From the NCBI RefSeq assembly GCF_026011795.1, contig NZ_BRVS01000025.1, forward strand, positions 1 through 35,650: DNA of 35,650 bases. Reading direction: 5' to 3'. The notes below the pieces were generated by a model. That model ran no database searches, was not told where the DNA came from, and worked only from the letters and a program-made list of their open reading frames with translations. Every line of letters starts with the position of its first letter. Position 1 is the first letter of the stretch. The position numbers were made by a program, and so were the translations under genes. The DNA comes from Arthrobacter mangrovi (GTDB taxonomy: Bacteria > Actinomycetota > Actinomycetes > Actinomycetales > Micrococcaceae). Below are positions 1-35,650 of this stretch, one piece after another.

Positions 1-932
1 TACAGGCACAGGTTGCGGGAGGCGCCGACCATGAACTCGGCCTTTTCCGGCCCGAACTCCTCGGCCAGTTCCTCGCGGCGCTCGTAGAGCGGGCGGTCCT
101 GCGGGTTGCCCCACCACATCCACAGCAGCAGGTGCCCGTGCTCGAACGAGTAGTAGCCCCCGCCCTGTTTGCCCCAGGTCCCGGCGTCCATCGCCTTCGT
201 CGTATTCGCCGACTCGCCCGCGGTGCGCCGGGCCGTGGTCGCGGCGTAGTTCCAGTGCGTGGCCGAGACGTGGTAGCCGTCCGCGCCGTTCTCGGCCTGG
301 ACCTTCCAGTTCCCGTCATAGGTGTAGGTCGAGGACCCGCGCAGGACCTCCAGGCCCTGAGGGGACTGGTCGACGATCATGTCGATGATCTTCGTCGCGT
401 CGCCCAGGTGCTCGGCGAGCGGCAGCACGTCGGCCTTCAGCGAGCCGAAGAGGAACCCCCGGTAGGACTCGAAACGGGCGACCTTCGTCAGGTCGTGCGA
501 GCCGTCCTTGTTGAACTGCTCCGGGTAGCCGGCATCCCGGGAGTCCTTGACCTTCAGCAGCTTGCCCTTGTTGTTGAACGTCCAGCCGTGGAACGGGCAG
601 GTGAAGTTGGTCCGGTTGTCCGTCTTGCGCCGGCACAGCATCGCCCCGCGGTGGCTGCACGCGTTGACCAGGCAGTTCAGCTCGCCGTCCTTGGACCGGG
701 AAATGACCACCGGAGTCCGGCCGATATACGTGGTGAAGTAATCCCCGACCTCCGGGATCTGGCTCTCATGCGCCAGGTACACCCAGTTGCCCTCGAAGAT
801 ATGCTTCATCTCCAGCTCGAACAGCTCCTCATCCGTGAAGATCCGCCGCTTCGCCCGATGAACCCCGTTCTCGTGATCCTCTACAACGGCATCGTCCAGG
901 GTTGCGCCGATAGCGCTCAGTGTCCGGGTCAT
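1..932 (-). CDS. benA: Benzoate 1,2-dioxygenase large (alpha) subunit, 3' end outside window
   Basis: Rieske non-heme iron ring-hydroxylating oxygenase subunit that, with a small subunit and a reductase, converts benzoate to its cis-dihydrodiol. About 310 residues are present of a family length near 450. The Rieske 2Fe-2S ligands are Cys92 and His94 (CSHRG) and Cys112 and His115 (CPFHGW). The mononuclear iron site shows ENGADGYH with His221 and His226. Long stretches, such as [20 protein letters not shown] and [11 protein letters not shown], are as I remember them in BenA. Start: ATG at 932, preceded by AAGGAG with a 6-nt spacer; the ATG 15 nt further upstream lies before that ribosome site and is less likely. 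It is divergent from catA, which cleaves the catechol formed. Anthranilate dioxygenase AntA is the main alternative. The rest of the ben operon would lie to the left, outside the window. Confidence 0.92.
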
Positions 933-1255
933 GTACGTCTCCTTCATCTATGGCCACCACCACTGAGTGGCGTGGTGGCTGTCACATGCTGCTCGACATT
1001 TAGCGATAACTGTTCCAGCAGGAGGCGCGGCTCACACTAGGGTCACCCCTAGGCTTGGCCAAGGGTCGGATTGAGACGTGAGGCATACTAATAGGGGTCA
1101 TATTTGTATTTGTTGGTCCTAAAAAATGTGGCTACGGTTACTTCAGGGCAAATCAGATCTGCCCGGGCCCACTGTTGGGGTTGCACGGCTGCAGGACGTT
1201 CGGGCAGCCGCTGCCGGGCGAAGGGGCCCGGAAGAGTACGAGAGAAGGAATCGAC
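933..1255. promoter_or_regulatory. Divergent benA/catA control region with several inverted repeats
   Basis: These 323 bases hold no convincing gene. I see an 8-bp inverted repeat GCCACCAC (953-960) and GTGGTGGC (972-979) directly upstream of the benA ribosome site. There is a 6-bp repeat CTAGGG/CCCTAG with a 4-nt spacer (1037-1052), a 10-bp palindrome CTTGGCCAAG (1054-1063), and GGCAGC-C-GCTGCC (1203-1215) in the catA leader. An AT-rich patch lies at 1084-1135. Any could be a regulator site or a leader hairpin; no regulator gene is adjacent. I could not place a convincing -35/-10 pair for either gene. Confidence 0.5.
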
Positions 1256-2104
1256 ATGACTGCTGAAACCCAAGCCACTGCCGCCGCTTCCGGCGCCAAG
1301 GCCACCGAGCGTTTCCACGAAAACAAGAAGTTTGCCGCCGGCACCAGCCAGGAGCGCGTCAACCTCCTGGCTTCGCGCCTCGTCAAGGCCGTCAACGACA
1401 CTGTGCTCGAAGAGAAGGTGACGTACGACGAGTACAACGCCTTCAAGGCATGGCTGATCAAGGTCGGCGAAGACGGCGAATGGCCGCTGTTCCTCGACGT
1501 CTGGGTCGAGCACTCCGTGGAGGAAGTGGCCAACGAGAACCGCGAGGGCAGCAAGGGCTCCATCGAGGGTCCGTACTACGTCCCGGACGCCCCGAAGCTG
1601 GAGTCCCCGGCGACCCTGCCGATGCGCGAAGACGAGGCCGGCACCCCGCTGCTCTGGGAAGGCCGCATCACCAACGTGGCCGGCGAACCGCTGCCCGGCG
1701 GCATTGTGGAAATCTGGCACGCCGATGACGCTGGCTTCTACTCCCAGTACGCACCGGGCCTGCCCGAGTGGAACCTGCGCGGCACCGTTGTGGCCGATGC
1801 CGACGGCTACTTCCAGATCAACACCATGCAGCCGGCTCCGTACCAGATCCCGACGGACGGCGCATGCGGCCAGCTGATCGCCGCGGCCGGCTGGCACGCC
1901 TGGCGCCCCGCGCACATCCACGTCAAGGTCCACGCCGAGGGATACCAGGAGATCACCGCCCAGCTCTACTTCGTCGGCGACGAGCACCTGTCCGACGACA
2001 TTGCCTCGGCCGTCAAGCCCGAGCTCGTCCTGGACCCGCAGGACAAGGCGGACGGCTCCGGCCGCGAAGTCATCTACAACTTCGTGCTGGACCCGGCCAA
2101 CTAG
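1256..2104 (+). CDS. catA: Catechol 1,2-dioxygenase (intradiol)
   Basis: Non-heme Fe(III) intradiol dioxygenase that opens catechol to cis,cis-muconate, the first ring-cleavage step of the beta-ketoadipate ortho pathway. The 282-residue length fits the family. By family alignment from memory the iron ligands are Tyr162 (GFYSQY), Tyr196 (APYQIP), His220 and His222 (RPAHIH). The N-terminal third is the helical dimerisation region. The ATG at 1256 has AGAAGGA about 8 nt upstream; an in-frame ATG 27 codons earlier lacks a ribosome site and would add a Gly/Arg-rich tail. It is divergent from benA, so benzoate to catechol to muconate is encoded at one locus. No catB or catC follows. A hydroxyquinol or chlorocatechol dioxygenase is less likely given the benA neighbour. 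Confidence 0.92.
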   Translation: MTAETQATAAASGAKATERFHENKKFAAGTSQERVNLLASRLVKAVNDTVLEEKVTYDEYNAFKAWLIKVGEDGEWPLFLDVWVEHSVEEVANENREGSKGSIEGPYYVPDAPKLESPATLPMREDEAGTPLLWEGRITNVAGEPLPGGIVEIWHADDAGFYSQYAPGLPEWNLRGTVVADADGYFQINTMQPAPYQIPTDGACGQLIAAAGWHAWRPAHIHVKVHAEGYQEITAQLYFVGDEHLSDDIASAVKPELVLDPQDKADGSGREVIYNFVLDPAN

Positions 2105-2120
2105 GCTTCACCACCATCCC

Positions 2121-2161
2121 AATGCGGCGGCCGCCCGGATTCTCCGGGCGGCCGCCGCATT
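2121..2161 (+). terminator. Strong hairpin terminator after catA
   Basis: A perfect 19-bp inverted repeat (2121-2139 with 2143-2161) with a 3-nt loop TTC starts 16 nt after the catA stop. The stem is almost entirely GC and there is no proper T-tract, only GTTGT, which is common in high-GC actinobacteria. It insulates the monocistronic catA from the NUDIX gene. Confidence 0.8.
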
Positions 2162-2257
2162 GTTGTAGGCTCCGCACCGCGCCTTCCATCGCCCGCAGCG
2201 GCCGGGCCGCGCGGTAGGTTTGGAGCCAACCGTACGTCGAAAAGAAGGGGTCCGATC

Positions 2258-2974
2258 ATGTCGTCAGCGGTCCTGGCCGCCACTGTCGTGCTGCTGCGGG
2301 ATGCGCCCGGCGGCCTCGAGGTCCTGCTGCTGGAGCGGCCGCAGCACACCGGCTCCTTTGCGGGCGCCTGGGTGTTTCCGGGCGGAAAGGTGGATCCGGA
2401 GGATTTTGGTTCCGGCAGGCAGGGCGCTAACGACGGCGGTGCCCCGGACGGGCATGAAGTGCTCGCCGCCCGCCGTGCCGGCGTCAGGGAGGCCTGGGAA
2501 GAGACCGGGCTTCGGGTGCACGCCGACGAGCTGGTCCAGCTGTCCGTGTGGATTCCGGACTCCGTGCAGCCACGCCGCTTCCGGACCTACTTTTTTGTTG
2601 CGCCTGCGCCGGTGCCCGCCCAGGAGATCGTCCTGAACGTCGGAGAGCTCGAGGACTACGCATGGCTCAGCCCGAAGGAGGCGCTGTCCCGGCACGCTGC
2701 CGGAACCATGTCTTTGGTCCCGCCGACCTGGGTGACGCTGCACTGGCTGTCCCATTGCGCGGATGCCGAGACCGCATTGGGCCGTGCCCGGACGGGGCAG
2801 CCCGAAACCTACCAGAGCCGCCAGCGGCAGGGTGCGGACGGCCGCAAGCTGGTGCTCTGGTCAGGTGACGCGGACTATCCCGACGCCGATGCCTCCGGCC
2901 ACCCCGGGCCGGGAGCCCGGCACCGGCTGGACGTCAGCTCGCTGCCCTGGAGCTACCAGCGTACGGACGGTTGA
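2258..2974 (+). CDS. NUDIX hydrolase with interrupted Nudix box
   Basis: Predicted hydrolase of a nucleoside diphosphate linked to some moiety; the substrate is unknown. The 238-residue protein starts with the usual beta strand (AATVVLLRD), then FPGGKVDPED (about 40-49). The catalytic helix REAWEETGL (77-85) carries the metal-binding glutamates. In the canonical box these two parts are about 7 residues apart. Here roughly 25 residues rich in Gly, Asp and Ala separate them, an arrangement I recall from NUDT19/RP2-like proteins, some of which act on CoA derivatives. The start at 2258 follows AAGAAGGGG at 9-10 nt. It stands alone between the catA terminator and a convergent gene. The NUDIX call is firm; the CoA idea is only a suggestion. 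Confidence 0.82.
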   Translation: MSSAVLAATVVLLRDAPGGLEVLLLERPQHTGSFAGAWVFPGGKVDPEDFGSGRQGANDGGAPDGHEVLAARRAGVREAWEETGLRVHADELVQLSVWIPDSVQPRRFRTYFFVAPAPVPAQEIVLNVGELEDYAWLSPKEALSRHAAGTMSLVPPTWVTLHWLSHCADAETALGRARTGQPETYQSRQRQGADGRKLVLWSGDADYPDADASGHPGPGARHRLDVSSLPWSYQRTDG

Positions 2975-2986
2975 GGCCGGCTTGGG

Positions 2987-3313
2987 CTAGGCCTGGCCGC
3001 CGGCCGAGCCCCCGGCGACCTTGTAGCTCCAGAGCTCGGCGGACATGCCCACGGGCTTATGCGGGCTCTCCCCCTCGGCCTGTGCATGGCCGTGGCCGAA
3101 CGCCTTGGAGTTCTTCCAGCTCTCGAACGACTCCTCGTCGCGCCACCGGGTGATGACCAGCCACGTGGTGCGCTCGTCGGTCGGCTGCAGCAGTTCGAAA
3201 CCCTCGAACCCGTCCTGGTTGTCCACCGCCCCGGCGCGGGCGGCGAATCGCTTGGCGAGCTCGTCCCCGGAGTCCGCGGGCACGGTGATGGCGTTGATCT
3301 TGATGATGCTCAT
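2987..3313 (-). CDS. Heme-degrading monooxygenase, IsdG/MhuD-like (ABM fold)
   Basis: A 108-residue single-domain protein of the antibiotic-biosynthesis-monooxygenase fold. The three residues known to be needed for heme breakdown in IsdG/MhuD enzymes appear at the expected positions: Asn7 (IKINAI), Trp66 (SFESWKNS) and a histidine after it (His74 or His76 in FGHGH). Such proteins bind heme in the cytoplasm and oxidatively open the ring to free iron. The WLVITRWRDEESFESW core is typical. The last eight residues are a Gly/Ala tail. No heme uptake or siderophore gene is nearby, so it may serve housekeeping heme turnover. A quinol monooxygenase of the same fold is the main alternative, but the N/W/H triad favours heme. 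Confidence 0.8.
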   Translation of the reverse strand: MSIIKINAITVPADSGDELAKRFAARAGAVDNQDGFEGFELLQPTDERTTWLVITRWRDEESFESWKNSKAFGHGHAQAEGESPHKPVGMSAELWSYKVAGGSAGGQA

Positions 3314-3381
3314 GGGCCCTATTATGCCCGCCGACGCTGACCGTACACTGGGCTCACCAGCGAATATGACAGGGAGCAGCC

Positions 3382-3627
3382 ATGCGGCAGAAGAAGTCCT
3401 GGAACGAACTGACCACCGTCCAGAAGGGGTCCGTCCTCCTCTCCATCGGCGTCCAGCTGAGCCTCCTGGCCGCCGCGCTGACCGACCTCAGGAAGCGGCC
3501 CGCCGCGGAAATCAACGGACCCAAGGCTGCCTGGGCCGTGGGTTCATTCGTGAGCTTCATCGGTCCCACCGCCTACTTCCTCTTCGGCCGGAAGAAGACC
3601 ACGGTCGCCGCCTGGAAGAAGCTCTAG
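3382..3627 (+). CDS. Small two-span membrane protein, PLDc_N-like
   Basis: An 81-residue protein with a basic start (MRQKKSW), a first hydrophobic span (about 17-34, VLLSIGVQLSLLAAALTDL), a short polar linker and a second span ending WAVGSFVSFIGPTAYFLFGRK. The last motif, a W followed by FIGP-AYFLFGRK, matches the short PLDc_N domain found in cardiolipin synthases and in many stand-alone actinobacterial proteins. There is no catalytic HKD domain, so no phospholipase activity is expected. The ATG at 3382 follows AGGGAG by 6 nt. It converges with the flavin reductase gene, with one base between the two stop codons. Function unknown. Confidence 0.7.
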   Translation: MRQKKSWNELTTVQKGSVLLSIGVQLSLLAAALTDLRKRPAAEINGPKAAWAVGSFVSFIGPTAYFLFGRKKTTVAAWKKL

Positions 3628-3628
3628 G

Positions 3629-4258
3629 TCAGCCCCGGTCCTTCGGGGCCGGCTGGTTCTTCGGCCAGTCGCGGTACGGAATCCGGTCGATCTTCACAAG
3701 TTCGCCCAGCCGGCTCCACTCATTCCGGCCAAGCCGGGCCAGCGGCTTCAGCCGGGTCGCCTCGGGGTGCGCGCCGTCCATCATCTCCTCGTTGATGGCG
3801 GCGTGCAGGACCCGCCCCAGTACGAGCCACGAATTGCCGACCGGGATGATCTCGTGCACGCGGCACTCGAGGGCCACGGGGGACTCCGCCACCCGCGGTG
3901 GACGCACTGTGAGGCTCGGCTCCGTCCCCAGCCCCACGGCGTCGAACTCGCTGACCTCCGGCGGAAAGTTTGTGCCCGTGCCATTGATCTCAGCGAACAA
4001 CGCCTCGGGCGCGAAGTTGACCACGAACTCGCCCGTCGCCTCCGCGTTGTTCAGGCTGTCCTTTCGGGCTGTCGGAGTGAACTGCACGATCGGCGGATCC
4101 GTCGACGCCACGGTGAAGAACGAATGCGGCGCCAGGTTCAGCACGCCGTCCGCGCTGACCGTCGAGACCCAGGCGATGGGCCGTGGGATGACGACCGATG
4201 TCAGGAACTTGTAGAAGTCCTTGGGGCCGAGTTCCTCCGGCGAAATGTCAACGCGCAT
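3629..4258 (-). CDS. Flavin reductase-like FMN-binding protein
   Basis: A 209-residue split-barrel flavoprotein of the flavin reductase-like family. Seen: RPIAWVSTVSADGVLNLAPHS (about 25-45) followed by the FF-VAS-DPP-V-F segment that shapes the FMN site. Family members reduce free FMN/FAD with NAD(P)H for two-component monooxygenases or act on their own. No oxygenase partner lies next to it, so its role is open. The ATG at 4258 was chosen because homology starts at once (MRVDISPEELGPKDFYKFLT); the open frame continues far upstream without signal. The ribosome site is weak (GATGAG). It is divergent from the lipoprotein gene at 4433. Confidence 0.8.
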   Translation of the reverse strand: MRVDISPEELGPKDFYKFLTSVVIPRPIAWVSTVSADGVLNLAPHSFFTVASTDPPIVQFTPTARKDSLNNAEATGEFVVNFAPEALFAEINGTGTNFPPEVSEFDAVGLGTEPSLTVRPPRVAESPVALECRVHEIIPVGNSWLVLGRVLHAAINEEMMDGAHPEATRLKPLARLGRNEWSRLGELVKIDRIPYRDWPKNQPAPKDRG

Positions 4259-4354
4259 GGTCTCATCTGACCACAGCCTGGTCCCCCGTGCTGCAGCCCG
4301 TGCGTATTCCCGCACCGCGCCCGCCCGGGCGGCCGTGCGCGAAGCGGGGTTCCA

Positions 4355-4384
4355 TTGACCACTCACTATGGCAATAGTTAGCAT
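4355..4384 (+). promoter_or_regulatory. Putative promoter of the NMT1-type lipoprotein gene
   Basis: TTGACC (4355-4360), 18 nt spacer, TAGCAT (4379-4384), about 50 nt upstream of the ATG at 4433. The spacer carries a small inverted repeat CTAT-GGCA-ATAG (4367-4378), which may be an operator. The rest of the divergent gap back to 4259 shows nothing further. Confidence 0.45.
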
Positions 4385-4432
4385 GTGGCGCACAGCACAA
4401 CCCGTGCCGTGGGGACTTTGAGGGGTAGGAAG

Positions 4433-5416
4433 ATGAAGAAACTGGCTGCGGCCTTGGCGATGACGGCGGCCCTGGCTTTGACGGCATGCGGCGGCGGGAG
4501 CCCCTCGGGCGGTGAGGAGACGGCTGCGTCCCCCGGGGCCAGTGGAAATCTCACGCCGGTCAGTGTCGGGGTCATTCCCATCGTGGATGTCGCACCGATC
4601 TACCTTGGCGTGCAGGAGGGCATCTTCGAAAAGCACGGGCTCGACGTCGAACTCACGCCGGCCCAGGGCGGCGCCGCCATCGTTCCGGCCATCACCAGTG
4701 GACAGATGGACTTCGGCTTCAGCAACGTCACCTCGCTGATCATCGCCCGGTCCAAGGGGCTGCCGCTGCAGATCCTCGCCAGCGGCTCCTCCTCCACAGG
4801 GGACCAGGATGCCGACTTCGCCGCCGTGATGGTCAAGCCGGATAGCGGTATCAAGGAGATCGCGGACCTGGCCGGCAAGAGCATCGCCGTCAACACGCTG
4901 AACAACATCTCGGACTCCACCATCAGCGCCGCGGTTGAAGAGGCCGGGGGAGACGCCTCCAGCATCGACTACGTCGAAATGCCCTTCCCGGACATGCGCG
5001 CCGCGCTGGAGAAGGACAACGTCGACGCTATCGCCGCCGTCGAACCCTTCGTCACGATGGCCAAGGCCGACGGCGCCACCCCGGTCTTCTCCAACTACGC
5101 CCACCCCGTGGACGACCTCACCGTCGCCGTGTACTTCACTTCGGACCAGATCGCCGAACAGAAGCCGGAGGAGACCCAGGCCTTCACCGCGGCCATGAAG
5201 GAATCGCAGGCCTTCGCGGATGCCAACCCGGACAAGGTCCGCGAGATCCTGCCCACGTACACGCAGCTCGATCCGGCTGTCATCGAACAGCTGACCCTGC
5301 CCAAGTTTGCGCAGGACGTCAATGCGGACTCTCTGAATACGATCGCCGACATCTCGCTGCAGGACAACCTGATCGAGGAGAAGCCCGACATGGAGGCCCT
5401 CCTGCCGCACCAGTAA
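4433..5416 (+). CDS. ABC transporter substrate-binding lipoprotein, NMT1/SsuA/TauA type
   Basis: A 327-residue extracytoplasmic binding lipoprotein. The signal peptide MKKLAAALAMTAALALTAC ends in a lipobox (LTAC), and a Gly/Ser-rich linker follows. The mature part shows the NMT1 layout: VGVIPIVDVAPIYLGVQEGIFEKHG, then GGAAIVPAITSGQMDFGFSNV, a pattern of proteins binding sulfonates, nitrate, thiamine precursors or aromatic acids. The ligand cannot be read. The ATG at 4433 follows GGGGTAGGA. No permease or ATPase gene follows, since two hairpins come straight after the stop. It is an orphan receptor that must share a transporter encoded elsewhere, or it has lost its partners. Confidence 0.85.
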   Translation: MKKLAAALAMTAALALTACGGGSPSGGEETAASPGASGNLTPVSVGVIPIVDVAPIYLGVQEGIFEKHGLDVELTPAQGGAAIVPAITSGQMDFGFSNVTSLIIARSKGLPLQILASGSSSTGDQDADFAAVMVKPDSGIKEIADLAGKSIAVNTLNNISDSTISAAVEEAGGDASSIDYVEMPFPDMRAALEKDNVDAIAAVEPFVTMAKADGATPVFSNYAHPVDDLTVAVYFTSDQIAEQKPEETQAFTAAMKESQAFADANPDKVREILPTYTQLDPAVIEQLTLPKFAQDVNADSLNTIADISLQDNLIEEKPDMEALLPHQ

Positions 5417-5428
5417 GACAACGACGGC

Positions 5429-5455
5429 GGCGGGGCGGCAATCTGCCGCCCCGCC
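5429..5455 (+). terminator. First hairpin after the lipoprotein gene
   Basis: A perfect 12-bp GC-rich inverted repeat, GGCGGGGCGGCA (5429-5440) and TGCCGCCCCGCC (5444-5455), with loop ATC, 12 nt after the stop at 5416. There is no T-tract. Confidence 0.65.
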
Positions 5456-5473
5456 GGGGCATTCCTGAACCGG

Positions 5474-5520
5474 AGGGCGTTGTTGCTGCCACAGCCGCTG
5501 CGGCAGCAACAACGCCCTTT
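5474..5520. terminator. Second, bidirectional hairpin between convergent genes
   Basis: A perfect 17-bp inverted repeat (5474-5490 with 5502-5518) with an 11-nt loop, ending in TTT on the plus strand. It lies between the plus-strand lipoprotein gene and the minus-strand hydrolase operon that ends at 5545, so it can serve both. Confidence 0.75.
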
Positions 5521-5544
5521 CCGTTCGCCCGCCGGTTTTCGTCG

Positions 5545-6972
5545 TCAGCCGGTGTAGCTCCCCCAGTTCCGCGCGTCCCACAGGCGGGCGGGCGTGCCGG
5601 TAGAGGACACCTTCGCGAACCGTTGCCCACCGAGCTCCAGCTCCGAACGCTCCGCCACGCCGTCGGCCACCTCGGCGAGGGCCTGCGGGGAAGTCGCGCC
5701 CCAGCGGCCGTCATCGATCCGATCGAAGAGAACCTGGAGGGAAGTGATCTCCTCGATCGGAGCGAACGTGCAGTGCCCATCGGAGGAGACGTAGAGCTCG
5801 CGCAGCAGTGGGGCGGAGCCGGTGGACCGCACAACGGAAGCGTAGGCCTCGTCGTCGGCAGTTGTGCCCGCGCCGTCGCCGCTGGTATGGAGGGACAGCA
5901 CGGGAACGGAGAGCTCGCCTGTGAAAGTCGCGGTCCGCTCGACGAAGCCGACGGCTTCCGGGTTTGCCGCAAGGCGCTCCGCCGACGCCAGTGTCTGGAG
6001 ATCTTCGGCGAGCGAAAGCCCGGCGGCCTGATAGGCGGCGGTGATCTCGGACCAGCGTCCCGACCCCTTCAACGACTTTTCGTAGTCGACGCCGGTGTTC
6101 CACGAGAACGCTCCGCCCACCGTCTGCTCGTAGCCAGCCCGGACGTGGGAGCCCATGGCAAACGGCAAGTGGTCGAGGTACCTGTCAGTGCGTGCCTCGA
6201 GATCGCCGGCCGGGATCTCCTGGTCGGACACTGGGTCCACAGCCGGGATCTTGCTGAGCGCCGCGGCGAGGACAGCGCGGGCCCGTCCCTCCGGAGTCGA
6301 AGCCGCCTTGGCAACCAGATCGTTCATCGCACGCAGCTCGGCAGCCCTGTCGGTGATGTTCTGGATCTGCATTGGCGATTCCGGATCAACCAGCTCGCGC
6401 AGGGCAAAAGCCGTGTCCAGCTTATAGTTCCACGTACTCACCGCACCGGCGCCGCCTCCGCACATCGGCAACGCACCGTCCAGCCAGGCCGGCTGGGAGT
6501 CTGCGATGATGCGCGTGGCCAGCCCGCCCTGGGACCGGCCGCTGACCACGACCGTCTCCGGGCTGCCGGCGACGCTGGTGAAAGTCTCCACCGCGGCGCC
6601 GGCGTTGCGGCGGTCCTGCACCAGGTCCCAGCCATCGCTAAGGTCATAGCCGATTACGCCATAACCCTGCTCGATGAGCCACTGCGCCGTTGTGCCGCTG
6701 AGGTTCGGGCGGCCCGGCATGACGACGATGGCACCGTTCCACTCGGCAGGCTTGACCAGCGAGTACGGTGCGTCCCCTTCGAGGGCGCCCTGCCCCACCA
6801 CTTCCAGGCCGGGGGCGAAGTCCCCGGAGAAGGACGATCCGGCAGAGGCTGGCCTCTCCGAAGCGGCCGCGGGAGAAACCGCGCCCGGTCCTGCCAGGGC
6901 CAGCAGCGCCACCAAGGGCAGGGCTTTCGCTGCGGTGGATTTCCTCGAGGTGGTCTGGGGCGTCTTGGTCAT
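5545..6972 (-). CDS. Secreted alpha/beta hydrolase A, esterase-like
   Basis: A 475-residue exported serine hydrolase. A Sec-type signal (about 1-38: basic start, LPLVALLALAGPGAV, then AAAS) precedes the alpha/beta core. The likely triad is Ser147 in the nucleophile elbow SGRSQGG, Asp366 in LHTSGD and His400 in SDGHC. The only two cysteines are Cys171 (ALPMCGGG) and Cys401, next to the catalytic histidine, and probably form a disulfide. The order matches the upstream hydrolase B, so the two are paralogues. The start overlaps the stop of hydrolase B (ATGA), and GGGAGG lies 7-8 nt upstream, so translation is probably coupled. The substrate is unknown; an ester, perhaps aromatic as in tannase/feruloyl esterases, is inference from export and the neighbouring oxygenase, importer and CoA-ligase genes. 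Confidence 0.78.
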   Translation of the reverse strand: MTKTPQTTSRKSTAAKALPLVALLALAGPGAVSPAAASERPASAGSSFSGDFAPGLEVVGQGALEGDAPYSLVKPAEWNGAIVVMPGRPNLSGTTAQWLIEQGYGVIGYDLSDGWDLVQDRRNAGAAVETFTSVAGSPETVVVSGRSQGGLATRIIADSQPAWLDGALPMCGGGAGAVSTWNYKLDTAFALRELVDPESPMQIQNITDRAAELRAMNDLVAKAASTPEGRARAVLAAALSKIPAVDPVSDQEIPAGDLEARTDRYLDHLPFAMGSHVRAGYEQTVGGAFSWNTGVDYEKSLKGSGRWSEITAAYQAAGLSLAEDLQTLASAERLAANPEAVGFVERTATFTGELSVPVLSLHTSGDGAGTTADDEAYASVVRSTGSAPLLRELYVSSDGHCTFAPIEEITSLQVLFDRIDDGRWGATSPQALAEVADGVAERSELELGGQRFAKVSSTGTPARLWDARNWGSYTG

Positions 6973-8408
6973 TGTCCTACCTCCCGCTCGGGACGGAGCA
7001 TGCTGTTCGGTTTGTAGTGGGTGAAGGAGCCGCCGCGGTCGAGGCCGTCTTCGGCGGCGATGCGGTCGGCGAGGGCGTTGAGCGAGGCCGGGTGCGCCAG
7101 ACTGGCCCAGCTGCCCTCTTCGAGGCGCTGCTGGAGCGCGGTGACCAGGGCCGCAATCTCGGCATCCGCATAATCGCAGTGCCCGGGACGGTCAACGAAT
7201 GCCTGCCGAAGCAGGCCATTGCCGCCGTTCGAGCGCACACGCTCCGAGTAGGTTCCGGCCTGCGCGACAGTCGGTGCCGTGTCGCCGGTTTCGTGGAGAG
7301 TCAAAACGGGGCCGTCGATGTCTCCCGTGGGAGTGGCGTTGGCCTGCATGTAGGCAACGGCGTCCGGATCGGCGGTGATCCGCTCTGCCGAGGCCAGAAC
7401 GCCCAGGTCGTCGGCCAGGGACAGACCGGCGTCGGAATACAGCGCGCGGACCAGCGTGGCGTTGCCGGAATGGACCAGCGACTGGGCGTAGTCTACGCCT
7501 GTGTTCCAGGAGAAATTGCCCCCGGCGCGCGCCTCGAGCGGCTGCCGGGGCGAGATCACGCCGAACATGAAGGCGGCATGGAGTTGTTCCTGCTGGGCGG
7601 CGAAGTCGCGTGCGGAAGGCTCGGGCTGCGAGGACTGGGTCCACGTGGGAATCTGGGCCACGCTGGCGGCGAGGGCGATGCGCGCCCTGCCTTCCGGGGT
7701 GGACTGGGCTTCTTCGAGCACCGCCCGGAAGGCGGCCTGCCGGGCCGCCTCGTTTTGCACGTTGACCAGCTCCAGCCGCTCGTCCCCGGGGGCCAGGAGC
7801 ATCTTCAGGACAAAGGAGCCGTCCAGATTGCCGTTGAGCATGGGGAGGGAACCGGCAACTGACCCGCAGAGGGGCAGCGCGGCGTCGAAGGAATCGGGGT
7901 GGGCTTCCATGATGGCCGCGGAGGTGAGCCCGCCCATGGACGAGCCCCACGCGATAACTTCCTCCGGTTCCCCGAGCTCCGCGCGGACGACAGCCAGGAC
8001 GTCGGGCTGGTTGGCAATGAGATCCTTGACTGCCCAGCCGCCAGTGGAGGAGGTGGTGCCGGCTATCGCGTAGCCCTTGCCGAGCAGCCATTCATTGACC
8101 GCGGCAGACGGACCGGCGGAGGCCGCTGCCGCGCCACTGCCGCCGTACCCGGGGTTCCACACCAGCAGAGTGCCGTTCCACCGTGCGGGCTCGAAAAGGA
8201 CGTAGCTGCCGCCGCCGGGCAGGCTGCCCCGCTTCTCGGCGGTGACGCCGCCGGCAGCGGTAGCCGGTGCTGCGTATGCCGGCAAAGGAGCCGCCGGGGA
8301 CGCTGCTGTAATCAGCGGTGCCAGCGCGAGGCTTACCGTGGCCGCTGCGGCCAGTATTCTGCGCCTGGGCCGTGGTGCGCGTCGACAGCGGGAAATCTGT
8401 TGGGGCAT
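6969..8408 (-). CDS. Secreted alpha/beta hydrolase B, paralogue of A
   Basis: A 479-residue exported hydrolase. A long twin-Arg-like basic start (RRAPRPRRR) is followed by a hydrophobic stretch and an AYA cleavage region near residue 47. The core has the nucleophile Ser157 in WGSSMGG, an Asp in LTLHETGD and a His in DRPGHCDY. Its mature part has only two cysteines, in ALPLCGS and just after the catalytic His, at the same places as in hydrolase A. Shared landmarks with A include FSWNTGVDY, SLADDL/SLAEDL, LASAER and STPEGRAR, which shows tandem duplication followed by divergence. The start at 8408 has AGGAAGG at a good distance. The PaaX gene ends 111 bp upstream on the same strand; whether both hydrolases share that operon or have their own promoter in this gap cannot be decided. 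Confidence 0.78.
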   Translation of the reverse strand: MPQQISRCRRAPRPRRRILAAAATVSLALAPLITAASPAAPLPAYAAPATAAGGVTAEKRGSLPGGGSYVLFEPARWNGTLLVWNPGYGGSGAAAASAGPSAAVNEWLLGKGYAIAGTTSSTGGWAVKDLIANQPDVLAVVRAELGEPEEVIAWGSSMGGLTSAAIMEAHPDSFDAALPLCGSVAGSLPMLNGNLDGSFVLKMLLAPGDERLELVNVQNEAARQAAFRAVLEEAQSTPEGRARIALAASVAQIPTWTQSSQPEPSARDFAAQQEQLHAAFMFGVISPRQPLEARAGGNFSWNTGVDYAQSLVHSGNATLVRALYSDAGLSLADDLGVLASAERITADPDAVAYMQANATPTGDIDGPVLTLHETGDTAPTVAQAGTYSERVRSNGGNGLLRQAFVDRPGHCDYADAEIAALVTALQQRLEEGSWASLAHPASLNALADRIAAEDGLDRGGSFTHYKPNSMLRPEREVGQ

Positions 8409-8519
8409 GGTGGATCCTTCCTGCGGTGCAACTCAGCAGTGAGCCGCCGCATGGCGAAAGACATGAAAGGTCGGAGTGCCGCTGCGCCTCAGTGGCCGCC
8501 GGCCCGCGAAGGGGCCGGT

Positions 8520-9476
8520 TTACGAAAGCAGGGAGGCTGAGGCGGCGAAAGTGTGGTGCGTGACCAGCTGGGCCAGAGACTCGTCGTGTGGTCGGAGGAT
8601 CCGGCGAAAGGCGGCCTCGGCGGTGGGCCCGAGGCTGTCATAGAGGGCGCAGCAGGCTGCGACGGCGCGGTGCATGGGGTAGTCCTCACCGAGCAGCTCG
8701 TGCGGCAGGCGGGGGTCGAGCCTGCGCAGGGTGCGCCAATCCGCCATGATCGAGGTGCGCAGGCGGAGGGCCGCGTCCCCGGGACGTGCTCCGGCCTCGG
8801 GGGAGACCTCCAGGGCTGCTTCCACTCCGTCCGGAAGACGCGACGCGACAGGCTCCCAGCGGTCCAGGAACTCGCGGTAGCGGTCGGCCAGCTCCGCAAG
8901 GCCGAAGGCAGCAGCCACGGCCCCGCGCCCCGTGCCCTGCGGCAGGCGGGCACCGGTGAAGACCGTGATCTGTTCCGGATCCAGTTCTCCGCCCAGACCG
9001 GCCACGATCCCGTCCACTACGGCCAGCTGGTCGCCGGGACGGATCCACACGGCGTCGTACAGGTTCCCGAAGCGCAGCTGGCGCAGCTGTTCCCGCAAGG
9101 CCCGCCGCGTGACCTTGGCGTCCTCGGGAAGCGAATAGCCCACCAGTGTCCAGCTGCCGTCCCATTCCTGCGGCAAATGGCTCATGAAAAGCGAGCGCAC
9201 ATGCGCGTTGATCCGCTCCTGGCTCATCGGCGGCACCGCATAGGCAGTCTGGCGTCCCGCTTTCTGCCCTACCAGGAAGCCGCGCTGCGCCAGGCGCTGG
9301 ATCGCCGCCCGCGCTCCGGTCGGCGTCACGTCGAACACCTGGAGCAGCTCGACCAGCGCGGCCGACGGTATCGGCTCGTTGCGCGTGTGCCAATAGTCCC
9401 CCAACAGGACGGTCAGCAGCTGCTGGGGGCGTGCTCCCTGCTGGAAGCGCGGCAGGCTCGGGGCTGGAGTGGACAT
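8520..9476 (-). CDS. PaaX-family transcriptional repressor
   Basis: A 318-residue regulator with the PaaX layout: an N-terminal winged helix (about 15-85, QQLLTVLLGDYW ... TPTGARAAIQRLAQRGFL), a central domain (SWTLVGYSLPEDAKVTRRALREQL, with LRFGNLYDAVWIRP) and the C-terminal PaaX domain (LDPRLPHELLGEDYP near 265-280). PaaX in E. coli represses phenylacetate genes and is released by phenylacetyl-CoA, so the ligand here is probably an acyl- or aryl-CoA. No paa catabolic gene is present; the nearest CoA-forming enzyme is the divergent ligase at 14621. The start has no clear ribosome site and lies 12 nt after the P450 stop, which suggests translational coupling within the operon. Confidence 0.85.
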   Translation of the reverse strand: MSTPAPSLPRFQQGARPQQLLTVLLGDYWHTRNEPIPSAALVELLQVFDVTPTGARAAIQRLAQRGFLVGQKAGRQTAYAVPPMSQERINAHVRSLFMSHLPQEWDGSWTLVGYSLPEDAKVTRRALREQLRQLRFGNLYDAVWIRPGDQLAVVDGIVAGLGGELDPEQITVFTGARLPQGTGRGAVAAAFGLAELADRYREFLDRWEPVASRLPDGVEAALEVSPEAGARPGDAALRLRTSIMADWRTLRRLDPRLPHELLGEDYPMHRAVAACCALYDSLGPTAEAAFRRILRPHDESLAQLVTHHTFAASASLLS

Positions 9477-9488
9477 GGCTTGATTCTG

Positions 9489-10778
9489 TCATTGCCCGGT
9501 CCGGGCCGCGGAGCGGACGCCTGTCGCGGTGGCTCTTCCGCTCAGGTTCAGCGGCACTGCACGCGGTCCGTACTCCAGCCAGTTCATCATGACGACTTCC
9601 CCCGTGAGCCCGAAGGAATCGGTGCGGGCAAGGAGCACTTCCAGCGCGATCCGCAGCTCGAGGCGGCCCATCGCGGCGGCGGGGCATTTGTGGGAACCCC
9701 GTCCGAAGGCCAGATGGGAGTTGCCCTGGCGGCGCAGCACGAACTCATCCGGGTCGGAGAAGACAGCTTCATCCCGGTTTCCCGAGGGAAAAATGAGGGC
9801 GATCGGTTCGCCTGCGCGCACCATCCGCCCATGCACTTCCGTATCGCGCCGGGCCGTGCGGGCGAAGACCCGGTAGGGGGCATGCAGGCGCAGGAACTCC
9901 TCGATCGCGGCCGGCAGGTCCTCGGGATGGTCCCGCAGGTGCTGCTGCAGCGTCTGGTCCTGGGCCAGATGCACGAGACAGCTGCCCAGCACGGCCTGCG
10001 GGGCGCCCATCCCAGCGACGATCATCTGCCGGATGGTGGCGATAGCGGTCTTCTCCGTGATGTGGTTGTCCGGGCTTAGGACGGCCTGATGGAGGCTGGA
10101 CACAAGGTCCCGGCCGGCGTCCGCGTCCGCGGCCAGGCGGTCCCGGTAGACCTCCTCGGCAATGCGGTACAGCTCGGCACTGCATTCGCCGATGACCTCG
10201 TTGTCCATGTCCTGGATCGCGAAGCCATAGCGCACGCCGATCTCCCGGATATGCCGGGTCAAGGAGGGCGGGACCCCTAGGAACGCTGCGAAGCAGTCCA
10301 TGACGAACGGTGCGGCGAAATCCCGGATCCCGTCCACGTCGTCGGACCTGAGCATGGCGGTGACCAGTTCCTGCGCACTGGCACGGAAGGCGTCCTCGTG
10401 TTCACGGACCACGGCACGGCGAAGCACCGGATCGATGGCCACCCGGTAGGCCGTGTGCTCGGGCGGATCGAAGTGCAGCGGTGGTCGGCGCGAGGAGCGC
10501 GGCACATGCGGGACGACGTTCTGCACCGATGTAATGAACAAGTCGTCGTCCTGGGCGATCCGGGCGATGTCCGCGTAGGTTGTGGCAGCCCAGAAACCGC
10601 CGAAGTCCTTGCTCCACGGGAAGGCGTTCTCCTGCCGCAGCCGCGCGTAGTCACGGTGCGCGCTGCCGAAGGTTTCATCCAGCGCCGGTGACCATTCGGA
10701 GCCGCGGCCGTGCTGCGGCTGGGTGTCCGCAATCTGTTCCTGCACTCCCGTGCTGGAGCCCATAGGGCGGTGGTCCAT
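9489..10778 (-). CDS. Cytochrome P450 with atypical I-helix
   Basis: A soluble bacterial P450 of 429 residues. The heme loop is LAFGRGSHKCPAAAMG with thiolate Cys365, where Pro and Ala replace the common x-G after the cysteine. The K-helix ExxR is Glu294-Arg297 (EEFLR), and the C-helix motif DPPEHTAYR is present at about 104-112. The I-helix reads IVAGMGAPQAV (253-263), lacking the usual acid-alcohol pair that supports O2 activation. From memory, the guaiacol demethylase GcoA also has a non-standard I-helix, so an O-demethylase or peroxide-using enzyme is possible. No ferredoxin or reductase gene is near. The gene starts one base after the stop of the permease gene, embedding it in the importer operon. 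An alternative start is Met6. Confidence 0.9.
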   Translation of the reverse strand: MDHRPMGSSTGVQEQIADTQPQHGRGSEWSPALDETFGSAHRDYARLRQENAFPWSKDFGGFWAATTYADIARIAQDDDLFITSVQNVVPHVPRSSRRPPLHFDPPEHTAYRVAIDPVLRRAVVREHEDAFRASAQELVTAMLRSDDVDGIRDFAAPFVMDCFAAFLGVPPSLTRHIREIGVRYGFAIQDMDNEVIGECSAELYRIAEEVYRDRLAADADAGRDLVSSLHQAVLSPDNHITEKTAIATIRQMIVAGMGAPQAVLGSCLVHLAQDQTLQQHLRDHPEDLPAAIEEFLRLHAPYRVFARTARRDTEVHGRMVRAGEPIALIFPSGNRDEAVFSDPDEFVLRRQGNSHLAFGRGSHKCPAAAMGRLELRIALEVLLARTDSFGLTGEVVMMNWLEYGPRAVPLNLSGRATATGVRSAARTGQ

Positions 10779-10779
10779 G

Positions 10780-12438
10780 TCAGATCACCTTCCTGCGCGC
10801 CCAGCGGGCGACGGATTCGAGGGCTACGACCACCACGATCAGCCCGATCAGGATTCCGGCGGTCTGCTGGTAGTGGAGCGTCGCCACCGACTCGTCCAGC
10901 AGGAATCCGATTCCACCAGCGCCCACAATGCCCAGGACCGCGGATTCGCGCAGCGCCAGATCGGAGGTGAAGAGGCTGTTTCCGATGAAGCTCGGCACGA
11001 ACTGCGGCCACACTCCGCTGACGAAGACCTGGAGCCGGTTGGCCCCGGTGGCCTCCAGCGCACGGAGGGGTGCGGGGTCGACGTTCTGCAGGGAATCGGT
11101 GAAGAATTTGGACGCCAGCGCGGTGCAGGAGAGGGACAGTGCGAGGAAGCCTGCGAAGGGTCCCAGGCCCAGTGCGGCAACGAAGACGAGGGCGTAGATG
11201 ATGTCGGGGATTCCGCGCAGGACGACGACAATGCCGCGCAGGCCGACGGCGAGCGGTTCGAATCGAACGAGGTGCCCGGTGGATAGCACTGCGATAACCA
11301 GCCCTGCGGCCACGCCGAAGGAAGTGGCGGTGAGGGCCATGATGACGCTCTCGAAGATCCCGAGCGCGACGTCGGCGGTGAACACCGGCGGCACGAAGCC
11401 CGAGAGCAGTGCCAGTGCGTTGTCCCACGCCTGGCCGAGCCGTGCGGGGTTGAGGGCGAGCTGGCCCAGGGAGTAGAGGAAAAGCGCGACGGCGGCCACG
11501 GCGCCTGCGGTCCTTGTGATCCGGGCGCGGTCCCAGCCAGGGCTGGCGGGCTGACGGCCGGCCCGGAACAGCTGCGACTGCGTATGCTCACCGGCATGCT
11601 CGGCGACGGCGCGCTGCACCAAGTAGGAGACCAGTTCCAGGACCAGGAGCATGGCCACGATCACGGCGATGATTCCTGCCGCACGCTGATAGTTCAACGA
11701 GCCGATCGCCGTCTGGAGCGCGACGCCGATGCCGCCCGCACCCACGAGGCCCAGCACCGCGGAGGCCCGGATGTTGATATCCAGCCTGTACAGCACCAGC
11801 GACGCCAGCGCCGGCAGGGCGCGCGTCAGCGTCGTCGAAACGAAGTTCTGCGTCCGGGAGGCGCCGACGGCGGCAATCGCCTCGCGCGGAGCGGGGTCCT
11901 GCTCCTCGAAGACATCGGCCATCATCTTGCCGATCATGCCGACAGAGTGGAACGCGATGGCGAGGCCGCCCGCGAGCGGGCCCAGTCCGAAGATGCGGAC
12001 GAACAGGATGGCGAAAATGAGCGAGGGAACGGCCCTGGTCACGATGATGATCGTGCGGGCGAGCCACTGGATCGCCCGCGGTCCGGTGTAACGGCGTGAT
12101 GCTGCCGCGGCGAGGAAAACCGAGGCGAGGGTAGCCAAACCCGTGCCGGCAATGGCGATCCACAATGTCTCCAGGGCGAGCGCCAGCAGATCCGGGAGAG
12201 GCCCCGTGGTGGGCGGCACCATGCGTTCGAGGAGCCGCGCGATGTCGCCGAAGCCGGCAGCCAGCGCCTCCGGCCGGATGTCGATCCACCACGTGCCAAA
12301 GGCCGTGACCGCCAAATAGGCCAGCGGAATGCCGAGGGTGGCGGCCGAGGCGCGCGGCCACCTGGCGACGGGCGCCGGCATGGGCGAAGGACGCGTGCCC
12401 TCCCGGGCGGAGCGCCGGTCCTGCAAGGTGCTGTTCAT
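10780..12438 (-). CDS. phnE: Fused PhnE-PhnE-type ABC transporter permease
   Basis: A 552-residue inner-membrane permease made of two homologous PhnE-like halves in one chain (about 35-275 and 310-552). Each half has a binding-protein-dependent-permease loop. In half one, GLGPLAGGLAIAFHSVGMIGKMMADVFEEQDPA precedes AIAAVGASRTQ. In half two, GLGPFAGFLALSLSCTALASKFFTDSLQNVDPA precedes ALEATGANRLQ. Both end with SAVLG(L/I)VGAGGIG. PhnCDE systems often use two separate PhnE proteins, so this is the fused form of the heterodimer. The ATG at 12438 overlaps the phnC stop (ATGA). The substrate may be a phosphonate by family, but no phosphonate enzyme is encoded nearby. Confidence 0.9.
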   Translation of the reverse strand: MNSTLQDRRSAREGTRPSPMPAPVARWPRASAATLGIPLAYLAVTAFGTWWIDIRPEALAAGFGDIARLLERMVPPTTGPLPDLLALALETLWIAIAGTGLATLASVFLAAAASRRYTGPRAIQWLARTIIIVTRAVPSLIFAILFVRIFGLGPLAGGLAIAFHSVGMIGKMMADVFEEQDPAPREAIAAVGASRTQNFVSTTLTRALPALASLVLYRLDINIRASAVLGLVGAGGIGVALQTAIGSLNYQRAAGIIAVIVAMLLVLELVSYLVQRAVAEHAGEHTQSQLFRAGRQPASPGWDRARITRTAGAVAAVALFLYSLGQLALNPARLGQAWDNALALLSGFVPPVFTADVALGIFESVIMALTATSFGVAAGLVIAVLSTGHLVRFEPLAVGLRGIVVVLRGIPDIIYALVFVAALGLGPFAGFLALSLSCTALASKFFTDSLQNVDPAPLRALEATGANRLQVFVSGVWPQFVPSFIGNSLFTSDLALRESAVLGIVGAGGIGFLLDESVATLHYQQTAGILIGLIVVVVALESVARWARRKVI

Positions 12439-13274
12439 GACCGGTCGTCCTTCGCCTGCTGGTAGATGGCCCGGATGGCCTCCTCCGATGCCTCGGCGGT
12501 GGGGGTGTCCATGATGAGCGAACCGCCGCGGACGGCGACCACGCGGTCGGAGATCTGCAGGGCCAGGTCCACTTGGTGCAGGGAACAAACCACGGTGAAG
12601 CCGTCCTCGGCGCTGAGCTTCTTCAGGGTCCTCAGGACGGACAGGCTCGCGCTGGGGTCCAGGGAAGCAACAGGTTCGTCCGCCAGCACGATCTCGGCCT
12701 CCTGCATGAGGGTCCGTGCGATGGCTACGCGCTGCTGCTGGCCGCCGGAGAGTGTGTCGCAGCGCTGGAAGCGTTCGTCGAGGAGGCCGACGCGCTCCAA
12801 ATTAGCCACCGCTCTTTCCCGGAGCGCGATCGGGTAGGTGGAGATGCCATAGCGCGGCAGCTTCAGCGAGCCGAGCGCACCCATGAGCACGTTCTCGAGC
12901 GCGCTGAGACGTCCGACGAGGCCAAACTGCTGGAAGACAAAGCCGACCCGGGTCCGCAGCAGCTGCAGGTCTTTTCGGCTGCACATGGCAGGGTTGACGC
13001 CCAGAACGGAGACAGAGCCCTGGGTGGGGCGGTGGCTGCCGTTGATGAGGCGCAGCAGCGTGGATTTTCCAGCTCCCGAGGGGCCCACGAGGGCTACGAA
13101 CTGGCCCGGACGGACCTCCATGTCGACGTCCCGGAGCACATGCTTCCCGCTGAAGCTCATGCCTAGTCCGTTCAGGACGACGCTGGGCGGCGCTGTTTCG
13201 GCCATGCCGGTACTGGGTGCGGTGGCCATGGGACGCGGCTCCGGGACTTGTCGGCGGCGGGTGGTGGCGGTCAT
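12435..13274 (-). CDS. phnC: PhnC-type ABC transporter ATP-binding protein
   Basis: A 279-residue ATPase subunit of the importer. Walker A is GPSGAGKST (64-72), the Q-loop is FVFQQFG (112-118), the signature is LSGGQQQR (175-182), Walker B is IVLADEP (195-201) and the H-loop is CSLHQ. The PhnC-like features are LLRLINGSHRPTQGSV and an N-terminal stretch of about 30 residues rich in Arg, Pro and Thr before the domain. The ATG at 13274 has AAGGAG 7 nt upstream; Met16 and Met24 are possible later starts that would remove the tail. It lies 18 nt behind phnD and overlaps phnE by four bases. Confidence 0.9.
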   Translation of the reverse strand: MTATTRRRQVPEPRPMATAPSTGMAETAPPSVVLNGLGMSFSGKHVLRDVDMEVRPGQFVALVGPSGAGKSTLLRLINGSHRPTQGSVSVLGVNPAMCSRKDLQLLRTRVGFVFQQFGLVGRLSALENVLMGALGSLKLPRYGISTYPIALRERAVANLERVGLLDERFQRCDTLSGGQQQRVAIARTLMQEAEIVLADEPVASLDPSASLSVLRTLKKLSAEDGFTVVCSLHQVDLALQISDRVVAVRGGSLIMDTPTAEASEEAIRAIYQQAKDDRS

Positions 13275-13292
13275 GGTGCGGCTCCTTGGGTC

Positions 13293-14285
13293 TTACTCGC
13301 TGCGGCAGACTTCGGACTGCGTGGTTTCACAGATTTCGCGGATCGACTCGAAATCCCCGTCCGCGGCGGGCTCGAACGCGAAGGCTCCGGTGCCGCCCCA
13401 CTCGCAGGCCATCTCCCCGACGTACTCGTCACCCCACGCTTCCGGCGCCTCCCGCTGGTTGTCCGGGCAGAGGCCCGCTGCGGCCCCGGTGACAGCGTTG
13501 TACTTGAACACGGCGTCGGTGATCTTCGTGCGCAGTTCCTCCGGCAGCCAATTGCCCACCACCAGGGGTGTCCCGGGGATGTCCGGTGACGTCCATACGG
13601 TCTCGACGTCGCCGTCTTTGATGATGCCGCGGGCCGGCAGCAGGTCGGTTATGAACGTTCCTGCCACGAAGGCGACATCGCAGTCGCCCGCAAGCATCTG
13701 GGTCACGGCCACGTCGTGGGAACCGGCGAAGATGGGGTTAATGTCCTTTTCGGGATCGATCCCGGCCTCGATCAGGCCCGCCGCGGCCGCCAGGTAGCCG
13801 GTGCTGGAAGCCGGATCGGTGAAGCAGACGTCCTTGCCTTTCACGTCCGTCAGCTCGGCGATATCGGATCCGGCGGCAACGACGCCGAGGGACTGGACCG
13901 CTCCTGAGCCGGATTCCGGTGTCCGCTGGTCCATGGCCACCGGGGTGATGTCCGCGACGTCCTTGGCCAGGTAGTAGGAGAAGGCGCCATAGGTGGCGAC
14001 GTCGACGCGTTCGGCCACCTGGGCCTCGATGACGCCCGCGTTGCTGCTGACCGCTTCGATGCTGGTCGGCAGGCCTGTTTCCTTTTCGATGGCAGCGACG
14101 ATCGGCTTAAAGCTGTTTTCCAGTTCCTTGCTGTCATCCGTGGGAACGACGGCGAAGACCAGGGAATCCGGCGCCTGGCCTTCCGCGTTCGCCGCGTCGG
14201 TGCGGGCGTTGGGGCTGGCGCCACAGGCGGTGAGCAGGAGGCCAGCGGCAGCCAGCGTTGTAACTGCTTTGAAGGTCTTGTGCAT
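13293..14285 (-). CDS. phnD: PhnD-type substrate-binding lipoprotein
   Basis: A 330-residue lipoprotein and first gene of the operon. Its signal peptide ends in LLLTAC (Cys near residue 21). The mature protein has the PhnD pattern: VVPTDDSKELENSFKPIVAAIEKETG, then VDVATYGAFSYYLA, CFTDPASSTGYL and a GSHD-AVTQMLAGDCDVAFV segment. In PhnD/PtxB proteins the STSG loop binds the phosphonate or phosphite; here it reads SSTG. Ligand preference cannot be settled from this. The ATG at 14285 was preferred because it gives a normal signal peptide and has AGGAAGAG upstream; the longer frame adds 12 polar residues. Four cysteines late in the mature sequence, including MACEWGG and REICETTQSEVC, suggest disulfides. 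Confidence 0.88.
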   Translation of the reverse strand: MHKTFKAVTTLAAAGLLLTACGASPNARTDAANAEGQAPDSLVFAVVPTDDSKELENSFKPIVAAIEKETGLPTSIEAVSSNAGVIEAQVAERVDVATYGAFSYYLAKDVADITPVAMDQRTPESGSGAVQSLGVVAAGSDIAELTDVKGKDVCFTDPASSTGYLAAAAGLIEAGIDPEKDINPIFAGSHDVAVTQMLAGDCDVAFVAGTFITDLLPARGIIKDGDVETVWTSPDIPGTPLVVGNWLPEELRTKITDAVFKYNAVTGAAAGLCPDNQREAPEAWGDEYVGEMACEWGGTGAFAFEPAADGDFESIREICETTQSEVCRSE

Positions 14286-14620
14286 GGTGGTCTCTTCCTG
14301 TGTCTTCCCGGCGTTCCACACCGGGAATTATTAGCGTCACTTAGCTGATCGAAGGACCAGCTAAGTGTGGCCTATTGATCCACGCTGATCGGAGTGTCCG
14401 TGATGTGGTGCGAGACACAGTGCATCACCATCGATTGAAATTGTCAACGGTCTATCGGGCCCGGCCCGCTATTCAGCGTTTTCACAACTATTGACTTATT
14501 CAATCAATACTTCTTACCGTATGGGTAGGAACATGTGACGGGACTCACCCGCCCGATCGGGTGGGCGGACTTGGTCCGAAAGTCCGTCGTCGGAACGCAC
14601 AGCGAAGGGTACGTGTAACG
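14286..14620. promoter_or_regulatory. Divergent phnD / CoA-ligase control region
   Basis: These 335 bases contain no gene. They hold a perfect 10-bp inverted repeat CACTTAGCTG (14338-14347) and CAGCTAAGTG (14358-14367) with a 10-nt spacer, about 55-80 nt upstream of the phnD start. The 8-mer GCTGATCG occurs at 14344-14351 and again exactly 40 bp away at 14384-14391. A weaker GTGATG/CATCAC repeat lies at 14400-14428. An unusually AT-rich patch runs from about 14430 to 14520. The inverted repeat is the best candidate operator for the PaaX-type repressor encoded in the operon. Confidence 0.5.
14491..14520 (+). promoter_or_regulatory. Putative promoter of the CoA-ligase gene
   Basis: TTGACT (14491-14496), 18 nt, TACCGT (14515-14520), about 100 nt before the ATG at 14621. 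A short inverted repeat ATTGA/TCAAT (14490-14508) covers the -35 box. The assignment rests on consensus matching only. Confidence 0.4.
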
Positions 14621-16171
14621 ATGCACAACCAAGGGGTTGGAACGTGGATTCACCGCCGGCGGCGCAAGTTCGCCGATAAGGTGGCGCTCGTCAGCAGCGG
14701 GGCCGAGCTAAGCTATGCGGACTTCGCCAGCCGCGTGGACCGCCTGGCTAATGCTTTCGCGGACCGCGGCGTGGCCAAGGGCGACCGGGTCGCCTACCTG
14801 GGCGAGAACCACGCAGCCTTCCTGGAGACCTTTTTTGCCTGCGGCACGCTGGGTGCCGTCTTCGTTCCGCTGAACACCCGGTTGGCGCCGCCCGAGATCC
14901 AGTTCGCGCTGGAGAATTCGGGCAGCCGGATCCTGGTCAACGCGCGCAGCCTGGACGGGCTGGCGGTCGGCGGGGTGAGGGATACCCGGGTCGGGCGCCG
15001 GATGGTCGTGGAAGACGTCCCGGCGCAGGGCGCCGGGGAGGAAGTGCCCGGGATCGCCGTCGAACTTTTTGAAGATGTCATCGCCTCCGGAGGCGACACG
15101 CACCTTGACCTTGAGGTGGCGCTCGATGATCCGGCCATGATCCTCTACACGTCCGGGACCACGGGCCGCCCCAAGGGGGCCCTGCTGACCCACGCGAACA
15201 TGACGTGGAACAGCTTCAACGTGCTGGTGGACTTTGATCTGTCCAGCAGGGACGTGTCGCTGATGATTGCGCCGATGTTCCATGTGGCGTCGCTGGGCAT
15301 GGGAGTGCTGCCGTCGCTGCTCAAGGGCGCCACCGTCATCCTGGAGCCGCGCTTCGATCCGGGGCGGACGCTGCAGCTGGTGGAGCGGTACAAGGTGACC
15401 ACCCTGAGCGGCGTGCCGACGACGTTCCAGCTGATCTGCGAGCATCCGGCGTGGAGCATTACGGACGTCAGCTCGCTCAACAAGCTGACCTGCGGCGGTT
15501 CCGCGGTTCCGATGCGCGTGCTGGAGGCCTACGAGGCACGCGGCTTGTCCTTCACCAACGGGTACGGAATGACCGAGACCGCGCCGGGCGCCACCACGCT
15601 CGCGGCGGATAAGTCGCGGGAGAAGGCGGGCTCCGCCGGCCTGCCGCACTTCTTCACCGACGTCCGGATCATGGACCCGCTGGGCGGGCCGGCCGGTCCG
15701 GGCGAGGTGGGCGAGATCCAGATCCAGGGCCCCAATGTCATCAAGGAATACTGGCAGCGCCCCGATGCCACGGCGGACAGCTATGCCGACGGCGACTGGT
15801 TCCGGTCCGGGGACATGGGGTATGTCGACGACGAGGGGTACCTCTTCATCTCGGACCGGCTGAAGGACATGATCATCTCCGGCGGGGAGAACATCTATCC
15901 GGCCGAGGTCGAGCAGGTCATCGTGGAGCTCGAGGCGGTGAGCAGCGTCGCCGTGATCGGTGTTCCGGACGAGAAGTGGGGAGAGGTCCCGCGGGCCATC
16001 GTGACCGTCCGGGACGGCTTCCAGCTCACGGGCGACGACGTCGTCAACCACCTCTCGGGGCGGGTGGCGCGGTACAAGATTCCCAAGAGCGTGGTCATCG
16101 TCGATGACCTGCCGCGCACGGCGAGCGGCAAGATCCGCAAGGCGGACCTGCGGAAGCAGTACTCGGGCTAG
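14621..16171 (+). CDS. ANL-superfamily acyl/aryl-CoA synthetase
   Basis: A 516-residue AMP-forming ligase that activates a carboxylic acid to its CoA thioester. Seen: the P-loop YTSGTTGRPKG (176-186), the aromatic/AMP motif GYGMTETAPG (314-323), the hinge region FISDRLKDMIISGGENIYP (409-427) and the C-terminal PRTASGKIRK with catalytic Lys504. The whole frame resembles medium/long-chain fatty-acid and aromatic-acid ligases; the acid cannot be named. The ATG at 14621 is where homology begins (VGTWIHRRRRKFADKVAL), with GAAGGG 11 nt upstream. It is divergent from the phnD operon, and its product would be the kind of compound a PaaX repressor detects. Cinnamate-, phenylacetate- or fatty-acid-CoA ligase are all possible. 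Confidence 0.87.
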   Translation: MHNQGVGTWIHRRRRKFADKVALVSSGAELSYADFASRVDRLANAFADRGVAKGDRVAYLGENHAAFLETFFACGTLGAVFVPLNTRLAPPEIQFALENSGSRILVNARSLDGLAVGGVRDTRVGRRMVVEDVPAQGAGEEVPGIAVELFEDVIASGGDTHLDLEVALDDPAMILYTSGTTGRPKGALLTHANMTWNSFNVLVDFDLSSRDVSLMIAPMFHVASLGMGVLPSLLKGATVILEPRFDPGRTLQLVERYKVTTLSGVPTTFQLICEHPAWSITDVSSLNKLTCGGSAVPMRVLEAYEARGLSFTNGYGMTETAPGATTLAADKSREKAGSAGLPHFFTDVRIMDPLGGPAGPGEVGEIQIQGPNVIKEYWQRPDATADSYADGDWFRSGDMGYVDDEGYLFISDRLKDMIISGGENIYPAEVEQVIVELEAVSSVAVIGVPDEKWGEVPRAIVTVRDGFQLTGDDVVNHLSGRVARYKIPKSVVIVDDLPRTASGKIRKADLRKQYSG

Positions 16172-16572
16172 GGTGCCGCCTGCGTAGCGTCAGGGCGGCC
16201 GGATTCGAAGAGCTCGACCAGGTTTCCGGCCGGGTCCTCCAGCAGGATCTGCCGGCCGCCGATTCCGGAGACGATCTCGTTGCGGAAGCTGGCGCCCTGG
16301 CCGCGCAGTCGGTTCACCTCCGCGGCCAGGTCCCCGACTTCGAACTGTATGCGGTTCCAGCCGCCGGGCTCCGGGCGGCGGCCGTCGGGCATCGGCTGCG
16401 AAGCGCCTCCCGGGCCCGTCGGAGTGTTGAGCAGCAGGCGCAGGCTGCCGCGGGTGAGCATGGCAAATCCGCCGCCGGGCTGCATTCGCAGGTCGAAGCC
16501 GAGCAGGCCGGTATAGAACCGGACGGCGGCGTCGATGTCGTCGACGATGTAGCGGACGCTGACGGTATCCAT
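16168..16572 (-). CDS. VOC-family (glyoxalase/dioxygenase-like) protein
   Basis: A 134-residue protein with the paired beta-alpha-beta-beta-beta modules of the vicinal-oxygen-chelate fold: VRYIVDDIDAAVRFYTGLLGFDL (about 6-28), then a second half GGWNRIQFEVGDLAAEVNRLRGQGA and IGGRQILLEDPAGNLVELFES. The late DPAGN-VELFE motif holds the usual metal-ligand glutamate. The first-half metal ligand is not obvious, so it may bind rather than convert its ligand. The ATG at 16572 has GGAGGA just upstream. Its stop overlaps the CoA-ligase stop on the other strand. Function unknown. Confidence 0.8.
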   Translation of the reverse strand: MDTVSVRYIVDDIDAAVRFYTGLLGFDLRMQPGGGFAMLTRGSLRLLLNTPTGPGGASQPMPDGRRPEPGGWNRIQFEVGDLAAEVNRLRGQGASFRNEIVSGIGGRQILLEDPAGNLVELFESGRPDATQAAP

Positions 16573-16642
16573 GGTTTCCTCCGACCTCGGCTGGATTGCC
16601 CGAAACACTAGCCGGTTTTCGCCGGGCGGAGAAGGGCAGCCG

Positions 16643-17230
16643 TCAGCCGCCGGGGTAGAGCTCGTCGATCAGGGCGAGGCCCTGCTGCGCCCAGGCGATT
16701 TCCTGTTCCGCCCGGGAAATCAGGCCCTGGTAGGTGAACTTCTTGAACGCCGTTGTCTTTTCCCGGTCCGACGTCGGAAGGCTGGCCAGCCGTCTGGCCA
16801 GCATCGGGCTGGAGCCCTCTTCGATTTCCCGGACCTTGTCCCGCCACTGCTCCAGCTGGGCCTCGTGGTGCCGGATGTGTGCCCGCATTTGCTCGCGCGC
16901 GGCCTCCGGCTTGGCCCACTCCAGGTAGGCCGCTTTGAGGTGGGCCGGGTCGCGCTCGCGGGAGTATTCGAGGGTGCTGTTCATCCAGTCCCGGAAGGCC
17001 TCGGTTCCGGCGCGCGTGATGTGGTACTGCCGCTTCTTCCCCCGCTGGCCCCAGGCGACCTCCTCGCCCTCGAGCAGCCCGTCCTTCTCCATCCGCCGCA
17101 GCTCGGGGTAGATCTGCGAGTCCGGCGCGTGCCAGACGTGGCCCACGGAGGATTCGAATTCCTTGTAGAGGTCATAGCCGGTCATGGGCTCGACGCTCAG
17201 CAGCGCCAGCAGGGCGTATCGCAGGCTCAC
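16643..17230 (-). CDS. PadR-family regulator, probable repressor of the van operon
   Basis: A 195-residue PadR-type regulator with winged helix RYALLALLSVEPMTGYDLYKEFESSVGHVWHAPDSQIYPELRRMEKDGLLEGE (about 4-57). It continues with a basic wing (RGKKRQYHITRAG) and a C-terminal helical domain (Vir_C-like) for dimerisation. PadR proteins sense phenolic acids, and the C. glutamicum VanR regulator of vanABK is also PadR-like. Divergence from a vanA homologue across a 114-bp gap supports the same role. The start is GTG at 17230 with AAGGAGG 10 nt upstream; the open frame runs far upstream as an artefact. Two palindromes in the gap are likely targets. Confidence 0.85.
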   Translation of the reverse strand: MSLRYALLALLSVEPMTGYDLYKEFESSVGHVWHAPDSQIYPELRRMEKDGLLEGEEVAWGQRGKKRQYHITRAGTEAFRDWMNSTLEYSRERDPAHLKAAYLEWAKPEAAREQMRAHIRHHEAQLEQWRDKVREIEEGSSPMLARRLASLPTSDREKTTAFKKFTYQGLISRAEQEIAWAQQGLALIDELYPGG

Positions 17231-17257
17231 GGGCTTTCGGCCTCCTTCTGTCGGGTG

Positions 17258-17286
17258 TTGCAAATCACTATATCGATAGTTATTCT
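17258..17286 (+). promoter_or_regulatory. Putative vanA promoter with palindromic spacer
   Basis: TTGCAA (17258-17263), 17 nt, TATTCT (17281-17286). The spacer holds ACTAT-ATCG-ATAGT (17267-17280), a shorter version of the downstream operator palindrome with the same 4-nt centre. Transcription would start near 17293, with about 50 nt of leader. Confidence 0.55.
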
Positions 17287-17299
17287 GGTGACCCAGAGC

Positions 17300-17321
17300 A
17301 CTATCTATGGAGATAGATAGT
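17300..17321. promoter_or_regulatory. Probable PadR operator
   Basis: A perfect 9-bp inverted repeat ACTATCTAT-GGAG-ATAGATAGT just downstream of the vanA promoter and between the divergent padR and vanA genes. Binding here would block early transcription of vanA. The 4-nt centre is shared with the weaker palindrome at 17267-17280. Confidence 0.65.
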
Positions 17322-17344
17322 TCGACCCGCCGAAAGGATCCGCC

Positions 17345-18439
17345 GTGACCGCTGTCCAGTCCCAGAGCTCGACGACCAATAAGGTGCTCGGACACCCCCT
17401 GAATGCCTGGTACGTGGCGGCGTGGGACCACGAAGTCACGCGCGCTCCGATGTCCCGCCGGATCGCCAACCGTCCGGTGGCGCTCTACCGGACCGAGGAC
17501 GGCAAGGCCGTGGCGCTCGCCGACGCGTGCTGGCACCGCCTGGCCCCGTTGTCGATGGGCAAGACCGTCGGCAAGGACGGGATCCAGTGTCCGTACCACG
17601 GCATCGTCTACAACTCCGCGGGCCGCTGCATGTCGATGCCGGCGCAGGAGACGATCAACCCGAGCGCGACCGTCCCGTCTTTTCCCGTCGTCGAACGTTA
17701 CCGCTATGTGTGGGTCTGGCTCGGTGATCCGACCAAGGCGGACCCCGAGCTGGTGCCGGACATGCACCAGATGTCGTCCGAGGAGTGGGCCGGGGACGGC
17801 GAGACCATCCACGCCCCGTGCAACTACCAGCTGGTGCTGGACAACCTGATGGACCTCACACACGAGGAGTTCGTGCACTCGTCCTCGATCGGCCAGGAGG
17901 AGCTCAGCGAGTCCGACTTCGTCGTCTCGCACGACGGCAACACCGTCACGGTTTCGCGGTGGATGCTGGACATCGATGCGCCGCCGTTCTGGCTCAAGAA
18001 CATGCGGGACAAGTTCCCCGGCTTCGAGGGCAAGGTGGACCGCTGGCAGATCATCACCTTCCAGGCGCCCTCCACCATCTGCATCGACGTCGGGGTGGCG
18101 GCCGCCGGCACGGGCGCGCCCGAGGGCGACCGCAGCCAGGGCGTCAACGGCTTCGTCATGAACACGATCACCCCGGAAACCGACCGGTCCTGCCACTATT
18201 TCTGGGCGTTCATGCGCAACTACCGGCTGGAGAGCCAGCTCATCACGACCCAGCTGCGCAATGGCGTGCACGGCGTGTTCGGCGAAGACGAGGAGATGCT
18301 CAAGGCGCAGCAGGAGGCCATCGACGCCAACCCGGACTACGAGTTCTACAACCTCAACATCGACGCCGGCGGCATGTGGGTGCGGCGGCTGATCGAGCGG
18401 ATGCTCGACGCCGAGGGCCGCCTGGTCCCGACCGCCTGA
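17345..18439 (+). CDS. vanA: Rieske oxygenase, vanillate O-demethylase large subunit (VanA-like)
   Basis: A 364-residue terminal oxygenase of the VanA branch; with VanB it removes the methyl group of vanillate as formaldehyde to give protocatechuate. Rieske ligands are Cys62 and His64 (ACWHR) and Cys82 and His85 (CPYHG). The catalytic iron site is DNLMDLTHEEFVH with bridging Asp170 and ligands His173 and His178. The length suits VanA, which is shorter than BenA-type subunits. The start is GTG at 17345 after GAAAGGA. vanB follows 30 bp downstream and then an aromatic-acid carrier, forming a complete uptake and demethylation operon. Relatives act on other methoxybenzoates, dicamba or toluenesulfonate, so the exact substrate is inferred. 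Confidence 0.86.
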   Translation: MTAVQSQSSTTNKVLGHPLNAWYVAAWDHEVTRAPMSRRIANRPVALYRTEDGKAVALADACWHRLAPLSMGKTVGKDGIQCPYHGIVYNSAGRCMSMPAQETINPSATVPSFPVVERYRYVWVWLGDPTKADPELVPDMHQMSSEEWAGDGETIHAPCNYQLVLDNLMDLTHEEFVHSSSIGQEELSESDFVVSHDGNTVTVSRWMLDIDAPPFWLKNMRDKFPGFEGKVDRWQIITFQAPSTICIDVGVAAAGTGAPEGDRSQGVNGFVMNTITPETDRSCHYFWAFMRNYRLESQLITTQLRNGVHGVFGEDEEMLKAQQEAIDANPDYEFYNLNIDAGGMWVRRLIERMLDAEGRLVPTA

Positions 18440-18469
18440 CCCGGCCAATCGAGAGACAGGCAGAGAACA

Positions 18470-19477
18470 ATGGCAGCAACGAATACCGAAGTCTGGCAGC
18501 GGGCCACCGTCGTCGAAATCCACACCGTCGCGACGGACATCCGGCGCATTGTGCTGGAACCCGCCCTGCCCAAGGCGGCGGAACCGGGATCGCATATCGA
18601 TGTGAAGGTCAGCATCGGCGGAGAGGAGCAGAAGCGTTCCTATTCCGTGGTGGAGTCCGACGACGCCGGCCGGCTGGTGATCAGCGTGATGCGGGCTCCG
18701 CAGTCCCGCGGCGGCTCGGTCTTTATGCACGGGCTGGAGACCGGGCAGCAGCTGGAGATCACGCAGCCGCTGCAGAACTTCCCGCTGCGGGTGGGCGCCG
18801 AGCGCTACATCCTGCTCGCCGGGGGCATCGGCATCACGGCCATCGCCAACATGGCGGCCGTCCTGCAGCGGCTCAAGGCCAGCTACACGCTGGTGTATGC
18901 CGGGCGCAGCCGCACCGCGATGGCATACCTGGCCGAGCTGCAGGAGCGGCACGGGGAGAACCTGGTGGTGCATGTCGACGACGAGGGCACCTCGCTGAAG
19001 GTGGACGAACTCGTTGCCGGGGCGGACCTCGACACGGAGCTCTACATGTGCGGGCCGATCCGGCTGATGGACGCAGTCCGCCGGGCCTGGTCCGAGCGCG
19101 AGCTCGACTCCCCGAACCTGCGCTACGAGACGTTCGGCAACAGCGGCTGGTACGACCCGGAGGAGTTCATCGTCAAGGTGCCCCGGCTTGGCATCGAGGC
19201 CAAGGTCGGGCAGGGCCGCTCCATGCTGGAGGCCCTGGAAGACGCCGGCGCGGACATGATGTTCGACTGCCGCAAGGGTGAATGCGGCCTCTGCGAGGTG
19301 CGGGTCCTGGCGCTCGACGGCGGCATCGACCACCGCGACGTGTTCTACAGCGAGCGCCAGCAGAAGGCCACGGAGAAAATGTGCTGCTGCGTTTCCCGCG
19401 GCGTCACCTCGAAAACCGGCGCCAAGGCGGACGCCTCGCCCGCCGGACCCGCCGTCATCACTATCGACATATCCTGA
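18470..19477 (+). CDS. vanB: VanB-like oxygenase reductase (FMN, NAD, 2Fe-2S)
   Basis: A 335-residue class IA-type reductase that passes electrons from NAD(P)H to the VanA oxygenase. Domains in order: a flavin barrel with RSYSVV (56-61), a nucleotide domain with LLAGGIGITAI (115-125) and MCGP (193-196), and a plant-type ferredoxin domain at the C-terminus with Cys267, Cys272 and Cys275 (DCRKGECGLC) plus a cysteine in the unusual triple CCC at 305-307. One of the three must be the fourth ligand. The ATG at 18470 is preceded by a modest AGGCAGAG-like site. The spacing to vanA (30 bp) and to the carrier gene (34 bp) fits one transcript. Confidence 0.88.
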   Translation: MAATNTEVWQRATVVEIHTVATDIRRIVLEPALPKAAEPGSHIDVKVSIGGEEQKRSYSVVESDDAGRLVISVMRAPQSRGGSVFMHGLETGQQLEITQPLQNFPLRVGAERYILLAGGIGITAIANMAAVLQRLKASYTLVYAGRSRTAMAYLAELQERHGENLVVHVDDEGTSLKVDELVAGADLDTELYMCGPIRLMDAVRRAWSERELDSPNLRYETFGNSGWYDPEEFIVKVPRLGIEAKVGQGRSMLEALEDAGADMMFDCRKGECGLCEVRVLALDGGIDHRDVFYSERQQKATEKMCCCVSRGVTSKTGAKADASPAGPAVITIDIS

Positions 19478-19511
19478 CGCCGGACTCCGGCTGCACCAAA
19501 AGGAAGAACGA

Positions 19512-20852
19512 ATGGAACTGCGCGACCGGATCAACCAGTCGGCCATGTCGCCGTACCAGTGGCTCATCATCGGACTCTGCGTCCTGCTGAACGCCCTGGA
19601 CGGCTTCGACGTGATGGCCATGGCATTCACCGCCACCAGCGTGACCAACGATTTCGGCCTCAGCGGGACCGAACTGGGCCTGCTCCTCAGCGCGGGGCTG
19701 GTGGGCATGGCCATCGGCTCGCTGGGCCTGGCCCCCTTCGCCGATGCCTTCGGACGCCGCCCGCTGATCCTCGTGTCGCTGACCCTGGCCGCGGGCGGCA
19801 TGTTCCTGTCCGCCACGGCGCATTCCGCCGGCGAGCTGGGCCTGTGGCGCGCGGTCACCGGGCTCGGTGTCGGCGGCATCCTGGCCTGCACCAACGTCAT
19901 CGCCAGCGAGTACTCCTCGGACCGGCGGCGCGGACTGTGCATCGGCATCTACACCGCTGGCTACGGTGTCGGCGCGACGCTGGGCGGCATGGCAGCGGTG
20001 GCCTTGCAGGGCAGCTATGGCTGGCGCTCGGTCTTTGTCTTCGGCGGCACGGCCACGGCCCTGGCACTGGCGCTGCTCGCGGTGCTGCTGCCGGAATCGG
20101 TGGACTTCCTCCTGACGAAGAGGCCCCGCAACGTCGTCGAGCGCCTCAACAAGATCGCGCGCCGCCTGGGGCAGCCGGCGGTCGGCGAGCTGGCGGCCCC
20201 CGCGGCCGGTGCCGGGGCTTCCGGCCGGAACCGGGTGGGTGAACTGCTGGCCCCCGGGCAGCGGCGGGCCACCCTGCTGATCTGGCTGGCCTTCTTCGCC
20301 ACGATGTTCGGCTTCTACTTCGTCAACAGCTGGACGCCGCGGCTCCTGGTGGAGGCCGGCATGACCGAGCAGCAGGGCGTTGTCGGCGGCCTGATGCTCA
20401 CCCTGGGCGGCACCTTCGGCTCCATTCTGTACGGCGTGCTGGCGGGCAAATGGAGCAGCCGCGGAGTCTTCATCGTGTTCGCCGTGCTCTCGGCGGCCTC
20501 CATGGTCCTGTTCATCAGCACTGCAGCGGTGCTGGCGCTCGCCTTCGTTACGGGCGTTGCCGTGGGCATGCTCATCAACGGCTGCATCGCCGGCCTCTAC
20601 ACCGTCACGCCGGGGCTCTACGCCACCCGTACCCGCAGCACCGGGGTGGGGTGGGCCATCGGTATCGGCCGGGCCGGCGCCATTGTCGCGCCGATGATCA
20701 CCGGCGCGCTGCTGGACGCCGCGTGGAGCCCGGTCCAGCTGTACCTGGGCGTCGGGGCCGTCGTGCTGGTGGCCGCGGTTGCAGTGCGGATGCTGGGCCC
20801 GGTGGCCCGGAACCGTGTCCGCCCCGAACGGGAACGCGTCACCGTGGGCTAG
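19512..20852 (+). CDS. MFS aromatic-acid/H+ symporter (AAHS, VanK/PcaK-like)
   Basis: A 446-residue 12-span carrier. The first span holds LNALDGFDVMAMAFTA, the DGFD signature of the aromatic-acid:H+ symporter family. The loop between spans 2 and 3 is APFADAFGRRP, and GLGVGGILACTNVIASEYSSDRRR follows later. A long central loop (about 190-250) is Ala/Gly-rich. As third gene behind vanA and vanB it probably imports vanillate or a related acid, like VanK. The ATG at 19512 has AGGAAG upstream; the longer open frame overlaps vanB and is an artefact. A hairpin follows. Confidence 0.87.
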   Translation: MELRDRINQSAMSPYQWLIIGLCVLLNALDGFDVMAMAFTATSVTNDFGLSGTELGLLLSAGLVGMAIGSLGLAPFADAFGRRPLILVSLTLAAGGMFLSATAHSAGELGLWRAVTGLGVGGILACTNVIASEYSSDRRRGLCIGIYTAGYGVGATLGGMAAVALQGSYGWRSVFVFGGTATALALALLAVLLPESVDFLLTKRPRNVVERLNKIARRLGQPAVGELAAPAAGAGASGRNRVGELLAPGQRRATLLIWLAFFATMFGFYFVNSWTPRLLVEAGMTEQQGVVGGLMLTLGGTFGSILYGVLAGKWSSRGVFIVFAVLSAASMVLFISTAAVLALAFVTGVAVGMLINGCIAGLYTVTPGLYATRTRSTGVGWAIGIGRAGAIVAPMITGALLDAAWSPVQLYLGVGAVVLVAAVAVRMLGPVARNRVRPERERVTVG

Positions 20853-20870
20853 CGTCTTCGCAATAGCGAC

Positions 20871-20904
20871 GGCGGTGCCGGTGGCCGAGGCCTCCGGCAC
20901 CGCC
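20871..20904. terminator. Bidirectional hairpin between van and tct operons
   Basis: A perfect 11-bp repeat GGCGGTGCCGG (20871-20881) and CCGGCACCGCC (20894-20904) with a 12-nt loop, 18 nt after the carrier stop and 25 nt before the convergent tctA stop. There is no T-tract on either side. Confidence 0.7.
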
Positions 20905-20929
20905 GCCCGTTCCTGCGGTTCCGTGCGTG

Positions 20930-22435
20930 CTAGACGTCCTGGCGGGTCTTCTCGGCCACACGCTTCCACAAGGCATAGGCGAGGACGAGGGCCAGGACTC
21001 CGTAGAGCACCCACGTCACCGGGCTGTGTACCAGCACGCTGAGTTCGCCGCCGCTGGACATCATGGCGTTGCGCAGGCTCGTCTCGGCCAGGGGGCCGAG
21101 GACGACGCCGATCATGATCGGGGCGAGCGGAAAGCCGTAGCGGCGCAGGACGAAGCCGAGCGTGCCGATGGCCAGGACGATGATCAGGTCCGAGACCGCA
21201 GCGCTGGTCGCGTACACGCCCAGCCCGCAGAACACGGTGATGCCGGCGTACAGGTAGGGCTTCGGGATCAGCAGCAGTTTCGCCCAGAGCGGTGCGAACG
21301 GCAGGTTGAGCACGAGCAGCATCACGAGGCCCACGAAGAGGCTCGCGAGCAGCGCCCAGACCAGGTCTGCATTGCGTTCGAAGAGCAGCGGACCGGGCTG
21401 GAGCCCGTACTGCTGGAACGCCGCGAGCATAATCGCCGCCGTCGCTGAGGTCGGTAGCCCGAGGGCGAGCAGCGCGCCCATGGCCGTGCCGGAGGTCGCG
21501 TTGCCGGCCGCCTCGGGCGCCGCGACGCCGCGGATTGCGCCCTTGCCGAACTGGGGGTCGCGCCGCCGGCGGTCCAGCCGCCGTTCGGTGCCGTAGGCCA
21601 TGAAGGTGGGCACCTCGGCCCCGCCGGCGGGAATTACGCCGAAGGGCACGCCGAACGCGGTGCCGCGCAGCCAGGCCGGCAGCGCTTCGCGGAACTCCCG
21701 CTTCGACAGGTAGGGCCTGCCGGCGACGGGGATCGCCGAGAGCTTGGGGTCGCGGTGGATGCGGGAGGCCACATGGAAGACCTCGCCCAGCGCGAGGATG
21801 CCGACGGTGATCACGATGATGCTGACGCCGTCGAAAAGCTGCGGCAGGTCCGCGGTGAACCGCGAGGCGCCGGAGATCCCGTCGATACCGACGACGGCGA
21901 GGGCCAGGCCGATCGCAAGGGCGGATAGTCCCTTGATGGTGGAGTCCGAGACGACCGACGCCGTGGCGATGAACGCGAAGATCGCCAGCGCGAAGTATTC
22001 GGCAGGGCCGAAGAGTACGGCGAATTCCGCCAGCTTCGGCGCGAAGAACACCACGAGCGTGGTGGCGATCAGGCCGCCGATGAACGCGCCGATCGCGGAG
22101 AGCGCCAGCGCCTGCGGAGCGCGTCCGTCCTTGGCCATGCGGTGACCCTCGAAGGTGGTGGCGATGGCCGTGGAGCCGCCGGGCGTGTTCATGAGGATGC
22201 CCATGGTGGAGTCGCCGAACAGGCCGCCGAAGTACACGCCGGCGAACATGATGAAGGCGCCGACCGGGTCGAGGCTGAATGTGACGGGCAGCAGCAGCGC
22301 GACCGCCATCGACGAGCCGAGCCCGGGCAGCACGCCCACGGCCGTGCCGAGGAACGCGCCGACGAACACCCACAGCAGGTTGATCGGGGTCAGGGCCTGC
22401 GAAAAGCCCTCGAGGAGCAGGGACAACGATTCCAT
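20930..22435 (-). CDS. tctA: Tripartite tricarboxylate transporter large permease (TctA)
   Basis: A 501-residue permease with about 10-12 spans. Signature stretches: [20 protein letters not shown] (about 35-54), [16 protein letters not shown], and [23 protein letters not shown] with [15 protein letters not shown], all typical of TctA. TTT systems use a high-affinity periplasmic or extracytoplasmic binder (TctC) and an ion gradient rather than ATP. The loop [19 protein letters not shown] is unusually arginine-rich. The ATG at 22435 shares its A with the tctB stop (TGATG), so the two are coupled. Last gene of the operon. Confidence 0.92.
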
Positions 22436-22995
22436 CAGCCGTAGATTCCTTCCAGGATTCCGCCGGGCAGGGCCAGCCCAAGACCGGCGCCGAACGCCAG
22501 CTGGATGCAGGACGAGAAGACGAGGGACAATCCGACGTCGAACAGGGGCCGCGGGCTGCCAAGCGCACGGGAGACGCACCAGAACAGCATGGCGGCCGTG
22601 AGCATCCAGCCGACCGGAACCAGCAGCAAGGCGAACGCGAGGAACGCGCCGAAGACAAGTCCGAGCGACTTCCAGTCGGTATGGAACCGGTGCCGGGCGG
22701 CGGGCTCGACGACGTGTTCGGGGTGCCGCAGCGTCTGGACGGCCAGCAGCAGGGCGAGGACGAAAATCGCGATGGTGATCAGCGTCGGGAAGAACTGCGG
22801 TCCGGGCACCTTGGCGCCCTCGGGAACGTCCATCGTCGCGATGCCGATGGCGAGGTATCCGCCGATCGCCGCGAGGATTCCGGCGACAACCAGGCCGCTG
22901 CGTCCGAACCAGAACCCGGCCCCTTTGTCGTGGGGCCGCCCGGTCCCGCCCCTCGCGGCCTCGGTGCGGACGGCGCCGCCTGCCTCAACGCTCAT
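22435..22995 (-). CDS. tctB: Tripartite tricarboxylate transporter small permease (TctB)
   Basis: A 186-residue membrane protein with four predicted spans (about 32-52, 70-86, 108-128 and the terminal FDVGLSLVFSSCIQLAFGAGLG region). The PGPQFFPTLITIAIFVLALLLA segment is typical of TctB. It pairs with TctA to form the membrane part of the carrier. The first 25 residues are polar and rich in Gly, Ala and Arg. Its start lies inside the usp gene (11-bp overlap), and its end is coupled to tctA. Confidence 0.85.
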   Translation of the reverse strand: MSVEAGGAVRTEAARGGTGRPHDKGAGFWFGRSGLVVAGILAAIGGYLAIGIATMDVPEGAKVPGPQFFPTLITIAIFVLALLLAVQTLRHPEHVVEPAARHRFHTDWKSLGLVFGAFLAFALLLVPVGWMLTAAMLFWCVSRALGSPRPLFDVGLSLVFSSCIQLAFGAGLGLALPGGILEGIYG

Positions 22996-23362
22996 CGGTG
23001 GCCGCCTTTACCGTCAGGACGGGAACGGGGGAGCCGAGGATGATGCTTTGGGCATCGGAGCCCAGCAGGATCTTGCTGACGCGGGAGCGGTTGCGGACGC
23101 CGATGACGACAAGCTCCGCCCCGGCTTCCTGGGCCGTGTCGATCAGCTCCTCCGCGGGATGCCGCCCCTGGGGGTCGCGTTCCAGCAGCCGGGCGCCGGC
23201 ACCGAGTGCGGCCTCGAGCGAGGCGTCGCCGCCTGTACCCTCGGCCCGGTCCGAGAGCGGGAAAATCGCCAGGGGTTTGCCGGTGCTTCCGGCTGTCTCG
23301 ACCCCGTGGCGGAGGGCGGCGTGGCCCTCGGGGGTACTGGTGTATCCGACCAGGATTGTCAT
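22985..23362 (-). CDS. Universal stress protein (UspA family) inside the tct operon
   Basis: A 125-residue single-domain Usp. It begins MTILVGYTSTPEGHAALRHGVE and ends with ELVVIGVRNRSRVSKILLGSDAQSIILGSPVPVLTVK. The ATP-binding type of Usp has G-2x-G-9x-G(S/T); here GVRNRSRVSKILLGS keeps the last Gly-Ser but lacks the first paired glycine, so nucleotide binding is uncertain. It sits between tctC (28 bp upstream) and tctB (overlapping), so it is made with the transporter. Usp domains are known partners or regulatory parts of some carriers, TRAP-T systems among them. A regulatory role for this TTT system is inference. Confidence 0.85.
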   Translation of the reverse strand: MTILVGYTSTPEGHAALRHGVETAGSTGKPLAIFPLSDRAEGTGGDASLEAALGAGARLLERDPQGRHPAEELIDTAQEAGAELVVIGVRNRSRVSKILLGSDAQSIILGSPVPVLTVKAATDER

Positions 23363-23390
23363 GGTGTCTCCAGGGGTTTGGGGGAGCGGC

Positions 23391-24413
23391 CTAGTAGCCG
23401 AGTTCGTTCCAGATCTTGTTCACCGACCGGGTCTCGTCGGCGATGAACGCCTCGAAGTCCTCGCCGGCCAGGAAGGTGTCGGTCCATTGGTTGCGCTCGA
23501 TCGCGTCCTGCCATTCGGGCGTCCCGACGATTTCCTCCACGATGGTTTGAAGCTCGCGCTTCTCCTCCGCGGTGATCCCGGGCGCGGCGACGATGCCGCG
23601 CCAGTTGGTCAGCTCGATGTCGTAGCCGAGTTCCTTCAAGGTGGGCAGGTCGATCGATGCGACGGGTTCGGGGGCCGAAACCGCGAGGGCCTTCAGCTTG
23701 CCGGCCTCGATCTGGTCCGCGAAGTCCACGTAGCCGCTGACCGAGGCCTTGATGGTGCCGGACATCAGCGAGGTCGCCAGTTCGCCGCCGCCGGAGTAGG
23801 CAATGTAGTTGACGTCCGTCGGATCGATGCCGCCAGCCTGGGCCAGCTGGGTGATGATCATCTGGTCCACGCTTCCCAGCGAGCCGCCGCCGAAGGCGAA
23901 GGAGCCGGGCTTCTTCTTCCATTCGGCGAGCAGGTCTTCGACGGAGTCGTAGGGCGAATCGGCCGGCACAACCAGGACGTCGTAGTCCTCGGTGATCCGG
24001 GCGATCGGCGTGACGTCGTCCAGGGTGGCCTCGGAACCGTTGAGGTTGATGGCACCGAGCATCGTGATGCCCGTGACCATCATTGTGGTGCTCTCGCCCT
24101 GCATCCCGGCGAACTTGGTCAGTCCGATGGTTCCGCCGGCGCCGGGGATGTTCACCACCTGTGCGTTGTTGACGATGCCCTGCGCCCGCATGGCCTGCTG
24201 GGCCTCGCGGGCCGCGCCGTCCCATCCGCCTCCCGCCCCGGCCGGCGCGATCAGGGTGAGCCGGCTGCGCGCGTCGTCGCCGGCGCCGCTGGCGGAGGCG
24301 TTGACGGAAGCGAGGGCAACCGCCGCCGCCCCGAAGACCGCGAAGACGGTCAGCCACAGCCGGCGGTGGGAAGCGGAACGGGCCGGGGGCTTCTGGCTAG
24401 GTGTCGTTGCCAT
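23391..24413 (-). CDS. tctC: Tripartite tricarboxylate transporter binding protein (TctC)
   Basis: A 340-residue exported solute-binding protein of the TctC/Bug family. The signal is RRLWLTVFAVFGAAAVALASVNASASG without a lipobox cysteine, so it is probably anchored or released rather than lipid-modified. Ligand-loop landmarks: LIAPAGAGGGWDGAAR (about 52-67), VVNIPGAGGTIGLTKFAG (about 85-102) and a later SGTIKASVSGYVDFADQIEAGKLKALAV. Bug proteins bind carboxylates such as citrate, but also terephthalate or nicotinate in some bacteria. The ATG at 24413 follows GGAAGG by about 4-5 nt; another ATG 15 nt upstream is less likely. First gene of the operon, downstream of a promoter-operator at 24484-24513. 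Confidence 0.88.
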   Translation of the reverse strand: MATTPSQKPPARSASHRRLWLTVFAVFGAAAVALASVNASASGAGDDARSRLTLIAPAGAGGGWDGAAREAQQAMRAQGIVNNAQVVNIPGAGGTIGLTKFAGMQGESTTMMVTGITMLGAINLNGSEATLDDVTPIARITEDYDVLVVPADSPYDSVEDLLAEWKKKPGSFAFGGGSLGSVDQMIITQLAQAGGIDPTDVNYIAYSGGGELATSLMSGTIKASVSGYVDFADQIEAGKLKALAVSAPEPVASIDLPTLKELGYDIELTNWRGIVAAPGITAEEKRELQTIVEEIVGTPEWQDAIERNQWTDTFLAGEDFEAFIADETRSVNKIWNELGY

Positions 24414-24483
24414 GGGTCCTTCCAACATAGGTACGGAGGCGGCGGCCGCGGCTCTGGACCTGTGACGGCCACCACGGTTAGAG

Positions 24484-24513
24484 ACTATAGATTACGTTTT
24501 ATAATCTGTACAA
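24484..24513 (-). promoter_or_regulatory. tctC promoter with embedded GntR-type operator
   Basis: On the minus strand TTGTAC (24513-24508), an 18-nt spacer and TATAGT (24489-24484) form a good promoter. The spacer contains the inverted repeat AGATTA/TAATCT (24489-24494 and 24502-24507), and ACGTAATCT lies within. The minus-strand 11-mer AGATTATAAAA (24507-24497) occurs again at 25335-25345 before the aconitase gene. A repressor here would occlude RNA polymerase. Confidence 0.65.
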
Positions 24514-24593
24514 GCGTCAAAGGGATTACGACGGCGGCTGGCCCGGGCGGCGGGAGCGCTAAGGGGCGGTGGATCTGGGCCGCTGTTGGGCGG

Positions 24594-25262
24594 CTACTGT
24601 TTCTTGGCGAGCTCGTCGATGGCCCGCCGGCCCAGGCTTCCCTGGACGTGCGCGAGCATGTGCTTTTCTGCGGCGGCCGCGTCGCCGTTGATGACCGCGC
24701 GCATGATGCTTTCGTGTTCGCGGTTGACCCGCTTGCGGTCGGCGGCGCTGTCCTTGCGGGCGTTCAGGCCGACCTGGCGGTACCGGTCCGCCTTGTCCCA
24801 GAGGCCTTCGAGCAGGTTGATCAGGAGGTCGTTGTGCGAGGCGGTGTAGACGGCGCGGTGGAACTGGCGGTGGGCGGTCAGGGCGTCCAGGCTGGCCTTG
24901 TCCTCCAGGGGCTTGAGGTTGGCGGCCGCCGCCTTGATGTTGGCGATATCGGCGTCGGTGCGCCGTTCGGCGGCCAGTGCCGCCGCCATGGGGTCCATGC
25001 GCTCGCGCACTTCGAAAAGGTGGGTGGCCTCGACGGCGGACAGGGTCGCCACGCGGGCATTCTTGTGAGCATCGATGAAGACCAGGCCTTCGGCGTCGAG
25101 GCGCCGGAGGGCTTCGCGCATCGGGGTCAGGCTGACGCCGAGCTCGGCGGCGAGCTGGGACTGGGCGAGGGCCTGCCCGGGTTCCAATGAACCGACAAGG
25201 ATCCGCTGGCGCACCTCCTCGTAGGCGTAGGCGTTCTTGGTCAGTGCCCGCCCCATGGCCAT
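24594..25262 (-). CDS. GntR-family regulator with FCD domain
   Basis: A 222-residue FadR-type regulator. The winged helix (about 12-75) includes SLEPGQALAQSQLAAELGVS and TPMREALRRLDAEGLVFI. The FCD helical domain (about 85-215) has the conserved Asp and His residues of its metal/ligand pocket: DALTAHRQFH, NREHESIMRAV and EKHMLAHV. FCD members typically bind di- or tricarboxylates and similar acids, which suits control of the tct and aconitase/IDH genes that flank it. The ATG at 25262 is preferred, with AAGGAAGGA 7 nt upstream; a second ATG lies two codons in. It is transcribed away from the aconitase gene and toward tctC. Confidence 0.9.
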   Translation of the reverse strand: MAMGRALTKNAYAYEEVRQRILVGSLEPGQALAQSQLAAELGVSLTPMREALRRLDAEGLVFIDAHKNARVATLSAVEATHLFEVRERMDPMAAALAAERRTDADIANIKAAAANLKPLEDKASLDALTAHRQFHRAVYTASHNDLLINLLEGLWDKADRYRQVGLNARKDSAADRKRVNREHESIMRAVINGDAAAAEKHMLAHVQGSLGRRAIDELAKKQ

Positions 25263-25305
25263 GCCGGCGTCCTTCCTTCGAATGTGTGGATTACAGAATA
25301 TAGCT

Positions 25306-25345
25306 TTGACTCCTCCCGGCTCGTCCTGTTTTATAGATTATAAAA
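25306..25345 (+). promoter_or_regulatory. Aconitase-gene promoter with GntR-type operator
   Basis: TTGACT (25306-25311) is followed after 17-18 nt by an AT-rich palindrome TTTTATA-GAT-TATAAAA (25329-25345) that also supplies the -10 region. The stretch AGATTATAAAA (25335-25345) is identical to the one in the tctC promoter. A partial relative, GGATTACAG (25289-25297), lies closer to the gntR start and may allow autoregulation. Confidence 0.6.
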
Positions 25346-25369
25346 TCGGCGACAATGGAGGCAGGGACC

Positions 25370-28162
25370 ATGGCAGCAGCTATCGGCGCGCGGAATACGG
25401 CGTTCGACGGGCGGACCGCGGGGGCTGGCGCAGAGAGTGCGGCCGTTGGTGCGCGGACGGCAGCGGCTGCCGCACGGAGTGCCGGGGCTGGCGTGCGGAC
25501 GGGGGAGGCCGGGGCGCCGGGCGGCAGCTTACTCTTCGAGGCGGGCGGCCGCACCTATCGGGCGATGGATGTGCGCTCGGCCCTGGGTACGGACTTCGGG
25601 CGGCTGCCGGTGGTGCTTCGGCTGCTGGCTGAGAACACGCTGCGCAACTCGGGGCCGGAGGAAAGCGCCCGAACCGTGGGCAACCTGGCGGCCTGGCTGG
25701 AGCGGCGGACCTCCGAGGAGGAGCTGGAGTTCCGGCCGCAGCGCGTGCTGATGCATGACACCACGAGCACGCCGGCGCTGGTCGACATTGCCGCCATGCG
25801 GGACTCGCTGGCCGAGGCCGGAGCGGACCCTGCCGTCCTGAACCCGATGCTGCGGGTGGACGTGTCCATCGACCATTCGCTGGCGGTGGAAGAGTACGGC
25901 CGGGCCGACGCTGCGCCGCGCAACCTGGCCGTCGAGTACCGGCGCAACCAGGAGCGCTACCGGTTCCTAAAGTGGGCGGCGCAGTCGATGGAGACCGTGC
26001 ACATCAACCCGCCCGGCACCGGCATCATGCACACCATCAACCTGGAGCAGCTGGCCACGGTGGTCTCGGTGGCGGACGACGGCGAGGGGCCGGCCTCATG
26101 GGCCACGGCGGCACCGGACATGATGATCGGCACCGACAGCCACACGCCCATGGTCAACGGGCTCGGCGTCCTGGGCTGGGGCGTCGGCGGGCTCGAGGCG
26201 CAGACCGTCATGTTAGGCATGCCGATCACGCTGCGCATCCCCGACGTCGTCGGCGTGAAGCTGACCGGGGCGCTGCCGCCGGGGGCGACGGCGTCGGACC
26301 TGGCGCTGACCGTGACCCAGCAGCTGCGCCGGCTCGGTGTCTCCGGGGAATTCGTGGAGTTCTTCGGTCCGGGGGTATCCACCCTGACGGTCGGCCAGCG
26401 GGCGGTCGTCGCGAACATGGCGCCGGAATACGGAGCGACCACCGGCTACTTCCCGATCGACGAGCGGGTGCTGGACTACCTGCGGGAGACCGGCCGCGAC
26501 GAGGCCCGATGCGGACTGGTGGAGGCGTACGCCAAGGCCGCCGGCTTCTGGTTCGATCCGGCGGCGGAGCCAAACTACACGCAGGTACTGCGGATCGACC
26601 TCGCGTCCGTCGAGCTGCGGGCCGCCGGTCCGCGCCGACCTCAGGACCTGCGTTCCCTGGCCGGCATTCCGGCCGCGCTCGCGGACGAGGGCCGGCAGCT
26701 CACCGCAGCCAGCCGGGACCTGCCAGCCTTCCCCGTCGCGCTGGCCGCGATAACCAGCTGCACCAACACGACCGATCCGCGGCTGCTCGTCGCCGCCGGC
26801 CTGATGGCACGCAAGGCGCGGGCCCTCGGGCTGCAGGTGCCGCCGTGGGTCAAGACGTCGCTGGCTCCCGGGTCGCCCGCGGCGGCCAGCTACTTGCGGC
26901 GCTCCGGCCTGCTCGAGGACCTCGGGTCGCTCGGCTTCGACATCGTCGGCTTTGGCTGCACCACCTGCATCGGAAACTCCGGGCCCCTGAGCGCGCCGGT
27001 CAAGGCCAATTTGGAGGCCGGCAGCGTCCGCCCGGTCGCCGTGCTGTCGGGCAACCGCAATTTCCCCGGCCGAGTCCATCCCGACCTGGACCTGGGCTTC
27101 ATCATGTCCCCACCGCTGGTGGTCGCCTTCGCGCTGGCCGGGCGCGCCGACGTCGACCTCACCACCCACGAGTTCGCGGCCGCCGCCAGTGGCAGCAGGC
27201 CCGCCGGCAGGCCGGCCAGGCTGTCGGACCTGCTGCCGTCGGAACAGGAAATCGATGCGGCGTGGGCGGCAGGGCATGACGCGCAGGACTTCTCGCGGGA
27301 CTTCGAGCTCGCCGTGCGCAACCCGCTCTGGTCGCGCCTCCAAGCCCCGGAAGGCACGCGGTTTCCGTGGGATGAGGCGTCGACCATCCTCCGCCGGCCG
27401 CCCTTCGCGTCGACGGACCAGGGCAGCCAGCTGGGCCGCTACGTGGCGCATCCGCTGCTCGTCCTCGGCGACGACATCACCACCGACCATATTTCCCCGG
27501 CGAGCGGCATCCCGGCCGACAGCCTGGTGGCGGACTTCCTGGTGGAGCGCGGCGAGGACCGCGGCGACCTGAACGTCTTCGCCTCCCGGCGCGGCAACTG
27601 GGAGGTGATGCTGCGCGGCGCCTTCCACAGCAAAACGGTGGACAACCGGCTGGGCGCGGACCTCGGCGTCCGCCTGCCCGTCGCCCACACGGTGCACGCG
27701 CCCAGCGGGGACGTCATGCCGCTGTGGGAGGCCGCCGAGCGGTACCGCGGCGAGGGCGAGTCCGTGGTGATCGTCGCCGGCGAACGGTACGGCACCGGGT
27801 CCTCCCGGGACTGGGCCGCCAAGGTCCAGCGGTTGCTCGGCGTGCGCGCCGTCGTCGCCGGAAGCTTTGAACGCATCCACCGCTCCAACCTGGTCGGCAT
27901 GGGCATCCTGCCGCTGGTCGCCCCGGCCGCGGTCCTGCCCCGGCTGCAGGGGCTGCGGCCCGGCGACCGGCTGGAAGTGGATGCGGCGGAAGGTGCCCTG
28001 CGCCCCCGCGCGGACATCGCCGTCGTACTCCACACGGCGGACGGCGGGCGGGAAGCCTTCACGGCGCGTGCCGCCGTCGAAACCGAACTGGACGTCAAGC
28101 TGCTGCACGACGGGGGCGTCATCCCGTCGCTGCTGCGCAGCACCATCGAGGCCGCCCGCTAA
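25370..28162 (+). CDS. Aconitase-family hydratase, divergent paralogue
   Basis: A 930-residue Fe-S dehydratase of the AcnA/AcnD group. Cluster cysteines are Cys464 ([10 protein letters not shown]), Cys530 and Cys533 ([10 protein letters not shown]). Other landmarks are [21 protein letters not shown] (254-274), [15 protein letters not shown] and the swivel motif [12 protein letters not shown] with [18 protein letters not shown]. Where AcnA/IRP1 proteins have QDFTG, this has HDTTST (His129-Asp130), closer to my memory of AcnD methylcitrate dehydratases, as is DHSLAVE. Citrate/isocitrate isomerisation or action on a substituted citrate are both possible. The ATG at 25370 follows GGAGG by 8 nt. 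The first 52 residues are a low-complexity Ala/Gly/Arg tail. An isocitrate-dehydrogenase-like gene follows after 24 bp. Confidence 0.85.
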
Positions 28163-28186
28163 GGGCCGCGGAAAACGGAGCAGGGC

Positions 28187-29416
28187 ATGGACAAGGTCAA
28201 AGTGGACGGCGCGCTCGTCGAGCTCGACGGCGACGAGATGGCGCACACAATGTGGACCATCGTGAAGGAGAAGCTGATCCTGCCGCATGTGGACGTGCCG
28301 ATCCTGCGGTTCGACCTCTCGCTGCCCAACCGCGAGCGGACGGGGGACGCCGTAACCCACGAGGCGGCCGCGGCCGTGGCGGAGCACCGGGTCGGCACCA
28401 AGTGCTCGACCATCACCCCGGACGCCGGGCGGGTCGCCGAGTACGGGCTCTCCCGGCGCTGGCCCTCGCCCAACGGGACGGTGCGGAGCGTCCTCAACGG
28501 CGTAATCTTCCGCGAACCGGTCATCATCGACTCCGTGCCGCGGCTGGTGCCGGGCTGGCGGAAGCCGATCGTGGTGGCCCGCCACGCCCACGCGGACCAG
28601 TACTCCGCCGTCAATTTCGCCGTGCCGGGTCCCGGCCGGCTGACGCTTACCTACACGCCCGACGACGGCTCGCCGGCGGTCAGCCGCGAGGTCACCTCGT
28701 TCCCGGCGGGCGGGGGAGTGGCGATGGGCATGTACAACTACACCGACTCCATCCGCGACTTCGCCCGCGCCTGCTTCTCCTACGGCCTCAAGCGCGGGTA
28801 CCCGGTATTCCTGTCCACGAAGAACACCGTCCTGAAGGCCTACGACGGGCAGTTCAAGGACATCTTCGACGAGGTCTACGCCGCGGAATTCCGGCCGCGG
28901 TTCGAAGCGGCCGGACTCGGCTACGAGCACCGGCTCATCGACGACATGGTGGCGTCCGCCCTGAAGTGGGAGGGCGGCTACGTCTGGGCGTGCAAGAACT
29001 ACGACGGCGACGTCCAGTCGGACATCGTGGCGCAGGGTTTCGGTTCGCCCGGGTTGATGACGTCCGTGCTGGCCACGCCGGACGGCCGGATCCAGCTGAC
29101 CGAGGCCGCCCACGGCACCGTCCGCCGGCACCACGAGCGGCGGCTGGCCGGGAAGACCACCTCGACCAACCCGATCGCGACCGTGTTCGCCTGGACCCGG
29201 GCGCTGGCCTTCCGGGCCGGGATCGACGGGAACCAGGCGTTGGCGCAGTTCGCCGCTTCGGTGGAGGACGCCGTGGCCGGGACCGTCCGCCGCGGCATCA
29301 TGACTGACGATCTCGCGGCCTTGTCCGGGCCGGGGGTGCGGGGCGTCTCCACCGAAGCCTTCCTGGATTCCGTCGCGGCCGCCTGCGCCGCGCTCCCCGC
29401 CCCGGCGGCGTCCTGA
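28187..29416 (+). CDS. NADP-isocitrate-dehydrogenase family enzyme, divergent paralogue
   Basis: A 409-residue dimeric (eukaryote-like) NADP-IDH relative, which would oxidatively decarboxylate isocitrate or a similar 2-hydroxy tricarboxylate. Retained are KCSTITPD, SPNGT with the two following arginines (VRSVL, FREPV), the lysine motif STKNTVLKAYDGQFKDIFDEVY, YEHRLIDDMVA, CKNYDGDVQSD and TSTNPIATVFAWTR. Several normally invariant neighbours differ by memory of IDH1: GRHAYGDQYRA is ARHAHADQYSA, GTVTRHYR is GTVRRHHE, and GDEMTR is GDEMAH. So the catalytic set is kept, but the surrounding pocket is altered. The ATG at 28187 has CGGAG and AGGG upstream. It is co-transcribed with the aconitase paralogue. 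Confidence 0.85.
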   Translation: MDKVKVDGALVELDGDEMAHTMWTIVKEKLILPHVDVPILRFDLSLPNRERTGDAVTHEAAAAVAEHRVGTKCSTITPDAGRVAEYGLSRRWPSPNGTVRSVLNGVIFREPVIIDSVPRLVPGWRKPIVVARHAHADQYSAVNFAVPGPGRLTLTYTPDDGSPAVSREVTSFPAGGGVAMGMYNYTDSIRDFARACFSYGLKRGYPVFLSTKNTVLKAYDGQFKDIFDEVYAAEFRPRFEAAGLGYEHRLIDDMVASALKWEGGYVWACKNYDGDVQSDIVAQGFGSPGLMTSVLATPDGRIQLTEAAHGTVRRHHERRLAGKTTSTNPIATVFAWTRALAFRAGIDGNQALAQFAASVEDAVAGTVRRGIMTDDLAALSGPGVRGVSTEAFLDSVAAACAALPAPAAS

Positions 29417-29426
29417 CCCCCGCCGG

Positions 29427-30776
29427 TCAGCTGAAAGCGAAGAGCGGCGGGAAGACCACCACCACGACGGCGGCCCAGGCGCCGTAGACCGGCAGGTAGC
29501 GGGTCTGCCAGTGCTCGAGAGCGCCGAACGGGCGCCGGCCGCGCAGGAATCCGAGGGTGAGCCAGCCCGTCCGGACCAGGTGCACGAGCAGGAGCAGGTT
29601 CAGGCCCAGCGCCGCGATCTTGTTCGGGCTGGTGCCAAACTCCGCGATCCGTGCCAGCATCGCAGTCAACATCGCCGCGTCCACCGCGAGGGCGGCGAGG
29701 ACGAGGACCAGCTGCAGGACATCGAAGAGCCCGGGGGCGGCCAGCGAGTCGCGCGCCGAGATGGAGTAGAGCAGCAGGCTCAGGACCAGCATGAGGATGG
29801 CGTCCATCAGGATGAGCAGGCCGCGGTCGACCTCGGCGAAGCCGCCGGCTGCGGTGAGCACGGCGAGCAGGGCCAGCAGCATGGCGATGGTCAGCGGCGT
29901 GAAGACCCGGGTCAGGATGGGTGCGATGTTCTCGACGACGTTCTGCTTGGCCTCGACGAGCCAGGCGGCGACGACGAGCGCCCCGGGGACGGCGAACGGC
30001 AGGATCCAGCCCTCCAGCGCCGGTTCGAAGTCGGCCCCGACAATCTGGAGCGCCGCGAACGTCAGCCCGATCAGGACGGCGCCGCCGAGCGCCAGCAGGG
30101 TGTAGTAGATGGCCAGCTCTCCGGTGAAGCGGACGAAGTCCATGCGCCGGTTGTCGGACCGCCAGCGCCCGCCGGCGTAGGCGATTCCCGCCAGCAGCCA
30201 CAGCACCACGGGAGCATGCAGTGCGGCCAGCAGTTCGGTGGAGCCGCCGGGGGAGAACGGATAGGCGTTGAGGAACACTGCCAGCGCGGCGAAGCCGGCC
30301 AGCAGCACGGCCGCCAGCCGCGCACTGACCCGCCGCTTCCAGGCGAGGTAGGCGGTGACGAACGGGATGACGAGCAGGCCGGCATTGCTGGCGAAGGCGT
30401 TTCCGCTGCCGAGCCAGGACAGGCCGGCCCTGACCGTCAGCCCCGCGCCGATCGCCAGGGCCAGGACTACCGCCAGCTCTCGCCAGCGCCCGGCGCCGGC
30501 GTCGCCTGCGGCCTCCGGAACGAGGACGAGCTGCTTCCACAGCCGGTCGGAGTGCTCGCGCGCGAACTCGCGGGAGACCGCGTCGAGATTGCCCATGCGC
30601 TTGATGGCGACGAGGAAGGCTTCCTCGTCATCGAGCCCCGTGGCCCGGCGGTCGGCGATCTGCTCGCGCAGGTGGTCCTCGAGTTCATCGAGGTCCGCCG
30701 GGGAGATCGCCTGGCGCCGCTGGAGGTACCCGCGCCACCGCCCGATCTGCGCTTCGAGTTCCGGATGCGTTTCCAT
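29427..30776 (-). CDS. Multi-span membrane protein with permease-prefix domain
   Basis: A 449-residue protein. The first 75 residues form a soluble helical 'permease prefix' domain (ELEAQIGRWRGYLQRRQAISPADLDELEDHLREQIADRRATGLDDEEAFLVAIKRMGNLDAVSREFARE). About eleven hydrophobic spans follow, with a DUF4153-like part (ENIAPILTRVFTPLTIAMLLALLAVL). The function is unknown; such proteins commonly follow a small PadR regulator, as here. The ATG at 30776 shares its A with the padR stop (TAATG), so translation is coupled. It converges with the IDH gene with only 10 bp between. Confidence 0.75.
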   Translation of the reverse strand: METHPELEAQIGRWRGYLQRRQAISPADLDELEDHLREQIADRRATGLDDEEAFLVAIKRMGNLDAVSREFAREHSDRLWKQLVLVPEAAGDAGAGRWRELAVVLALAIGAGLTVRAGLSWLGSGNAFASNAGLLVIPFVTAYLAWKRRVSARLAAVLLAGFAALAVFLNAYPFSPGGSTELLAALHAPVVLWLLAGIAYAGGRWRSDNRRMDFVRFTGELAIYYTLLALGGAVLIGLTFAALQIVGADFEPALEGWILPFAVPGALVVAAWLVEAKQNVVENIAPILTRVFTPLTIAMLLALLAVLTAAGGFAEVDRGLLILMDAILMLVLSLLLYSISARDSLAAPGLFDVLQLVLVLAALAVDAAMLTAMLARIAEFGTSPNKIAALGLNLLLLVHLVRTGWLTLGFLRGRRPFGALEHWQTRYLPVYGAWAAVVVVVFPPLFAFS

Positions 30777-31150
30777 TAGGCCCACCCTTCGGCAACGGCG
30801 GGCGGCCGCTGGGCGGACTGCCACACCTGCCGCAGCGCGTCGGCCACGACGGCCCACTGCTCCTGCCGGTCGGCGAGGGCCTCGCGGCCCGATGCGGTGA
30901 TCACATAGTGCTTGCGCCGACGCCCAGACTCCGACGTTCCCCACGACGAGGACACGTAGCCGAGCCGCTCCAGCCGGTGCAGCAGTGGGTAGAGCATCCC
31001 GTCGGTCCACTGCATGCCGCCGCCCGACAGCTCGCTCACGCGCTTGATAATCGCGTAGCCGTACAGGTCGCCCTCCGCCAGGATCCCCAGTACCAGCGGG
31101 GTGGCCGAAGCGGCGACCAGGTCCTTATCGATGCGCACTGCGCCTCCCAT
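30776..31150 (-). CDS. PadR-family transcriptional regulator (short type)
   Basis: A 124-residue PadR protein of subfamily 2: winged helix ATPLVLGILAEGDLYGYAIIKRVSELSGGGMQWTDGMLYPLLHRLERLGYVSSSWG (about 16-71), a basic wing ESGRRRKHYVITASGREAL and a short C-terminal helix. Such regulators usually control the membrane-protein gene behind them and themselves. The start is uncertain: ATG at 31150 lacks a ribosome site and lies in an inverted repeat, whereas GTG at 31138 has GGGAGG four bases upstream. No phenolic-acid gene is in this operon. Confidence 0.85.
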   Translation of the reverse strand: MGGAVRIDKDLVAASATPLVLGILAEGDLYGYAIIKRVSELSGGGMQWTDGMLYPLLHRLERLGYVSSSWGTSESGRRRKHYVITASGREALADRQEQWAVVADALRQVWQSAQRPPAVAEGWA

Positions 31151-31192
31151 ACCTAGATCTACTACGCATGAAGCATAGCAGTTCTAGGTATG
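31148..31192. promoter_or_regulatory. Long-spaced inverted repeat over the padR start, probable autoregulatory operator
   Basis: CATACCTAGA (31148-31157) and TCTAGGTATG (31183-31192) form a perfect 10-bp repeat with a 25-nt spacer. Inside is a near-palindrome CTACGC-ATGAA-GCATAG (31170s). The left arm includes the ATG of the padR gene. The right arm ends just before the MFS stop, so the site may also influence the end of that transcript. Confidence 0.55.
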
Positions 31193-31202
31193 ACCCAGGC
31201 GG

Positions 31203-32516
31203 TCAGTCGACCGGTGCCGCCTCCCGGTCCAGCGGATGGTCGATCTCGTCCCTGAGCATGCCGCCGAAACCGATGGCGAGCACGGACAGCACCGGGGAGA
31301 TGAGTCCGACCACCAGGAAGATCAACCAGATCGGCACCACGGCGGCCAGAGGTCCGGCCAGCGCCATCGATACCGGCATCAGCGCGAGGGAAACGAAGAA
31401 GTCCAGGCTGGAGATGCGGCCGAGCAGGTGTGGCGGGACGCGGCGCTGCAGCAACGTGCCCCAGATGACCTGGCCCGCGCCGCCGGTCAGGCCGACCACG
31501 AACAGGACGGCGGCCAGCACCCAGAAGTTCGTGGCGAAGCCCGTGATGGCCAGCGGAACCGAACCGAAGCCCCAAAGCAGCAGCATGCCGCTGAGGTAGC
31601 GCCGCGGCAGCCGGAAGGATGCCGTCGCCAGCGCGCCAACCGCCCCGCCGGCGCCGTAGGTGCCGAGCAGGAAGCCGAACGTGCTGGAGTCCCCGCCGAG
31701 CTGGTCGGCGACCGCGAACGGCAGCAGCACCTCGATGGGACCGATGAAGAGCAGCACCCACACCACGGCCCACAGCAGGGTCCAGAACAGCCACGGAGTC
31801 TTCACCGTGTAGGCGACGCCCTCCCGCAGGTCGCGCCGGACCGACGACTTGGCCCTTGTGCCGTGCCCGTCTATGCCGCTGCCCGCACCGGCTGGTCCTT
31901 CCGGGGCTGCCGGCGCGGCGGACGCCACCGCACGGCTCAGGAAAGTCAGGATGATCAGTGCCGACAGGTGGCACCCGGCGATCCAGGCCGCCGCGCTCGC
32001 GGGCGAGAAGGCGGCCACGATCATGCCGGCCGCGGCGGGCCCGGCCGCCATCTGCAGCAGCGGGCGCATGGTGCCTTCCATGCCGTTGGCCGCCAGCAGG
32101 TCTTCCGCGGGCAGGATGCGCGGCAGGATCGCCGAGTAGGCGGGAAAGAAGAACGCCGCGCCCACGCCGAGCAGGAACGCGGCGGCGGCCAGGTGCCATA
32201 GCTGCAGCAGCTCCGTGGCGGCCAGCACCGCCACGGTGCCGACAGCCAGCAGGTTGGCAGCCTCCACGGCGATGATCAGCCGTCGTTGGGGCAGCCGGTC
32301 CGCGGCGATGCCGCCGAGCAGAACGAACGCGAGCAGGCCGATGCTGGAGGCGGTCGCGACGATGGAGAGCTCCACCGGCCCGCCGCCGAGGTGGATGACC
32401 TGGTAGACCATGGCGACGGCCCACATGCCCGTGCCGAAAATCGAGATGGCCAGGGCGGCGATCAGGACGCGGTAATCGCGGTGGACGAAGGGGCGCATGG
32501 CGCGGGGCAAGGACAC
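31203..32516 (-). CDS. MFS exporter (EntS/MFS_3-like)
   Basis: A 437-residue 12-span transporter. It starts with a basic RPFVHRDYRVLIAALAISIFGTGMWAVAMVYQV; the loop after span 2 is GGIAADRLPQRRL. Between spans 6 and 7 is a loop rich in Ala, Gly and Pro (about 195-225). The pattern resembles drug or siderophore exporters of the EntS type; the substrate is unknown. The start is GTG at 32516 with AAGGGA upstream; the ATG six codons later is possible. Upstream at 32555-32568 lies a small repeat CCCAA-GTGA-TTGGG, perhaps a regulator site. No regulator gene is adjacent except the PadR pair downstream. Confidence 0.8.
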   Translation of the reverse strand: MSLPRAMRPFVHRDYRVLIAALAISIFGTGMWAVAMVYQVIHLGGGPVELSIVATASSIGLLAFVLLGGIAADRLPQRRLIIAVEAANLLAVGTVAVLAATELLQLWHLAAAAFLLGVGAAFFFPAYSAILPRILPAEDLLAANGMEGTMRPLLQMAAGPAAAGMIVAAFSPASAAAWIAGCHLSALIILTFLSRAVASAAPAAPEGPAGAGSGIDGHGTRAKSSVRRDLREGVAYTVKTPWLFWTLLWAVVWVLLFIGPIEVLLPFAVADQLGGDSSTFGFLLGTYGAGGAVGALATASFRLPRRYLSGMLLLWGFGSVPLAITGFATNFWVLAAVLFVVGLTGGAGQVIWGTLLQRRVPPHLLGRISSLDFFVSLALMPVSMALAGPLAAVVPIWLIFLVVGLISPVLSVLAIGFGGMLRDEIDHPLDREAAPVD

Positions 32517-32599
32517 GGTTTTCCCTTGGAAGTGGGGCGGGACACCAGTATCCACCCAAGTGATTGGGAAGCGCAAACCACTTACCGCGTTAATCGGCG

Positions 32600-32633
32600 A
32601 CGGCGGGAGCACCCTGTCCGGTGCTCCCGCCGT
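32600..32633 (-). terminator. Hairpin terminator after putP
   Basis: A perfect 14-bp repeat ACGGCGGGAGCACC (32600-32613) and GGTGCTCCCGCCGT (32620-32633) with a 6-nt loop, 65 nt beyond the putP stop on the minus strand. There is no T-tract. Confidence 0.7.
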
Positions 32634-32697
32634 CCGCTGTGGCGCGTGAAGGCCCCGGAGGCCCCGGCACGCGGCCGGGCCCCGCCGTCGTCAGCTC

Positions 32698-34194
32698 CTA
32701 GCGCGTGCCGGCGCCGACCGGTTCCGCCTTGAGTCCGCCGAGCGCGGCGTCGAACTCCGCCTCGATCTCCGGCTTGTGCCGGAAGGTGAGCAGGCTGACC
32801 ACGACCGCGACCACGACGTTGAGGACGAAGCCGGGCACGATCTCGTACATCGTGTCGGTCAGCTCCGAGTTGCCCCAGGTGAAGACGGTGACCGCGCCCG
32901 CGACCATGCCGGCAAGGGCGCCGGGCATGGTGAGCTTGCGCCAGAACAGGGACAGCAGGATGGTCGGGCCGAAGGAGGCGCCGAAGCCGGCCCACGCGAA
33001 GGCGACCAGGCCGAGGATGGTGTCGTTGCGGCTCCAGGCGAGGATGGCCGCGACGACGGAGACCACCAGTACGCCGAGCCGGCCGAGCATGACCTGCGTC
33101 TTCGGCGAGGCCTCGCGCTTCGCGACGATCTTGAACAGGTCCTCGACCAGCGCGGAGGAGCAGACGATGAGCTGCGAGGAAATGGTGCTCATGATGGCGG
33201 CGAGGACGGCGGCGAGGACCAGTCCGGCGATCAAGGGGTGGAACAGGATCTGGGCCAGGTCCAGGAAGACGGACTCCGGATCGGTCAGCGTGGCCTGCGG
33301 GTTCTGGCGGAAGTAGGCGATGCCGATCAGCGCGGTGGCCGCGGCGCCGAGGACGGTCATGACCATCCAGCCGATGCCGATCCGGCGCGCCGCCTTGGCC
33401 TCGGCGGGGGAGCGCAGGGCCATGAAGCGCACGATGATGTGCGGCTGGCCGAAGTAGCCCAGGCCCCAGGCTGCGGCCGAGATGCCCGCGACCGCGCCCC
33501 CGGCGAAGAGGCTCAGATGGGCCGGGTCGGCCTCGCGGACGGAGTCCAGCGTGGCGCCGAGGCCGCCGGTGGCGAAGAGGCCGGCGATCGGCACGGCCAG
33601 CAGGGCGGCGAACATCAGCAGGCCCTGCGCCACGTCGGTGTAGCTGGCGCCGAGGAAGCCGCCGAAGAGGGTGTAGAGCACGGTCACGCCGCCGACCAGC
33701 AGCATGCCGATGGTGTAGGTGGAATTGAACGAGGATTCGAAGAAGATGCCGCCGGCGACCATGCCGGAGGAAACGTAGAAGGTGAAGAAGACCAGGATGA
33801 TCAGGCCGGATACCACGCGCAGGATGTGTGAGTTGTCCTTGAGTCGGTTCTCCAGGAAGCTCGGCACGGTGATGGAGTCGTTGGCGACTTCGGTGTAGGA
33901 GCGCAGCCGCGGTGCCACGAACTTCCAGTTCAGCCAGGCTCCGACGGTCAGCCCGATGGCGATCCAGGCTTCGAAAAGGCCGTTCAGGTAGAGCGCGCCG
34001 GGCAGGCCCATCAGCAGCCAGCCGGACATATCGGAGGCGCCTGCGCTCAGGGCGGCCACGCCGGGTTTGAGGCCGCGGCCGGCGAGCATGTAGTCGTCGA
34101 GGTCGCTGGTCCGCTTGTACGCCCACCAGCCGATCGCGAGCATGCCGGCCATGTACAGGGCCATGGCGATGTACTGGAAGAGTTGGTCGTTCAC
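32698..34194 (-). CDS. putP: Sodium/proline symporter (PutP, SSS family)
   Basis: A 498-residue, 13-span Na+/solute symporter. Landmarks: DDYMLAGRGLKPGVAALSAGASDMSGWLLMGLPGALY, containing the PutP Na+-site region of span 2 (about 35-71). Others are YTLFGGFLGASYTDVAQGLLM (span 6) and AAIMSTISSQLIVCSSALVEDL (span 9). These fit proline carriers better than other SSS members; the length is normal. The start is GTG at 34194, with GGAAGG 9 nt upstream; the open frame extends to an ATG that lacks a ribosome site. No proline dehydrogenase gene is nearby. Upstream lies a perfect palindrome at 34253-34278. Confidence 0.88.
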   Translation of the reverse strand: MNDQLFQYIAMALYMAGMLAIGWWAYKRTSDLDDYMLAGRGLKPGVAALSAGASDMSGWLLMGLPGALYLNGLFEAWIAIGLTVGAWLNWKFVAPRLRSYTEVANDSITVPSFLENRLKDNSHILRVVSGLIILVFFTFYVSSGMVAGGIFFESSFNSTYTIGMLLVGGVTVLYTLFGGFLGASYTDVAQGLLMFAALLAVPIAGLFATGGLGATLDSVREADPAHLSLFAGGAVAGISAAAWGLGYFGQPHIIVRFMALRSPAEAKAARRIGIGWMVMTVLGAAATALIGIAYFRQNPQATLTDPESVFLDLAQILFHPLIAGLVLAAVLAAIMSTISSQLIVCSSALVEDLFKIVAKREASPKTQVMLGRLGVLVVSVVAAILAWSRNDTILGLVAFAWAGFGASFGPTILLSLFWRKLTMPGALAGMVAGAVTVFTWGNSELTDTMYEIVPGFVLNVVVAVVVSLLTFRHKPEIEAEFDAALGGLKAEPVGAGTR

Positions 34195-34252
34195 GAGTGG
34201 AATCCTTCCGGTCTGACCGGGATCGGTGGCTTGGGGCAACCTCCAGTATCAT

Positions 34253-34278
34253 CATTTGGCCCATGTCTCGGCCAAATG
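34253..34278. promoter_or_regulatory. Perfect palindrome upstream of putP, candidate operator
   Basis: CATTTGGCC (34253-34261), 8-nt spacer, GGCCAAATG (34270-34278). Two 9-bp arms with an 8-nt centre suit a dimeric regulator. It lies about 60-85 nt upstream of the putP start, where the promoter is expected. No regulator gene lies next to it. Confidence 0.55.
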
Positions 34279-34509
34279 CATGACTAGAGGGCGCAGTCCT
34301 GTTCCACCCGCCGGGCACGGCCTGATGTTAGTCCGCGGACCAGCGCGCGCACCGAGCCGCCGGGGGCGCCGGCGCCACCTGGTGTGCAGCGGGATCCGCC
34401 GGAGCTGTGGTCGTCACCACAGCAGGAAAGCCACACGGGGCGGATGGATGAGATGTCCGTTACGGCCGAGGGCCTTCCGGAAAGCGGCTTGCGGCCGTGG
34501 GGACGCGGC
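34279..34509. other. Gene-free stretch between putP and the adenosyltransferase gene
   Basis: No coding signal is convincing: the open frames here lack a ribosome site and homology. There is a hairpin GCTGTGGT-CGTC-ACCACAGC (34404-34423), 8-bp arms, about 90 nt beyond the stop of the cobalamin adenosyltransferase gene; it could end that transcript, but it has no T-tract. Confidence 0.4.
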
Positions 34510-35136
34510 CTAGTCCTCGACGATCTCCGGGTCCGGATCGACCGGCCGGACCGAGGCCTCGGGCACCCACATCACGTCGCCGTGCTCGGCGTTCGCGACG
34601 CGGCCCAGGACGAACAGCAGGCTCGAGAGCCGGTTCAGGTAGCGGGCACATTCTGCGTTGACGTTGTCCGGGAATTCCTCCACTGCCGCCCAGACGGCGC
34701 GTTCGGCGCGCCGCACGGTGGCCCGGGCCTGGTACAGCAGCGCCGCCGCCAGCGTGCCGCCGGGAAGGATCATTCCGCTAAGGTCTTCCGCGTCCTGCGA
34801 GAAGTGCTCGATCGCGCGCTCCAGCCGCTCCGTGTGGCCCGGCACGATGCGCGCCTGCGCCGGCTCCTGGCTGTCCGTTGGCTGCATCAGGTCGGCCGCG
34901 AGGTCGTAGAGATCGTTCTGTATGCTGAGCAAGGTAGCCCCGATGTGCGACGACACCGCCTCGCTGGCCATCACGACACTGATGGCAGCGTTCCCCGCAT
35001 CGCATTCGTCGTAGGCGAGGACCCGCGCGTCGTTCTTGGAAACGTTGCCGTGCCCGCCGAAGTCGGTCCGGCCGTAGTCGCCGGTCGTGGCAGACTCTGC
35101 CGGAATGTTCGGAAGCGGTGCGTCATGCTCGTCCAT
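34510..35136 (-). CDS. Cob(I)alamin adenosyltransferase, PduO type
   Basis: A 208-residue enzyme that transfers the adenosyl group of ATP to cob(I)alamin, making coenzyme B12. Seen: the ATP-binding start TGDYGRTDFGGHGNVSKNDARVLAY (about 17-41), the helix IGATLLSIQNDLYDLAADL, and PGGTLAAALLYQARATVRRAER (about 125-146), whose RRAER carries the ATP/cobalamin arginines. The end LNRLSSLLFVLGRVAN with GDVMWVP is typical. Where most members have DE-NA after the first motif (YG-VDELN or YGDVDEAN), this reads YDECDAGNAA; the acidic pair is changed, with unknown effect. It is a single gene with a probable leaderless start. No B12-dependent enzyme is in the window. Confidence 0.88.
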   Translation of the reverse strand: MDEHDAPLPNIPAESATTGDYGRTDFGGHGNVSKNDARVLAYDECDAGNAAISVVMASEAVSSHIGATLLSIQNDLYDLAADLMQPTDSQEPAQARIVPGHTERLERAIEHFSQDAEDLSGMILPGGTLAAALLYQARATVRRAERAVWAAVEEFPDNVNAECARYLNRLSSLLFVLGRVANAEHGDVMWVPEASVRPVDPDPEIVED

Positions 35137-35143
35137 GGCTGAA

Positions 35144-35173
35144 ACTATACGTAAGGAAGATGCCGGCGTCGAA
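35144..35173 (-). promoter_or_regulatory. Probable leaderless promoter of the adenosyltransferase gene
   Basis: On the minus strand TTCGAC (35173-35168), 18 nt, TATAGT (35149-35144), then only 7 nt to the ATG at 35136. Transcription would begin at or next to the start codon, and no ribosome site is visible. Leaderless mRNAs are common in actinobacteria. Confidence 0.55.
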
Positions 35174-35237
35174 GAGAGGAACGACTGGACATCCCGTCCC
35201 GCCAGGCAAGGAACCGACCGCTACCAGCGAGGTATTC

Positions 35238-35650
35238 ATGAGCAACGAACCGTCCGGTGAAAGCGCACAATCCAGGCTGGGGGACGCCGTTTCCGCGCCT
35301 CCAGCCAAGGGATTCGCGACGGTGGATAAAACAGTTTTCGGGGTTTCCGTAGGCATCATCGTGGTGGTCTGCCTGCTCGGAATCTTCTTCACGGAGGCGG
35401 TGGAGGCCGCGGCAGGCGCCGCGCTGGCATGGGTAACGACGTCGTTCGGCTGGCTGTTCGTGCTGGGCGCCACCGGGTTCGTGGTCTTCTCCCTGGTGCT
35501 GGCCTTCGGGCGCTACGGCAATATCCCGCTCTCCCGCGAGGGGGAGGAGGCCGAGTTCTCCACACTGTCCTGGGTGGCCATGATGTTCAGTGCCGGCATG
35601 GGGATCGGCCTGATGTTCTTCGGGGTGTATGAGCCGGTCACCCACCTGGC
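35238..35650 (+). CDS. BCCT-family (betaine/choline/carnitine) transporter, N-terminal part
   Basis: The first 137 residues of a Na+-coupled carrier for betaine-like osmolytes, cut by the window edge. A polar cytoplasmic tail (about 1-30) precedes span 1 (VFGVSVGIIVVVCLLGIFF) and span 2 (GWLFVLGATGFVVFSLVLAF). LAFGRYGNIPLSREGEEAEFS follows, then MFSAGMGIGLMFFGVYEPV. The glycine run GMGIG and the GV-EP end are the BCCT hallmark in span 3. ATG at 35238, with only a weak CGAGG upstream. It is divergent from the adenosyltransferase gene. Whether it takes betaine, choline or ectoine depends on the missing part. Confidence 0.88.
   Translation, partial: MSNEPSGESAQSRLGDAVSAPPAKGFATVDKTVFGVSVGIIVVVCLLGIFFTEAVEAAAGAALAWVTTSFGWLFVLGATGFVVFSLVLAFGRYGNIPLSREGEEAEFSTLSWVAMMFSAGMGIGLMFFGVYEPVTHL

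Follow-up and report, generated by a model that had tools for sequence, protein, structure and literature searches.

The window analysed here, a 35,650-nucleotide stretch of Arthrobacter mangrovi DNA (contig NZ_BRVS01000025.1), contains a PhnCDE-type importer, a cytochrome P450, a PaaX-like regulator and hydrolases, and comparison with other actinobacteria supports these genes forming one co-inherited unit. With moderate confidence, we read this unit as a self-contained catabolic entry module, in which an ester-derived organic acid, most likely aromatic or phenylpropanoid, would be imported and oxidised by the P450. A search of the literature found no described system with this gene set in the titles or abstract openings among the matches listed.

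Seven genes lie on the minus strand in the order phnD-phnC-phnEE-P450-paaX-hydrolase-hydrolase, with a CoA ligase divergent on the plus strand, and each of the eight stands where the preliminary description had placed it. The first encodes a PhnD-type substrate-binding lipoprotein (13293..14321), with a likely ATG at 14285 followed by an LTAC lipobox. Behind it come a PhnC-type ATPase (12435..13274; TIGR02315 266.0 bits, cut-off 266.1), a fused two-domain PhnE-type permease (10780..12438; two BPD_transp_1 domains, TIGR01097 430.2 bits, cut-off 216.7), the P450 (9489..10778; PF00067, 1.3e-16), the PaaX-like transcription regulator (8520..9476) and the serine hydrolases lip2 (6969..8408) and lip1 (5545..6972). 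The successive gaps from phnD to the last hydrolase are 18, -4, 1, 12, 111 and -4 nt; the first four, which reach through paaX, therefore bear out the tight coupling by overlaps or gaps of 1-18 nt that had been claimed. All nine distant PhnD loci fetched also match the fused permease along its whole length, and the fusion is therefore nothing special.

The proposed unit was sought in other actinobacteria by neighbourhood search, and phnD-phnC-phnEE-P450 is kept in the same order at 24 of 25 distinct loci from several families of soil actinobacteria, spread over Arthrobacter, Citricoccus, Microbacterium, Agromyces, Frigoribacterium, Nocardioides and Actinomadura. Twelve of these loci come from a sample of the organism's own family (395 genomes, window included, five candidates scored per genome) and 13 from the 18 found in a scan of named species, the other five being contigs already counted, as their equal lengths show; the scan used two exact peptides, FAIQDMD and MMNWLEY, and is therefore biased to close relatives. 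At 23 of the 25 loci paaX directly follows the P450, and at 23 a hydrolase is present, downstream in 12 and divergent in 11. Pairwise distances of six genes correlate across 24 loci (r 0.72-0.93). P450, PaaX and hydrolase partners are found at none of the nine distant PhnD loci examined (12 were found). Wider samples gave two of 396 genomes at the level of the order (the organism's own and G062) and four matches in 394 at the level of the class, three of them of the module P450 family; at most four candidates were scored per genome in each, and absence there is weak evidence. Neighbouring genes were clustered from frames of at least 100 aa, and the flanks vary from genus to genus. Named strains of Arthrobacter and Microbacterium carry the module, A. 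koreensis and M. yannicii among them.

Two promoter elements recur upstream of phnD, both in register across loci. GGCCACA (the CAATAGGCCACA element; 14366..14377, minus strand, in the phnD promoter region) occurs in 14 of 24 upstream regions, where any 7-mer peaks at 7-10 in 30 mononucleotide shuffles, and TTGACAA (the CCGTTGACAA element, which includes a -35-like TTGACA; 14441..14450, minus strand) occurs in 15 of 24. With two mismatches allowed, the window contains one CAATAGGCCACA element where 1.4 are expected, no more than chance would give, and the exact AATAGGCCACAS has five copies in seven genomes, four of them at the phnD promoter, against three copies of the backward control. A genome-wide regulon traced through CAATAGGCCACA was rejected, AATAGGCCACAS occurring at most once per genome in seven genomes and being absent from two; so was a window-only inverted repeat at 14338-14367 as a common operator, which does not figure among the three best repeats listed at any other locus. 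The regulator carries the N-terminal, middle and C-terminal PaaX Pfam domains (PF07848, PF20803 and PF08223), all over cut-off, and shares these three with the PaaX of phenylacetate degradation. It differs from that protein in lying far below the cut-off of the PaaX equivalog TIGR02277 (106.9 bits, cut-off 264.55) and in belonging to an operon without paa genes. The protein is thus PaaX-like rather than PaaX, so phenylacetyl-CoA as ligand is not transferable.

PhnCDE-type genes are usually annotated as phosphonate uptake. A genuine organophosphorus importer, bringing in a phosphonate or phosphate ester that the P450 and hydrolases would modify or release, is the alternative with most to be said for it here, and we consider it unlikely. 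The PhnD-like protein matches PF12974 (1.4e-51) and exceeds the cut-off of TIGR01098, the phosphate/phosphite/phosphonate binding-protein subfamily (184.7 bits, cut-off 112.05), in keeping with such an importer, but lies below that of the PhnD equivalog TIGR03431 (155.2 bits, cut-off 261.1). Its fold matches are PtxB, GpxB and PhnD, and they include ArrX, PhnD-fold relatives with bound acetate or malonate. The closest solved sequence is 9lf9 (GpxB; E 7.8e-20), which, in the part of the source covered, binds glycerol phosphates and coordinates phosphate through a Tyr (PMC12718374). This kinship favours organophosphorus import, as do the conserved S172, S/T173, T174 and H202 of the phosphorus site, which match GpxB Ser168-Asn169-Ser170 and His199. 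The coordinating Tyr, however, is Val or Ile in 12 of 12 module PhnD-like proteins and Tyr in all seven distant homologues aligned of the nine fetched; in Actinomadura (L069) the Val position is His, in an uncertain part of the alignment. The phosphorus-head residues are thus not all kept, the Ser/Thr triplet and His remaining and the Tyr not, and the replacement in the putative pocket weakens the phosphonate reading. With the PhnT-family importers (PhnCDE, PtxABC, GpxB) the module shares the fold, the D-C-E gene set and the triplet with its His; it departs from them in the lost Tyr, in an extra loop with a Trp, an insertion seen in the module clade only, and in the P450 and PaaX-like gene of its operon. 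Two further points argue against organophosphorus import: its would-be partners are missing at 9/9 distant PhnD loci fetched, and no match to the C-P lyase PhnJ (PF06007) turned up in any of the 12 module-bearing genomes searched, the organism's own included, in a search for which E. coli alone among 14 control genomes was positive. For C-P lyase, the reported absence of a phosphonate-degrading gene thus holds. A second PhnD-like gene in the same genome (contig C42), a 28% match that is NMT1-type by eye and adjoins an ordinary P450, was set aside.

The importer is exchanged in some relatives. At locus L089, PaaX and two P450s of the module family stand beside another ABC importer, whose substitute binding protein finds its best matches, far below threshold, among 2-aminoethylphosphonate binders; this weak likeness to PhnS leans towards organophosphorus import. 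Sphingomonad plasmids carry the module P450 family near TRAP genes, with lip2-like genes in two of five regions, and three of the four annotated regions have TRAP genes close to the P450 and show no Phn importer, which leans the other way. Further genes in some relatives are a CoA transferase of family III, two HGD-D genes and PGA_cap. HGD-D was rejected as an obligate partner, being found in 5 of 12 module genomes and not in the organism's own.

The hydrolases are probably exported, the N-terminus of lip2 looking export-like by eye. lip2 matches PF00326 (Peptidase_S9; 28.7 bits, cut-off 22.6) over a 62-residue stretch only; the columns of its triad, Ser157-Asp376-His410, are invariant in 26 of 26 aligned rows, and its predicted model has a pLDDT of 86.7. 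Its paralogue lip1, present at 13 of 25 loci and 36% identical to lip2 in A6, falls in no Pfam family. No tannase or feruloyl esterase Pfam family exceeds its cut-off for either protein, and a lip2 homologue at L088 (41%) reaches 21.4 bits with the 'tannase-like' DUF6351 (cut-off 22.4). With the feruloyl esterase, tannase and MHETase group the hydrolases share the alpha/beta-hydrolase class, the triad and the top fold matches (feruloyl esterases and MHETase); they differ in a TM of ~0.37 and a top sequence match to a solved structure of only E 0.011. Calling them esterases, as proposed earlier, is supported by the Ser-Asp-His triad and by fold matches of low TM.

The P450 retains the heme-thiolate Cys loop (FGRGSHKC) and the ExxR motif (EEFLR). 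The acid-alcohol pair of the I-helix is absent: every Phn-type module locus read shows AG(M/I)(G/A)AP in its place (AGMGAPQ in the window). Among the other P450s of the genome, (D/E)T stands in six of the seven read out of nine matches. The aromatic O-demethylase P450s GcoA and 8u09, the latter of which we take to be SyoA, resemble it in an I-helix that lacks the usual (D/E)T and places a Pro directly after that site, reading QEP where the module P450 reads GAP. GcoA and the module P450 are far apart in sequence, GcoA entries being absent among the best 60 of 389 and the best 60 of 335 PDB matches, and the module operon, unlike the GcoA-type comparison, has no reductase gene inside it. Proton-delivery terms do not occur in the GcoA paper (PMC6021390), and a literature search on the acid-alcohol pair showed this gene set in no title or abstract opening among the matches listed.

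In the full model of the preliminary description, the imported compound is turned into its CoA thioester by the divergent ligase, and PaaX responds to this thioester as its effector; the model now appears improbable. The ligase (AMP-binding; 14621..16171, plus strand; longest frame 14561-16171, the likely ATG set by comparison with L034) is closely related to the solved feruloyl-CoA synthetase 8weu/8wev (E 4.9e-155), and its activity is predicted from sequence. That resemblance speaks for the model, as do the intergenic region that ligase and phnD share in the window and the homologue beside the module in four Microbacterium loci, three of which also have a PadR homologue; identity is 55-56% between Microbacterium L065 and the window or L034. 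Yet the ligase lies near the module at only 6 of 25 loci and at none of the other 19, and the window has no extra CAATAGGCCACA copy to serve the ligase by itself. The ligase was thus rejected as a core gene of the unit, which leaves its role as necessary supplier of the PaaX effector unsupported.

Aromatic catabolism is well represented in the surroundings. Besides the feruloyl-CoA-synthetase-like ligase there are a PadR-family regulator (16643..17230, minus strand; a 57% match to the PadR that accompanies the module in Microbacterium), VanA/VanB-like genes for a Rieske oxygenase and a FAD/NAD/Fer2 reductase (17345..19477, plus strand; PF19112 2.5e-50, PF00355), for which no NCBIfam model exceeds its cut-off, and a catechol 1,2-dioxygenase; ligase, PadR and VanA/VanB-like genes are accessory. 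At L065 the neighbours are an amidohydrolase, an acyl-CoA dehydrogenase, MaoC, the ligase and a LigM O-demethylase (878 bits, cut-off 580). The adjoining ligase and amidohydrolase in Microbacterium recall the p-hydroxycinnamate (cou) pathway of Rhodococcus jostii RHA1, with which the module would share the principle of repression responsive to a CoA thioester; its regulator CouR is MarR-type, as given in the part of the source covered (PMC4737184), and that part names no P450, Phn-type importer or secreted hydrolases. All 13 genomes searched have the CouO-like amidohydrolase, two of them (G001 and G002) without the module; the link is therefore not specific, and a CouO-type pathway was dropped as a specific partner.

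In the catabolic entry reading that we prefer, the exported hydrolases would split an ester outside the cell and so release a small organic acid, most probably of aromatic or phenylpropanoid type. With its modified anion site, the PhnD-type lipoprotein probably no longer selects phosphorus chemistry and would pass the acid to PhnC and PhnEE. Oxidation by the single P450, whose I-helix is rebuilt, may then follow as an O-demethylation or a hydroxylation, and ordinary aromatic CoA pathways, with genes close by or elsewhere, could take up the product. Acting at the conserved promoter, the PaaX-like protein would keep the unit switched off in the absence of a pathway intermediate, which is plausibly a CoA thioester. 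Import and P450 modification of an esterase-freed compound, as first suggested, agree with the co-inherited unit, the pocket change and the aromatic surroundings; the ligase as a member of the unit is not supported. That the hydrolases stay although their placement differs between loci also supports this account, as do the recurring promoter elements, the lack of PhnJ, the exchange of the importer at L089 and on the sphingomonad plasmids, the fold matches of the hydrolases with the DUF6351 score at L088, and the acetate- or malonate-bound ArrX. Counted against it are the retained phosphorus-site triplet and His and the nearness of GpxB, the sub-threshold best matches of the L089 binder, the absence of the ligase near 19 loci, the presence of the amidohydrolase in module-free genomes, the hydrolase TM, a promoter element not enriched by number with a backward control of three, and the His of L069, uncertainly aligned.

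A protective or signalling role, in which a bioactive ester-derived molecule of plants or microbes is imported and then inactivated by the P450, seems very unlikely. The P450 is the sole oxidising enzyme common to the loci, and within the stretches fetched no one downstream pathway is common to most of these differently flanked loci, as such a role would allow; high-affinity import with exported hydrolases would nevertheless suit feeding better, and several genera have aromatic catabolic neighbours. That unrelated genes have simply come to lie together, by chance or by position, as the differing flanks might suggest, is highly improbable given one order in many genera despite those flanks, correlated gene distances and recurring promoter elements.

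A bolder proposal, which we hold with little confidence, is that a PhnT branch left phosphorus for phenylpropanoid-type carboxylates and delivers them to a new class of P450, one that dispenses with the acid-alcohol pair through a substrate-assisted or a peroxygenase-like mechanism. Relatives in two phyla tie the P450 to CoA transferase III, HGD-D (2-hydroxyacyl-CoA-dehydratase-like) proteins, PGA_cap and an exchangeable importer, and under this proposal the P450 would open an undescribed aerobic route for plant aryl-2-hydroxy-acid esters (e.g. rosmarinate-type). The module P450 would be a conserved example from nature of how oxygen is activated when the usual pair for proton delivery is missing, and the compact unit in named Arthrobacter and Microbacterium strains makes growth and binding tests straightforward. 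The branch can be recognised by a PhnD whose Tyr has become Val, with a P450 and then a PaaX-like gene behind it, and is probably no phosphonate importer. Recognising it would correct the phosphonate-uptake annotation, and the branch would count as a novel carrier of organic acids, aromatic or otherwise.

All eight genes named in the preliminary description are present where it had placed them on the 35,650-base contig, which makes up the whole window and is part of a 4.43 Mb genome. Domain searches identify a PhnD-type binding protein (13293-14321), a PhnC-type ATPase, a fused PhnE-PhnE permease, a P450 (9489-10778) and a PaaX-like regulator on the minus strand, with an AMP-binding domain in the divergent plus-strand ligase; in Pfam searches the hydrolase lip1 (5545-6972) matched no family and the hydrolase lip2 (6969-8408) matched Peptidase_S9 alone, over one stretch (28.7 bits, cut-off 22.6). 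The minus-strand gaps are, in gene order, 18, -4, 1, 12, 111 and -4 nt. As read from the sequence, the PhnD-type protein has a lipoprotein signal with an LTAC box at its start, and the N-termini of lip1 and lip2 look export-like, so that their export is predicted. Beside lip1, at 2990-5416, lie an ABM-domain protein, a flavin-reductase-like stretch and an SsuA/NMT1-type binding protein (136 bits against SsuA TIGR01728, cut-off 163.5), a type that 8 of the 25 loci have close to the module. At 20930-29416, a TctA-type tricarboxylate transporter and a GntR/FCD regulator (both minus strand) are followed by aconitase and isocitrate/isopropylmalate dehydrogenase-family genes (plus strand).

The unit is real and conserved. 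In a sample of 395 genomes from the organism's family, with 5 candidates per genome scored and a PhnD cut-off of E <= 1e-40, PhnD matches occur in 22 genomes at 24 places. The order phnD-phnC-phnEE-P450-paaX is kept at all 12 places with close PhnD relatives (60-100% identity), and P450, PaaX and hydrolases are absent from the 9 loci fetched of the 12 distant places (32-41%). A scan of 84,980 named species, in which the P450 alignment was applied via two exact peptide patterns, yielded 18 loci, 17 with importer, P450, PaaX-like gene and hydrolase; a partial unit in Actinomadura sp. NBRC 104425 (L071) has only the permease part, P450 and PaaX. As five scan loci duplicate contigs of the family sample, there are 25 distinct loci. 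The neighbourhood search proposed in the preliminary description finds phnD-C-EE-P450 in 24 of these and paaX immediately after the P450 in 23, the gene lying elsewhere in the locus in L071 and a second Actinomadura locus (L069). lip2 is present in 23 loci (exceptions L040 and L071) and lip1 in 13; the hydrolases shift place yet remain with the unit: in 12 loci they follow paaX, and in 11 they are divergent from phnD. Distances of PhnD, PhnC, PhnEE, P450, PaaX and lip2 correlate over 24 loci (r 0.72-0.93), partly through common ancestry. Outside the unit, flanking genes vary between loci, and the divergent CoA ligase, originally counted as a member, belongs to the neighbourhood and not to the core. 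The unit is also rare and scattered, with close PhnD in 12 of the 395 family-sample genomes and the module P450 in 2 of 396 genomes of an order sample (its own and G062). No description of it was found among the matches listed in the open-access literature searched. In M. yannicii DSM 23203 (L062, 4830-6083) the lip2 match is interrupted by one stop codon, and in two loci (L042 and L043, about 13900-17300) an IclR regulator, an NMT1-type binding protein and an FAD-dependent hydroxylase-like gene stand beside the Citricoccus-type module.

Of 24 regions upstream of phnD, 15 contain TTGACAA and 14 contain GGCCACA, whereas the best 7-mer in 30 mononucleotide shuffles reached maxima of 7-10; kinship of the loci inflates these numbers. 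TTGACA may be no more than the -35 box. Matches to the GGCCACA-type element in the window are not above chance (1 vs 1.4 expected), and exact AATAGGCCACAS occurs 5 times in 7 genomes, 4 of them at the phnD promoter, with 3 for the backward control. An inverted repeat just upstream of phnD (14338-14367; 13-bp arms, one mismatch) is not among the best repeats listed for other loci.

The module P450 has the ExxR motif and the Cys loop. Its I-helix reads AGM(G/A)AP or AGIGAP where CYP125 has AGNETT, and the missing acid-alcohol pair is a real, conserved feature. In the seven other P450s of the same genome whose motif was read, it is (D/E)T in six and NEP in one; this GcoA/6g71-like protein (L009 1216-2613, contig C1) is a second unusual P450. 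Aligned GcoA-family structures have QEP at the position where the module P450 has GAP/AAP. No reductase or ferredoxin gene lies within the operon. Loss of the pair may mean substrate-assisted or peroxide-using chemistry.

The importer is an exchangeable partner of this P450 family. A class sample of 394 genomes, with no more than 4 candidates scored in each, contained two members beyond the own genome. G838 has a full Phn-type set (PhnD 52%) and, on the other arm, two PaaX-like genes; in G1020 two tandem family P450s (TGMVAP, VGMVAP) come after a PaaX-like gene and an ABC importer of a different type. The fourth hit, in G788 (31%), falls outside the family, with an ordinary helix (AGHDTS). Seven sphingomonad plasmids (Novosphingobium 5, Croceicoccus 2) carry a 41-42% P450, with VGMVAPM in the five regions fetched. 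A LacI-type regulator gene follows it in all four annotated regions. Three of these also encode, within 18 kb, CoA transferases, a 2-hydroxyacyl-CoA dehydratase-family protein and a TRAP binding protein; in the fourth, on N. aromaticivorans pNL2 and visible on one side only, the P450 adjoins a catechol/muconate operon. A lip2-like hydrolase is present in two of the five regions fetched.

A strong lead is the recurrence, in two phyla, of a set of 2-hydroxyacyl-CoA-dehydratase-like proteins (HGD-D), CoA transferase and PGA_cap protein. Within about 9 kb upstream of its module, G838 encodes the whole set (two HGD-D proteins, PGA_cap and a CoA transferase of family III) as well as a short-chain dehydrogenase and an Amidohydro_2 protein, the latter truncated where the contig ends; in G1020 a CoA transferase and an HGD-D pair adjoin PaaX. 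Matches to the CoA transferase (68%), PGA_cap (52%) and both HGD-D (52%, 34%) follow the module of Microbacterium salsuginis (L070), and in three sphingomonad loci the first HGD-D (41-43%), PGA_cap (33-45%) and the CoA transferase (31-34%) have counterparts. Because HGD-D occur in no more than 5 of the 12 module genomes and are absent from the own genome, the set is an optional partner. Separately, a locus of an actinobacterium expected to be aerobic (L105; G145, contig C3) has two sets of paired HGD-D with PaaX-looking proteins, each pair adjoining a protein that by eye resembles a BcrA/HgdC-type activator.

The binding protein bears on whether the importer truly carries an organophosphorus compound. 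Family scores place the PhnD-like protein inside the phosphate/phosphite/phosphonate binding-protein subfamily and outside the PhnD equivalog, and its AlphaFold model (pLDDT 79) has the expected fold, best matching PtxB, then GpxB and PhnD. In favour of a phosphorus compound, the best NCBIfam matches of the G1020 binding protein, far below cut-off, are 2-aminoethylphosphonate binders. Against one, PhnJ had no match in the 12 module-bearing genomes searched. The nearest solved sequence is the glycerol-phosphate binder GpxB (9lf9, E 7.8e-20), whose phosphate contacts are described as including Tyr138, Ser168, Asn169, Ser170 and His199, with alanine mutants, Tyr138 and His199 named among them, lowering affinity 10- to 100-fold (PMC12718374). 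Mapped by pairwise alignment, Ser168-Asn169-Ser170 corresponds to S172-S/T173-T174 and His199 to H202, all conserved. Tyr138 corresponds to V142. At this position the 12 close homologues have Val (11) or Ile (1), and all 7 distant homologues that were aligned have Tyr; an overlapping 18-row set shows 17 Val and one His, the latter in L069 (48% identity), where the alignment is uncertain. With triplet and histidine kept and tyrosine replaced, the protein probably still binds an anion, but its phosphorus-specific site is altered. An insertion of the close group precedes a Cys common to distant homologues, with W296 inside it and W308, lost in L069, just after (P0007 numbering).

The surroundings are aromatic in character. 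A Rieske ring-hydroxylating oxygenase alpha subunit lies at the left edge, near the contig end (3-947, minus strand), and shares the stretch 3-2104 with a plus-strand catechol 1,2-dioxygenase (TIGR02438, 491 bits, cut-off 404); the window also holds a feruloyl-CoA-synthetase-like ligase, PadR and VanA/VanB-like genes. A Microbacterium locus (L065) has an amidohydrolase, acyl-CoA dehydrogenase, MaoC, 56% ligase, MTHFR, 57% PadR and the vanillate/3-O-methylgallate O-demethylase LigM. This gene content resembles p-hydroxycinnamate degradation of R. jostii as outlined in PMC4737184 and the related piperine pathway, in whose main text, the gene list being in the supplement, P450, PaaX, phosphonate and ABC transporter do not occur (PMC12753220). 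All 13 genomes searched contain the amidohydrolase, so its link is not specific to the module. For the lip2 model (pLDDT 86.7), the first fold matches are MHETase and feruloyl esterases, at low TM-scores. Most likely, the unit takes up an ester-derived organic acid, probably aromatic, which its P450 oxidises, with a PaaX-like repressor in control.
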